Of a stretch of 52,282 bases of DNA, positions 1 through 52,282 are shown piece by piece. Within the stretch, counting starts at the first letter, position 1; each line of letters opens with the position of its first letter. Origin of the DNA: Chloroflexota bacterium (GTDB taxonomy: Bacteria; Chloroflexota; Anaerolineae; Anaerolineales; Villigracilaceae); the NCBI GenBank assembly GCA_026390015.1, contig JAPLGS010000121.1, positions 13,172 through 65,453 of the forward strand, given 5' to 3'. The position numbers and the translations under genes were made by a program. The notes under the pieces are model-generated. The model was not told the origin of the DNA. It made no database searches and saw only the letters and a program-made list of their open reading frames with translations.

Positions 1-496
1 CAGCCTGCTTATCGCCTTTCCCTTTAATAATCGCGCGACATTCTATCCAGTCAATCTCCCCGCGTTTAATTGAGCAGGCCTCAGTGATTCGCAAACCCGT
101 GTCTACCAGTGTCAAAACAAAGGCTCGATCACGCAAGTCAAACAAGTCTCCATGCAAAGATTCGCAATATGCGACTACTTGCTCCAGTGCTTCCCGGTTA
201 AAGTTGACAATGCGCTTGCCAGATCTTTGAGTAAATCGTTCTGTGGCATCCTTCAGTTCAGCCCAATTGCCAGCCCTGCAAAATGCGTAGAACTTCAGCA
301 CAGCGGTTCTGTAAACTCTCTGCGTAGAAGGGGACTTATGTTTTAGCGAAATCAAAAACGTGATGTAGGTCTCTGTATTCAATTCCGCATCTTCGCCCAC
401 AGCTTTTACGAATTGAGCAAGGCTATTCTGGTATGCAAAAATAGTCTTTGGAGAACGGTCAAAGGTATTCAGGAAGCGATTTATCTCTGTTTTCAT
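1..496 (-). CDS. Tyrosine recombinase (phage-type integrase), N-terminal part, cut by the window edge
   Basis: Reading the minus strand from the ATG at 494-496 gives about 165 residues that run off the left edge. The N-terminal part looks like a SAM-like core-binding domain. It is followed by the first catalytic segment, with an LVDTGLRITEAC motif holding the first catalytic arginine and a GKGDKQ motif holding the beta-hairpin lysine. The second arginine, histidines and nucleophilic tyrosine would lie beyond the window. The same region in the recombinase at 991-2019 is clearly similar (DTGLR, EAC, RG-IDW, GKGDKQA), so the two are paralogs. The start is preceded by a compact set of inverted repeats. 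It would carry out site-specific DNA strand exchange; its substrate is unknown. Confidence 0.85.
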   Translation of the reverse strand, partial: MKTEINRFLNTFDRSPKTIFAYQNSLAQFVKAVGEDAELNTETYITFLISLKHKSPSTQRVYRTAVLKFYAFCRAGNWAELKDATERFTQRSGKRIVNFNREALEQVVAYCESLHGDLFDLRDRAFVLTLVDTGLRITEACSIKRGEIDWIECRAIIKGKGDKQA

Positions 497-506
497 ATTA
501 TTACAA

Positions 507-547
507 GCCACATTTATTGTGGCATAGGTTGACGAAAGTATGCCACA
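507..547. repeat. Nested inverted repeats upstream of the truncated recombinase
   Basis: TGTGGCATA at 518-526 and TATGCCACA at 539-547 form a perfect 9-bp inverted repeat with a 12-bp spacer. The first arm also pairs with GCCACA at 507-512 across a 5-bp spacer. Three half-sites thus sit 11 to 53 bp upstream of the recombinase start. This is the layout expected of a recombinase core or arm site, or of an operator. The function is inferred only. Confidence 0.6.
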
Positions 548-596
548 CTCGCAAATGAAAATTTATTTCTTGTTGTTGAAAATTTCTCTATATAAT

Positions 597-971
597 TCAT
601 CCGCCATTCAAGGCGGGGGACAGTTTATGAATCATGATTGGTTCAATTTCGTGAATTGTTATTTCAATTGTATCACTGGGCAATTCCGTACAACAAAACT
701 TTATACAATCTTCCAATGTCCATAGTTGAATTTTCCAATTCAACGAATTGGGTAGGTGGTTTTCAATTTTTACACCAATCGGCGATTCACCATAGATGAC
801 CTTTCCGTCCCACGTCATGTGTCCTCCCCAACCAAACCAGCGCTCCCAAATATTGTTTTTGGAGATTCCAATATATAAAATATCGCCAGATCCATTTCTT
901 AACACATATAGCTCGTATCTATTTTCACGATATTGTTGCTCATGAAATTGTATAAAATCCAATTCGATCAT
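597..971 (-). CDS. Small GIY-YIG domain protein
   Basis: This 124-residue protein carries the GIY-YIG signature near its N terminus: YELYVLR, then ILYIGIS, an arginine in the ERW segment and a following GGHM stretch. Proteins of this fold are single-domain endonucleases such as UvrC N-domains, homing endonucleases and YhbQ-like proteins. The reading frame stays open upstream into the neighbouring recombinase, but the ATG at 969-971 is chosen because an AGAGG ribosome site lies 5 bases before it and the family signature begins about 20 residues later. It lies 19 bp downstream of the recombinase stop codon on the same strand, so the two are probably co-transcribed. I cannot see the catalytic glutamate with certainty; DNA cleavage is therefore a family-based suggestion. 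Confidence 0.65.
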   Translation of the reverse strand: MIELDFIQFHEQQYRENRYELYVLRNGSGDILYIGISKNNIWERWFGWGGHMTWDGKVIYGESPIGVKIENHLPNSLNWKIQLWTLEDCIKFCCTELPSDTIEITIHEIEPIMIHKLSPALNGG

Positions 972-990
972 TTTGGCCTCTGGGGTAATG

Positions 991-2019
991 TCAGTCCGCT
1001 TCTTGTTTTGACTTCTTCTCGAATATCTCGTAATAAGCTTTATCAAGTTCATCATTTGAAAGGTGTGCGTACCTTTGTGTAACCTGTATATTCGAATGCC
1101 GAGCAAGTTCCTGTGCGAGCTTGAGATTTCCTGAACCACGCAATACGGAAGTGACAAAATAATGACGGAAGGAATGCGGAGTGATCTTCCCCACCATTTC
1201 TTCACCCAAAAACTGTGCTACCCGTTCGTTGACAATATTTCGCCCCGTAGTAGGCGTCATTGATTTTACTTTTTTTCCTGCGCCTTTATCGTGACGGGCA
1301 AAGAGGGGCAGGGATGTCAATTGTTTTCCCGAACTTCCGTCGAGGGTGGCACGCTGTGATAAATAGTCTTTGATAGCTTGAAGCGTGCGTGAAGTAAAGC
1401 GGACAACAGCTTGCTTATCGCCTTTACCAATGACGATGGCGCGTTGTTCATTCCAGTCTATGTCGCCGCGTCTCAGTTTACAGGCTTCATGGACGCGGAG
1501 GCCTGTGTCCGCCAAAGTGAGCAAAAAGGCACGGTCGCGATATGCGCGTAGTTTAGCGTTGACGAGTTCCTCATCACGAACCAAGACGGCCAGATTCTCA
1601 ATGTGTTCCACTTTAGCTAAAAGACTATCAATATCTTCTGCTGGAAATTGCGGAAAACGTATGCCAGGGCGGCGCGAACGTTGCCGTATAAGCACATGCA
1701 CACGCGATTGATTGATGTCAGCGAGGCGTTCTGAATCAACATACTCGTAGAAGCTTTTTATAGCTTGCAAATGCAATTGCTCAGTGGCGGGCGCAAAGAC
1801 CTTGAGATATACAGCCAAAGGAGAGATCAAATCCTCTGTAAGTTTTTCAATAGGGGTGGATTGAGGGTCGAGCCATTTTTCCTTGAGCACATCGCGGAAA
1901 ATTTTGAGCGCATTATTATATGCACGCGCCGTGTGCTCACTGCGAGAGAGTTTTACAATATCAATATAATTTGCCATCGCATCTGAAATCATTATAGGGG
2001 CATCAGTTTGTTTTGCCAT
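991..2019 (-). CDS. Tyrosine recombinase / integrase (XerD-like)
   Basis: A complete tyrosine recombinase of 342 residues. The N-terminal 110 residues resemble the SAM-like DNA-binding domain. The catalytic domain shows DTGLRVHEAC (first Arg), GKGDKQAVV (Lys), HSFRHYF (His-x-x-Arg) and HSNIQVTQRYAHLS (His and nucleophilic Tyr). Its length is between XerC/D (about 300) and phage integrases. The start is set at the ATG at 2017-2019 because a consensus promoter places the transcript start at or next to this codon; an ATG nine bases upstream overlaps the -10 box and is unlikely to be used. It cuts and rejoins DNA by a covalent 3'-phosphotyrosine intermediate. Whether it serves a mobile element or chromosome resolution is not visible. 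Confidence 0.9.
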   Translation of the reverse strand: MAKQTDAPIMISDAMANYIDIVKLSRSEHTARAYNNALKIFRDVLKEKWLDPQSTPIEKLTEDLISPLAVYLKVFAPATEQLHLQAIKSFYEYVDSERLADINQSRVHVLIRQRSRRPGIRFPQFPAEDIDSLLAKVEHIENLAVLVRDEELVNAKLRAYRDRAFLLTLADTGLRVHEACKLRRGDIDWNEQRAIVIGKGDKQAVVRFTSRTLQAIKDYLSQRATLDGSSGKQLTSLPLFARHDKGAGKKVKSMTPTTGRNIVNERVAQFLGEEMVGKITPHSFRHYFVTSVLRGSGNLKLAQELARHSNIQVTQRYAHLSNDELDKAYYEIFEKKSKQEAD

Positions 2020-2026
2020 AGGGGTC

Positions 2027-2054
2027 ATTATACGAAGTTTCTTTGATTTGTCAA
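2027..2054 (-). promoter_or_regulatory. Consensus sigma-70-type promoter for the recombinase
   Basis: On the minus strand a perfect TTGACA (2049-2054) and a perfect TATAAT (2027-2032) are separated by 16 bp. Counting 7 bases from the -10 box puts the transcription start at about 2019, the first base of the recombinase ATG, so the mRNA would have no leader. No Shine-Dalgarno sequence is seen before that ATG, which agrees. Confidence 0.75.
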
Positions 2055-2335
2055 TGTTAGCGATAATAATACTTATCGAAATCATTTATGTTTCAAATTA
2101 ACGATGGTGTTTTTCCGTCCAAAGCAATCCCCCACTGTGTGAAATGTAGACGCTAGACCACAGGCAATGGAGATTAAAGAAGACACGCTACATCCGCAGA
2201 CTGGAGGCTCGCTGCCATTAATCTACCTGTTTCCACGCAGACAGAGTCAACCTCCCCTGCCCCAATATCACAAGGATGAATGTTTTGACTTTGCTCTTCA
2301 TTCATCCTTCATTTTTCACAATTCATCCTTTGCCT

Positions 2336-2473
2336 TTACATACTCCCCAGCGCAACAACCAGCACAATTCCTAATGCAATGACTCCCCCGGCAAACAAGA
2401 TGACCGAGTCCCTCAGCCCGCGTACCTGCCTATGCCCGCTGTAAAATGGTGCGGCATCCTGGCGGTGGCGCAC
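2336..2473 (-). pseudogene. Possible small membrane protein or C-terminal gene remnant
   Basis: The minus strand encodes up to 45 residues from a GTG at 2471-2473 to TAA at 2336-2338. The last 25 residues form a clean hydrophobic helix after a basic segment (GLRDS then a run of I, L, V, A, G), ending in ALGSM. The upstream part of the frame runs into the palindromic repeat at 2451-2548 and meets a TAG inside it. No good ribosome site precedes the GTG. It may be the tail of a membrane protein whose front was replaced by the repeat, or a chance reading frame. Confidence 0.25.
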
Positions 2474-2548
2474 GTGTTCTTTGCCCGAAGCAACCTCACG
2501 CTAATTGGGAGATTGCTTCGTCGGGAAGAGATCCCTCCTCGCAACGAC
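2451..2548. repeat. Palindromic dispersed repeat, copy 1
   Basis: Inner arms CGAAGCAACC (2486-2495) and GATTGCTTCG (2511-2520) form an inverted repeat with one mismatch. The right boundary reads, on the minus strand, GTCGTTGCGAGG (2537-2548). The same inner and outer words occur at 49608-49708, so this is a second, partly degraded copy of one element. The left outer arm is not clear here. Confidence 0.6.
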
Positions 2549-2558
2549 ATCATTGACT

Positions 2559-3803
2559 TTATTTTTTCAATTCGCTTTCCACCGCCGAAAAATGTGATGC
2601 GTATGCCTCAGGCGCGGTTGGGATGGATTCTTCTTTGATCAATGCGCTTATCGCAAGACACAACGCGGCAACTTCCCGTGATGCATCATCTGCAGACTCG
2701 TCACCTTCCAATTGATTCGCAGTTTGTTCGAGCCATTTGATCACATCGCTCTTGGGCACATTCTTGCGGGCGTATGCCAGCCCGGCATCGCGCACCTGGT
2801 TTGCGGCGTTCTCTATTTGCGTACGCCTTAGATCATTTCGAGCGGCGGATTTTTCTTCGGGCGAGAGTGATGCTACACTGCTTAGTGTTTTATGCAATTG
2901 GCTGATCGTATTCAATTCAGGATAACTGATCGTTTCACCTAAATGAAGTGTTTCTTCAAGTAGTTTAACTGCGTTAGCGAATTGCTCATTCATAGCGTGG
3001 TATTGGGCAAGGGTAACCATTTGAACAATGAGCACATTTTGGTTTTTGAGTTCTTTTGCCAATAACACTACCTGCTCTTGGTGTTGAATTGCGGACTGTA
3101 CGTCTCCGCGTTTCATGGCATTGTTTGCCAGTATGATTGTCTTTGTCAGCTCACTCTCTTCTGCGGCCTCTGGATGTGCTTCTTCAATTGGAGAATTTTC
3201 AAGAGTGGCGATCATTTGACGCAGTTCGACTACCTTTGGTTGCACATCAAGTTTTTCAAACATTGCGAGGCTTTCGTGGTACAGGTCAAGCGCAGTTTTT
3301 CGGTCTCCGCTGGCTTGTTTTATTTGACCTAGTTTCGTTATGTCGTAGGCAGTTCCATCCAGATCGCCAGTCTGTTTGCCTAATTCTATGGCTTGTTCCA
3401 TCATTAATTGTGCCTGCTTGGAATCGCCCTTTTCCCAATATACATTTGCCATTTGTGAAAGGGAATTGGCTTTTCCCTGATTACCAAGGGAATCATCGAA
3501 GGCACATATTTGCGTATATAGCAGCAGACTTTCCTGATAGAGCGCCAGTGAATAATCTAGATCGCCGCGCCGAAGAGAGATCTGTGCAATATTGGAAAGC
3601 GCGGCCGCTTTGCCTTTTTTTCCGCGGAATTCGTCGAATTCGCTGAGCTGCTCATAGAGTCGCTGACTCTCCTGAGAGAGTCCGAGCGCCCGGTCAAGAT
3701 CGCCGTCTGCGAGAACAGCCAGCGCCTTGTTGGAGACCAACTCCGCATCCTCAAACCGCTTGCGCAGTTTTTTTTCTTCATGATTAGAGTTGACTTTAGG
3801 CAT
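2559..3803 (-). CDS. TPR-repeat protein
   Basis: A 414-residue soluble protein without a signal peptide. Residues about 20-210 hold several tetratricopeptide-like helix pairs (repeated ALSNIAQISLRRGDLDYSLALYQES-type blocks with the usual G/A/Y/A pattern, ending ALDLYHESLAMFEKL). A second helical set spans about 220-300. The C-terminal 85 residues match those of the next gene upstream: RDAGLAYAR, then REVAALCLAISALIKEE and HFSAVESEL. TPR domains bind proteins; the partner is unknown. The ATG follows an AGGAG site at 8 bases. It lies 59 bp downstream of its paralog and probably belongs to the same transcript. I do not recognise a named family. Confidence 0.8.
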   Translation of the reverse strand: MPKVNSNHEEKKLRKRFEDAELVSNKALAVLADGDLDRALGLSQESQRLYEQLSEFDEFRGKKGKAAALSNIAQISLRRGDLDYSLALYQESLLLYTQICAFDDSLGNQGKANSLSQMANVYWEKGDSKQAQLMMEQAIELGKQTGDLDGTAYDITKLGQIKQASGDRKTALDLYHESLAMFEKLDVQPKVVELRQMIATLENSPIEEAHPEAAEESELTKTIILANNAMKRGDVQSAIQHQEQVVLLAKELKNQNVLIVQMVTLAQYHAMNEQFANAVKLLEETLHLGETISYPELNTISQLHKTLSSVASLSPEEKSAARNDLRRTQIENAANQVRDAGLAYARKNVPKSDVIKWLEQTANQLEGDESADDASREVAALCLAISALIKEESIPTAPEAYASHFSAVESELKK

Positions 3804-3862
3804 GACTAGTGCTCCTGAATTTCGATGAATGCTACTGTCTACAAGACTTTTCGGAAAACCTA

Positions 3863-5155
3863 TCAGGTCTTGAGTTTACCCAGTTCGCTTTGGACAGCAG
3901 AAAAATGTGACACATACGCGGCAGGAATTGTTGGGATGGATTCCTCTTTGATCAGCGCTGACAATGCAAGACACAAAGCGGCCACTTCCAACCATGGCGA
4001 GTCAGTTTTTTCATTGATGTTAATTTGCGCCGCGGCTTGTTCCAACATGTCCACTACTTCCTGCTTGGGTACTTCATTACGGGTATAAGCCAATCCTACA
4101 TCGCGGGTTTGGTCAGCGGCCTGGTCAATACTTTTTTGCCGATTCGCATCCAGGTCTGCTTGGGCGCTTTGAATTTTTTCCGCTTTCTGTTCTGGACTCA
4201 TCTGCTGGAATTCTTCATATCCTCGGCGGAGTTGCGCCTCGGCCGGTGGGCGTTTCTCTGGTGGAAGTTGCGCCAGTTGTGCCTGAAGTTGCGATTCAAA
4301 TCCAGCATCTTCCTGAATACGTTGTTTTAATTGCACACGTTCTTCAGGAGTGAGCGAGGCATTCATGCGCGCAGCTTCCAAAGCATGACGGTCAGACTCC
4401 AGGTCCGAATTTCCCGTTTGTTCATCAATTGCAACAACTTCCTCCAATATTATTATCGCATCCCCATGACGATCTGCGTTGCTGTAATAGCCGGCAAGGT
4501 TATACAATATCACGCTTAGGCTGATCAAGGCTTCGCGGTTATTCCCTGCCGCTCTGGCCGACTTGACCGCTTGTTCTTGAAATTGAATTGCTGACTGAAT
4601 ATCGCCACGTTGAGCGGCGTTGCGCGCCTGTGCAATGGCCCGCGCTGATGGATCATCATTTGTAGCAGGACTTCCTTCGAGACTGGTGATTAATTGTTTT
4701 ACTTGTGATATTAGTGGTTGAGCGCCCAGTTCTTCAAAAAGAGCCAATCCTTCGCGATAATGCGACAGGGCAATATCTTTGTCACCGCGGGCTTGTAAAA
4801 CTTGACCGAGTTTCACTAAACTAAACGCGACTCCATCTACATGTTCAATTTGCCGTCTTATTGTCAGGGACTTTTTTAATGATTCTTCAGCCTTATCAAA
4901 ATCATTCTTGCTCATATGCAAATCAGCGAGTTTCGAGAGTGACGCAGCTTTTTCAAATTGTTCGCGCTGATTCAACTCTTCGGCGTTCTCTTCCTGGATG
5001 GAGAGGATGGTAAACATCTCGACTTTGAGACTGAGTTGAGCACCATCTGCAGGACAGACCGTGCGATATCTTTCTCCGAATTTGTCCATTTCTTGCAGGG
5101 ATTTCTCCCAAATTTGCCCACAGCGCGGACAGGTTATCTTAATCTTCTCGTTCAT
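3863..5155 (-). CDS. TPR-repeat protein with N-terminal zinc-ribbon-like motif
   Basis: A 430-residue protein. Residues 1-40 contain CPRCG at 9-13 and CPADG at about 34, a possible small zinc-binding knuckle with only three cysteines visible. TPR-like repeats follow at about 60-150 and 170-260. A long charged helical stretch (about 265-345, rich in Q, E, R and A) comes next, and then a C-terminal module shared with the 2559-3803 protein (LEVAALCLALSALIKEESIP, YVSHFSAVQSEL). The ATG at 5153-5155 is chosen because GGAG lies 6 bases before it and the CPRCG motif follows at once; an in-frame upstream extension has no ribosome site. The paralogy and spacing suggest a tandem duplication. The role is unknown, perhaps a scaffold. 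Confidence 0.8.
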   Translation of the reverse strand: MNEKIKITCPRCGQIWEKSLQEMDKFGERYRTVCPADGAQLSLKVEMFTILSIQEENAEELNQREQFEKAASLSKLADLHMSKNDFDKAEESLKKSLTIRRQIEHVDGVAFSLVKLGQVLQARGDKDIALSHYREGLALFEELGAQPLISQVKQLITSLEGSPATNDDPSARAIAQARNAAQRGDIQSAIQFQEQAVKSARAAGNNREALISLSVILYNLAGYYSNADRHGDAIIILEEVVAIDEQTGNSDLESDRHALEAARMNASLTPEERVQLKQRIQEDAGFESQLQAQLAQLPPEKRPPAEAQLRRGYEEFQQMSPEQKAEKIQSAQADLDANRQKSIDQAADQTRDVGLAYTRNEVPKQEVVDMLEQAAAQININEKTDSPWLEVAALCLALSALIKEESIPTIPAAYVSHFSAVQSELGKLKT

Positions 5156-5297
5156 TTTGTCTCCATTTATAGCATTGCCATGCATAAAGGCTCTTCTTTG
5201 GATTTCCATTCCATAACGACATGAATTTTACCGCTTGTTGTAATATTTGCTAAACTTACGAGAAGAATCTAAAAATGAAAGTCAAAAAATCTGTTTT

Positions 5298-6167
5298 TCA
5301 GAAACTCAATAATCCTTGCATAAAAATATTCATAAAGCGTTCCGTTTCCAATTGGGTCGGCACGTTGATTCGCCCCTTGTCAGAATCGAGCTGCCGCAGT
5401 TGATGAATTCTCCCCGAGCGGAATCCGGTCTTCTGCACTGAAAATGAACTTTGATTCTCGTTGAACAATGTACTGTCAATTAAATATGCGGCGGCCACCA
5501 CGTCCCATGGGAAAAATCCCTTTGCACGGAAAAACACCTTTCTATTAAGTTCGAGCCACGGCCTGATCGTTTCAACCAAATAGCGCGCAACGGAACTATC
5601 ATGGTTTTCGATCATTTGCAAATGATCCCTGCGGAAAACCGCTTGTGAGCAGACATCCATGGTGATCAATGTTTTTTGAATGGGCGCTGATAAAACGAAT
5701 GACGCGGCTTGTCCATCGAGATGAAAATTCAGTTCTCCAAAAAAGGAAAACGGTTTGAAGTTGAGCGACCCGCCCATGATGACCAGCTCTTTGAGGTTGG
5801 ATGCGAAGCTTGGATCCAAGATCATGGCGCTCGCGACGTTGGTCAATGGGCCCAGCGCCAGGAGGGAAATTTCATGCGGATACGCCTGCACCGTTTCGAT
5901 CAAATAATCCACCGCCGCATTTCTTTTCCCCAAATCAGATTTTGTCTCAGAGCCTTTATAGATCGGCACGTCAGCATGTGCGAGACTAAGCAGTTTTTTT
6001 GCTACGGAGAATCCCACTTCCGCGCCCACATTGCCAAAATTGATCGTGATTCCCTCTACTTGAATATTTGGCGACGCAAGCATGACAAGGAAGGCCAGCC
6101 CATCGTCCACATCCCTGTTGCGTTCACCCGTTGCCGGGTCAGAATCTATCAGTACTCTTTTCTTCAT
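5298..6167 (-). CDS. Nucleoside hydrolase family protein (inosine-uridine type)
   Basis: A 289-residue enzyme of the IUNH fold, which cleaves the N-glycosidic bond of ribonucleosides to base and ribose with a calcium ion. Family marks are the N-terminal aspartate cluster, ALGPLTNVA, IMGGS and the ELNFHLDGQAA segment. Two points differ from the textbook pattern. The DxDxGxDD calcium motif is split, reading DSDP (residues 8-11) and then, after an insert, DVDD (19-22). The late His-Asp pair reads Trp-Asp (PWDVVAA). Both suggest a subfamily with another substrate preference. The ATG at 6165-6167 is preferred to the adjacent TTG. The gene is 142 bp upstream of the TPR pair on the same strand and divergent from the amine block. 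Confidence 0.8.
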   Translation of the reverse strand: MKKRVLIDSDPATGERNRDVDDGLAFLVMLASPNIQVEGITINFGNVGAEVGFSVAKKLLSLAHADVPIYKGSETKSDLGKRNAAVDYLIETVQAYPHEISLLALGPLTNVASAMILDPSFASNLKELVIMGGSLNFKPFSFFGELNFHLDGQAASFVLSAPIQKTLITMDVCSQAVFRRDHLQMIENHDSSVARYLVETIRPWLELNRKVFFRAKGFFPWDVVAAAYLIDSTLFNENQSSFSVQKTGFRSGRIHQLRQLDSDKGRINVPTQLETERFMNIFMQGLLSF

Positions 6168-6293
6168 CAATTCTTTCTACTACTAATCCGGATGTTTTTT
6201 ATTTTACCCGAATTCACTTTGAATCCACCATTAGGCCAACCCATTCCCCATTTGCTTCAAACGTGGCTTCCCATTATGCTTTCATCATAAATA

Positions 6294-6302
6294 TGGTATT
6301 CT
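6294..6302 (+). promoter_or_regulatory. Possible extended -10 promoter of the amine block
   Basis: TGG followed by TATTCT (6297-6302) matches an extended -10 element, 36 bases before the chosen ATG of the FAD/GcvT gene. No good -35 box is seen, so this is a weak call. Confidence 0.3.
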
Positions 6303-6338
6303 CTTTGAAAATATATTATGCAGCACCGGAGCGGCATC

Positions 6339-8672
6339 ATGGAAACAAAACGAGCTACAGGTTCGGCACTTCCTACACAGGCGCGGGTGGTCATTATTGG
6401 CGGCGGTGTGATCGGATGCAGTACCGCGTATCACCTGGCGAAACTTGGCTGGAATGATGTCATCATTCTCGAGCGCAAGCAGCTCACATCTGGAACCACC
6501 TGGCATGCCGCAGGTCTGGTAGTGTGCGGCGGATTTGCCACAGAGACCCTGCTCACGCTTGCGCATTACACCCGCGAACTTTATCGTAATCTTGAAAAAG
6601 AGACCGGCGTTTCAACGGGGTTCAAACCCGTCGGTTACATTCAAGCCGCGAGTTCTGAATCCCGTTTGAGAATGCTACGCAAGAAGACCATGTCGCTGGC
6701 AAAAGGCGCGCGCGATTTGGGAGTCCGCATCTTTGAAGGCGTTGAAGTTGCTTCCATCCAAAAGAAAAATGGCTACGCTGTTGGCGTGACTACAACCAAA
6801 GGCGAAGCCATCACCGCCGAATATGTTGTCAACTGCGCTGGCATGTGGGGACGTAAAGTCGGCGCGCTGGCAGGCGTGGATGTTCCCCTGCAAGCCACCG
6901 AACATTATTATCTACTCACCGAGCCCATTGAAGGAGTCACCGCCAACCTGCCTATCCTCGAAGACGTGGACACTTATTCCTACTTCCGCGAAGAAGTGGG
7001 CGGGCTGATGCTCGGATTGTTCGAGCCTGTCGCAAAACCGTGGGGCATGAAAGGCATTCCCGAAGATTTTGCATTTGGCGAAATTCAACCCGATTGGGAT
7101 CGCATGATGCCCTATATCGAAGCCGCCATGGAACGTGTGCCCGCGCTAAAAACTGCCGGCATCAAAAAATTATTCTGCGGCCCCGAAAGTTTCACCGCCG
7201 ATATGACCATGCTCGTCGGCGAAGCGCCTGAATTGAAAAACTACTACGTTGCCGCGGGCATGAACTCGCTCGGCATTTTACTCGGCGGCGGCGTGGGGCA
7301 GACCCTCGCGCAATGGATCGTGGACGGGATTCCGCCCATAGATGTTGGCGAGATCAACATCGACCGCATGCTGCCGTATCAAAACAATTCCAGATATTTA
7401 CAGGATCGCGTCGTTGAAATTCTCGGATTGATGTACAAAGAGACTTTTCCCAACACGCAGTTGCAAACCGCGCGCAACGTTCGCAAATCCATCTTGCATG
7501 AAAAACTGGAGAAGCATGGCGCGTTCTTCGGTTCATCCGCAGGCTGGGAATATGTGGATTGGTTCGCGCCTGAAGGCAAGGAAGCCAAAGTCGAGAAATA
7601 TAGCTGGGACAGGCAAAACTGGTTCGAATACAACGCCGCCGAACATAAAGCCTGCCGCGAAGATGTGATCCTGATGGATGTTTCGATGATGTCCAAATTC
7701 CTCGTGCAGGGTCGCGACGCGCAGAAAATGCTGGATCGAATTTCGACCAATAATATTTCTGTGCCAATTGGGAAGATCGTTTATACCGAATGGCTGAACG
7801 AACGCGGCGGCATCGAAGCGGACTTAACGGTCACGCGCATTGCGCAGGAATCATTCATGGTCGTTTGCTCCGACCTCGCCCATCGTCATGTTGAGACGTG
7901 GATGAAACGTCACATTGAATCAGATGAACAAGTCTTTATTGTCGATATGACATCGGCCTACGCGCTGATTAATGTACAGGGACCGAAGTCGCGTGAATTA
8001 ATCAGCCGCGTCTCCCATGCTGATTTATCAAATGATAATTTTCCGTACATGTCGATGCAGGAGATCGATGTACATTACTCGCGCGCTCTGGCTTTCCGCG
8101 TCACGTATCAAGGCGAACTCGGCTACGAGTTATATATCCCCACCGAATTTGCGCCGACAACTTTCGACGCGCTGTTGGAAGCCGGCAGGGATCTGGGCGT
8201 AAAACTGGCTGGGATGCAAACCCTCAACACACTCCGCATCGAAAAAGGCTACCGTGATTATGGTCACGATATTGATTGCACAGATACACCGCTCGAAGCG
8301 GGTCTGAGTTTTATTGTGGACTTCAACAAGCCGAATGGTTTTATTGGAAAAGAAGCATTGCTTAAACAAAAAGCAGCGGGACCACTCAAGAAACGTTTTG
8401 TACAATTGATCTTAGATGACCCCGAACCGCTGCTCTACTACGGCGAAATGATCTATCGCAACGGGAAGATCGTTGGCTACGTCCGCTCGGGCGCGTATGG
8501 ATTCACGTTGGGCGGCGCGCTGGCGCTATCCATCATTGAAGATGACGAGCCGATCAACGACGAATACATCAGGAATAGCAAATTTGAGATCGAAGTCAAC
8601 AATGTGATGTATTCGGCAAAAGCATCCCTGCGGCCGATGTATGATCCTAAAAATGAAAGAGTGAAGATGTAG
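6339..8672 (+). CDS. FAD-dependent oxidoreductase with GcvT domain (dimethylglycine/sarcosine dehydrogenase-like)
   Basis: A 777-residue two-module enzyme. Residues about 10-370 are a DAO-type FAD domain with a Rossmann VVIIGGGVIGCSTAYHLAKLG motif and TTWHAAGL, whose His matches the residue that holds FAD covalently in dimethylglycine dehydrogenases. Residues about 420-770 are a GcvT-like folate domain (GELGYELYIP, LRIEKGYRDYGHDI, TPLEAGL). Members oxidatively demethylate N-methylglycines and pass the one-carbon unit to tetrahydrofolate. The ATG at 6339 is taken since a CGGAG site lies 7 bases before it; the ATG at 6318 has none. It is followed by the EEP lipoprotein, ABC genes and three MttB paralogs, which supports a role in methylated-amine breakdown. 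Substrate inferred, not shown. Confidence 0.85.
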   Translation: METKRATGSALPTQARVVIIGGGVIGCSTAYHLAKLGWNDVIILERKQLTSGTTWHAAGLVVCGGFATETLLTLAHYTRELYRNLEKETGVSTGFKPVGYIQAASSESRLRMLRKKTMSLAKGARDLGVRIFEGVEVASIQKKNGYAVGVTTTKGEAITAEYVVNCAGMWGRKVGALAGVDVPLQATEHYYLLTEPIEGVTANLPILEDVDTYSYFREEVGGLMLGLFEPVAKPWGMKGIPEDFAFGEIQPDWDRMMPYIEAAMERVPALKTAGIKKLFCGPESFTADMTMLVGEAPELKNYYVAAGMNSLGILLGGGVGQTLAQWIVDGIPPIDVGEINIDRMLPYQNNSRYLQDRVVEILGLMYKETFPNTQLQTARNVRKSILHEKLEKHGAFFGSSAGWEYVDWFAPEGKEAKVEKYSWDRQNWFEYNAAEHKACREDVILMDVSMMSKFLVQGRDAQKMLDRISTNNISVPIGKIVYTEWLNERGGIEADLTVTRIAQESFMVVCSDLAHRHVETWMKRHIESDEQVFIVDMTSAYALINVQGPKSRELISRVSHADLSNDNFPYMSMQEIDVHYSRALAFRVTYQGELGYELYIPTEFAPTTFDALLEAGRDLGVKLAGMQTLNTLRIEKGYRDYGHDIDCTDTPLEAGLSFIVDFNKPNGFIGKEALLKQKAAGPLKKRFVQLILDDPEPLLYYGEMIYRNGKIVGYVRSGAYGFTLGGALALSIIEDDEPINDEYIRNSKFEIEVNNVMYSAKASLRPMYDPKNERVKM

Positions 8673-8711
8673 AATCAATACAGGCTGAAAAATAATCTGG
8701 AGATTCCTCTC

Positions 8712-10289
8712 ATGAATAAATTATTGAAATTGACCAGCGGTTTATTTGCGATATCATTTTTAGCAATACTTACCGGCTGCGGAGGCATCGTTCCCGCCGC
8801 CAATTCTTCGAGTGATGCACCATCTCCTGCGGTCATTACTCAAAACTCAAATCAGCAGCATCCTGAAGTGGGCGAAATTGAATTGAAAGTGATGACCTTC
8901 AATATTTGGATCGGCGGTGAAGTGGTTGACTTTCATCAAGTCATCGAAGCGATCAGACAATCAGACGCTGACATTGTCGGATTGCAGGAAGCCGAAGGAA
9001 ATACAGCGCGGATCGCGGCGGCGTTGGGTTGGTACGCAGATGAACGTCTGATGGTGATCTCGCGTTATCCGATCATCGAGCCGCCTGAAGCGCAAAGCGA
9101 CACCGGGGTGGATTATGTCTATGTTCAAATCGCGCCCGGGCAGGTAGTCGCGATGTCTAATATTCATCTCACCTCAGATCCATATGGACCGTACGCGGTG
9201 CGTGACGGACAGCCCCTTGATTTTGTGCTCGAACAGGAAAAAAATATCCGTCTGCCGGAGATTCAGGAACGACTTGCAAGCTGGCAGGAAGTCATCTCTG
9301 CAGGCATCCCATTATTCGTTACCGGTGATTTCAATACCCCGTCACATCGTGATTGGACTAGCACTTCAGTGGGATCACTGCCGCAGATGTTGTACGCAGT
9401 GGAGTGGCCGGTGACCAAAGAGGTTGAGGCCGCCGGTTTTGTAGATACCTTCCGCGCCGCAAATCCAGACCCGATTGCTGACCCTGGACGAACCTGGTCG
9501 TATGGCTATCCATATCCACGCTTGAACGAAAATGAAACGATAGACCGTATTGACTATGTATTTGCATCCGGGGCTGCGCGGGTTTTATCCAGCCAGGTGA
9601 TTGGCGAGCCGGGCACGCCGAATGTAGACATAGCGATCACGCCCTACCCTTCCGACCATCGTGCAGTGGTTTCAACGGTACGTGTAAAACCCGTTGAGCC
9701 GCCTGTCTTTGTCGCGGTAGAACAGACACGCGTCATCGCCGGCGAGCGGTTGGTAGTGCGCTATCATGCGCCCGACGAAGAAGGCACAGACCGCCTGGCC
9801 ATCGTCCGCGCTGGAGGAGCCATCCCCGCTGATGAGATCATGTGGTTACCTCCGCAGGAAGCCGTATTTTTCGGCGCTGTGCGCTTCGGCACAGGTGGAT
9901 TGGAAGCCGGCGAATACAATATAGTTTTGGTTGGGAAAGATGATCAGGAACTCGCTCGCCAACGCTTCTGGCTTGTTGCACCCGACGCTAAGCCCGTTGT
10001 TTTCACCTCGAAACCAGATTTCGCTTCAGGCGAGTCAATCACAGTCGAATGGCTAAATGCCCCAGCCCGCATGCGAGATTGGATCGGAATCTATCCCGCA
10101 GGGAATCTGGATATCTATAATGCGTATTTGAGTTTTGCGTATACCGGCGCGACAGTTTCCGGTCAACGCACCTTTGGCGCAGATGATCTAGGTGACGCTA
10201 TGCTGCCGCCCGGTGATTACACAGTAGTGCTCGTCTCTGACGATGGCTACGCCATTCTGGCAAAAACCTCATTCTCAGTTGTCCCCTAG
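8712..10289 (+). CDS. Secreted EEP-family phosphodiesterase-like lipoprotein
   Basis: A 525-residue protein with a lipoprotein signal (hydrophobic stretch then ILTGC, lipid Cys 23). Residues about 55-325 are an endonuclease/exonuclease/phosphatase fold: VMTFNIWIGG, the metal-binding Glu in GLQEAE, VTGDFNTP, DRIDYVFASG and PSDHRAV with the late Asp-His pair. Two similar beta-rich repeats of about 95 residues follow (about 330-425 and 430-525); each ends in GEYNIVLVGKDD or GDYTVVLVSDDG. The fold cleaves phosphodiesters; substrates range from DNA to sphingomyelin. Given the methylated-amine genes on both sides, a choline-phospholipid substrate is attractive but unproven. The start has GGAG 9 bases upstream. 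It lies 39 bp after the FAD/GcvT gene. Confidence 0.8.
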   Translation: MNKLLKLTSGLFAISFLAILTGCGGIVPAANSSSDAPSPAVITQNSNQQHPEVGEIELKVMTFNIWIGGEVVDFHQVIEAIRQSDADIVGLQEAEGNTARIAAALGWYADERLMVISRYPIIEPPEAQSDTGVDYVYVQIAPGQVVAMSNIHLTSDPYGPYAVRDGQPLDFVLEQEKNIRLPEIQERLASWQEVISAGIPLFVTGDFNTPSHRDWTSTSVGSLPQMLYAVEWPVTKEVEAAGFVDTFRAANPDPIADPGRTWSYGYPYPRLNENETIDRIDYVFASGAARVLSSQVIGEPGTPNVDIAITPYPSDHRAVVSTVRVKPVEPPVFVAVEQTRVIAGERLVVRYHAPDEEGTDRLAIVRAGGAIPADEIMWLPPQEAVFFGAVRFGTGGLEAGEYNIVLVGKDDQELARQRFWLVAPDAKPVVFTSKPDFASGESITVEWLNAPARMRDWIGIYPAGNLDIYNAYLSFAYTGATVSGQRTFGADDLGDAMLPPGDYTVVLVSDDGYAILAKTSFSVVP

Positions 10290-10454
10290 CAAACGTTTCT
10301 CAGATCGATGCGGGATCAGATTCACATCCCACTAAACTTTCCAAAAGAGGGATGAAAGTCACATGACATATGGGATAAAGTATGTAACAATTTCCTGATA
10401 AAAAGGGAATTATTCATTCGAGCTGTAAAGTTTCTTGTCAATTTTGGAGGAGAG

Positions 10455-12161
10455 ATGTACAGATCAAAATTATTGTCGTTGGTTTTTGTAATCGTGTTGA
10501 TCGTAACCAGCCTGCTTGGTTGTCAACAGAAAGCTCCATCACCCGCTGCTCAGGATCAAAAAAATATCACGATTGTCATTCCGGAAGACCCGCCTTCATT
10601 CAATCCGATCATCACAGATACCGGTTACGATGCCCTCGTGATGGAATTGGTTTTGCTCGGGCTAAGTGATATCGACCCGCAGGGCAACATCTTCCCCGAA
10701 CTTGCGGCGGAGTTGCCGACGGTTGAGAACGGCGGAGTTCTTTACGATGAATCTGCCGGCACGATGAGCGTCACCTGGAAGATGCGTCAGGATGTTCAAT
10801 GGTCAGACGGAACACCAGTTACAGCTGACGATGTGATCTTTACCTACAACGCGATCGTCAACCCTGAAACCGGTGGCTGGATCCCCGGCATTGATTACAT
10901 CGACAGCATTGATAAAATTGACGATCATACTTTCACCATCAATTACAACGCGATCTACCCCGCTTATCTGACGCAGTTTGGCGGTGAACAGGTCGCGATC
11001 TGGCCCGCGCATTATTGCGACGCTACTCAAGGTTTCGCTTCATGGGATTGCGCCCGCAAACCCCTCAGCGATGGGCCGTTCGTGCTCTCTGAATGGGTCA
11101 GCGGCGATCACATGACCTTTACTCGCAATGAAAAGTATTTTGAAAAAGGCAAACCCGCACTCGACAAAATTACCATCAATATTGTTCCAGATCAAACCGT
11201 GCGCAAGACCATGCTGATCAATGGCGACGCCGATCTCGATATGTGGACGACCGAACCGATCATCGCAGACTTAAAGGGTAATTCAAATATCGAAGTGAAT
11301 CCAAGCCCAACCAACCGATTCGTGATGCGCATCTTCTTTAATCTGGCTGCAAAAGGGACGACCGATCCTGTGGCAACCCCGCACCCCATTTTGTCTGATG
11401 TGCGCGTCAGGCAGGCGATCCGCGCTGCAATTGATGTAGACACGATATCCAAAGAATTCTTTCTTGGATATGCTCAACCAGACTGGACAGAATTCTTCCG
11501 ACCACCCTATACTTGCGCTAACATTCCGCGTCCAAAGTTTGACCTGGCGGCTGCTTCCGCACTCTTGGATGAAGCCGGCTGGAAGGATACTGATGGTGAC
11601 GGCGTGCGTGAATGCCGTGGCTGCAAAACCGCAAAAGAGGGCTATGTGATGGAAATGGAATTCATTACATATTCGGAATTTGGCGAACCCCTTGAGCTGA
11701 CGCAGCAATTCATTGCAGAACAACTCGGCAAACTCGGCATGAAACTAAAACTGACAGTCGTCGAAGGCAGCGTTTTGTGGGCTGCATCAACCGACGGCGG
11801 AATCGAGCAGAATGGCAACTTCGACATGGATATTTGGGATGATGGATATTCCGGGGTCGATCCCACCGCCTTTATAGAAAGTTACTATTCCACCGCAGCC
11901 GCGACACCAGACGCTGGCTACAATTTTATGCGATGGACAAATCCAGATTTTGAAAACCTTTTAAGCAGCACTTATACATTGGATGAACAATTACGCAAAG
12001 ACGCTTTTTGCAAAATGGCAGCCATTTTGGATAAGGAATTGCCCGAACTACAGCTCTTCACAGCCCTCAATGCCGACGCTCATTCGATAAACTTGCAAAA
12101 TGTCCAATCCTCAACGAACGATGTTGTCACCTGGAATTCAGCAGACTGGGTCTTGAAGTAA
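10455..12161 (+). CDS. ABC transporter substrate-binding lipoprotein, family 5 (peptide/opine type)
   Basis: A 568-residue periplasm- or surface-exposed binding protein. The signal peptide ends at LLGC (lipid Cys 23). The SBP_bac_5 pattern is clear: IVIPEDPPSFNPI, WKMRQDVQWSDGTPVTADDVIFTYNA, GPFVLSEW, VRQAIRAAIDVDTI. Near residue 380 a DTDGDG loop, likely calcium-binding, is followed by a CRGC pair. A strong GGAGGAG site precedes the ATG. It is followed after one base by the first permease. Family members bind di/oligopeptides, nickel, opines or betaine-like solutes; the adjacent demethylation genes point to a methylated amine, which is inference. Confidence 0.9.
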   Translation: MYRSKLLSLVFVIVLIVTSLLGCQQKAPSPAAQDQKNITIVIPEDPPSFNPIITDTGYDALVMELVLLGLSDIDPQGNIFPELAAELPTVENGGVLYDESAGTMSVTWKMRQDVQWSDGTPVTADDVIFTYNAIVNPETGGWIPGIDYIDSIDKIDDHTFTINYNAIYPAYLTQFGGEQVAIWPAHYCDATQGFASWDCARKPLSDGPFVLSEWVSGDHMTFTRNEKYFEKGKPALDKITINIVPDQTVRKTMLINGDADLDMWTTEPIIADLKGNSNIEVNPSPTNRFVMRIFFNLAAKGTTDPVATPHPILSDVRVRQAIRAAIDVDTISKEFFLGYAQPDWTEFFRPPYTCANIPRPKFDLAAASALLDEAGWKDTDGDGVRECRGCKTAKEGYVMEMEFITYSEFGEPLELTQQFIAEQLGKLGMKLKLTVVEGSVLWAASTDGGIEQNGNFDMDIWDDGYSGVDPTAFIESYYSTAAATPDAGYNFMRWTNPDFENLLSSTYTLDEQLRKDAFCKMAAILDKELPELQLFTALNADAHSINLQNVQSSTNDVVTWNSADWVLK

Positions 12162-12162
12162 T

Positions 12163-13206
12163 TTGACAACATATATCGTCCGACGTTTGATCCAGACAGC
12201 AGGACTGCTCGTTCTATTGAGCATCCTGCTGTTTGCGCTGGTCAATCTCGCGCCAGGCGGACCGCTCTCAGGTCAGGGACAGAGCCGCCATGTCGACCCG
12301 ACAAAAGTCGAATTGCTGAAACGTCAATTCGGGTTGGATAAGCCTCTGCCCACACAATATCTGATCTGGCTCATTGGCAACGATTGGATGCGGGTCGATA
12401 AAAATGGCGATGGAATTTTAGACAGCTACGGTACGCGCCAGGGAATTCTGCGCGGTGATTTCGGTTTTTCATTTCGCAGCCGCCAGCCTGTCTTGACCGA
12501 GATCGGTCAACGTCTTCCAAACACGATCTATCTGACTGTGATCACCATGCTCGTGGCGGTCTTGATCGCGATCCCAATTGGAATCATCTCTGCTATTCGG
12601 CAGTATTCCACTTTTGATATTACCGTCACAACTTTTTCATTTGCCGGGCAGGCTATCCCGGAATTTTGGCTGGGATTGATCCTGATCCTCATCTTCTATG
12701 CCTGGCTGAAAAATCCGTTTACAGGCGAGCCATTATTGCCGCCGGGCGGTATGACTTCGGTCAACAGTATTGGTTTTGATCTGGGAGACCGCATCATCCA
12801 TCTGATCCTGCCGGTGCTGACCGGCGCGTTGGGCTGGGTCGCATGGTATTCGCGCTTCCTACGCTCGAGCATGCTCGACGTGATCCATCAGGATTACATT
12901 CGGACTGCGCGCGCCAAAGGACTTCCAAATTGGAAAGTACTTTATAAACATGCCTTGAGGAATGCGCTTGTTCCGCTGGTCACACTGCTGGCGCTTGACC
13001 TGCCTTACATTTTCGGTGGAGCCATATTTGTTGAAATTCTATTTTCATGGCCGGGCATGGGACGCCTGTACTATCAGGCGGCGCTTGATCGTGATTACCC
13101 AATTCTATTAGCCGTGTTGATCATCGGTGCCAGCTTTATTATTTTATCCAATCTATTGGCCGATATCGTGTACGCCTATCTCGACCCGCGCATTCGTTTT
13201 GAGTAA
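12163..13206 (+). CDS. ABC transporter permease (DppB/OppB type)
   Basis: A 347-residue inner-membrane permease with a TTG start, translated right after the binding-protein stop codon. The first helix (about 10-30) and NLAPGGP motif are typical of DppB. The EAA-like cytoplasmic loop reads DYIRTARAKGLPNWKVLYKHALRNALVP, matching BPD_transp_1. The large outer loop between helix 1 and 2 (about 80-105) contains DKNGDGILD, an EF-hand-like calcium loop not found in the Escherichia coli protein. It should form the channel with the next gene product. No ATP-binding subunit gene is present in this cluster. Confidence 0.9.
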   Translation: MTTYIVRRLIQTAGLLVLLSILLFALVNLAPGGPLSGQGQSRHVDPTKVELLKRQFGLDKPLPTQYLIWLIGNDWMRVDKNGDGILDSYGTRQGILRGDFGFSFRSRQPVLTEIGQRLPNTIYLTVITMLVAVLIAIPIGIISAIRQYSTFDITVTTFSFAGQAIPEFWLGLILILIFYAWLKNPFTGEPLLPPGGMTSVNSIGFDLGDRIIHLILPVLTGALGWVAWYSRFLRSSMLDVIHQDYIRTARAKGLPNWKVLYKHALRNALVPLVTLLALDLPYIFGGAIFVEILFSWPGMGRLYYQAALDRDYPILLAVLIIGASFIILSNLLADIVYAYLDPRIRFE

Positions 13207-13209
13207 CCC

Positions 13210-14118
13210 ATGAATCAACAAACATCCAACCATTCAACCAGTATCGGCGCGGGAGTGTGGAAGCGATTCCGAAAACACCCTGGCGCGATCTTCGGTTTCG
13301 TCATCATTTCCATCCTTATCATTCTGACCGTCTTCGCCCCGCTTTCACCTTATGACCCGGAAGCCTCGGAAATTACCGCGAGATATCATCCGCCCTCGTG
13401 GATTCATCCAATGGGTACCGACGCATTGGGGCGCGACTTGTTCACGCGCGCGCTGTACGGCGGCCGCATCTCGCTGACGGTTGGCCTGCTGGTCGTTATT
13501 ATTTCTGTCACGATCGGCATCCCCACTGGCGCGCTGGCCGGCTATTACGGCGGCAAACTGGATGGCATCCTGATGCGAATCACAGACGCATTTCTCTCCC
13601 TGCCTTCTTTTCTTGTGTTGATCTTGCTCAGCGCGATTCTACGCGAAGTGGAAATTCCGCTCTTTGAACGCAACAACGTACTGACGATCAGCCTGGTGAT
13701 TGGCGTTTTTGCGTGGACGACTTTTGCGAGGCTGGTGCGTGCCACCTTCCTCACGCTTCGAGAAACTGACTTTGTAGCTGCTTCGCGTGCTTTAGGCGGA
13801 TCTGACCTTCGGATCATGATCAATCATATACTGCCCAACTCCATCGGTCCGATCATTGTCGAAGCAACTTTAGAATTCGGCTACGCGATCATCGAAGAAT
13901 CAGGCTTGAGCTTCCTCGGCTTCGGCATCCAACCCCCCACCCCTTCGTGGGGAAACTTGTTGAGCAACGCGCAGGAACATTTCACAAAATATCCGTGGCT
14001 GGCGATCTTCCCCGGTTTGATGATCTTCCTGAGCATCATCTCCATTAATTATATTGGCGATGGATTACGCGATGCGTTCGATCCATATAAAGTACTTGAA
14101 AAAGTTGGAGAGTTTTAG
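13210..14118 (+). CDS. ABC transporter permease (DppC/OppC type)
   Basis: A 302-residue inner-membrane permease. The N terminus has the OppC_N pattern (FRKHPGAIFGFVIISILII), followed by HPMGTDALGRDLFTRALYGGRISL, the family hallmark, and by the EAA loop TDFVAASRALGGSDLRIMINHILPNSIGPIIVE. SYNPPTPSWGNLL-like text appears as GIQPPTPSWGNLLSNA. It starts 3 bases after the first permease and pairs with it. The ATPase pair that usually follows is missing; the next gene is an MttB paralog. Confidence 0.9.
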   Translation: MNQQTSNHSTSIGAGVWKRFRKHPGAIFGFVIISILIILTVFAPLSPYDPEASEITARYHPPSWIHPMGTDALGRDLFTRALYGGRISLTVGLLVVIISVTIGIPTGALAGYYGGKLDGILMRITDAFLSLPSFLVLILLSAILREVEIPLFERNNVLTISLVIGVFAWTTFARLVRATFLTLRETDFVAASRALGGSDLRIMINHILPNSIGPIIVEATLEFGYAIIEESGLSFLGFGIQPPTPSWGNLLSNAQEHFTKYPWLAIFPGLMIFLSIISINYIGDGLRDAFDPYKVLEKVGEF

Positions 14119-14188
14119 TGTAGGTACGAGTTTAGTAGTTCGACTAAAAGCAACCAAAATTGCAACTTCAGAACCAAGGAGAATACAT

Positions 14189-15640
14189 ATGATCAGTAAC
14201 CGCCCCGCACTCGAACCGCTCCGCTCTGCATATCGGCTCCAGTATCTCACCGATCAGCAGTTGGACAAACTTCAGGAAGCCACGCTGGAAATTCTGGAAA
14301 ATGTCGGGGTCAAAGTTCCATCTGAGAAGGCGTTAAAAGTTTTTGCTGAACACGGCGCGAATGTGGATAAAGCCACTCAGATCGTCAAACTAAACCGCGA
14401 TCTGGTTTTTAAGGCAATGAAAACCGTGCCCCGTTATTTTACGATGGGCGCGCGTGTTCCAGAATATGACTTGAACCTTGAAGACGGAACAACCTACTTC
14501 ACAACTGATGGCTGCGGTGTGGAATTCGTTGATCTGGGCACAGGTCAGGCGCGCCCGTCATCCAAAGCGGATGTTGGCCTGATGACGCTTGTCGCAGACT
14601 ATCTACCCTCGATCGGATTTATCTGGCCCATGGTCAGCGCACAAGATTGTGGGCGCATGTCGCCGCTCCACGAATTGGATGTCATCTGGAATAATACGAG
14701 CAAACATGTTGGGTCTGAAACGATCATGGGCGGACGCGAAGCAAAATATGCCGTGGAAATGGCAACGGTCATCTCGGGATCGAAAGAAGAATTACGCAAG
14801 CGCCCTCCACTTTCATCACTGATCTGCACGGTTTCGCCGCTAATGCAGGATCAACCCGGCATCGAAGCCGCGATGGTTTTCGCAGAGGCGGGAATCCCTG
14901 TAGGTTTTCTATCCATGCCAACGTTAGGTACAACCGCGCCGTCCACTCAAGCCGGTGCGCTTGCCATGGGCGACGCCGAGATCATCAACGCCACAGTCCT
15001 CGTACAGTTGATGTTCCCAGGCTGTCCGGTCTATCATTCGATGATGCAGGCCTGGGCAGATATGCGCACCGGCGCCTATGTTAGTTATCCGCGTGATGCG
15101 CGCGGCCGCTATGGAGTTGTGGATATGGCGCATCATTGGGGCATGTCTTCACTGGGCGCGTGTTATGGGACAGATTCAGCACTGCCCGGCACGTGGCAAT
15201 CTGCTGCGGAACCCGCGCTGGATCCATTTCTGGCGGGTTTGGTTAGCCCGGAGATCGTCACCGGCATGGGATTGGCCCGTACTTATACCAGGCTTTTTCC
15301 TGAACAAATTATTCTTGATGATGATTTGTATCAACGCGCCCGCGCCTATTTACAGCGCATGGATGTGGACGACGAATCGCTGGCGATGGAATCGATCGCC
15401 AACGTTGGACCCGGCGGACATTTTCTCGGACAGAAACATACTCGGTCTCACATGAAAACCTCTCTCGTGCGCGGTGTCACTCATCAACTAAACGAGCAAA
15501 ATAAATATCGAGAGCCTCTTGAAGTCGCCCGTGAACGCGTGCGCTGGATCATCGAGAATCACAAACCTGAACCGCTTGAATCAAGTAAGCAGGTAGAATT
15601 AACCCGCATCGTTGCCGCGGCAGATAAAGAATTGGGATAA
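14189..15640 (+). CDS. MttB-superfamily methyltransferase, paralog 1
   Basis: A 483-residue member of the trimethylamine/glycine-betaine:corrinoid methyltransferase superfamily (COG5598), a TIM-barrel enzyme that moves a methyl group from a quaternary or tertiary amine to a cobalamin protein. The conserved C-terminal GPGGHFLGQKHTRSHM and the N-terminal ATLEILENVGVKVPSEKAL blocks support this. No in-frame TAG is present, so it lacks pyrrolysine and belongs with the MtgB-like non-pyrrolysine group. The ATG at 14189 is used because AAGGAG lies 8 bases upstream; the frame is open further upstream but overlaps the permease. It is followed 97 bp later by a second paralog. Confidence 0.85.
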   Translation: MISNRPALEPLRSAYRLQYLTDQQLDKLQEATLEILENVGVKVPSEKALKVFAEHGANVDKATQIVKLNRDLVFKAMKTVPRYFTMGARVPEYDLNLEDGTTYFTTDGCGVEFVDLGTGQARPSSKADVGLMTLVADYLPSIGFIWPMVSAQDCGRMSPLHELDVIWNNTSKHVGSETIMGGREAKYAVEMATVISGSKEELRKRPPLSSLICTVSPLMQDQPGIEAAMVFAEAGIPVGFLSMPTLGTTAPSTQAGALAMGDAEIINATVLVQLMFPGCPVYHSMMQAWADMRTGAYVSYPRDARGRYGVVDMAHHWGMSSLGACYGTDSALPGTWQSAAEPALDPFLAGLVSPEIVTGMGLARTYTRLFPEQIILDDDLYQRARAYLQRMDVDDESLAMESIANVGPGGHFLGQKHTRSHMKTSLVRGVTHQLNEQNKYREPLEVARERVRWIIENHKPEPLESSKQVELTRIVAAADKELG

Positions 15641-15737
15641 TGTTTATAAACTCGAAACAAACTTTAGTTGATGCTTTTATCCGGCAATAGAAGGCTGAAG
15701 TCCGCGTTCCAAAAAAATAGTTTCTGGAAAACAAATT

Positions 15738-17180
15738 ATGGAAACCGACCTGAGAGTTCTATCGGATAACGAAGTTACACAAGTCCATGAACGAACACTG
15801 TCCATTCTGGCGGCCACCGGTGTGCGGGTGGATACAGCGTTGGGTCGTAAGATTCTAAAAAAGGCAGGGGCGGATGTAAACGCAACCTCGAACGTTGTTC
15901 GTTTTCCGCGTGACTTGATCGAAGAATGTCTGAAGCAAGCTCCGCGCAAATTCACTTTAGGCGGTCGTCGGCCAGGTTGGGAATTCCCGATGAATGAGAA
16001 TCTCTGTTCACTGGTCGCAGATGGCGGCGCATCATTCGCAATGGACAACATAACCGGCGAACGGCGCGAGGCTAACTACGCGGACTGGCTCGAAGCCACA
16101 CACATGATAGACACTTTGGATGAAGTGGGCGTCTACTGGGCCATGGTGGACCCGGGCTTTTTTCAAAAATCCAGCGGAGATTATGTAAACTATCTGCGCC
16201 AGATGATGACCAATTTTTCAAAGCATCTGCAAGACAGCACTCATACCATTGAAGAATCGCGCTGGATGCTCGAAGTATTGGGCACCGTGTTTGGCGGAAA
16301 AGAAAACGTTCGAAAACTGAAACCATTTTCCTTTCTGATCACACCCATCTCCCCCATGGTTTTCGAGGCGGAACATACCGATGCGTATCTTGAAATGGTT
16401 GATTGGGGCATTCCCGTTGCGATCATGCCCATGCCGATGATGGGCGGAACATCGCCGGCAAGTTTGATCTCGACGATCCTGCTTGCCAATTGCGAAACGC
16501 TCGCCATGTTGTGCCTGGTACAAGCCGCCTCGCCGGGCACGCCCGTCATCTACGCCGCCTCTCCCGCGATCATGGATCCCTACACCGGCCGATTCACCGG
16601 CAGCGAAGTGGAGCATGGCTTGATGGGCGCGGCTGTAACTGAGATGGCGCGTTCATATGGATTACCCGTTGAAACATCCACTGGAAGCACGGGACATTAC
16701 CAGCCGGGTGTGCGCGCCAGCTATGAACGCTCATTAAATTGGGTGATGGCAACACTGTCGTGGCCTGACCTGTTGGTGGGGCCCGGTCAATTGGGCGGAT
16801 CCATGCTCCTCAGCCTTGAGCAACTATTGATCGATGTGGAGGTGTTCCGCCGTTCTTCACGCCTTTCTTCAGGCATCGACACACGGGTCAAAGAATGGCT
16901 CGAAGTTGACCTGGCCGCGGTCGGGCATGGTGGAAATTTTCTGAGCCGCCGCTCCACTCGCGACTCATTGCGCAACGGTGAAGTCTACATGACAGACTAC
17001 GACGCGCGAGATTCGTATGAAGCCTGGTCTGCCGCTGGCAAGCCCAGCATGATGGATGAACTAAAACCCAAAGTTCAGGAAATTCTCAAGTCACATGTTT
17101 CAATGCCACTCGCTGAAGAGATCGAGTGCGAACTTGGCAAGATAGAACAACGCGCCTACGAAGGAATCAAGGTCGCTTGA
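15738..17180 (+). CDS. MttB-superfamily methyltransferase, paralog 2
   Basis: A 480-residue paralog of the preceding gene. It shares the SILAATGVRVDTALGRKIL start block, the MPMMGGTSPASLISTILLANCE core and the GHGGNFLSRRSTRDS end motif. No TAG codon occurs in frame. The GGTSPAS motif differs from GTTAPST in paralog 1, so the two probably differ in substrate or corrinoid partner. Only a weak ribosome site (CTGGAAA) precedes the ATG. Substrate unknown; glycine betaine, proline betaine, carnitine and trimethylamine derivatives are family possibilities. Confidence 0.85.
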   Translation: METDLRVLSDNEVTQVHERTLSILAATGVRVDTALGRKILKKAGADVNATSNVVRFPRDLIEECLKQAPRKFTLGGRRPGWEFPMNENLCSLVADGGASFAMDNITGERREANYADWLEATHMIDTLDEVGVYWAMVDPGFFQKSSGDYVNYLRQMMTNFSKHLQDSTHTIEESRWMLEVLGTVFGGKENVRKLKPFSFLITPISPMVFEAEHTDAYLEMVDWGIPVAIMPMPMMGGTSPASLISTILLANCETLAMLCLVQAASPGTPVIYAASPAIMDPYTGRFTGSEVEHGLMGAAVTEMARSYGLPVETSTGSTGHYQPGVRASYERSLNWVMATLSWPDLLVGPGQLGGSMLLSLEQLLIDVEVFRRSSRLSSGIDTRVKEWLEVDLAAVGHGGNFLSRRSTRDSLRNGEVYMTDYDARDSYEAWSAAGKPSMMDELKPKVQEILKSHVSMPLAEEIECELGKIEQRAYEGIKVA

Positions 17181-17285
17181 TCAGAACCTGGCTTTCAAAA
17201 CGAATATCAAAGACGCATTAATTTCGAGCCAACCCTTTTCTCAATTGATGTGTTTTCATGAAACTCCACCAGAAGGACATCCTCC

Positions 17286-18719
17286 ATGTATTTTAAGAGC
17301 CAGGTACTAACCGATTCAGAAAAAGAACAGATCCATAATGAAACATTACAGATATTGAAGAGGACCGGCGTCAAATTTCATAGCAATAAAGCATTGAAAT
17401 TATTGGAATCAAATGGCGCGGTCGTGGATCGGGAAAAGAAAATTGCATACATTCCATCCGAAATGGTGGATCAGGCGATCAAAACTTCACCTTCATCATT
17501 TGTTTTGGGAGCGCGCAACCCAATATACGATTATCAAATCCCCTCCCCCGTCTCGCGCTTTGCCCTGGATGGTACCGGTTCCTTTGCCCAGGATTTTTAT
17601 ACCGGAGAACACCGCTACGGAACAGCAAAAGATAGCGAACTCGGCTTGCGTGTCTTTCAAAATATGGATATGGGCGTAATGGCCTGGCCGCCCGTTTCGG
17701 CGGAAGATAAACCCGCTTCTTCGCGCCCTCTGCATGAATGGGCTGCCCTGATGAAGTTTTGCTCGAAGCATGGAGAGCATGAAATCCATAACATTGGTCA
17801 GGCTCCTTTTTACGCAGAGATGCTGATTGCGATCATGGGTAGTGCGGAAGAAGTTCGTGCGCGTCACGCGTATTCATTAACCTACTGCCCCGTTTCTCCG
17901 CTCGTGCACGATGGCCCCATGATGGATGCGTATTTTGAAATGGGAAGCCTCGATGTTCCCATTATGGTTTTGCCCATGCCAGTGCCTGGCATGACCGGAC
18001 CAGCCAGCCTGTTCAGCACGATCTGTCTTGCAAACGCTGAGGCGCTTTCCTCAATTGTGGCTTTTCAACTTGCATATCCTGGTCGTCCAATGATATTTAG
18101 CAGCGCCACCGGCACCGTCGACATGCGCAATGGCACCTATCTGGGAGGCACTCCTGAAGTGGGATTAATGTCTGCCGCGCTGGTCGAGATGGGACGCTAC
18201 TACGATCTGCCCGCCTGTTCAGCAGGTTGCACAGCCGACGCACGTCAGACCGGGGCGGACGCGGTTCTCGAAAAGATCATTACCACCATTCCGCCAGTGC
18301 TGGCAGGCTCAGATATCATTGTTGGGATAGGAGTACTCGAAAGCGATCAACTGTTGGTGCTAGAACAGATCGTGGTGGACAACGAGATCGCGCATATTTG
18401 CGAACGAATTTTCCAGAGCGTAGACACCAACCCTGGCCGAACTCTCACGAACGATGTTCATGATATTGGCCCCGGCGGAAACTTTCTATCACGCAAATCA
18501 ACGCTAAAATTCGCGCGCAGCAAGGAAGTCCATTTTTCAAGCCTGCTCGACCGTCACACGCTGGAACAATGGATGCAACTAGGAAAACCGTCCATGTATA
18601 CAAATGCGCGCAAAAAAGTGGAGGAAATCCTCGCGCAGCCGATTCAAGATCCGCTTACCGATGAAGTTTCAAACAAGTTGGAAGAGATCCTCATGAGGGC
18701 AGATAAGGAACTTGCCTGA
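17286..18719 (+). CDS. MttB-superfamily methyltransferase, paralog 3
   Basis: A 477-residue third paralog with TLQILKRTGVKFHSNKALKLL, PGMTGPASLFSTICLANAEAL and GPGGNFLSRKSTLKFAR. It lacks pyrrolysine. An AAGGA site lies 10 bases before the ATG. It is closer to paralog 2 than to paralog 1 by the central GxxxPASL and C-terminal GNFLSR motifs. It ends the plus-strand block; the following 335 bases hold repeats. Confidence 0.85.
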   Translation: MYFKSQVLTDSEKEQIHNETLQILKRTGVKFHSNKALKLLESNGAVVDREKKIAYIPSEMVDQAIKTSPSSFVLGARNPIYDYQIPSPVSRFALDGTGSFAQDFYTGEHRYGTAKDSELGLRVFQNMDMGVMAWPPVSAEDKPASSRPLHEWAALMKFCSKHGEHEIHNIGQAPFYAEMLIAIMGSAEEVRARHAYSLTYCPVSPLVHDGPMMDAYFEMGSLDVPIMVLPMPVPGMTGPASLFSTICLANAEALSSIVAFQLAYPGRPMIFSSATGTVDMRNGTYLGGTPEVGLMSAALVEMGRYYDLPACSAGCTADARQTGADAVLEKIITTIPPVLAGSDIIVGIGVLESDQLLVLEQIVVDNEIAHICERIFQSVDTNPGRTLTNDVHDIGPGGNFLSRKSTLKFARSKEVHFSSLLDRHTLEQWMQLGKPSMYTNARKKVEEILAQPIQDPLTDEVSNKLEEILMRADKELA

Positions 18720-18957
18720 TTACCCTACATTCTTAAAACTTGGACGCAGATGAACGCTGAAAAAGCTGATTCTCCATTCTTCTTGATTTTGGTGGTTCTT
18801 TTGCTTAAAATCTCAGTTAATCTGCGTTTTTCGGTATCCCAAATGGAGTGAAAGGATCCCAACCAATTAACCTGAAGGTTAAGCCAGGTAACTTTCAGGT
18901 TAAGCCAGGTAACTTTCAAGTTAAACCAATTAACCCTGAAGCATCACCGACAAACTG
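18720..18957. other. Intergenic spacer with degenerate and tandem repeats
   Basis: The gap between the MttB block and the signalling operon holds no gene. From 18741 to about 18835 there are low-order inverted words (GACGCAGATGAACGC, later AATCTGCG) of the kind seen in dispersed intergenic repeats. The tandem array that follows is listed separately. Confidence 0.5.
18858..18939. repeat. 21-bp tandem repeat, array 1
   Basis: Two identical 21-bp units at 18877-18897 and 18898-18918 begin GGTTAAGCCAGG and end TAACTTTCA. A third, diverged unit follows at 18919-18939 (AGTTAAACCAATTAACC then CTGA), and a partial one precedes at 18858-18876. The period is a multiple of three, so the minus strand reads as a KVTWLNL-type heptad. 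A sister array lies at 30501-30554. Confidence 0.8.
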
Positions 18958-18960
18958 AAT

Positions 18961-18991
18961 AAAAAGACGACTTAACCAGAGTTAAACCGTC
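18961..18991 (-). terminator. Rho-independent terminator of the signalling operon
   Basis: On the minus strand GACG pairs with CGTC and GTTAA with TTAAC around a four-base loop, with two internal mismatches (18966-18991), followed by TTTTT (18961-18965). It lies 64 bases after the HD-GYP stop codon, where the operon should end. Confidence 0.6.
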
Positions 18992-19054
18992 TAAATAATC
19001 AATGAAGCGGGCAAGGAAAAGGATTAGTCTATAGTGAGCTGATCCTTGGGAATA

Positions 19055-21727
19055 TCAATCATCCAGGCGGGAAGCATGGGATGGGTCAAATCTAGTGATG
19101 TTCATAAATGCATCCACAACCTGCGGATCGAAATGCCTGCCATTCTGCTCATTGATATACCCAAGCGCTTTTTGTTTAGTCCATTTCTTACGATACACGC
19201 GGTCCGAAGTCAGCGCATCCCATACATCCACTATGGCGAAGATACGCGCGGGCAAAGGAATACGATCCCCTTTTAAAACCTGCGGATAACCCGTGCCGTC
19301 CCATTTTTCGTGATGGCAATAAGGGATATCGAGCGCATCGCTTAAGTAGGTAATTGGTGACAGCATATCAAAGGCGTGCTTGGGATGTTTGCGCATCAGC
19401 ACCCATTCATCATCTGTCAATTTTCCTTTTTTGAGCAGGATCGAATCGGGAATTCCCATCTTGCCCATGTCGTGCAGGAGCGCGCCGCGCCGAATGACGG
19501 CCAGCTGAGATTCTTCCACCTGCAAGGCGCGCGCCAGTTCCAAGGTCAGGTCTGTGACGCGCTGGGTATGTCCTTCCGTTTCGTGGTCACGCAGATCCAT
19601 CGCCCGTGACCAGCCTTCAATGGTGGTGTCATACGCAAGGCTAAGATCCAAATTTGAGCGTTCCAGGTTCTCGAAGAGTTGAGTTTTGTCTATCGTGATG
19701 GCAGCCTGTCCGGCCAGCGATTCAAGGAATTCAAGCCACTCTGCGTCGGGCGTGAAGGCGGTGCGGCGATAAACTTCGAGGACACCCTTGACCTCCCCAT
19801 TCACAGTTAAAGGCACGCACCAAAAACAAGCAAAGCCTTCTTCCTTCCAAAATCTTCCTAATTGTAGATTTTCGTGGGGCGCGATATCCTCAAATTTTAC
19901 CGACATGATCGAGCGATGTTCCTTAAAGGCGAGTCCGGCAAAGCTATTGCTCAGGTTGACGCTTTCAAGTAGTAGTGTGTGAAAACCACGACCAGCCACC
20001 AGCTCTAACAGATTTGAACCTGGTTGAAGCAGGAGCACGTCTGCGGCATCCACCCCCAGTTGAGAGATGGTTTGCGCCAATAAAATATTAAGTGTCAAAC
20101 GCAGATCGTAACTGTTGGCAATGGCTTGATCCACAATGCGCATTGACTGCAAGTGTTCAAGACGCTCGGCGGTTTGCTCATGCAATTGCATTCGTTGCAA
20201 AGCTGTGCCGGTTATTTCTGACAAAGTTGCCAAAAGGCGGAGCTCATTCTGATCAAGTTTACGTTCACTTGGCACAGAGATGATCATGACTCCCAATGTT
20301 TTCTCGGTGGTGCGGATCGGCAAACAGACTCCGCCCCAATTAACTGGCGTTAAACTGCGCGATGCGTCACGTAACTCAGGATCACTGGCAAACTCGTGCG
20401 AGGTATGGGATTCGCCGCTGACAAATACTTTGCCTGCGATCCCTTCGCTGGCCTTGAGCTGAGGTTCGGTTACCTGGGTCATCCAGCCGCGAGCAATGAT
20501 TTTGTCCAGGCTGTCTGTGGTTTTATTATATAGTTCGATGGAACCATGCGTGGTATTCAATAGCGCCAAAGCCTCATCTAGCACGATCCCCAACATTTCC
20601 TTTGGGTTGGAGGAGACACGCAGAGCCTGCGAAATACGGTCGAGCGTTTCCAACTCCGATACGCGCTGTCTTGTCTCTTCAAATAGACGGGCATTTATTA
20701 ACGCGCTTCTGGCCTGATTTGCCAGTGTGGCGATCAGGTGTTCATCAGCTTCGCTAAAAATGTCCGGTCTTTCGTCTTCAATGCTGATCACGCCGACAAT
20801 GTCTTCATCCAATTTCATCGGAATGTATAACCCGGAGCGGACACCGGGATAAGTTCCTATATAGCGCGGATCAACTCTCACGTCCCCCATTCTGACTGGC
20901 TGCCCTTGTTGAATAGCCCAATTATTCATTAAACGGGTCGTCAATGTTTGAACATGTTCCAACTTGTCCATCGGATCAGCCTGACGGATTTTTAGCAATT
21001 CCAGTTTATTATCATTTGAGCGAAAGAATAGCATCCTCGCATTTTGCCAACCCAGTTTTTCTTTCAACATTTCAAGGATCTTCTGTTCGATCTCTTTCGG
21101 ATTTAGTAATTGACTGAGCGCCAACCCGCTTTGATAGAGCATCTCAAGTTCGGTCACACGCTGATGGGTTCTTTCCTCTGCCTGCTTTCGTTCGCTGATG
21201 TCAACCATGATCACTGCAAACTGTTCTGCTTTTGGGCAATAGACCGAAATTTCAAAATGGCGGTCTGTCGCGCTGTCGTAGTTTTCAAAATATGCAGTGC
21301 GCCCGGTTAATGCCACGCTGCCATACACGTCTATCCAATTCGGCTCGATATTGGGCGATATTTCAAGCGCGGTCCTGCCGATGAGATCTACAGCGCGAAG
21401 GCCGGTCAAGCGCTCGTAATACGGATTAACCTCAAGAAAGCGATAGTCAATGGGGGTTCCGTCTTTGTCGCAGATGATCTCGTGCAGTGCGAAACCATCG
21501 ACCATACTGGTGAAGAGTTCGCGATAGCGCGCCTCACTTTCGCGCAGGTCATCATCTGCCTTTTTATGTTTTCTGCGCAGCATAGCCTGTTCGAGCTCAC
21601 GCTCCACGGCTGGGATCAAACGCGCAAAATCACCTTTTCTCAGGTAATCCTGCGCGCCGGCTTTCATCATGGCCACCGCGATATCCTCGCCCATTGTCCC
21701 TGAGACTACGATGAATGGAATATCCAA
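19055..21727 (-). CDS. PAS-GAF-GAF-GAF-HD-GYP cyclic-di-GMP phosphodiesterase (5' end disrupted)
   Basis: An 890-residue frame from a TTG at 21725-21727. It opens with the back half of a receiver (DIPFIVVSG ... KAGAQDYLRKG), then PAS at about 60-185, three GAF domains at about 205-350, 370-510 and 530-680, and HD-GYP at about 690-880. The HD-GYP site looks intact: HDMGK, HHEKWDGTGYP and RIFAIVDVWDALTSDR. Such domains hydrolyse cyclic di-GMP. The front of the receiver sits in another frame at 21706-21918, so the intact ancestor was longer by about 85 residues. Translation could restart at the TTG after the broken leader, although its ribosome site is poor. It is the last gene of the operon and would oppose the GGDEF protein encoded just before it. 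Confidence 0.8.
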   Translation of the reverse strand: MDIPFIVVSGTMGEDIAVAMMKAGAQDYLRKGDFARLIPAVERELEQAMLRRKHKKADDDLRESEARYRELFTSMVDGFALHEIICDKDGTPIDYRFLEVNPYYERLTGLRAVDLIGRTALEISPNIEPNWIDVYGSVALTGRTAYFENYDSATDRHFEISVYCPKAEQFAVIMVDISERKQAEERTHQRVTELEMLYQSGLALSQLLNPKEIEQKILEMLKEKLGWQNARMLFFRSNDNKLELLKIRQADPMDKLEHVQTLTTRLMNNWAIQQGQPVRMGDVRVDPRYIGTYPGVRSGLYIPMKLDEDIVGVISIEDERPDIFSEADEHLIATLANQARSALINARLFEETRQRVSELETLDRISQALRVSSNPKEMLGIVLDEALALLNTTHGSIELYNKTTDSLDKIIARGWMTQVTEPQLKASEGIAGKVFVSGESHTSHEFASDPELRDASRSLTPVNWGGVCLPIRTTEKTLGVMIISVPSERKLDQNELRLLATLSEITGTALQRMQLHEQTAERLEHLQSMRIVDQAIANSYDLRLTLNILLAQTISQLGVDAADVLLLQPGSNLLELVAGRGFHTLLLESVNLSNSFAGLAFKEHRSIMSVKFEDIAPHENLQLGRFWKEEGFACFWCVPLTVNGEVKGVLEVYRRTAFTPDAEWLEFLESLAGQAAITIDKTQLFENLERSNLDLSLAYDTTIEGWSRAMDLRDHETEGHTQRVTDLTLELARALQVEESQLAVIRRGALLHDMGKMGIPDSILLKKGKLTDDEWVLMRKHPKHAFDMLSPITYLSDALDIPYCHHEKWDGTGYPQVLKGDRIPLPARIFAIVDVWDALTSDRVYRKKWTKQKALGYINEQNGRHFDPQVVDAFMNITRFDPSHASRLDD

Positions 21728-21918
21728 CCCCGTATAATATCCCAGGCTTGTTTTTCCAGCGCTTTGCGCATCTGCTCCGCGGTCTCGGCTTGTTCAAAAA
21801 CAACTTGATAGCCCGCTTTTTTCAACAAGCGCACGAGAAGTTGAGCGTCGCTTTCCGCATCTTCCACGATCAAAATCGCAAGTGGGTTCGGCGTCATTCC
21901 TTTGATTTGTTCAATCAT
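21706..21918 (-). pseudogene. Front half of a receiver domain, cut off by an out-of-frame deletion
   Basis: The 70-residue frame reads ILIVEDAESDAQLLVRLLKKAGY and runs to KQAWDII, then into ten unrelated residues and a stop. In the neighbouring GGDEF protein the same AWD position is followed by the phosphoacceptor segment (ISDYSLP) and 23 residues later by DIPF. Here the DIPF codon comes only 8 bases after the AWDII codons and in another frame. If the lengths matched, about 61 bases were lost at 21731-21732, including the phosphoacceptor Asp. The start codon overlaps the end of the upstream GGDEF gene by 8 bases. A sequencing or assembly error is the main alternative. Confidence 0.75.
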
Positions 21919-24031
21919 TGTTCAACTCAGGCGATAACATGGAGGAGTTGTTTGAAGATTTTATATACTTTTTGACACGATTACGTCCATTTGACTTTGC
22001 CTGATATAAAGCCCAGTCGGCATTTCTGAGCAGATCATCAATATCTGACATTTCATCTGTAAAAGACGCTACCCCAATAGAGGCGGTAATTTTCAACTCG
22101 CCTTTGATTTTCTCGAAAGAAATATTCTCTATCGATTGACGCACCCGCTCAGCCAGAAGAAGGGCTTCCTCGAGGGATGTGTTCGGCAAAAGCACGGCGA
22201 ATTCCTCGCCGCCCATCCGCCCAAGAATATCAATTTCACGCAGGCTGGTACTCATAACCGACGCGACCTGCTGAAGTGCTAAGTCCCCGGTTTCGTGACC
22301 GAAGATATCATTTACTTTTTTAAACTCATCAAAATCCAGCATTAAGAGTGCCATGGGTTCAGCGTTTCGTTTGGCGCGTTTCACCTCGTCAGTGCTGCGT
22401 TGTATAAAAAATCTGCGGTTGAACAAGCCAGTCAGAAAATCCGTCATCGCCAGTTTTTCCAACTCTATATTCAAGATCCTTATCTTTTCTTCGACCGCTT
22501 TGCGGACAGAAATATCCTCAGTTACAGAGACGAAGTGTGTGATCCTGCCCGATGGATCGGTGATCGCTGAAATTGAAGCAAATTCCCAAAAAATATCACC
22601 ATTCTTTTTGCGGTTAAGAATTTCCCCGCGCCATTCTTTTCCCGAAATTAGGGCATGCCAGAGCTCTTCATAAACCTTGACGGATGTCAAACCGGATTTT
22701 AAGATTCTCGGATTCCTGCCGAGAACTTCCTCTGAAGTGTAACCAGTAATCGTTGTGAAATTCGTATTAACATATTCGATCTTCCCGTCCACGTCAGTGA
22801 TTATGATCGCCGACGGACTATGCGTCACTGCGCTCGAAAGTTTCCTCAATAATTCTTCCGCCTTTATACGGTCGGTGATGTCGTGGATGATGGAAAAGAG
22901 GACCTGCTTGTCTTGAAACATAATGGGGGAGGAATGTACCTCCACAATGCGTTCCTCTCCGCTGGCCAGCCTGTGTGGAAAAACAAAATAATTTTTATTT
23001 TTAGTTATTGCCTTTTGACGTTCCACCGCTACCTGCTCAGGCGGCCATGTATTTAAATCGTTGGTAGACATTGAGCATAATTTTGATTTAGGGTAGCCAT
23101 AGAATTTCTGAGCAGCTTGATTTGCATTCAAAATGGAACCTGTCTGCGATTCGATGATCAACATGATCACATCATGCCGCTCAAACATGTTGTTGAAGCG
23201 TTCATTACTCTCGATAATTGCGTTCTGGTTCAGCTTTTGCTCGGTGATATCCTGCGCGATGCCTGTCAGGAAGACCGGGTTCCCACTCTCGTCGAGAATG
23301 GCATCGCCTGATCTGGCCAATATGTTCCGAATGGATCCATCTCCGAGGATAATACGATATTCAACTTGCTTTTTGTCTGCAAATGCCTTGGCGTTTGCGG
23401 GCAGAACAATATACAGATCGTCCGGATGGATCACCTTTTTGATCACATCGCCGAGCCGACCGCTATATGAATCTTTATCAATGCCAAATATGCGATACAT
23501 TCCATCTGACCAGGTAATTTCACTGGTTCTCAGATCCCATTTCCAATTTCCCATGCGAGCGATCATCTGCGCTTCGTTTAGATCCAATACTGAAAGGCGA
23601 AATCTTCTCTCGCTTTCACGCAACTCATCATCCGCCTGTTTGCGCTGACGCCTTGACTTTGTGTTTTCAAGTTCACGTTCTATAGCGGAAACCAAACGCT
23701 CAAGATTTCCTTTCATCAAATAATCATGCGCGCCGGCTTTCAGCATCGCCACCGCGGTCTCTTCGCCAATCACGCCTGACACGATGATAAACGGAATATC
23801 CTGCTGTTTCTCCTCGAGCAATTCCAGCGCGGCTTTCCCGCTAAACTGCGGCAGGCTGTAATCTGAGATGACTACATCCCAGGCGCGTTTTTCGAGCGCG
23901 ACGCACATCTGCTCGGCGGTTTCAACCTGTTCAGAAACAACATCGTAGCCCGCCATCTTTAATAAGCGGACAATTAACTGCGTGTCGCTTTCAGAGTCTT
24001 CCACGATCAGAACAGCAAGCGAAACATTCAT
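21911..24031 (-). CDS. REC-PAS-PAS-PAS-GGDEF diguanylate cyclase
   Basis: A 706-residue response regulator. The receiver spans about 5-120, with acidic pocket ED, phosphoacceptor in ISDYSLP and Lys in YLMKG. Three PAS domains follow at about 145-270, 285-395 and 405-520 (each ends in a DITE/DITD/DISV-type PAC tail). The GGDEF domain is at about 530-695 with GGEEF as active site. An inhibitory RxxD site is present as REID, five residues before GGEEF, so feedback by cyclic di-GMP is expected. The ATG at 24029-24031 is preferred because AGAGG lies just upstream; a GTG two codons earlier is possible. It begins 8 bases after the lone receiver stop codon. Confidence 0.9.
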   Translation of the reverse strand: MNVSLAVLIVEDSESDTQLIVRLLKMAGYDVVSEQVETAEQMCVALEKRAWDVVISDYSLPQFSGKAALELLEEKQQDIPFIIVSGVIGEETAVAMLKAGAHDYLMKGNLERLVSAIERELENTKSRRQRKQADDELRESERRFRLSVLDLNEAQMIARMGNWKWDLRTSEITWSDGMYRIFGIDKDSYSGRLGDVIKKVIHPDDLYIVLPANAKAFADKKQVEYRIILGDGSIRNILARSGDAILDESGNPVFLTGIAQDITEQKLNQNAIIESNERFNNMFERHDVIMLIIESQTGSILNANQAAQKFYGYPKSKLCSMSTNDLNTWPPEQVAVERQKAITKNKNYFVFPHRLASGEERIVEVHSSPIMFQDKQVLFSIIHDITDRIKAEELLRKLSSAVTHSPSAIIITDVDGKIEYVNTNFTTITGYTSEEVLGRNPRILKSGLTSVKVYEELWHALISGKEWRGEILNRKKNGDIFWEFASISAITDPSGRITHFVSVTEDISVRKAVEEKIRILNIELEKLAMTDFLTGLFNRRFFIQRSTDEVKRAKRNAEPMALLMLDFDEFKKVNDIFGHETGDLALQQVASVMSTSLREIDILGRMGGEEFAVLLPNTSLEEALLLAERVRQSIENISFEKIKGELKITASIGVASFTDEMSDIDDLLRNADWALYQAKSNGRNRVKKYIKSSNNSSMLSPELNND

Positions 24032-24039
24032 GGTCACCT

Positions 24040-24480
24040 CTATTTAGGTGGAGCTGGCTCGTTCAATATCAGCCAGTATAAACCCAAATGTTGAACGGCT
24101 TCAGCAAATTGATTAAAGTCAACTGGCTTGCGGATGAAACTATTGGCCCCCATATCATAACTCTGCGCGATATCATCCTCTTCGCTGGATGTTGTCAAGA
24201 TGACCACTGGCAGGCGGCCAATGTGTTCATCAGCGCGGATCTGACGCAGGACTTCCAGTCCGTCCACTTTTGGAAGTTTCAGATCAAGCAGAATCAGGGC
24301 TGGTAGTTCGTTCGCACTCTGACCAGCGGGCAGGTTTCTGCAAAATAGATAATCCAGCGCCTCCTGACCATCTTCGACAACAACCAGATCGTTGGAAATT
24401 CGGCTTTTTTCAAGCGCGCGCCTCGTCAACCCCATATCACTGGGATTATCTTCGACCAACAAAATAGTTTTAGATTTCAT
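24040..24480 (-). CDS. Single-domain response regulator (Rcp1-like receiver)
   Basis: A 146-residue lone receiver. The acidic pair is at EDN (residues 10-12), the phosphoacceptor lies in LILLDLKLPKVDGLEVL, the Thr is in VVILTTSSEE and the Lys in FIRKPVDF. The long loop before the phosphoacceptor (CRNLPAGQSANELP) is usual for Rcp1-type partners of PAS/phytochrome kinases. Its ATG overlaps the stop codon of the kinase upstream by 4 bases (ATGA), so translation is coupled and that kinase is its likely phosphodonor. It has no output domain and probably acts by protein contact or as a phosphate relay. Confidence 0.9.
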   Translation of the reverse strand: MKSKTILLVEDNPSDMGLTRRALEKSRISNDLVVVEDGQEALDYLFCRNLPAGQSANELPALILLDLKLPKVDGLEVLRQIRADEHIGRLPVVILTTSSEEDDIAQSYDMGANSFIRKPVDFNQFAEAVQHLGLYWLILNEPAPPK

Positions 24481-26921
24481 GTGCTCTCCTCAATGGTGAA
24501 GTAAAAAGTTGCGCCGCGACCTACTTCTGCTTCTGCTTCTGCCCACACACGCCCGTCGTGACGCAGGATGATGCGCTGAACAGTTGCCAGACCGATGCCT
24601 GTGCCGGGGAATTCTGAACTCTTGTGCATACGCTGAAATGCTCCAAATAGTTTTTTAGAATACGCCATATCAAAACCCGCGCCGTTATCGCGTATAAAGA
24701 AAACACATTGGCCTTTCGATTCGGTTCGCCCAAACTCAATATGCGCTTCTGGTTGTTTGGAGGTAAATTTGAAGGCGTTGCCCAGCAGGTTTACAAGGAC
24801 AACTTCAAGCAAGTGAGAATCACCTTTGGCGGACAGGCCTGCCTGGATCTTGAAATCCACTTGACGCTGAGGTTCGTCCATCTTAAGGCGTTCCACAATT
24901 GTTTGCGCAAGGGCGCTCAGATCCACTCGTTTTTTGATCATCACTGCGCGAGCCATTTGCGAGAGTTGGAGCATATCGTCAATTAAATGTCCCATGCGCT
25001 GGGCTTCGGAGCGTACGCGCTCAATATACTGCTGACCCTGTTCGTCAAGTTGGTCGTGATAGTCTTCGAGTAAAGCCTGACTCCAACCATCAATGCCGCG
25101 CAAGGGTGCGCGCAGATCATGCGAGACTGAATAACTGAAGGTTTCCAACTCCTTGTTGGCGTTTTTCAATTGTGCCGTACGTTCGCGCACGCGCTCTTCA
25201 AGTTTCAGATTCAATTGGCGGATATTCTCTTCGGCTTTATTTTGTTCGGTGACATCCCTGCCATAAAGATTGGCATAGCCGGCCTTCGTGATCGGCACGA
25301 CAAAAAACGAGATGACCATTTCATTTTGTGCCGTTTCAATGATTTTTGTTTTCTGCTCCAACATTGAATCTGTGACTGCCTCTTGCAGGATTTGCGGCGC
25401 AGGTTCGCCGACAATGAGATGCCATTCAGGCAGAAATAGAATGCCAGCCTCGTTACTGTACAAAAGATTACCCTTTACATTAACGCGCAAAACCGGATTG
25501 GGATTCTCCGATGGGAATCGCGCCAGAATTTCCATTTCCGCTTCGGCCTGCTTGCGCTCGCTGATATCATGGATCAATGCCACAAAATAGTCAACAGATC
25601 GGTCGGGATGACGGACGCAATGAATGGCCAGGTTGGTATAGATGACATGCCCATCTTTGTGGATAAAGCGCTTCTCGAGGGTGTATCCATCGATCTCTCC
25701 AGCCATCACCCGATTGAATTGCTGCAGATCGATAGCCAGGTCATCGGGATGCGTTAGCTCCGCCCAATTCATCTGGATCAATTCTGGCTTGGGATAACCG
25801 AGCATTTCACACAAAGCATCATTCACTTCCAGCCAGCCTTTGCTCGGTGACGTAATGGCGCGCCCCGCCAGAGGCAGATCAAAGTAAGAGCGAAACCGTT
25901 CTTCACTTTCGCGCAAGGCAATCTCGGCTTGTTTGCGTTCTTGAATCTCCAATTCCAAAGCCTCGGTGCGCACGGCCACCTGTTTTCTGAGTGTACCCAG
26001 CCATATGAGGAGCACTCCTCCAATCAGAATTTCAGTTGATATTCCTTGCGGCTCGAAGGCCCCGAACCATTTTTTATAAATTTCATCGTACTGCCCCGTG
26101 GTTTTGACAATGCTCAAACCCTGATTCAAACGTTCGAGGACCGCTTGATTTCCTTCCTTGACCGCGAAACTGAATGGACGGTGATACGCTTCCACCACCA
26201 CTGCTGACGGTTCGAGATTCGTCAGATTCAAATCCCTGATCAGCGTCAACCCGACCAATTTTGGCATAAGCGCTGTGTCACCTGTTCCAGCTGCCAGAAG
26301 CTGGAGCGCTTCTGGCAACGAGTCAACCCGGACCAATTGTTCTTCTCTTATGAATGAAAGTGAATGCAAATAATCATTCGCCTGATCGCTTTCCATCACG
26401 ATGATATTTTTTCCCTGCAGATCATCCATCGAGCGGATCACGCTGGCATCTTTGTGTGTAAAAAAAGCATCGTACGCGATGGTGTGCGGCGGCGAGAAAT
26501 CGTAGATTTTGTCGCGCTCTTCCGAGTACGCCATCATCGGCAGAAAGTCTATCTCGCCGTTATCCAGCGCATGCCGCGCATTATCCCAGGTATCCACCTT
26601 GATCTCAAGCGTGACGCCCATCACTTTCGCCACAGCCTGCATTAAATCCACGCTGAAACCGTCCGGCTGTCCTACTCCATTCATGTACGTATAGGGGGAA
26701 TAATTATCTATAATGATGGTCTTCAATGAAGTGCCATCTGCAAAAGCGACATTGCCTGCCGCGCTAATTTCCTGATTTGCGTGAGCACGCGAAGATGTGG
26801 AAAAAATAAAAACGCAGACTAGTAAAAGATTGAATCCAAATGGAATAATTTGAAACGATAGCCGCTTTTTCTTTTGACGACTATTGATAAGTTTTTGAGG
26901 CTGTTTCAATTTTAGATTCAT
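24477..26921 (-). CDS. Sensor histidine kinase with extracytoplasmic solute-binding domain
   Basis: An 814-residue kinase. A basic start and hydrophobic signal (about 28-48) lead to a periplasmic-binding-protein type 3 domain (about 60-285: YSPYTYMNGVGQPDGFSVDLMQAV, YDEIYKKWFG). One membrane helix lies near 295-312. Two PAS domains follow (about 340-460 and 470-570), then HisKA with VSHDLRAPLRG, which holds the phosphorylated His, and a HATPase_c domain with N-box LLGNAFKFTS and GTGIGLATVQR. Ligand probably a small amino-acid-like solute, by domain family. The ATG at 26919-26921 has AGGAG 7 bases upstream; an in-frame TTG-like extension has none. It is coupled to the receiver by a 4-base overlap. 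Confidence 0.9.
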   Translation of the reverse strand: MNLKLKQPQKLINSRQKKKRLSFQIIPFGFNLLLVCVFIFSTSSRAHANQEISAAGNVAFADGTSLKTIIIDNYSPYTYMNGVGQPDGFSVDLMQAVAKVMGVTLEIKVDTWDNARHALDNGEIDFLPMMAYSEERDKIYDFSPPHTIAYDAFFTHKDASVIRSMDDLQGKNIIVMESDQANDYLHSLSFIREEQLVRVDSLPEALQLLAAGTGDTALMPKLVGLTLIRDLNLTNLEPSAVVVEAYHRPFSFAVKEGNQAVLERLNQGLSIVKTTGQYDEIYKKWFGAFEPQGISTEILIGGVLLIWLGTLRKQVAVRTEALELEIQERKQAEIALRESEERFRSYFDLPLAGRAITSPSKGWLEVNDALCEMLGYPKPELIQMNWAELTHPDDLAIDLQQFNRVMAGEIDGYTLEKRFIHKDGHVIYTNLAIHCVRHPDRSVDYFVALIHDISERKQAEAEMEILARFPSENPNPVLRVNVKGNLLYSNEAGILFLPEWHLIVGEPAPQILQEAVTDSMLEQKTKIIETAQNEMVISFFVVPITKAGYANLYGRDVTEQNKAEENIRQLNLKLEERVRERTAQLKNANKELETFSYSVSHDLRAPLRGIDGWSQALLEDYHDQLDEQGQQYIERVRSEAQRMGHLIDDMLQLSQMARAVMIKKRVDLSALAQTIVERLKMDEPQRQVDFKIQAGLSAKGDSHLLEVVLVNLLGNAFKFTSKQPEAHIEFGRTESKGQCVFFIRDNGAGFDMAYSKKLFGAFQRMHKSSEFPGTGIGLATVQRIILRHDGRVWAEAEAEVGRGATFYFTIEEST

Positions 26922-26979
26922 TCTGTCTCCTGCTTGAATTGCAAATAAACACAGAATAGGTATCACGGAAAGAGAAGAG

Positions 26980-29900
26980 CTAGATCGGCGAATGGTTGAT
27001 AAAATTTTCGATCATTTGATTGAGGTCTTTCAAACTAAAAGGCTTGCTGACGTATTCATCCATGCCGGCTTCGAGACAGCGCTCACGGTCGCCATCCATT
27101 GCGAAAGCGGTCAGGCCGATGATCGTAACTGAGGCAAATTGAGGATCCTTTCGCAGGCGGCCGGTCGCTTCAAATCCATTAACCTGCGGCATCTGGAGAT
27201 CCATCAAGATGACATCCGGGGAAACTCTCTGCGCTTCCTGAAGTACTTCACCGCCATGATGCGCCACAAATACTTGATGTCCGCGATTCTCAAGATAATC
27301 CATCAGCATGATCACATTGACTTCATTATCATCGGCGATCAGGATCTTCCCACAGCCGGCCGGCAATGCCTTTTGCTTTGGGTCGTGTTTCTCGCTTACC
27401 ATATCCGGTAAACCCGGATCGGCTTTAATTTCCATGGTTTGATTCCACGGCAAAACAAATGTGAATTGACTTCCCACGCCAGCATCACTTTGAACAGCAA
27501 CGCTTCCGCCGTGCATTTCAACCATTTTTTTAACCAGCGCCAATCCCAACCCGGTGCCTTCGTATTGACGGGACAAACTGCTGTCTATCTGAACAAAGGG
27601 TTTGAATAATTTTTGCTGGTCTTCAGGCGTGATTCCAATACCAGTATCCGTGACCGAAAAACGCATCAGACTTAATCCTGGGTCTGCTGCTGCTTCGAGT
27701 TTTACGGTCCCATTTTTAGGAGTGAATTTCACAGCGTTATTCAGCAGGTTGACCAGAATCTGTTTGAGGAGTTTCGGATCGGCAAAAACTTCGGCTGTGG
27801 CCGGAGAGGATGAATATTCCACTGTAATGGATTTTTTATCCGCCATTGGCTTGATATAAATCAAACTCGACTGGCAGATCTCATGCACCCCGATCTCTTC
27901 GGGGTGAAGCTCAAGTTTGCCAGCTTCGATCTTGGAGATATCCAAAATATCGTTGATCAATCCCAAAAGATGCTGGCCGCTGGATTGGACCGTTTGTATG
28001 GTTTGTCCCTGTTTTTCGTTGAACGGGCCATAGACCCCTTCCAAATACAATTCCGAAAACCCCATGATGCTGTTCAGCGGTGTGCGTAATTCATGGCTCA
28101 TGTTCGCGAGAAATTCATCTTTGGCGCGGTTGGCGCGGATCAGGTCCAACGTGCGTTCCTCAACCCGCAGCTCCAATTCGCTGGCGTTTTGACGGATCAA
28201 CTGCTCAGTCTGTTTGCGTTCAAGGACCAGCGCCACCTGCGTGGCAATTGAAGTGAGCAGATCCATATCATATTTCGAGTAACGATCGGGGGTCTCGTAA
28301 TCCTGTATCACCATTACGCCGAGGATTTCCCCGGCTGTTTTCAAAGGTACGCCCAGCCAGGAGGGCGAGTTGGTACCGACCAGTTCAACTTCCCCCTGCA
28401 TGATCAACTCGTCAAAGCGCGCCGGTGTGGACAAAAACGGCTGTCCGCTGCGGAAGACATAAGCGCTGGTACTCCTTCTCAAACGGGCAGGCGGGCCAGG
28501 CGGATCGAATTTGTCCACCGAGTAGACTTCTTCGAATAAGTCGGTATTTTTATCATGCAGGATGACGAAGAAGTTCTCGGCGTAAACCAATTTTGAAATG
28601 GAGTTATGAACGAGCCACAGAAATTCATGCAAGTCTCCAGTCGCGACCAATCCTTCCGTGATCTCCGAAAACACTTGTCGCTCCATCTCGGCCCGCTTGC
28701 GGTCGGTGATGTCTTGAAATGAAGTTACAAACCTGTTATTTATAAAAGGGGATGTTGATACGATAAAAGTTCTTTTGCTTTTCGGGCTTAGGAATTCAGA
28801 GATGATGGTCTCGGTTGTATTTTTATGGTTTTCCCAAAAATATTTGATCGTTTGTTCATCCATTCCATATAGATCCGTAGCTGTGTTTCCAATGATAATT
28901 TTGTCTTTATCAAAATCAGCAACCCGGTAAAACGCGTCATTAACTTCCAAGACCTTATAATCCACCATTTCTCCGTCAGAATTGAAGACTATTTCGTTCA
29001 ACGCAATCCCTTCCGACAATGTTTCAAATATTACCCTGACGTGTTCTTCGCTTTCCTGTAATTCCTTTTCCACTCGCTTGCGCTGAACAATATCCCAGGT
29101 CGAGTTTGCCAATTGAGAGAGAGCCACAACATCTTTTTCGTCATAGTCGGTGGGTTTATTGCCAACCCCCATGATCATTACGATCAGATCATTTCGAAGG
29201 ATCGGCACCACAAGCTCGCGAAGCACAGGCGCATGACCCTCGGGTAACCCTTTGCGAAGCGGGAGGTTTGGATAATTATTATGGATCAGCGGCGCACGCA
29301 CTGAAACACAATCAGCCCATACCCCGGCTTGATCCACTGCGTAATGACTTCCCTTCCCTTCAGCAGTACACATATTTTTCAGAGTATTGCTGGACCACAT
29401 TTGCAGTTTCAATGTCTTTTGATCTGCTTCGAGAAAATGAGCGAATCCGATCTGACTGCCCGTCAATGATTCGGCCTGGTCGAGCGATTCCTGTAAAAAC
29501 TCATCCAGTGAGTGCGAATCGGAAAATTCACTAAGGCGAATACGGGCCTGCAGTAAAGATGCTGCCTGCTTGCGCTCAGTGATATCCGTCAGCAGGACGC
29601 GGCACTCATGGCCGCCCTCGAAACAGGTCGCTTCGAGGCGCGCCCAAAGCGATCCTTTTTCCTTTTTGCCCAAAGCCAGTTCGCAGGTATCTTTTCCAGT
29701 TCCTGATATTAATTTTTCAAGGAAGTCGGTATAGGTGGAGTTGGACTCAATGGAAACAAATGCCCCCAGTCGACGCTGGGCCAGTTCGTGGTGCTCCATC
29801 CCCAGCAAGTTTGCCGCAGCCAGATTGGCCTGACGGATCGTGCCGTCTCGAGCCAGTGTAAGATAACCCACAGGTGCAAAGTCATACAGATCGGTGTATT

Positions 29901-30075
29901 GATTAAGAGCCGCTTCGGCCTCAGAGCGGGCCTGGACCAGCAGCTGATTCCGCATTTCCAACTGAAACTGACGCTTCTGCAATTCATCCAGAAGATGCTG
30001 GTTATTCACCTCTGCAGGAACGTCGGAAGATTTCTTTTCATTACTTATGTTTGACGGTTTGATCTTATGTTTCAT
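26980..30075 (-). CDS. Hybrid histidine kinase (PAS-GAF-PAS-GAF-HisKA-HATPase-REC)
   Basis: A 1031-residue soluble hybrid kinase with no clear membrane segment. The order is a basic coiled N terminus (1-55), PAS (about 55-170), GAF (about 185-335), PAS (about 345-465), GAF (about 475-625), a coiled linker, HisKA with FLANMSHELRTPLNS, HATPase_c with NLLNNAVKFTPKNG and GTGLGLALVKK, and a C-terminal receiver with ILIADDNEVN, VILMDLQMPQVNG and the Lys in VSKPFS. It autophosphorylates on the HisKA His and passes phosphate to its own receiver. It is the first large gene of the operon, 58 bp upstream of the second kinase. The signal is cytoplasmic and unknown. Confidence 0.9.
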   Translation of the reverse strand: MKHKIKPSNISNEKKSSDVPAEVNNQHLLDELQKRQFQLEMRNQLLVQARSEAEAALNQYTDLYDFAPVGYLTLARDGTIRQANLAAANLLGMEHHELAQRRLGAFVSIESNSTYTDFLEKLISGTGKDTCELALGKKEKGSLWARLEATCFEGGHECRVLLTDITERKQAASLLQARIRLSEFSDSHSLDEFLQESLDQAESLTGSQIGFAHFLEADQKTLKLQMWSSNTLKNMCTAEGKGSHYAVDQAGVWADCVSVRAPLIHNNYPNLPLRKGLPEGHAPVLRELVVPILRNDLIVMIMGVGNKPTDYDEKDVVALSQLANSTWDIVQRKRVEKELQESEEHVRVIFETLSEGIALNEIVFNSDGEMVDYKVLEVNDAFYRVADFDKDKIIIGNTATDLYGMDEQTIKYFWENHKNTTETIISEFLSPKSKRTFIVSTSPFINNRFVTSFQDITDRKRAEMERQVFSEITEGLVATGDLHEFLWLVHNSISKLVYAENFFVILHDKNTDLFEEVYSVDKFDPPGPPARLRRSTSAYVFRSGQPFLSTPARFDELIMQGEVELVGTNSPSWLGVPLKTAGEILGVMVIQDYETPDRYSKYDMDLLTSIATQVALVLERKQTEQLIRQNASELELRVEERTLDLIRANRAKDEFLANMSHELRTPLNSIMGFSELYLEGVYGPFNEKQGQTIQTVQSSGQHLLGLINDILDISKIEAGKLELHPEEIGVHEICQSSLIYIKPMADKKSITVEYSSSPATAEVFADPKLLKQILVNLLNNAVKFTPKNGTVKLEAAADPGLSLMRFSVTDTGIGITPEDQQKLFKPFVQIDSSLSRQYEGTGLGLALVKKMVEMHGGSVAVQSDAGVGSQFTFVLPWNQTMEIKADPGLPDMVSEKHDPKQKALPAGCGKILIADDNEVNVIMLMDYLENRGHQVFVAHHGGEVLQEAQRVSPDVILMDLQMPQVNGFEATGRLRKDPQFASVTIIGLTAFAMDGDRERCLEAGMDEYVSKPFSLKDLNQMIENFINHSPI

Positions 30076-30107
30076 GGAATCATATGTTCCTGATTGTCAG
30101 AAAGCAA

Positions 30108-30254
30108 TCATTGAACAGGGAATTTCCGAAGAACATTCCCGACGGAAGGATTCACAACAGCATTATTTTGATGGCAAAATATAAATTCCCTGTAAGGTGA
30201 TGCGGATGAATGTCCCCCGATCTTACATAACGTGGATTGCAAGACCACTTTCAT
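30108..30254 (-). CDS. Possible 48-residue leader protein of the signalling operon
   Basis: An ATG at 30252-30254 is preceded by a strong GAGGAG ribosome site at 7 bases. The 48-residue frame (MKVVLQST start, RKFPVQ end) has no membrane segment or recognised family; it holds two cysteines. It lies between the extended -10 promoter and the hybrid kinase, 32 bp upstream of the kinase ATG. The strong ribosome site is the main evidence. It may be a leader peptide or a real small protein. Confidence 0.4.
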   Translation of the reverse strand: MKVVLQSTLCKIGGHSSASPYREFIFCHQNNAVVNPSVGNVLRKFPVQ

Positions 30255-30287
30255 AGTGCGCTCCTCAGAATAATAGAAATAAAAAAT

Positions 30288-30296
30288 AGTATAGCA
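30288..30296 (-). promoter_or_regulatory. Extended -10 promoter of the signalling operon
   Basis: The minus strand reads TGC followed by TATACT (30288-30293), an extended -10 element. No clear -35 box is found at 16-18 bp. Transcription would start about 27 bases before the small reading frame's ATG. Confidence 0.45.
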
Positions 30297-30450
30297 CCAA
30301 TCGGAGTGTATAGAAGATTGCAATATCGATATAAGCATAGATCGCCGTAGGGTCAGTTCTTATGTGACACAATCCAAAATAGGCAGTACCACATAACTGG
30401 CTATGAACAATTCTTTCTTCCACTAATTTCACGGATTTTGCTGATTTTTT

Positions 30451-30634
30451 AGTTCAAATTGGCGTGAGTTAGCGAAATACCTACCCTGACGGGTGGCGCA
30501 AGGTTACTTTCAGGTTAAACCAATTAACTTTCAAGTTAAACCAATTAACCATACTGTCTATCCTTTATCTTATTTGGGCGTTTAGATTTAGCTCAAATTG
30601 GCGTGAATTAGCGAAATACCTGCCCTGGCGGGGG
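30451..30634. repeat. Pair of 45-bp direct repeats flanking a tandem array
   Basis: The copies lie at 30451-30494 and 30590-30634. They share TCAAATTGGCGTGA and TTAGCGAAATACCT and then CCCTG-CGGG with few differences. The distance between starts is 139 bp. The 21-bp array sits between them. The CCCTG-CGGG end could form a small hairpin in each copy. Confidence 0.7.
30501..30554. repeat. 21-bp tandem repeat, array 2
   Basis: Units at 30513-30533 and 30534-30554, plus a partial unit at 30501-30512, match array 1 at 18858-18939. The 17-base word AGTTAAACCAATTAACC is identical in both arrays (18919-18935 and 30534-30550). The two arrays bracket the whole signalling operon. Confidence 0.8.
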
Positions 30635-30842
30635 TGCCAGGGAACGCAGCGCGGTGCGGTGTTCGCGGCTGAGGGTTGGGTAACGGACGATCGTCGAACA
30701 GGCAAGTTATGCTCCATTGCCATTTTTAGTAAGGCAACAGAACTACAGCTTTGATCGAAGCGCATCAGTGGATTATGTTGGTAAACCAATTAGATGCGCA
30801 ACTTAACGCGAGTAATGATGTTTCCCCGCTCGAACTTTAATT

Positions 30843-32417
30843 TCATGGTCCCGGTTTATTTTCGTCAGTGCGTTGTATTTCCGAATTCGCGGGTTTCACC
30901 GTGCCGTACAAGCCCGAAAGTTTTTTCAAAACCTCAAACGAAACATCCAACCCACCGGTGTTTAAGGGTTTAACAAGAACCGGGGCGCTCTGTTTGATGG
31001 TATTGGTCGGGCTCGCAAGATCAACCTTCGCTATGGAACTGCGCGGATCCATTGGCGGGGAGGACTGCTTTTCCAGATTTGACGGAGCCAGCAACCAGGG
31101 CGGGCTGTATTTTCCGCGCCCACTTTCATACCGTTGAGCAGCTTCGTCCTCTCCGGTTAGGATCTCAATTTCCGTAGGCAGATCCACCGCGATCTGCGGC
31201 CTGCGATTGAATGCGGTCAGAATTCCTGAAACTGAAATCCACTTGCCGTTGAAGTCATCCGGTTCAATCTCGGAACTTTTTAGAAGATCCAATGCTTTGT
31301 CCCACAGGATGATCGTGAAGCCTTTGGCTTTCCAACTGCCCAGATTGATAAGAATGTGCGGGTGACCATCCGGGGATGTCCCTCGGAAAACTTCGGTCAC
31401 CAAGCCAACCACTGTCACCGTTTTTCCAAGGTTTCGCAAAATTGGGTAGCGGTCTTTTGCCGCGTAAGTGATCTTATGAACTGGAGCTGTTTGATAAGCA
31501 ACTTCCACACTGGAATATGCCTCGGACTTCAAGGCAAGAAAATCACTGAGGGAAGGCACTGCTTCGAGTGAGCTGGCGCAAATCTTCCGAAACAATTGGA
31601 TATGACTGCGCAGATCAGCTAGTGTTTCCAATTCCTGAAGCAGTGGAGATTGGAACGGATCTAAAAAAGTTGAACGGTTGAACAGCAATCCCTCTTCACC
31701 GGTTTGATACTTACTCCACAACTGGGGTCTGCGGGCCAGGCCAGACAGCGCAAGGAAAATGATGATCTCGGAGAATCTATCGAGGCGGGAATTAAAATCC
31801 GTGCTGACGCGGGCCGGGTGCTGAAAATGGATATTCCCCAGCTCAGACGAAGCCTTGCCCTCCAATGCGGGAACGTACATTCCGTCATAATCCACCAGGA
31901 TGAGTTTATGATCTTTGACCATGATGTTTCTGTGTGACAGGTCACCGTGGGCAACACCTAGGTCTGCGAGTTTTTCTGCCAGAGTCACAAATTCTTTAGC
32001 AAGATCTTCAATAGCCGCCAGATCATTCAAGTTGGAATACAGCCAACTCTCCAGGGTTTCTCCATCCACCCAATCCATATAAGTGATCGGAAACAACTGG
32101 TTCTTAAATGAAATTCCCCTGGCCTGATAATGAATGGGCAGAAAAAAAGGCTGCTTTACTTTTATCAAATACGTGGCAATGGCTGCATATCTTTGGGTAC
32201 GGTCTTCCACCGGTTTGTGGAAACAACGAACCGCCAGATTCTGACCCTCTTTGGAGGTCATGCGATAGGTTAGCGCAAATCCACCTGAACGGACTCTCGG
32301 AAGCCCCCACAGGTCAAGCTCCGAGACACTATCGCGCAGGAAATCGAGGGTGAAATAAACCCCCGGGTTTTGCAGGGCGGCTTGATATTCATTAAAGGAT
32401 GGGTAACGATATCTCAT
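30843..32417 (-). CDS. Protein-kinase-like protein with predicted OB-fold domain
   Basis: A 524-residue protein. Residues about 35-280 form a kinase-like domain: glycine-rich RSGGFALTY, HGDLSHRN with catalytic Asp 159 and Asn 164, and VDYDG with metal Asp 176. The usual beta-3 lysine position reads AVRCF, with Arg 64. The activation region is short. Residues about 325-425 look like an OB-fold (TVTVVGLVTEVF, LINLGSWKAKGFTIILW, WISVSGILTAF), and the last 100 residues are disordered and proline-rich. It starts one base after the phosphatase stop codon and is the third gene of a VWA/PP2C/kinase set, as in the TerY-P triads described by Aravind and co-workers. Those kinases often carry a helix-hairpin-helix tail; this one seems to carry an OB-fold. 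Targets unknown. Confidence 0.75.
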   Translation of the reverse strand: MRYRYPSFNEYQAALQNPGVYFTLDFLRDSVSELDLWGLPRVRSGGFALTYRMTSKEGQNLAVRCFHKPVEDRTQRYAAIATYLIKVKQPFFLPIHYQARGISFKNQLFPITYMDWVDGETLESWLYSNLNDLAAIEDLAKEFVTLAEKLADLGVAHGDLSHRNIMVKDHKLILVDYDGMYVPALEGKASSELGNIHFQHPARVSTDFNSRLDRFSEIIIFLALSGLARRPQLWSKYQTGEEGLLFNRSTFLDPFQSPLLQELETLADLRSHIQLFRKICASSLEAVPSLSDFLALKSEAYSSVEVAYQTAPVHKITYAAKDRYPILRNLGKTVTVVGLVTEVFRGTSPDGHPHILINLGSWKAKGFTIILWDKALDLLKSSEIEPDDFNGKWISVSGILTAFNRRPQIAVDLPTEIEILTGEDEAAQRYESGRGKYSPPWLLAPSNLEKQSSPPMDPRSSIAKVDLASPTNTIKQSAPVLVKPLNTGGLDVSFEVLKKLSGLYGTVKPANSEIQRTDENKPGP

Positions 32418-32418
32418 T

Positions 32419-33201
32419 TTATTGGATGGTGATCGATGTCAGACTGGTATCGTCGTTACGAAGAGTGTTTTCGGCGCGCTGTTGATCCACCCAATTTGAA
32501 AATACCTGGCCTTCGAATCGTGGTCTACCTAGCAGGTCGAAAAATTCCGAAACCAGGCCAGAGCTCTCCTCCATTTTTCTGATCAGAAATGCCGCCAACG
32601 CATCTGTCGTTAATAATAGCTGATCCCCGCGCTGCCAATCGTTGGAGAAAATTTGTACGCTGGAATCCATTTTTAGAAAATGGTTCAAGGATGAGAGTGA
32701 AGGGATGAGGGCGGGACGATTATTAAAATCGGCGCTGTTCCCGATCGGTTTACAAAAGATCACTTTTTGATTACGCACCTGAAAAATGCAAGAGTCGCCT
32801 ACACATAAGGCCTTGAACCTGCCGCCTGGTTTTTGAGAGGTTTCATGGGGGAAAATGGTCAACCACAACAGGGTCGCAAAAGATCCCATTTTCATTTTTT
32901 CCTCGGTATGCCAGGGCAATTCCCGCTGCTGGAAATGTTTCTTCCATTCCAGCTGACACTTATCGAGGTTGGTCTGGAAATCATTCGGATCTGGAATTGC
33001 GCGGCTGAAGGTTTTAACAAGGATGGAAGCCCACAACTTTGAAAAAGTGGCGGCGGTGGCGCCATCTGAAATGGCACATATGAAAGGTGAATCCAATTTT
33101 GTGATGGGCCCATTTTTGTGTGTAAAAAATGTATCCTCATTTTCAGAGGACACATTTCCCATTTTTGGAACCGTCATGTATTTCCACCGAACTTGATTCA
33201 A
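32419..33201 (-). CDS. PP2C-type serine/threonine phosphatase
   Basis: A 260-residue PP2C-like enzyme. Metal-binding motifs are in place: NEDTF (21-25), ISDGATA (44-50), GSFATLL, GDSCIF, LLTTDALAAFL and the late RNDDTSL. It removes phosphate from Ser/Thr residues, probably reversing the neighbouring kinase. The TTG start at 33199-33201 is chosen because GAGG lies 7 bases before it, and because the VRWKY segment it adds matches the N-terminal tryptophan common to this subgroup. An ATG 8 codons later is the alternative. It lies 9 bases after the VWA stop codon. Confidence 0.8.
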   Translation of the reverse strand: MNQVRWKYMTVPKMGNVSSENEDTFFTHKNGPITKLDSPFICAISDGATAATFSKLWASILVKTFSRAIPDPNDFQTNLDKCQLEWKKHFQQRELPWHTEEKMKMGSFATLLWLTIFPHETSQKPGGRFKALCVGDSCIFQVRNQKVIFCKPIGNSADFNNRPALIPSLSSLNHFLKMDSSVQIFSNDWQRGDQLLLTTDALAAFLIRKMEESSGLVSEFFDLLGRPRFEGQVFSNWVDQQRAENTLRNDDTSLTSITIQ

Positions 33202-33210
33202 GTGCTGGCC

Positions 33211-34056
33211 TCAAAGCGCGATCGCAGGTCTCGTTCCGATCTCCAAAGCTTGAACAATACCCGCGATGTCGGCATTGTAAACAAATCCGTGAGCGTTTTC
33301 ATTAAGCGGGCTGTCCAATAACTCCGACCCTGTCCGCAGCATGGCTGGGGGTAAAACACTTGAAAGTTCGAACATGATCTTTGAGAAATGATCGGGGAGT
33401 TTGTTAATATCATCCGGGAAAAAGATCTGCTCGTCAAATTCACGGGACGATGTATGAACGGTCAAAAGAATAACGTTACCGTCATTGGTTGCCAGGGAAG
33501 TCAATTCGGCGGCGGGTTTGCGCGGATCACCGTCGTTGGCTTCGCCGTCTGTTAGGTTGATGACCGTGGGAGGATATGAGTTGGGATATTTTTCGACCCA
33601 CGCCCGAAGAATATCACGCGAATGTTCCAAGGCCTGGCACATGGGTGTTTGTCCTTTGCTAACCGGATCCACCCAAACCGGGAGCTTCATAGTCACTTCT
33701 ATATAACCGCCGGCACCGTCAGATTCTTTCTTGAGGCGGTCTTCTATTCTTAATGGATGCTGATATAGATCATCGATCCAAACCAGATCCTGCCCTTTTA
33801 GATCCCCGCCCAGGGAAGATTCAACTTCGAAACCATATCCGATCACGCCCACCTGATAATATCGGCGCACATCCATATCCTTGGATGCTGAAACGATCAG
33901 AGACTGGATCGTCTTATTCAAAGCATCCGCCACGAAAACAGATTTTTTCGGGTTGCTCGGAATTCCCATCACAGGATAGGACATGGAACTGGAATGGTCG
34001 ACCAGGAAAAGGAAACAGGTGGGGTTTATACGGGAAATTTCAGCTTGATAAGACAT
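33211..34056 (-). CDS. TerY-like von Willebrand factor A protein
   Basis: A 281-residue cytoplasmic VWA protein. The metal-ion-dependent adhesion site is complete: DHSSS (20-24), the Thr in GQTPM (about 137) and the Asp in NLTDGE (about 169). VWA proteins of this kind bind partners through the metal site. It has no signal peptide. It is the first gene of the triad, with a promoter 35-63 bases upstream. Three genes in the same order and strand support a phosphorylation-controlled complex. No tellurite-resistance genes (terZ, terD or terC) are seen in the window. Confidence 0.8.
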   Translation of the reverse strand: MSYQAEISRINPTCFLFLVDHSSSMSYPVMGIPSNPKKSVFVADALNKTIQSLIVSASKDMDVRRYYQVGVIGYGFEVESSLGGDLKGQDLVWIDDLYQHPLRIEDRLKKESDGAGGYIEVTMKLPVWVDPVSKGQTPMCQALEHSRDILRAWVEKYPNSYPPTVINLTDGEANDGDPRKPAAELTSLATNDGNVILLTVHTSSREFDEQIFFPDDINKLPDHFSKIMFELSSVLPPAMLRTGSELLDSPLNENAHGFVYNADIAGIVQALEIGTRPAIAL

Positions 34057-34090
34057 AATTCAACCTTTCTAATGTTTAGGTATCGCAGGT

Positions 34091-34119
34091 AGGATAGCAC
34101 AAAATCCTTGATTTGTCCG
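34091..34119 (-). promoter_or_regulatory. Promoter of the VWA/PP2C/kinase operon
   Basis: On the minus strand CGGACA (34114-34119) and TATCCT (34091-34096), preceded by TGC, are 17 bp apart. The TGn extension and 17-bp spacing make this a good promoter candidate. A start about 7 bases downstream of the -10 box gives a leader of about 27 bases. Confidence 0.6.
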
Positions 34120-34423
34120 TAAGTTTTTAATAAACAAAATAGGCGTTCGTTCGAGACCCTGTTTGTTGCCCCTTTTATAAGCATATGAAAAATCCCGCCA
34201 GTTTACAGAATTTTCCAGACATTTCCGAACAAATACAATTTTATCGTATTTATCGGCGTGGTTGCCTGCTCAGGGAATACGAGTTATTCACATCCGCATG
34301 ATTTGAGAAAACCAATATTTTATGAGTACAAATAATTCTCGAAAAATATATTTTTCTGGTACACTCAGGCTGTTCAATCGAAATACCATACCGGGGAAAC
34401 CCGTTTTCTTAGGAGACCGAGTT
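34120..34423. other. Divergent regulatory region
   Basis: The region between the VWA operon (minus) and the roadblock gene (plus) holds no gene that I can support. A plus-strand TGG-TACACT extended -10 word lies near 34360, about 60 bases before the roadblock ATG. No other motif is seen. Confidence 0.4.
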
Positions 34424-34798
34424 ATGACAAAATCCCGTTCTGACCAAATGGTGGAACGTCTTCGTTATATGCAGGCTTATGCGCCCGATATTGAAGCCTC
34501 TGCAATCGTTTCTGTGGATGGCCTTATCATGGCATCTGCGCTTCAACAGGGTGTTGAGGAAGATCGTGTTTCCGCAATGTCTGCGGCAATGCTCAGCCTG
34601 GGCGAACGTATTTCCGGTGAACTTGGACGGGGCATTCTTGAACAAGTCTACATCAAGGGTGACAACGGTTCGATCGTGCTTACCGCCATCGGCGAAGAGG
34701 CGGTCTTAACTGCAATGGCACGCAAAGAGGCGAAGCTGGGTATGATCTTCCTTGAAATGCGCCGCGCAGCCGAAGACCTTGTGAAATTAGTTGGATGA
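34424..34798 (+). CDS. Roadblock/LC7 domain protein
   Basis: A 124-residue protein. Residues about 15-110 match the roadblock/LC7 fold: IEASAIVSVDGLIMASAL, AAMLSLGERISGEL, GSIVLTAIGEEAVLTAM. In bacteria such proteins pair with small Ras-like GTPases (MglA type) as MglB-like activators or dimer platforms. No GTPase gene is near. The ATG is set by GGAG 9 bases upstream; the frame is open further upstream without a ribosome site. A strong terminator follows, so it appears to be a single-gene unit. Gene partner unknown. Confidence 0.85.
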   Translation: MTKSRSDQMVERLRYMQAYAPDIEASAIVSVDGLIMASALQQGVEEDRVSAMSAAMLSLGERISGELGRGILEQVYIKGDNGSIVLTAIGEEAVLTAMARKEAKLGMIFLEMRRAAEDLVKLVG

Positions 34799-34837
34799 AC
34801 AGAAGAAAATACCCACCCAGAAAAGTTAACGACCCCG

Positions 34838-34877
34838 AATGGGGAGGGCTTAAACGCCCTCCCCATTCTCTTTTGTT
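34838..34877 (+). terminator. Rho-independent terminator after the roadblock gene
   Basis: A perfect 12-bp stem (34838-34849 with 34856-34867) around a six-base loop TTAAAC, followed by CTCTTTTGTT. The stem is GC-rich (GGGGAGGGC). Confidence 0.9.
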
Positions 34878-34963
34878 AAACATTCATCCTTGCGAGGTCG
34901 GTGCCATTCTGCCCACAAGTATTATTTTCCATACAGAATTGATAATCATGGAGGTAACAAATA

Positions 34964-36589
34964 ATGACTAAATATTTATTTTTCACTGGCGGCGTTGTTT
35001 CATCTGTTGGCAAAGGCGTGACCGCAGCCGCAATGGGCTTGCTCTTGAAAGAGCGGGGCTTCAACGTCGCTGTACAAAAACTTGACCCATATATCAACGT
35101 GGATCCGGGCACGATGTCACCATACCAGCATGGCGAGGTGTATGTGCTGGATGACGGCGCCGAAACAGACCTCGACCTTGGTCATTATGAACGGTTCATT
35201 GATAACCGCCTGACACGGGTCAGCAATTTCACTACGGGCCAGGTCTATGCAGAGACTATTGCGAACGAACGCCGTGGTGATTATCTGGGCGGCACGATCC
35301 AGGTCATTCCTCATATCACCAATGAGATCAAACGCCGTATCGGATTAGTTGAAAAGGAAACAGGCGCAGAGATAGTCATTCTTGAAGTTGGCGGTACCGT
35401 TGGTGATATTGAATCACAACCATTTCTTGAGGCACTGCGCCAGCTCCGCAATGAAGTTGGGCGCGAGAATTGTCTGTTCGTGCATGTAACCTGGCTTCCG
35501 ACCATCGGAGCAACCGGCGAGATAAAAACCAAACCCACGCAGCATTCCGTAGCCGCACTCCGTTCCATTGGTATCTCGCCAAATATTATTATCGCGCGCG
35601 CAGATCAACATGTGGATAAATCTTTATGTGAAAAGATCGCGCTTTTTTGTGACGTGGATAAAGACTCTGTGATTCCCATGGCCACTGCAGATGTGCTTTA
35701 TGAAGTTCCTTTACTCCTGGAAGAGCTCGGTGTGGGAGAATTGGTTCTTCGCAAACTTGGTTTGACCGCAAAGCAGAAAGCAAATATGACCCCGTGGAAG
35801 AAACTTGTCGAAGATGTTCGCAGGCCAAAATCCACGGTACAAGTTGCGCTGGTGGGTAAATATGTTGAGTTACAAGATGCTTATATGTCTGTCCGTGAGG
35901 CTCTCAAACACGCCGCGCTCGCGAACGATGTTGAAGTTGAGATCAGCTGGATACACTCCACGGATCTCGAAAAAGATAAAAGCTGGGATGTTGTCAAAAA
36001 AGCCGATGCAGTTCTCGTGCCTGGCGGATTTGGTTCGCGCGGAATTGAAGGCAAGATCCTCGCGGCGCGATACGCCCGTGAAAACAAAGTTCCATACCTT
36101 GGCTTATGTTTGGGGATGCAGGTAATGTGTATTGATTTTGCGCGCAGTGTGCTGGACCTCGAGGATTCCAACTCCACTGAATTTGACCGGAGCACGGAAA
36201 ACCCTGTCATCGACATCATGCTCGACCAGCGTTCCATCACCAATATGGGCGGAACCATGCGCCTCGGACTCTATCCGTGCCTGCTCCAGCAAGGGTCGAA
36301 AGCTTCCGCTGCTTACGCAGTTCCCAAAGTGGACGAGAGGCATCGTCACCGTTTTGAGTTTAATAACTCCTACCGCGTGGAATTCGAGAAACATGGCATG
36401 CTCTTTTCAGGCCTATCCCCCGACGGCAGATTGGTTGAGATCGTTGAGCTGGCAGATCATCCATACATGGTTGCGAGTCAATTCCATCCCGAGTTTTTGT
36501 CGCGTCCCATGAAACCTCATCCCTTGTTTGTCGGGTTGCTCAAAGCGGCAAAGGAAAGAGCGAAAAAGAAGATATCAACAAATGAATAA
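34964..36589 (+). CDS. pyrG: CTP synthase
   Basis: A 541-residue enzyme, the normal length. It converts UTP to CTP with ATP and glutamine-derived ammonia. The synthetase domain (1-265) starts [20 protein letters not shown] and shows [13 protein letters not shown] and GGTVGDIES. The glutaminase domain (about 295-535) shows [11 protein letters not shown], the nucleophile in GLCLGMQ (about Cys 381) and the His in QFHPEF. A GGAGG site lies 9 bases before the ATG. The stop codon overlaps the start of the next gene by 8 bases. Confidence 0.97.
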
Positions 36590-36806
36590 TCAACAACCCA
36601 ACAACCTCTTGCATGGAATTACACTTGAAGTGATCCTCACCCAACTGGTGGATCAATATGGCTGGGAAGAATTAGGCCATCGCATTACGATCAAATGTTT
36701 TACAGATGACCCAAGTATCAAGTCCAGCTTAAAATTTTTACGAAGAACTCCCTGGGCAAGAAAAAAAGTGGAAGAACTGTATATCCTATCCACCAAAAAG
36801 GAATGA
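36582..36806 (+). CDS. VF530-type (DUF2132) small protein
   Basis: A 74-residue protein that matches the VF530 family closely: [44 protein letters not shown]. Family structures suggest double-stranded DNA binding; the role is unknown. The ATG lies inside the end of pyrG (ATGAATAA), giving an 8-base overlap and translational coupling. The frame is open further upstream but only as overlap. Confidence 0.85.
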
Positions 36807-36809
36807 GAC

Positions 36810-37142
36810 ATGCAAACTCTCTTATTGGTATACATCGTTGGCGGATTATTACTGGCGCTCATCTCTCTGCCGCTCATCGCCCGCAAAATTAAACCAAACC
36901 CGTATTACGGTTTCCGCGTCCCGTTGACGATGGGAAATCCAGATATATGGTACTCCACCAATAAATATTTCGCCAAGCGCCAACTCGCAGTCGCGCTGAT
37001 CGAAGTCGTTGCAGCGGTGTGCTTGTATTTCTGGCCAAGTATCACGATCGACGCATACGCGCTATCCGTTCTCGCAGTATTTGTAGTCGCATTCTCGGCC
37101 GCATTTATACAAAGCTGGCGATATATGAAGTTACTTCGTTGA
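36810..37142 (+). CDS. SdpI-like membrane protein
   Basis: A 110-residue protein with three membrane helices (about 2-22, 62-80 and 83-102). Between the first two is the conserved SdpI-family segment ARKIKPNPYYGFRVPLTMGNP followed by WY-N-YFAKR. SdpI in Bacillus gives immunity to the SdpC toxin, but the wider family has no assigned role. It starts 3 bases after the VF530 gene with AAGGA upstream, and so is part of the pyrG transcript. Confidence 0.8.
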   Translation: MQTLLLVYIVGGLLLALISLPLIARKIKPNPYYGFRVPLTMGNPDIWYSTNKYFAKRQLAVALIEVVAAVCLYFWPSITIDAYALSVLAVFVVAFSAAFIQSWRYMKLLR

Positions 37143-37275
37143 GATTTCTGAATAAAATAAATTCCTGATCATTGAGATCATCCCCATCTTTAGCACGCAT
37201 TCTGCTAATCTTCAATCTGGCTCGCTTTGCGTTGACATTTTCTGCGCTCTGAGAAAAATCCCATCCGATCCTGAG

Positions 37276-37281
37276 TATAAT
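37276..37281 (+). promoter_or_regulatory. -10 box placed for a leaderless transcript
   Basis: A perfect TATAAT ends 6 bases before the methyltransferase ATG, and no Shine-Dalgarno sequence is present. The start of transcription would fall on or by the ATG. No good -35 box is seen. Confidence 0.45.
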
Positions 37282-37287
37282 CAGTCG

Positions 37288-37920
37288 ATGAGTCAATTTT
37301 TTGAAATACGCGTTTGCCTAAACCCTGATTGCGGATTGCGTTATCCATTAATGGAAGGTCATTCTTTTGGAATACGCTGCCCGCATTGTTTGGGAGAAAC
37401 ACACGCAGTATTAAAACATGAATTAGGAAATGAAATGGTCAGGGAAGAATTCAAATGGCAAGGGAAAAAGCTTGCGGTCCTGCTCGACAATATCCGCTCG
37501 GCTTGGAATGTCGGCTCGATCTTCCGCTCTGCAGATGGTTTTGGATTCACGCACGCCTATCTTTGCGGCATCACTCCCACGCCAGAAAATGACTCGGTAA
37601 AAAAAACATCACTGGGTGCAGAAGATTTTGTCACATGGTCATATCACAAAGATGCGGTAAATTTGGTAATGGAATTAAAGTTGGAAGGTTGGATGGTTGT
37701 CGCACTTGAAGAGGATGAAAGAGCGGTTCCCATTTCCCAACTTACAGACTTCCCTTTCACGTCTCCGGTTGTTTTGATCACCGGTAGCGAAGTCGCAGGT
37801 GTTGACCCTGAACTACTCGGCCTCGCGGATAAAATTGTTTACATCCCAATGCATGGGCAGAAGCGCTCATTTAATGTGGCGGTGGCATTTGGGGTGGCAG
37901 CGTTTTCTGTTTCAACTTAA
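37288..37920 (+). CDS. SpoU/TrmH-family RNA 2'-O-methyltransferase with zinc ribbon
   Basis: A 210-residue SPOUT enzyme. Cysteines 10, 15, 31 and 34 (VCLNPDC and RCPHC) form a likely N-terminal zinc ribbon. The SpoU domain (about 65-210) has motif 1 LLDNIRSAWNVGSIFRSADGFG, motif 2 VVLITGSEVAGVDPELL and motif 3 IPMHGQKRSFNVAVAFGVAAF; motif 3 has Phe where most members have Leu (SLNV). It transfers methyl from S-adenosylmethionine to a ribose 2'-OH of tRNA or rRNA. The zinc ribbon suggests a particular RNA target, not identifiable from sequence. Confidence 0.85.
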   Translation: MSQFFEIRVCLNPDCGLRYPLMEGHSFGIRCPHCLGETHAVLKHELGNEMVREEFKWQGKKLAVLLDNIRSAWNVGSIFRSADGFGFTHAYLCGITPTPENDSVKKTSLGAEDFVTWSYHKDAVNLVMELKLEGWMVVALEEDERAVPISQLTDFPFTSPVVLITGSEVAGVDPELLGLADKIVYIPMHGQKRSFNVAVAFGVAAFSVST

Positions 37921-37988
37921 TAAAAATACATCCCAGGCGAATCGTTCAAGGGATGATATTAAATAAAAAACTCAAGGAGCATTACAAC

Positions 37989-38669
37989 ATGACTAAAAAC
38001 AAGAAACATCAAACTTTATTACTGGCGGTCACATTCCTGCTCATCGCCTCGTTCGCCTGTTCGTTTTTCCCATCCGCAACGGCGACCCCTGCGCCAGAGG
38101 TCGCTACCGAAGCCCCGGCGGTGCCATCAGCCTGCGGCGTATTTGACTCGATCCCCGCTGCCGCGCAATACAACTCAGCTCCCGCAATGCTGATCGATAC
38201 TACGAGCAAATATTTTGCAACTGTAAAAATGGCAAACGGCGGAGAATTCAAGATCATGTTGTATGCCGATAAAGCCCCCATCACAGTTAATAGTTTTGTA
38301 TTTCTGGCCTGCAAGGGATTCTTTAACGGCGTCACCTATCATCGTGTCCTTGCCGACTTTATGGCCCAGGGCGGCGACCCAACCGGAACCGGCGCGGGCG
38401 GCCCTGGTTACGAATTCGTCAATGAAGACAGCGACCTGACTTTTGACAAAGCAGGCGTGGTTGCCATGGCAAATGCCGGACGCGATACGAACGGCAGTCA
38501 GTTCTTTATCACCTTTGCGCCGCAGGAATTTTTGAATGGCGGCTATACCATCTTCGGACAAGTCGTGGGCGGCATGGACGTGGTCAATTTGATCACCTTG
38601 CGCGATCCAGATCAAAACCCATCCTTTACCGGCGATGTGATGGATAGTGTAATCATCACGATAGAATAA
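37989..38669 (+). CDS. Cyclophilin-type peptidyl-prolyl isomerase lipoprotein
   Basis: A 226-residue protein. A signal peptide with lipobox IASFAC (lipid Cys 24) is followed by a Pro/Ala/Thr-rich linker (25-50) and a cyclophilin domain (about 75-226): VNSFVFLACKGFFNGVTYHRVL, FMAQGGDPTGTGAGGPGYEF, MANAGRDTNGSQFFITF and FGQVVGGMDVV. The active-site Arg (YHR) and Gln (FMAQGG) are present. It isomerises prolyl bonds of exported proteins. AAGGAG precedes the ATG at 37989; the frame runs 12 codons further upstream without a ribosome site. Confidence 0.9.
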   Translation: MTKNKKHQTLLLAVTFLLIASFACSFFPSATATPAPEVATEAPAVPSACGVFDSIPAAAQYNSAPAMLIDTTSKYFATVKMANGGEFKIMLYADKAPITVNSFVFLACKGFFNGVTYHRVLADFMAQGGDPTGTGAGGPGYEFVNEDSDLTFDKAGVVAMANAGRDTNGSQFFITFAPQEFLNGGYTIFGQVVGGMDVVNLITLRDPDQNPSFTGDVMDSVIITIE

Positions 38670-38681
38670 ACCAGTAACTAT

Positions 38682-38716
38682 AAAACATACGGGTTCTTAA
38701 TGAATCCGTATGTTTT
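38682..38716. terminator. Bidirectional terminator between convergent genes
   Basis: AAAACATACGG (38682-38692) pairs with CCGTATGTTTT (38706-38716), and the stem extends inward through a G-T pair and TTC/GAA to a five-base loop. T-runs lie on both strands. It serves the PPIase gene (plus) and the SGNH gene (minus), whose stop codon at 38715-38717 lies in the stem. Confidence 0.85.
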
Positions 38717-39566
38717 ATTTTAATATCCTGCTTATCACATCAAACCATTTCTGGGCGATGATGTCATACCCGTCAGAATTGGGATGATTGCCATCATCAT
38801 ACAAAGTGGCGGGATTTGTAAAAATATCCGTTGGATAAAAATCCACGGTTAGCGCACCGTACTGCGGGGCTTTCGCCGCAATGATCTGGTTATAAACTAC
38901 AACTTGCGAAGACATGCGGTTTAATTCATCCGAAGTAATGGCTGTAAAAGCTTCTCTCTTTAATGCCACGGGTCTTTTGGATTGATCATCCAGCATCGCC
39001 ACAATGACCTGTGCGCCTGCGCTGCGAAGCTGGCTGATGATGGTATCCATGTTCGTCGAAAATCTCTCCCCATCCAAAGTATCATTTTCATCCGAACCTT
39101 CACCGCCAAATTCGTAGAGATACCATAAGTCATTGCTGCCGATCCACACGAGCGCAAGCGCGTTGCGTCCCTGCGATGAAGCAGAAGTCACCTCCGCCAC
39201 CGCACGCGTGAGCTGACTCTCAAGTCCCTGATCTCCATTAATTAATGCGTCTGAACTCCAGCCCGATTGTCCCAAATTGACGAGAGTAGAATCTGGCCTG
39301 ATTGCGGAAACCATTTCCAGTACGCGCCCCGCATAGCCGCCGCGTCCGGTGTCATCGCCGTCGCCTTGAGTCAAACTGTCGCCAAGAGCCACCAGAGTAA
39401 CGGGGCCAGATGGAAGCGCGGGGACGGTCGACAAAGGTTCTGGCACAAATGTCTCAACAGCCACCACCTCCCCTGAAGGTTCAGCCGTTTGAGGCGATTC
39501 TGTTTGAGTCATAGATTGAGAGCACGCACCCAACAAAATGGAAATAATAACAACGAGACGTTTCAC
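38715..39566 (-). CDS. SGNH-hydrolase lipoprotein (GDSL esterase type)
   Basis: A 283-residue protein with a short signal (lipobox LLGAC, Cys 15), a linker and an SGNH domain from about 55. Block I is GDSLTQG (Ser 64), block II has LGQSGWSSD (Gly), block III GSNDLW (Asn) and block V DDGNHPNSDGY (Asp and His). It hydrolyses esters of lipids or acetylated glycans at the cell surface. Its ATG overlaps the stop codon of the FAD/Fe-S gene upstream by 4 bases. Confidence 0.88.
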   Translation of the reverse strand: MKRLVVIISILLGACSQSMTQTESPQTAEPSGEVVAVETFVPEPLSTVPALPSGPVTLVALGDSLTQGDGDDTGRGGYAGRVLEMVSAIRPDSTLVNLGQSGWSSDALINGDQGLESQLTRAVAEVTSASSQGRNALALVWIGSNDLWYLYEFGGEGSDENDTLDGERFSTNMDTIISQLRSAGAQVIVAMLDDQSKRPVALKREAFTAITSDELNRMSSQVVVYNQIIAAKAPQYGALTVDFYPTDIFTNPATLYDDGNHPNSDGYDIIAQKWFDVISRILK

Positions 39567-42514
39567 GAATTCTCCTTTATGTTGATGAGCGCTGCGATCA
39601 TTTCAAGTGGATGTTTTGCACTCACCCGCGCACCTTGCTGAATCTGCAATCGGCAAGCCGAGCCGCTTGAAACGACAGATTGATCGACTATGGACGATTG
39701 GCGAAGCGCGGGAAATAATTTCAACTCGCCCACCTGCATGGAGAGCTCGTAATGCTCCTCGTCATAACCGAATGTGCCTGCCATGCCGCAGCAACCCGTA
39801 TCGATCACATCCACTTCAAAACCAAAGCTTTGTAACATAGCCACCGTCGCAGCTGTTCCGGATGGCAGCCCATCGTCTGCAAGCGTCTCCGCCCGTTGAT
39901 GACAATGAGGATGAAACAGGATTTTTTCTTTATTTATATTTAAAATATTTTTCTGTAATTTATTGGCTACGCGCAATGAATTTATGGCGTCCGCGCGTAG
40001 CAGAAACTCATCGAGCAGCCAAACATTTTTTGTAAGCGACTCGATCTCTGCGCGGCGCTCTGGTAATAAAGCGGCATATTCATGTTTGAGACAATACACT
40101 TCAGGCGGCTCACACCCGACGACGCTGAGGCCTGCTCCGCCGTCGATGGCAGTTATCTCCGCGAGGACTTTTTCTGCGTGGCTGCGCGCCGCGTCAATAA
40201 ATCCTTTTGAAAGCAATGACGCGCCCGCGCCAACAATTGGTAAAATTTTCACTTCGTAGCCTGCTGCGCGTAAAATGTCAAACGCGGCCTGCTCCACTTG
40301 CGGCTCAAGATAACGCGAGAATACATCTGATAAAAATATAACTTTTTTTCCAGTATTCAATTCTGGATTTATGCGCGGCTTGTTTTTTGTGAACAATGGA
40401 AATGGTCTATTATCGGTAATTCCCATCACACCGGCAATTATTTTCCGCGACCAATTTGTCTTCATAAAAGCATTCGCCAGCGGAGCGATGGGAGTCAGCC
40501 ATTTTGAGACCACGTGAAAATACCCAAACAAATAATCACGCAAATGCCTGCGGTGAGTTTTGTAATACTGGTTCATGAATTCATATTTCAGCTTCGGCAT
40601 ATCCACACCACTGGGGCATTCCGAGGTGCAGCCTTTGCACGCCAAGCATAGATCAAGTGATGAATAAACATCTTCGATGTTTAAAGTTGATCGGTCAACG
40701 GTCGACGCATTAATTAACGCCCGCAGCAAATTTGAACGGCCGCGTGTTGAATTTTGTTCCTCCCTTGTCGCCTGAAACGAGGGGCACATGACGCCGGTTG
40801 TTTTCCTGCACACACCTTGTCCATTGCAATGCTCGATCGCGCCCGCGAACCCGCGCTCGTGTTCGAAGTGTAAATTTGATTTCCAAACATTCACGCGATA
40901 CCCTTCGCCATAACGCAGTTGCTCATCCATGGGCGGCGCATCAAACATTTTTTTTGGATTCAAAATATTATCAGGGTCGGCCGCGCGTTTGAGAGAACGC
41001 ATGGCTTCAGTCACTTCCGCACCGTAGGTTTTTTCGATCCACTCCCCCGCCACGATCCCATCGCCGTGTTCACTGCTCATTGAACCGCCCAGGCTTAATG
41101 TCAACCGCAAGACCTGCTCACCAATACTGCGCAAAGCTCGCACGCCTTCGCCTTTTTGCAAATTAAGGATCGGACGAATATGCAAACATCCAGCCGAAGC
41201 GTGAGCATAAATTCCGCCTTCAGTGTTATGGGCGCGCATAATCCTTTCAACTTCGCGCACGAATTCGCCCAGCCGATCGACAGGCACGGCGCAATCTTCG
41301 ATGAACGCGGCAGGCCGCGCAGACTGTTGACGCGAATCTAAAATTCCCAACCCCATCTTGCGGATGTTCCACACGCGCGATTGTTCTTCAGGAGTCTCGG
41401 CGACCGTAATGACATTTCCAAGCTGGCGAATCGCATCGTTTCGACAACGGTCAACGCAAGCTTTCAACGCCGACGGATGATCGCCGCTAAATTCAATGAC
41501 CAACACTGCGGCGGGATCTCCAGTTATCCACCCCATCTGGCGTGCATAAGCCGGGACACCTCGTGCCAGCTGAATGATCATCTGCGGGATCAACTCAATG
41601 GCGCTGGGCTTGTATTCCAACAAACGCGGAACATCGTCACAAGCCACAGCGATACTTTTATAGGAAAGAACTCCCAAGATCGTGTATCTCGGTTTCGCGA
41701 CAAGATTTATTTTTGCGCGGCGCATGACCGCCAGAGTCCCTTCACTGCCCGCGAGCAGACTTGCTAAATTTACTTTTGACTGCGGACGATAGACCGTGGA
41801 CGATAGACCGTAATCATTCGCATCCCATTGTGGGGGCTTGGATGGAGTCCAGGGCAATAAATAATTTATTCTATATCCCGCCGAATTTCGCCATGATCTG
41901 GGAAACTTTTCTTTGATCTTATTTGCATATTGCAAACGAATATTTTCGGCAACTCTGGATAATTTCGAATCGCCGTATTCATTCCATGTTTCAAGTGAAC
42001 CGTCACCCAGGATCACATCGGCTGAGATTAAATGATCAGCGGTCATGCCATACAAAATGGAATGTGCGCCTGTGGCGTTATTTCCGATCACACCGCCCAT
42101 CGTGGCGCGCTCTGCAGAGGCAGGGTCGGGACCAAACATCAAACCCAATTTCGCCGCTGCCCGATTCAGGTCAGCAAGAACAACGCCCGGTTCAACGACC
42201 GCTGTATGAGATTCAGAGTCGATCTCGACAATGGAATCCAGATAGCGTGAGCAATCCAAAATAAGCGCTTCGCCGATCGCCTGCCCGCCTAACGACGAGC
42301 CCGCACCGCGCGGCAGGATCGGAACTTTATATTTCGCGGCAAGCTCCACAGCGGATTGCAGATCATCCTGAGTTTTTGGAATGGCAACACCCAGCGGCTC
42401 GATCTGATACATGGACGCATCCGTGGAATATAAGATGCGTGAAGCGGAGTCGAACCTCAAGTCACCTTTGAAATATTTTTTTAGCTCGCGAAGAAAATCG
42501 GGATGAAGAGACAT
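39563..42514 (-). CDS. FAD-linked oxidase with 4Fe-4S and CCG domains (D-2-hydroxyacid dehydrogenase type)
   Basis: A 983-residue fused enzyme. FAD_binding_4 covers about 38-180 (ILPRGAGSSLGGQ, MGGVIGNNATGAHSILYG), and the FAD-oxidase C domain covers about 260-545. Iron-sulfur motifs lie at about 565-690 (CNGQGVCRK ... MCP and CLACKGCTSECP). Two CCG-type segments lie at the end (VGCEPPEVYC, HPHCHQRA and DTGCCGMAG). In one chain it covers what GlcD and GlcF do in Escherichia coli: oxidation of a D-2-hydroxyacid (lactate, glycolate or 2-hydroxyglutarate) with electrons passed to a membrane acceptor. Substrate not decidable here. No ribosome site is seen before the ATG. Confidence 0.88.
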   Translation of the reverse strand: MSLHPDFLRELKKYFKGDLRFDSASRILYSTDASMYQIEPLGVAIPKTQDDLQSAVELAAKYKVPILPRGAGSSLGGQAIGEALILDCSRYLDSIVEIDSESHTAVVEPGVVLADLNRAAAKLGLMFGPDPASAERATMGGVIGNNATGAHSILYGMTADHLISADVILGDGSLETWNEYGDSKLSRVAENIRLQYANKIKEKFPRSWRNSAGYRINYLLPWTPSKPPQWDANDYGLSSTVYRPQSKVNLASLLAGSEGTLAVMRRAKINLVAKPRYTILGVLSYKSIAVACDDVPRLLEYKPSAIELIPQMIIQLARGVPAYARQMGWITGDPAAVLVIEFSGDHPSALKACVDRCRNDAIRQLGNVITVAETPEEQSRVWNIRKMGLGILDSRQQSARPAAFIEDCAVPVDRLGEFVREVERIMRAHNTEGGIYAHASAGCLHIRPILNLQKGEGVRALRSIGEQVLRLTLSLGGSMSSEHGDGIVAGEWIEKTYGAEVTEAMRSLKRAADPDNILNPKKMFDAPPMDEQLRYGEGYRVNVWKSNLHFEHERGFAGAIEHCNGQGVCRKTTGVMCPSFQATREEQNSTRGRSNLLRALINASTVDRSTLNIEDVYSSLDLCLACKGCTSECPSGVDMPKLKYEFMNQYYKTHRRHLRDYLFGYFHVVSKWLTPIAPLANAFMKTNWSRKIIAGVMGITDNRPFPLFTKNKPRINPELNTGKKVIFLSDVFSRYLEPQVEQAAFDILRAAGYEVKILPIVGAGASLLSKGFIDAARSHAEKVLAEITAIDGGAGLSVVGCEPPEVYCLKHEYAALLPERRAEIESLTKNVWLLDEFLLRADAINSLRVANKLQKNILNINKEKILFHPHCHQRAETLADDGLPSGTAATVAMLQSFGFEVDVIDTGCCGMAGTFGYDEEHYELSMQVGELKLFPALRQSSIVDQSVVSSGSACRLQIQQGARVSAKHPLEMIAALINIKENS

Positions 42515-42586
42515 AAGTAAATTATTAATTAATTTTCTCTACCATAAGAGCTTCGAGTTCCTAAAGAACTCAGAAGTCTAAATATT

Positions 42587-43333
42587 TTATTTCGCCTTCC
42601 CTTGATTCGCCACCGCCGCGGCTTTCCTGGCGGCTTCTTCAGCGTCACCAAGATAGTAATTCCTGATCGGCTTGAGATCATTTTCCAGTTCATAAACAAG
42701 TGGCAAACCTGTTGGAATATTTAATTCGGTAATATCTGCTTCCGAAATATTATCGAGATACTTCACCAGCGCGCGGATGGAATTACCATGCGCTACAACC
42801 AACACTCGCTTGCCCAACTTGATATCTGGTGCAAGTGTGGAATGCCAGTAAGGCAGAACTCGATCCAGCGTAATCTTAAGCGACTCGGTGGCTGGCAACT
42901 GTTCGGGAGTCAATGATGCGTAACGTCTATCAAATTTCGGATGGCGCTCGTCAGTCAAATCCAAAGCAGGCGGCGGAACATCATAAGAGCGCCGCCAAAT
43001 TTTCACCTGCGCTTCGCCAAATTTCTCGGCGGTCTCTGATTTGTTCAAGCCTTGCAGATCGCCATAATGACGCTCGTTCAATTGCCAGGCGCGAATAACT
43101 GGCAGCCATTCAAGATTCATTTCCTCTTGAACCAGCCCAAGCGTTTTAATGGCGCGCTTCAACACCGAAGTGTAAGCGATATCAAAATCATAACCATCTT
43201 CGCGCAGCAACCTGCCCGCACCACGCGCTTCCTCGCGGCCGAGATCGGTCAGGTCAACATCGGTCCAACCTGTGAAGCGGTTTTCGAGATTCCACGTACT
43301 TTGTCCATGACGAACCAAAACAAGTTTATACAT
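42587..43333 (-). CDS. gpmA: 2,3-bisphosphoglycerate-dependent phosphoglycerate mutase
   Basis: A 248-residue enzyme of normal length. The phospho-histidine motif is [10 protein letters not shown] (His 9), the [13 protein letters not shown] signature is complete, and the second catalytic His is in [25 protein letters not shown] supports the cofactor-dependent mutase over other phosphatases of the family. It interconverts 3- and 2-phosphoglycerate. AGGAG lies 6 bases before the ATG. Confidence 0.95.
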
Positions 43334-43362
43334 TATCTACTCCTGAAAAAAGATGCCCGCGA

Positions 43363-43368
43363 ATTATA
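43363..43368 (-). promoter_or_regulatory. -10 box of gpmA
   Basis: A perfect TATAAT on the minus strand, about 30 bases before the gpmA ATG, in the 68-bp divergent gap with mutS. The -35 region is poor. Confidence 0.5.
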
Positions 43369-43401
43369 GCCCAAGTCCATTCCTCATAGTAAAATCAAGC
43401 C

Positions 43402-45939
43402 ATGTCCAACGAAGATGTCACTCCCGTTCGCCAGCAATATTTAGATATCAAAAAAGATTATCCCGACTCGATCGTGTTTTTTCGACTCGGTGATTTTTAC
43501 GAAACATTTGACGAAGACGCCGAGATCACCGCGCGCGAACTCGATATTGTTTTAACCTCGCGACCCATCGGCAATGGCGTGCGCGCGCCGCTGGCTGGCA
43601 TTCCCTATCATGCCGTTGAAAATTATCTGGCGCGCCTGATCGAAAAAGGTTATCACGTTGCCATCTGCGAACAGGTCGGCGAACAGCCTGCCAAGGGGAT
43701 TTTTCCGCGCAAGGTGGTTAGAGTGGTGACTCCGGGAACTGTGACAGAAGCCGGACTGCTGCCCGGTGACGCGAACAACTACCTGACCTCGGTGGTGCTT
43801 GATCGTGAGGCTGCTTCTGTTTCTTATACAGATGTCACCACTGGAGAATTCGCCGTCACCGAGATTCCACTCGAAGCGCTGCGAGCCGAGTTGACTCGTT
43901 TACATCCCGCTGAAATTATTTATTCGGATAATCAAATATTACCGGATGGAGTCACAGGACATATAACCGCTTTGCCCGCGTGGAAATTTGAGCCGGGTAA
44001 ATGCAATGAAACCCTGCTCGCACAATTCAAATCGTCGACTTTGACTGGTTTTGGATTGAAAGAACGCAGTCTGTCGGTAAGAGCGTCAGGCGCGATCATA
44101 CAATATCTCAAGGAGACTCAACCCGACGCGTTAATTTTATTAACTTCATTACGAGTTTACAGCCTGAATGAATTTATGACGCTGGATGCCTCCACGCGCA
44201 GAAATCTTGAGCTTGACGAAACATTACGCGGAGAAAGAAAAGGCTCATTGCTAGGCACACTCGATTATTCGATCACACCGATGGGCAAACGACTCATGCA
44301 TCAATGGGTCAGTCAACCATTATTACAAGTGGAAAAGATCAACAAGCGTCAGGTGGGTGTGCAATATTTTTTTGATAACGGCATGGTTCGCGCTGAATTA
44401 CGTGAGGCGCTGAAGCCATTAAATGATCTGGAACGATTAGTGAACCGTGTGATGGCGGGACACGCGCAACCGCGCGATATGGTCGCAATGAGAAGTACGC
44501 TGGGACACTTGCCGAAAGTAAAAGCAGTGATCAGTGAGCGGTTGTCAGTTGGGCAATGGTCAGTTTGCGAGGAACAACTTTCGTTATTACAAAATGCCAT
44601 AGACAATGATCCGCCGGCGACATTGCAAAACACTGGAGTGATCCGCGTGGGATATTCGGCGGAGTTGGATGGCGTGATCGAAGCATCCAAACACGCGCGG
44701 GATTGGATCGCAAATCTGGAGGGCATCGAACGCGAACGGACCGGTATCAAGACTCTCAAGGTCGGCTATAACAAAGTCTTCGGTTATTTTATTGAAATTT
44801 CACGCGGCGCAGCAGATAGGGCGCCTGAGAATTACATCCGCAAGCAGACGCTGGTTAATGCGGAACGCTTCATCACACCGGAGATGAAGGAATATGAAAC
44901 ACTGGTCTTGAATGCGGAAGATCGAATTAAAGAAATTGAAACGCGTCTGTTCCGTGAAGTTTGCGCGGAGTTGGCCAGGGCCGCCAATAAAATATTATCC
45001 ACTGCGCGGGTGCTGGCGGAATTGGATGTGCTATCCGCTTTGGGCGAGGTGGCGGCTCTCGAAGGCTATAACAGGCCCGAGGTTAACGAAGGAAGCGAAT
45101 TGGAAATCCACGAGGGGCGTCACCCGGTTGTGGAACAGTTAATACACAACGACCGATACATCCCCAATGATGTCATCTTCGAAAAAGGCGAAGTGGTGCG
45201 GATCATCACAGGGCCGAACATGGCGGGCAAATCAACTTATTTGCGACAGACCGCATTGATCGTGTTGATGGCGCAGATGGGATCGTTCGTGCCGGCCACG
45301 TCTGCAAGAATTGGATTGGTGGACAGAATTTTTACGCGCATCGGAGCGCAGGATGAAATCCACGCTGGGCAATCCACGTTCATGGTGGAGATGGTCGAGG
45401 CTGCAAATATTCTGCATCATGCCACATCGCGTTCATTATTGATCCTTGATGAGATCGGGCGCGGCACTTCAACCTACGATGGGCTTTCGATCGCGTGGGG
45501 AATCATTGAGTACATTCACAATCATCCGCAATTGCGCGCAAAGACTTTATTCGCGACGCATTATCATGAACTGACTCAACTTGCTGATTTACTTCCAGGA
45601 ATTCGAAACTATAACGTAGCGGTGAGCGAAGCGGATAATAAAGTGGTGTTCCTGCACAAGATCATCGCGGGTGGCGCGGACCGTTCATACGGAATCCACG
45701 TGGCTCAACTGGCGGGGTTACCTGCGCCAGTTATCGGTCGCGCGAATGAAATTATGGCTGAATTGGAAAAAACTTCTGGCCGCGCGGTGAAGATCAACCC
45801 ACACGCCGCACAACAGGCCGCGCTGTTCCCTGAAACAAGTCCGCTGTTGGATGAGTTGAAAGGTTTGGATGTAAACGCATTATCGCCGATCGAAGCATTG
45901 AACAAATTGTTTGAGTGGAAGAAGAATTTTACAAAATGA
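43402..45939 (+). CDS. mutS: DNA mismatch repair ATPase MutS
   Basis: An 845-residue protein of normal length. The mismatch-reading Phe-x-Glu is in GDFYE (30-34). Domains I to V follow in order. The ATPase has Walker A GPNMAGKST (about residue 604), Walker B ILDEIGRGTSTYDG and the FATHYHEL switch. It finds mispairs and recruits downstream repair proteins. No mutL is in the window. The start has no clear Shine-Dalgarno sequence; no better ATG is near. Confidence 0.97.
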   Translation: MSNEDVTPVRQQYLDIKKDYPDSIVFFRLGDFYETFDEDAEITARELDIVLTSRPIGNGVRAPLAGIPYHAVENYLARLIEKGYHVAICEQVGEQPAKGIFPRKVVRVVTPGTVTEAGLLPGDANNYLTSVVLDREAASVSYTDVTTGEFAVTEIPLEALRAELTRLHPAEIIYSDNQILPDGVTGHITALPAWKFEPGKCNETLLAQFKSSTLTGFGLKERSLSVRASGAIIQYLKETQPDALILLTSLRVYSLNEFMTLDASTRRNLELDETLRGERKGSLLGTLDYSITPMGKRLMHQWVSQPLLQVEKINKRQVGVQYFFDNGMVRAELREALKPLNDLERLVNRVMAGHAQPRDMVAMRSTLGHLPKVKAVISERLSVGQWSVCEEQLSLLQNAIDNDPPATLQNTGVIRVGYSAELDGVIEASKHARDWIANLEGIERERTGIKTLKVGYNKVFGYFIEISRGAADRAPENYIRKQTLVNAERFITPEMKEYETLVLNAEDRIKEIETRLFREVCAELARAANKILSTARVLAELDVLSALGEVAALEGYNRPEVNEGSELEIHEGRHPVVEQLIHNDRYIPNDVIFEKGEVVRIITGPNMAGKSTYLRQTALIVLMAQMGSFVPATSARIGLVDRIFTRIGAQDEIHAGQSTFMVEMVEAANILHHATSRSLLILDEIGRGTSTYDGLSIAWGIIEYIHNHPQLRAKTLFATHYHELTQLADLLPGIRNYNVAVSEADNKVVFLHKIIAGGADRSYGIHVAQLAGLPAPVIGRANEIMAELEKTSGRAVKINPHAAQQAALFPETSPLLDELKGLDVNALSPIEALNKLFEWKKNFTK

Positions 45940-46046
45940 CAACGCTCCTGTTATTTATCTTTGGCTTTCCTCAAACGCAGAGTTACTTCAAAAGATAAAT
46001 TGAAATCTCTTTCGTTGAATAAACGACTTCATAGTCTTTTGATTGA

Positions 46047-47465
46047 TCAAGCGAGGTGATAACAAGCAACGGTCTTGCAATCTTGCACATCCGCCAGATC
46101 TGCGTATCTTTCATAAAATTTAGATCCCAACAACCATTCCAAACCCTGGATCGTTGTTTGACTGCGTCGTTCTGTCAACGCAGGGAACCACTCGACGAAT
46201 GGATCAATCTCCGGACTTTGCACACCAGTAATCGGAAGGAAATGACTGTTCTCTGGTGTATTTTTCTGAATCCAGGCCATCGCTTCGCGGTCGGCGATCG
46301 AGAGGCTTGTGTTGACCAACCTAAATCCAAACAGGCTGGATTCAACTAATAAATAAACGATTACCAAAATCAAGATGGTGTTCAGCCATCCGCGCTCATG
46401 AAACTCAGGTTTTCGGGAAAAAGAATCTCGTTTCTGAAAATAATCAACAACAGCTGGGAGTGCGTCGGTAAAGGCGAAAGCCATCAACATACAAAACGGA
46501 TAGAACGCAATGCTAGGTGCGCTGCGCGGTTCTACAAGATATGGAAGGATGAACCAGATCACCAGAAAATATTTTTGCTTCCACACTCCCCAAAAGATTC
46601 CTGCAATGCGCAATATGACGAGGATTGGAATAACCGTCTGGCTTGAAAGAACAGCTGAAAATAATGCGTGCCACGCCGAATTTCCATAAGAACCGGTATT
46701 CAAAGCAGAGAGAAATGGGGCGAGTCCGTGATAAGAAATAACATTCCACCACCAGGGAGCAGATAACAGCAAAGTCCCGATTGTGACTATAAAAGAATGA
46801 AGAAGCGAGCGAAGACTACGCCCATAACACAACCACAATAGGATGCATCCTGAAGCTGTGTGAATGCCAACTTCAGGATGACTCAATACAGTCAGTGAAC
46901 AAAATAATATGGAAAGCGTCAGCTCAAGGTTGGTGCCATTTCGAAATAAGCGGTAGACCCAATAGAGCGAAAGCAGCATGAACAAGGAACCAAAACTGCG
47001 TGTCAAGCCGCCGCCCATGATGAACCAGGCCGAAGCGCCGGGCGTCAATGCGTAAAAGACAGCAGCGACCGCTCCGCGCCTGCGTGATTCAAGCAAAAGG
47101 GAGGCCAAAGAATAGAACGCCAAAATAGATAATGCATTGACCGTGGGAGGCAGCCAGCGAAGCAGGGCTATTTCGGAAAGATTAAAAATATCAGATAACA
47201 GGCGGGCAAAATAAAAGCCAAAAGGCGGATATGCGTAAGGGATGTTCAGATTGTTGTATGAAGTTACCGCAGGGAGCACATAATGGCTGGTACGCAAGTC
47301 ACGGATCATGCTCAGGAACATTCCACCGTCATTTAATGGGAATCCAGCTTGAATTGTGGGAAGGAAGCGTTGAATAATCCCGAAGAAAAGTGTTGCTCCA
47401 AGAATCAAGGTTTTCCATTCGTTGTGAGTTAGAGTTTTTTTATTCGCTGATTTGTCCATAGTCAT
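46047..47465 (-). CDS. Multi-pass membrane protein, GT-C/PMT-like
   Basis: A 472-residue protein with about ten membrane helices and a short C-terminal soluble part (AWIQKNTPENSHFLPITG ... EWFPALTERRS). The first outer loop holds LNDGGMFLSMIRDL with acidic residues in the position used by GT-C glycosyltransferases, and PYAYPPFGFY matches the PMT-like pattern. It would transfer sugar from a polyprenyl-phosphate donor. The exact acceptor is unknown. The ATG at 47463-47465 is chosen over an upstream TTG, but the ribosome site is weak. It lies downstream of two larger membrane proteins on the same strand. Confidence 0.6.
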   Translation of the reverse strand: MTMDKSANKKTLTHNEWKTLILGATLFFGIIQRFLPTIQAGFPLNDGGMFLSMIRDLRTSHYVLPAVTSYNNLNIPYAYPPFGFYFARLLSDIFNLSEIALLRWLPPTVNALSILAFYSLASLLLESRRRGAVAAVFYALTPGASAWFIMGGGLTRSFGSLFMLLSLYWVYRLFRNGTNLELTLSILFCSLTVLSHPEVGIHTASGCILLWLCYGRSLRSLLHSFIVTIGTLLLSAPWWWNVISYHGLAPFLSALNTGSYGNSAWHALFSAVLSSQTVIPILVILRIAGIFWGVWKQKYFLVIWFILPYLVEPRSAPSIAFYPFCMLMAFAFTDALPAVVDYFQKRDSFSRKPEFHERGWLNTILILVIVYLLVESSLFGFRLVNTSLSIADREAMAWIQKNTPENSHFLPITGVQSPEIDPFVEWFPALTERRSQTTIQGLEWLLGSKFYERYADLADVQDCKTVACYHLA

Positions 47466-47495
47466 TATTGGTTTATCCAAGGCCTGAATCAAGAA

Positions 47496-49559
47496 TCAGG
47501 GAAAGGGAAACGTCGCAGTTCTACCTCCGCAGAAAAAGACAGCGTTGTAATCATCCGCATAGAGCGCAGCTCTTTGTTTTTCGAGCAGGCCGAGCGATTT
47601 CCATAATGGGTCGGCATTTACGATCACGATCACATTAATGAAGTATTCATTACAAAGAGAATCAAGCAGATTCCAGTTTTGAGCATTTTCCATTTTAAAT
47701 ATTTTGCTGATCTGCTTAGCTTTGGAAAAATATTTGTCTAAAGGCACGCCATAAGCAGTGCGATCTGAGATGGCAGACTGACGCATTCCATACAATCCGC
47801 TGGGGCGATTGAGCACGCCAGCTGGATTGTATTGAACAATAACATCCTCGGGAAGCGTCTGGCTGATCATGGTGTAAGCCTGCCGCGCAGAGAAAATCTG
47901 TCTGCCAGCCTCAGACCCGAACGAAAAATAATGTCCAAAGCGCAGTAGAGAAACATCCAGAATGGTGGTGGAAACACCGAGAACTGCCAGCAAAACTAGA
48001 TTATATTTTGTCGTTTGAGAAAGTGCAAAGCGCGAACTCGGCGATCTTACGAAACCTTCCAGAACATCGACACCCCAGATCAATAAAATAAATTGACCGG
48101 GCAGCCAGGCGCGCCAGCCAAGATCATTATTCCCAATTAAGATGGAACGCGCAAAAGTACCAATGATAAATGAGACCCCAAGTAAAAGCGCTTCGGCAAA
48201 GTAATATGGATGATTACGAAAATTGTCTTTGTTGCTTTTTAACCAAATGAATGCTACGAGGAAGAAAAAACCTAGTTCCAAAAAATAGTTGAGCGGGAGA
48301 AAGATCAATCGGATGAATGATCTCCACAGGAAAGAAGAGTTGACTAAAAAAGCATCTGCCAGGCGAAATGAACGAACATCAAATGTAATGGGAAACGCAC
48401 CATTACCGCCGCCGCTGCCTGATAACAATCCCAACAAAAACGGTCCAGCCAAAAGGAGCGCCACAACTCCCGCAAAAAGCATCGGCAAAAGGAGTGCGCG
48501 TTGTTCTTTTTGAAAATACAGGCATAACATCCAAATCCCCCAGAACAATACGAAGACAAACGTAACCCACACCGAAAGCCCAAGCGCGGAGGCGAATGCC
48601 ACGCCCGAAAAAATAAGTGCGATAAATTGTTTACTGCGTGTTTGTCGGCGCACAGAATGAACGAGCAGCATGCCCACACATCCTGCGATAAGACTCGCCA
48701 CATGGTGCGGGACCCAAAAAAGAGAACCGACCCACGCGGTGATCTGTTCATTCCAATGCTCAAGATCACCACGCGCGTAAACGTTGCCGAAACCAATCAG
48801 CGCAATCGCTGGGATAATATCCAGCCCTGTGATGGACAGTGACGCAATACCGATCAATGCGCGCTGCCAAACTTTACTGGCAGCGCGTCCATCACGCATG
48901 CGAAGATAGAAGGCGATCAATGCCATGAGCGCAATTCCGCACCAAATGATGCTGGCAAACAGGGCGGTACGCGCATCAACCAGCCTGCCACCTGCAATAT
49001 CGATTATGCTGCCGAGTATGTACCAAAAGAAATATAGAAAGGTCAGCTTTACATAATGACCGGGATAGTAACTTGGGTTTATCGGCGGCACGCCTGTACG
49101 GGTCATGGCGTCAATGATGGAAACACGAGTAGTGTGGTCAAGGGCTGCGACGCTAAAATAAAGTTCCTGATGCCCCCACTGCAGATCCACGAGACAGAAG
49201 ATGGCAAAAATTACCCAGCCAAGCGAAACCCAAAAGAATATCCGCCACTGACCATCTTGCGGCAAAGTTGGTTTTTCATATACCAACAAGGCGACAAAGA
49301 CAGCCGCAATCAATCCCGTAACGATCAACGCAACATTTAGAGAAAGCAAACTTGCCACTAGGTAATAAAAGATGGGACAGATGGCAACTGAAAGCAACAG
49401 GGAAACGGCAAACCGCGCAGGCAAGAGGCGCGTCCGAAATTCGAAAAGATCGAACACCCAGCCGAAAATATATCCAGGAAAGACGAGCACAAGCGGGAAA
49501 AGAGAAAAACCTAGGAGCGTGCCGATAATATCTTGTAATGTAAAATTCAAAACAGGCAA
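47496..49559 (-). CDS. Large multi-pass membrane protein, paralog A
   Basis: About 687 residues with some fifteen membrane helices and a C-terminal soluble domain of about 130 residues. It is a clear paralog of the 49720-51786 protein: FTLQDI, FPGYI-GW-FDLF, MTRTGVPPINPSYYPGH, GWRAWLPGQFILLIWGVDVLE and RPSGLYG. A GT-C-type glycosyltransferase is likely but not certain. There is no ATG near the N terminus. The TTG at 49557-49559 is chosen because AGAGG lies 5 bases upstream; the paralog's ATG aligns three codons later, also at a TTG. It ends a few bases before the next gene. Confidence 0.7.
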   Translation of the reverse strand: MPVLNFTLQDIIGTLLGFSLFPLVLVFPGYIFGWVFDLFEFRTRLLPARFAVSLLLSVAICPIFYYLVASLLSLNVALIVTGLIAAVFVALLVYEKPTLPQDGQWRIFFWVSLGWVIFAIFCLVDLQWGHQELYFSVAALDHTTRVSIIDAMTRTGVPPINPSYYPGHYVKLTFLYFFWYILGSIIDIAGGRLVDARTALFASIIWCGIALMALIAFYLRMRDGRAASKVWQRALIGIASLSITGLDIIPAIALIGFGNVYARGDLEHWNEQITAWVGSLFWVPHHVASLIAGCVGMLLVHSVRRQTRSKQFIALIFSGVAFASALGLSVWVTFVFVLFWGIWMLCLYFQKEQRALLLPMLFAGVVALLLAGPFLLGLLSGSGGGNGAFPITFDVRSFRLADAFLVNSSFLWRSFIRLIFLPLNYFLELGFFFLVAFIWLKSNKDNFRNHPYYFAEALLLGVSFIIGTFARSILIGNNDLGWRAWLPGQFILLIWGVDVLEGFVRSPSSRFALSQTTKYNLVLLAVLGVSTTILDVSLLRFGHYFSFGSEAGRQIFSARQAYTMISQTLPEDVIVQYNPAGVLNRPSGLYGMRQSAISDRTAYGVPLDKYFSKAKQISKIFKMENAQNWNLLDSLCNEYFINVIVIVNADPLWKSLGLLEKQRAALYADDYNAVFFCGGRTATFPFP

Positions 49560-49607
49560 TGGTACCTCTGGCAAATTATTAGGAATTGTAAATAAATTCC
49601 TTCAACT

Positions 49608-49708
49608 CGTCATTGGCAGCCGCCGCTCCTGCACCTCGGCGGCGAAGCAATCCCCATATTGTGACAGAGATTGTTTCGGGCAGGAACAGGAGCGCCCTCG
49701 CAATGACG
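49608..49708. repeat. Palindromic dispersed repeat, copy 2
   Basis: The outer arms CGTCATTG (49608-49615) and CAATGACG (49701-49708) are exact inverted repeats. Nested arms CGAAGCAATC and GATTGTTTCG lie around a 16-base centre. The 101-bp element sits in the 145-bp gap between the two membrane paralogs. A related copy lies at 2451-2548. Confidence 0.8.
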
Positions 49709-49719
49709 GATGGCTGATC

Positions 49720-51786
49720 TTATTTCACATAATCACCGCAAGCGAAAAGGGCATAATGAGCGTTTTCGTAAATTGACAGGCGTTGCAATTCGAGTACCGG
49801 AATACTGCTCCAGATCGGATCAATATCTTCGATGATCAAAATGTCAATTGAATGTTCATGGCAAATACCATCGATGGAATGCCAGTTGGATACATTCTTA
49901 ATTGTAAATAATTGGCCAACTTCATTTACTAATCTATTAAATGTTCCGAAAGGAACACCATATGCCGTGCGGTCTGAAATAGTCATTTGATGCGTCCCAT
50001 ATAAACCACTCGGGCGGTCCACGTAATTTAGCGGATTATTTTGCGTAATAACATCGGCAGGAACATGCTCGCGCAGGAAATCATACGCCAGGCGGGCTGA
50101 GTAGTATTTATGCGTCTCACCTGCGCCCGTCATAAAGGGCCATGCAGTCCGTAGTAGAACAGCATCCATAACGGATGTCAATATTCCGATCGAAAGAAAT
50201 ACCAGTATTAATTTTCTGTTCTTTTTTGCCTTTAATTTTCTGTTCTTTTTTGCCTCCCCCGTTAATGAAGAAACAGGCTGGGAAGTAAACATCAGATTTT
50301 CCAGAACATCCACTCCCCAGATCAGCAGGATAAATTGACCCGGCAGCCATGCGCGCCAGCCGAGATCGTTGCTTGTTATGAGCGTGGAGCGTAAACAGGA
50401 ACCGATCAAGAATACGATCGCCAATAAGATAGCTTCCGCCAGGAAAAACGGGCTGGAGCGGATCGCCGCTTTTCCCTTGATCTTAAACCAATAAATTGCC
50501 GCCATAAAAAAGAAACCAAGTTCCATAATATAGTTTACCGGCAGCAGCGCCAGCATGATCAGAGAGCGCGCAAACAGAGTCCAGTCTTTTACAAAAGATT
50601 CAAGCTGTAAAAATGAGCGTACCTCAAAAATGATCGGAAATTGCTCGCCGGCTCCTCCGCCAGCACCTTGAAATAATCCGATCAGAAAAGGAATGGAAAG
50701 AAACAACGCCACCATCCCAGTAAAGATCATCGGCAGGATCAGTCCGCGTTCTTCGTTCAATATAAAAAGCGCAGCAAGCCAAACACACCAGAAGACAACG
50801 AACACAAAAGCAACGTAAACTGAAAGCCCGAACGCAGAAGCAACCCCCAACCCGGCAATGACCATGATAGTGAATTGCTTTAAGATAGGCCTGCCTCGCG
50901 TGGATTGCGCAAGCATCATTGCACTCATTCCAGCGATCAATGCCGCTACATGATGGGGAACCCACAGATTGGAAGCGATCCAGGAGGGTATCCATGTATT
51001 CCAAACATCCACTGAACCAACGATCAGACCGGTTCTCGCCATGAGGAAGAGGATGGGAAATACATCAAGGCCGCTGACGGATAATAAGCCAATCCCGATC
51101 CTGGCTGACCTCCAGGCTGCTGCTGTACTACTTGCATTTCTCTGGCGAATATATAGCGCGATGACAGCCATCAATCCGATCCCAGACCAGGCAGAACTGG
51201 CGTTCAACGCGGCGCGCGCGTCCACATATTTCCCGCCAATTACATCCACCATGCTGCCGAGGATATACCAGAAGTAATATAGAAAAGTAAGTTTGACGGG
51301 ATGCCCCGGATAATAACTGGGATTTACAGGCGGTATTCCTGTGCGGGTCATGGCCTCGATGATGGAGACGCGTGTGGTTTGATCGTATGAGGTAACACTG
51401 AAATAAAGCTGGTCATTCCATTGTATGTTTATCAACGAAAAGATCGCAATTACAGCCCAAATAGCGCCAATCCAACAAAGGGACTTTGCGTTTGACGATA
51501 ATATGAATTTCTCTTTTATGCTGATAATTACAAACACTGCCGCGAATCCGCCCAGCGTGAAAAGTGCAAAATTAAACGAGAGCAGGCTTGAGGTCAGATA
51601 AAGAAGGATGGGGCCGACAGCGAAGGATAAGACGAGGCCGATCCCAAGTCGCACAATGGGCTGGCGAAGTCTAAAGTCGAAAAGATCGAACGCCCAGCCG
51701 AGAACATATCCAGGAAAAACAATTACGATTGGAAAAAGAAAAAAAGCAAGAGTTGCCCCAAGGATGTCTTGAAGTGTAAAGTTCAT
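49720..51786 (-). CDS. Large multi-pass membrane protein, paralog B
   Basis: A 688-residue membrane protein with about fifteen helices. It shares with paralog A the MTRTGIPPVNPSYYPGH loop, WRAWLPGQFILLIWGVDVLE and a C-terminal domain ending in a nucleotide- or sugar-like beta motif (IDILIIEDIDPIW ... YALFACGDY). One short lysine-rich repeat (KAKKNRKL, twice) lies near residue 520. It starts with ATG, 4 bases overlapping the flippase-like gene upstream (ATGA), so they are coupled. Role inferred: transfer or assembly of a lipid-linked glycan. Family not named. Confidence 0.7.
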   Translation of the reverse strand: MNFTLQDILGATLAFFLFPIVIVFPGYVLGWAFDLFDFRLRQPIVRLGIGLVLSFAVGPILLYLTSSLLSFNFALFTLGGFAAVFVIISIKEKFILSSNAKSLCWIGAIWAVIAIFSLINIQWNDQLYFSVTSYDQTTRVSIIEAMTRTGIPPVNPSYYPGHPVKLTFLYYFWYILGSMVDVIGGKYVDARAALNASSAWSGIGLMAVIALYIRQRNASSTAAAWRSARIGIGLLSVSGLDVFPILFLMARTGLIVGSVDVWNTWIPSWIASNLWVPHHVAALIAGMSAMMLAQSTRGRPILKQFTIMVIAGLGVASAFGLSVYVAFVFVVFWCVWLAALFILNEERGLILPMIFTGMVALFLSIPFLIGLFQGAGGGAGEQFPIIFEVRSFLQLESFVKDWTLFARSLIMLALLPVNYIMELGFFFMAAIYWFKIKGKAAIRSSPFFLAEAILLAIVFLIGSCLRSTLITSNDLGWRAWLPGQFILLIWGVDVLENLMFTSQPVSSLTGEAKKNRKLKAKKNRKLILVFLSIGILTSVMDAVLLRTAWPFMTGAGETHKYYSARLAYDFLREHVPADVITQNNPLNYVDRPSGLYGTHQMTISDRTAYGVPFGTFNRLVNEVGQLFTIKNVSNWHSIDGICHEHSIDILIIEDIDPIWSSIPVLELQRLSIYENAHYALFACGDYVK

Positions 51787-52282
51787 GCTGCGTTATTTTT
51801 ATTAAATTGCCACAAACTCAGCAATCCCCAAAAACCGATCAGGAGGTAGCCGAGTATTTGACTAATAAGAATAAAGGCGAGCGCGTCTGCCTGTGAAATT
51901 CCAAATGGCGCAAGTGTGGTGACCGCCACAAATTGATACACGCCCACGTAGCCCGGCGTGGACGGAATGGCGCTCGAAAGTCCTAAAGCGGAAAGCAGAA
52001 CAAATGCCTGTTGAATCAGGAGCGGTATCTTAAGAAGATAAGCCAGGAATACAGTGCCAATTGCATCCATAAGCCAGATCAGACCTGTAAGGCCTGTGAA
52101 TTGCGCAACACGTGAAATACTGTAAAGTGACTTCAATCCCCCAAGGAATTGCTGAAGAAAATCATCCAGTTTTATCTTGTGCGTTTCTTTCAATACAGGT
52201 AAAGCCATGATGATACGCCCGGCAAATTGACTGAAATGCGGAAGCACAAAGATGGCAGTCAAGCCGATCAGCCCCAACGTGG
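51783..52282 (-). CDS. Flippase-like / LPG-synthase-TM membrane protein, C-terminal part
   Basis: The last 165 residues of a membrane protein whose start lies beyond the window. The SSAIPSTPGYVGVYQFV motif and the closing helices match the UPF0104 / lysylphosphatidylglycerol-synthase transmembrane family (AglD-like). Members are linked to lipid or glycan movement across the membrane. Coupled by a 4-base overlap to the membrane paralog downstream. Confidence 0.8.
   Translation of the reverse strand, partial: TLGLIGLTAIFVLPHFSQFAGRIIMALPVLKETHKIKLDDFLQQFLGGLKSLYSISRVAQFTGLTGLIWLMDAIGTVFLAYLLKIPLLIQQAFVLLSALGLSSAIPSTPGYVGVYQFVAVTTLAPFGISQADALAFILISQILGYLLIGFWGLLSLWQFNKNNAA

What the first reader, a model, noticed from the sequence alone, without database searches (positions are those of the whole stretch)
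30843..34056. VWA / PP2C / kinase triad with an OB-fold tail on the kinase
Gene order and motifs match the TerY-P triad, but no other ter genes are present and the kinase ends in a probable OB-fold in place of the helix-hairpin-helix often seen. An OB-fold would tie a kinase-phosphatase switch to nucleic acids. Arg replaces the usual beta-3 Lys. It is the best candidate here for a little-described system, possibly stress or defence related.
Basis: partly seen in the sequence, partly recalled or inferred. Interest (0 to 1): 0.6.

Follow-up and report, generated by a model that had tools for sequence, protein, structure and literature searches.

The report
Known TerY-P phage-defence triad, OB-fold kinase
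Three adjacent bacterial genes form a metal-binding, phosphatase and kinase team of a kind already reported to protect bacteria from phages; the OB-fold tail on the kinase is real, but it is a known hallmark of this subtype rather than a new invention.

Summary
A tight minus-strand operon encodes a VWA protein, a PP2C phosphatase and a kinase with a C-terminal OB-fold. All three match PADLOC-DB: TerY 1.3e-85, PP2C 2.2e-32, STK_OB 8.3e-106, the last through the OB part. TerY-P-like modules with an OB-fold kinase are reported as stand-alone anti-phage systems (PMC11090510 citing Gao 2020), so "little-described" does not hold.

AlphaFold supports the OB-fold; nearest solved folds are Stn1 and RPA32 (Z 10.7, 9.8). 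Arg at beta-3 is normal: 10 of 10 OB-type kinases have it. Catalytic residues are kept and dN/dS against G308 is 0.05-0.20. The kinase model matches 5 of 57 genomes of the genus; the one other genome shown to share the site is G308. OB-type kinases from several phyla group together on a quick tree. TerD was not found in the genome.

Likely mechanism (inferred): the OB domain senses phage-related nucleic acid and tips a kinase/phosphatase switch built around the VWA protein. New member of a known kind; low interest.

The parts
33211..34056 (-). TerY-like VWA protein (281 aa), first gene of the operon; complete MIDAS (D20-S22-S24, T137, D170)
   Evidence: PADLOC TerY PDLC02224 1.3e-85; Pfam VWA 7.9e-5, just under cut-off; among the rows with a letter the MIDAS columns are D 52 of 52, S 52 of 52, S 53 of 53, T 60 of 60, D 61 of 61; 62 rows in all
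32419..33201 (-). PP2C-type protein phosphatase (260 aa), metal-binding Asp residues kept (D23, D46, D136, D200, D250; roles recalled)
   Evidence: Pfam PP2C_2 3.2e-7 over cut-off; PADLOC PP2C PDLC02222 2.2e-32; those columns are D in 74 or 75 of 75 rows
30843..32417 (-). STK_OB kinase (524 aa)
   Evidence: PADLOC STK_OB PDLC02223 8.3e-106, residues 4-402, profile 2-410 of 562
31518..32417 (-). protein kinase domain, residues 1-300; Arg64 at beta-3, HGDLSHRN catalytic loop (157-164), DYDG (176-179)
   Evidence: AlphaFold model aligns to PKR kinase (2a19_B) Z 16.6, rmsd 4.0 over 249 residues; motif conservation
31116..31472 (-). OB-fold domain with C-terminal helix, residues about 316-434
   Evidence: AlphaFold of the domain alone, pLDDT 79.2, pTM 0.73; Foldseek best E 2.4e-5 (RPA), VIA Z 10.7 (Stn1), 9.8 (RPA32)
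30843..31115 (-). low-confidence, probably disordered C-terminal tail (residues 435-524), no cysteine, with a short LKKLSGLYG segment partly predicted helical
   Evidence: pLDDT block means 27-37 from residue 431 on; segment seen; no Cys

Best explanation
This is a TerY-P anti-phage module of the OB-fold subtype. Shown: three co-directional genes for a VWA protein with intact MIDAS, a PP2C phosphatase with intact metal ligands and an active-looking kinase fused to an OB-fold. Inferred: at rest the phosphatase keeps the target (the VWA protein, a partner it recruits, or the kinase itself) unphosphorylated; phage replication exposes nucleic acid, most likely single-stranded DNA, which the OB domain binds; this shifts the kinase/phosphatase balance, and the metal-dependent VWA protein carries or relays the response that stops phage growth. 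Confidence in the family assignment alone is about 0.93; in the ssDNA-sensing switch about 0.4.
For: All three proteins match PADLOC models named TerY, PP2C and STK_OB, which bear consecutive accessions (that they form the TerY-P system entry is recalled). OB-kinase TerY-P-like modules are reported as stand-alone phage defence (PMC11090510, passages); TerY-P acts against T7-like phages (PMC7699616, passage) and Autographiviridae in P. aeruginosa, where most cells survive, though some death is seen (PMC10889362, passages; they do not say which tail that kinase has). The OB model is closest to Stn1 and RPA32 folds. Catalytic and metal residues are conserved. dN/dS against G308 is 0.05 (VWA), 0.20 (PP2C) and 0.20 (kinase). 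The kinase model matches 5 of 57 genomes of the genus, 4 of them through the OB part. OB-type kinases of Chloroflexota, Acetobacteraceae, a betaproteobacterium, a contig labelled Archaeoglobales and a Calothrix plasmid cluster on the tree (2 label changes, shuffled mean 9.7). In a more distant E. coli K-12 triad of the same order (yegL-pphC-yegI) the kinase autophosphorylates and the PP2C protein dephosphorylates it (PMC13232886 citing Rajagopalan, passages), so a kinase/phosphatase switch of this layout exists.
Against: The triad lies between two-component genes and roadblock/pyrG, not in an evident defence island; of ten neighbours scanned at L013, L006 and L102 with Pfam, eight had a match and none of those is a defence family I recognise. 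An OB-fold can also bind protein or small ligands. No effector such as a nuclease is encoded in the three genes.
Confidence: 0.6

Rival explanations
1. A TerY-P-like phospho-switch for chemical or metal stress rather than for phages, the OB-fold sensing damaged DNA or stalled replication.
For: TerY-P triads are tied to tellurite resistance and proposed as metal-sensing switches (PMC11090510 citing Anantharaman 2012). No known effector lies in the module.
Against: TerD was not found in the genome; the OB-kinase form is the one reported as stand-alone phage defence; patchy occurrence fits defence better than a housekeeping stress response.
Confidence: 0.22
2. A host signalling module working with the neighbouring two-component genes or the roadblock/LC7 protein.
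For: It sits next to a run of histidine kinase, response regulator, GGDEF and HD genes and diverges from a roadblock/LC7 gene.
Against: In ten related loci of the genus the roadblock and pyrG genes are present and the triad is not in the 9-15 kb fetched; at L003, L138, L013 and L006 the triad has other neighbours.
Confidence: 0.07
3. The kinase is a pseudokinase because Arg replaces the beta-3 Lys, so the module works by scaffolding only.
For: The beta-3 Lys is normally needed to position ATP (recalled from kinase literature).
Against: The other catalytic residues are kept (H157 103 of 103, D159 102 of 103, N164 103 of 103, D178 103 of 103). Arg and Lys alternate at this column (69 and 34 of 103 rows). 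A distant E. coli analogue, YegI, autophosphorylates although a cited paper's title says that it lacks conserved motifs.
Confidence: 0.08

Closest known systems
TerY-P anti-phage system, OB-kinase form (Gao et al. 2020, known through PMC11090510; PADLOC TerY / PP2C / STK_OB)
   Same: All three proteins and an OB-fold fused to the kinase C-terminus.
   Different: Here in a Chloroflexota genome; the kinase match to STK_OB stops at position 410 of 562, so the part after the OB-fold is not shared.
[quoted passage not shown]
   Same: VWA, PP2C and kinase.
   Different: There the kinase ends in a zinc ribbon and the triad sits with cnu genes; here the tail is an OB-fold followed by a stretch without Cys, and the adjacent genes are others.
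Triads whose kinase tail carries a helix-hairpin-helix-like segment (label recalled; mostly Actinomycetota)
   Same: Gene order and kinase domain.
   Different: Different tail, usually Lys at beta-3 (29 of 32), other part of the kinase tree.
E. coli K-12 YegL-PphC-YegI
   Same: VWA-PP2C-kinase order on one strand; short distant similarity of the kinases (30% over 70 residues, E 2e-4 for that one comparison) and of the VWA proteins (28% over 47, E 0.003).
   Different: None of the three matches the PADLOC TerY, PP2C or STK_OB models at E 0.01; yegJ lies between pphC and yegI; YegI is membrane-bound.
RPA32 / Stn1 OB-folds
   Same: Fold including the C-terminal helix.
   Different: 8 to 18% identity in the listed RPA32, Stn1 and CST rows; not fused to a kinase.

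Membership tests
TerY-P anti-phage system (OB-kinase form) | TerY-like VWA protein | tested here: met
   PDLC02224 1.3e-85, residues 1-278 of 281; MIDAS intact
TerY-P anti-phage system (OB-kinase form) | PP2C-type phosphatase next to it | tested here: met
   PDLC02222 2.2e-32, PF13672 over its cut-off
TerY-P anti-phage system (OB-kinase form) | Ser/Thr kinase fused to a C-terminal OB-fold | tested here: met
   PDLC02223 8.3e-106 over residues 4-402; kinase fold; OB-fold
TerY-P anti-phage system (OB-kinase form) | three genes adjacent | tested here: met
   gaps of 9 and 1 bases; triad also in 57 of 99 other kinase loci, 55 of them on one strand in VWA-PP2C-kinase order
TerY-P anti-phage system (OB-kinase form) | protects against phages | not testable with these tools
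   needs a plaque assay
Tellurite-resistance (ter) operon | TerD-family genes with the triad | tested here: not met
   PF02342: no match in the genome assembly, rated 95% complete; other ter families not searched
CoCoNuT-associated TerY-P | kinase with C-terminal zinc ribbon | tested here: not met
   the tail is an OB-fold and the stretch after it has no Cys
CoCoNuT-associated TerY-P | adjacent cnu genes | tested here: not met
   the adjacent genes are two-component, roadblock/LC7 and pyrG (CTP synthase, named by eye); no dedicated cnu search was made

The most novel reading that the evidence does not exclude
The OB domain is an RPA32/Stn1-like single-stranded-DNA sensor whose occupancy directly sets the kinase/phosphatase balance, which would make this a bacterial counterpart of DNA-damage checkpoint kinases that read ssDNA-bound OB-folds, used against phages.
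Probability: 0.25. Interest if true: 0.55.

Novelty: new member of a known kind. Interest (0 to 1): 0.2.

Why it matters
It extends a reported but mechanistically unexplained phage-defence module to another lineage and gives a compact OB-type version with close relatives. The RPA32/Stn1-like fold makes a concrete, testable prediction (ssDNA-dependent kinase switching) for a system whose trigger I did not find described in the listings of the paper searches made.

Tried and rejected
No relatives of the kinase in phage records or viral contigs (18 pattern matches, none confirmed). Plasmids gave 2 records, one with the OB-type triad. No Rfam match at gathering threshold in 30000-35000. Promoter-like sites were no more common than in shuffles (6 against 6.9); 9 terminator-like sites against a shuffled mean of 5.8, sd 2.4. 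GC content of the triad (0.483) equals the window's, so composition gives no sign of recent transfer.

Pfam on the OB part of the window alone gave only a sub-threshold DUF5818 hit. Sequence search of the OB alignment against the PDB gave three weak hits: a putative nucleic-acid-binding lipoprotein (E 0.0027 over 22 positions), Stn1 (0.6) and a ribosomal protein (0.76). The VWA protein had no PDB sequence match at E 0.01.

A short LxxLY segment in the disordered tail looked like a shared docking motif: 9 of 102 tails against 2.7, sd 1.6, maximum 7 in 500 shuffles; a stricter first pattern gave 8 of 102 against 1.5, maximum 5 in 200. The nine include the window with its two nearest relatives and two further pairs of near relatives, and the pattern was chosen after seeing the sequences, so I do not claim it. 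L150 lacks it.

The contig labelled Archaeoglobales (L004) is only 4120 bases and holds little but the triad; in the search of its phylum its own genome was the only match, 1 of 294. It may be misbinned, so I do not claim an archaeal origin.

Gao 2020, Anantharaman 2012 and the two Rajagopalan papers on YegI and PphC are not held; I know them only through papers that cite them.

Full report
What is there. On the minus strand three genes follow each other with gaps of 9 and 1 bases: a 281-residue VWA protein (33211-34056), a 260-residue PP2C phosphatase (32419-33201) and a 524-residue kinase (30843-32417). Pfam gives PP2C_2 above its cut-off, VWA just below its cut-off, and only weak kinase-like matches to the third protein (APH just above its cut-off; RIO1 and Pkinase below). 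PADLOC-DB gives clear matches for all three: TerY 1.3e-85, PP2C 2.2e-32, STK_OB 8.3e-106.

The kinase. AlphaFold on an alignment of eight OB-type kinases (A1) gives a kinase domain (residues 1-300, block pLDDT 64-95), an OB-like domain and a low-confidence tail. The kinase domain aligns to solved protein kinases (PKR, Z 16.6, rmsd 4.0, 249 residues). In 103 kinase-domain rows (window included; a locus may give two rows) His157 is H in 103, Asp159 D in 102, Asn164 N in 103 and Asp178 D in 103. The beta-3 position is Arg in 69 and Lys in 34 of the 103 rows. Counted once per locus, window left out, Arg occurs in 7 of 7 OB-type, 58 of 60 other-tailed and 3 of 32 kinases with the tail that I label helix-hairpin-helix-like. 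That label is from memory of the motif and was not tested against a library. With two further OB kinases (L138, L102) and the window, Arg is present in 10 of 10.

The OB-fold. The domain folded alone gives pLDDT 79.2 and pTM 0.73 with strands 31-45, 51-57, 65-69, a helix 71-79, strands 91-101 and 104-109 and a C-terminal helix 121-131. Foldseek lists RPA first (E 2.4e-5, TM-score by query 0.47; 53 matches at E 0.001 or better), with PriB, Stn1, SSB and lysyl-tRNA synthetase among the 50 rows shown. VIA-align places yeast Stn1 first (Z 10.7, rmsd 3.2, 115 residues) and RPA32 second (Z 9.8, rmsd 2.8, 101 residues); rows within 1 of each other are tied, and tRNA synthetase OB-folds follow at Z 8-9. 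Two relatives match Pfam tRNA_anti-codon over positions 1-70 of 75 at the same place, below its cut-off. A shared fold does not show what it binds.

The other two proteins. VWA MIDAS positions are invariant among the rows with a letter (52-61 of 62 rows). PP2C metal-binding Asp positions are D in 74 or 75 of 75 rows. Against G308 dN/dS is 0.05, 0.20 and 0.20 for VWA, PP2C and kinase, compared with 0.06 for pyrG and 0.13 for the roadblock gene; against G336 dS exceeds 1.5 and the ratios (0.06-0.12) are only rough (L002 and L003 are the G308 and G336 contigs). This is consistent with all three genes being maintained.

Relatives and gene order. Of 99 kinase loci other than the window's own, 57 have both PP2C and VWA genes close by; 55 of the 57 are on one strand in the order VWA-PP2C-kinase, and two (L012, L034) have the pair on the other strand. 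The 99 are the best 80 of 219 confirmed matches plus 19, so they are not a random sample. By tail, the 57 triads divide into 31 helix-hairpin-helix-like, 6 OB and 20 other. Other tails seen include repeats resembling WD40 and pentapeptides (by eye). One OB-type kinase (L024) has neither partner on its 4396-base contig. The OB-type triads L004, L138 and L102 match all three PADLOC models.

Distribution. In 301 genomes of the phylum, 75 match STK_OB at E 0.001, many of them weakly; 26 reach 1e-30 by my count of the listing, and among those only the window's own listed stretch runs into the OB part; a weaker match in G174 (6.9e-23) also reaches it. In the genus 5 of 57 genomes match at 1e-30; four of these matches (own, G301, G336, G308) run through the OB part, G327's does not. 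Elsewhere: 2 of 369 in the class around L013 at 1e-40, 1 of 294 in the phylum around L004 at 1e-60, 2 of 386 in the phylum around L041 at 1e-75; each set of genomes is a sample of a larger group.

Site. In G308 the triad lies at the same place: its triad contig aligns to window 30814-34365 and its pyrG contig starts within the VWA gene at 34004. In ten other genomes of the genus the roadblock and pyrG genes are present without the triad in the stretch fetched (9-15 kb); one of these, G301, carries a triad elsewhere. This fits a cassette gained before the split of the window's genome and G308, though loss in the others is not excluded; no exact boundary or insertion element was found.

Tree. 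On a quick tree of 102 kinase domains (SH-aLRT only, 41 of 99 inner branches weak) the OB label needs 2 changes, against 9.7 in shuffles, although its carriers come from several phyla; the 13-row group that holds all ten OB kinases has support 84 and includes three kinases without a detected OB-fold (two with repeat tails, one cut short). Several OB rows are long branches, so their place is unsure.

What is known. PMC11090510 (passages read) states that TerY-P-like modules with a kinase fused to an OB-fold instead of a zinc ribbon function as stand-alone anti-phage systems (citing Gao 2020) and that the OB-fold suggests oligonucleotide binding. PMC7699616 (passage) says TerY-P acts against T7-like phages. 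PMC10889362 (passages) shows TerY-P protecting P. aeruginosa at high and low multiplicity of infection, with Autographiviridae as its specificity. PMC4978471 (passages) describes a TerY-P island in Helicobacter. PMC13232886 (passages) reports, citing earlier work, that E. coli YegI autophosphorylates and that PphC dephosphorylates it; yegL, pphC and yegI stand in the same order but are only distant relatives of the triad here. Five searches of the paper library gave no paper on the trigger or mechanism in the listings I saw; one search listed 30 of 2,664 papers.

Mechanism. Shown: kinase, phosphatase and MIDAS residues in place, a predicted OB-fold, conserved linkage, low dN/dS, patchy occurrence. 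Inferred: the OB domain detects nucleic acid exposed in phage infection, the kinase and phosphatase set a phosphorylation state, and the VWA protein executes or relays it. The RPA32/Stn1-like fold favours ssDNA, but that is a prediction. The most likely alternative is a DNA- or metal-stress switch of the same build.

Verdict. Confirmed observation, correct family guess, but a known system: new member of a known kind, interest 0.2.

Noticed in passing
window 30448-30632: A 46-base direct repeat (copies 91% identical, 139 bases from start to start) just downstream of the kinase belongs to a dispersed intergenic repeat: the 767-base stretch has 15 matches, itself included, on 7 contigs of the genome.
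   Followed up: partly
window 30843-31115 (kinase tail); L138; L083; L084: A short LxxLY[GAS] segment recurs in otherwise disordered or differently built kinase tails; 9 of 102 tails against 2.7 in shuffles, weak because close relatives are counted.
   Followed up: partly
L102 and L150: Both OB-type kinases end, after the OB-fold and a low-complexity linker, in similar segments resembling the CFI-box C-terminal motif (name recalled; sequences).
   Followed up: no
L004: Kinase-OB protein with a C-terminal TPR array on a 4120-base contig labelled Archaeoglobales; possible misbinning.
   Followed up: partly
window 14054-18719: Three consecutive genes of the trimethylamine methyltransferase (MTTB) family after ABC transporter genes, with a DAO/GCV_T protein further upstream (6318-8672), suggesting use of methylated amines.
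   Followed up: no
window 47496-49574 and 49720-51786: Two large neighbouring proteins (692 and 688 aa) without any Pfam match at 1e-5.
   Followed up: no
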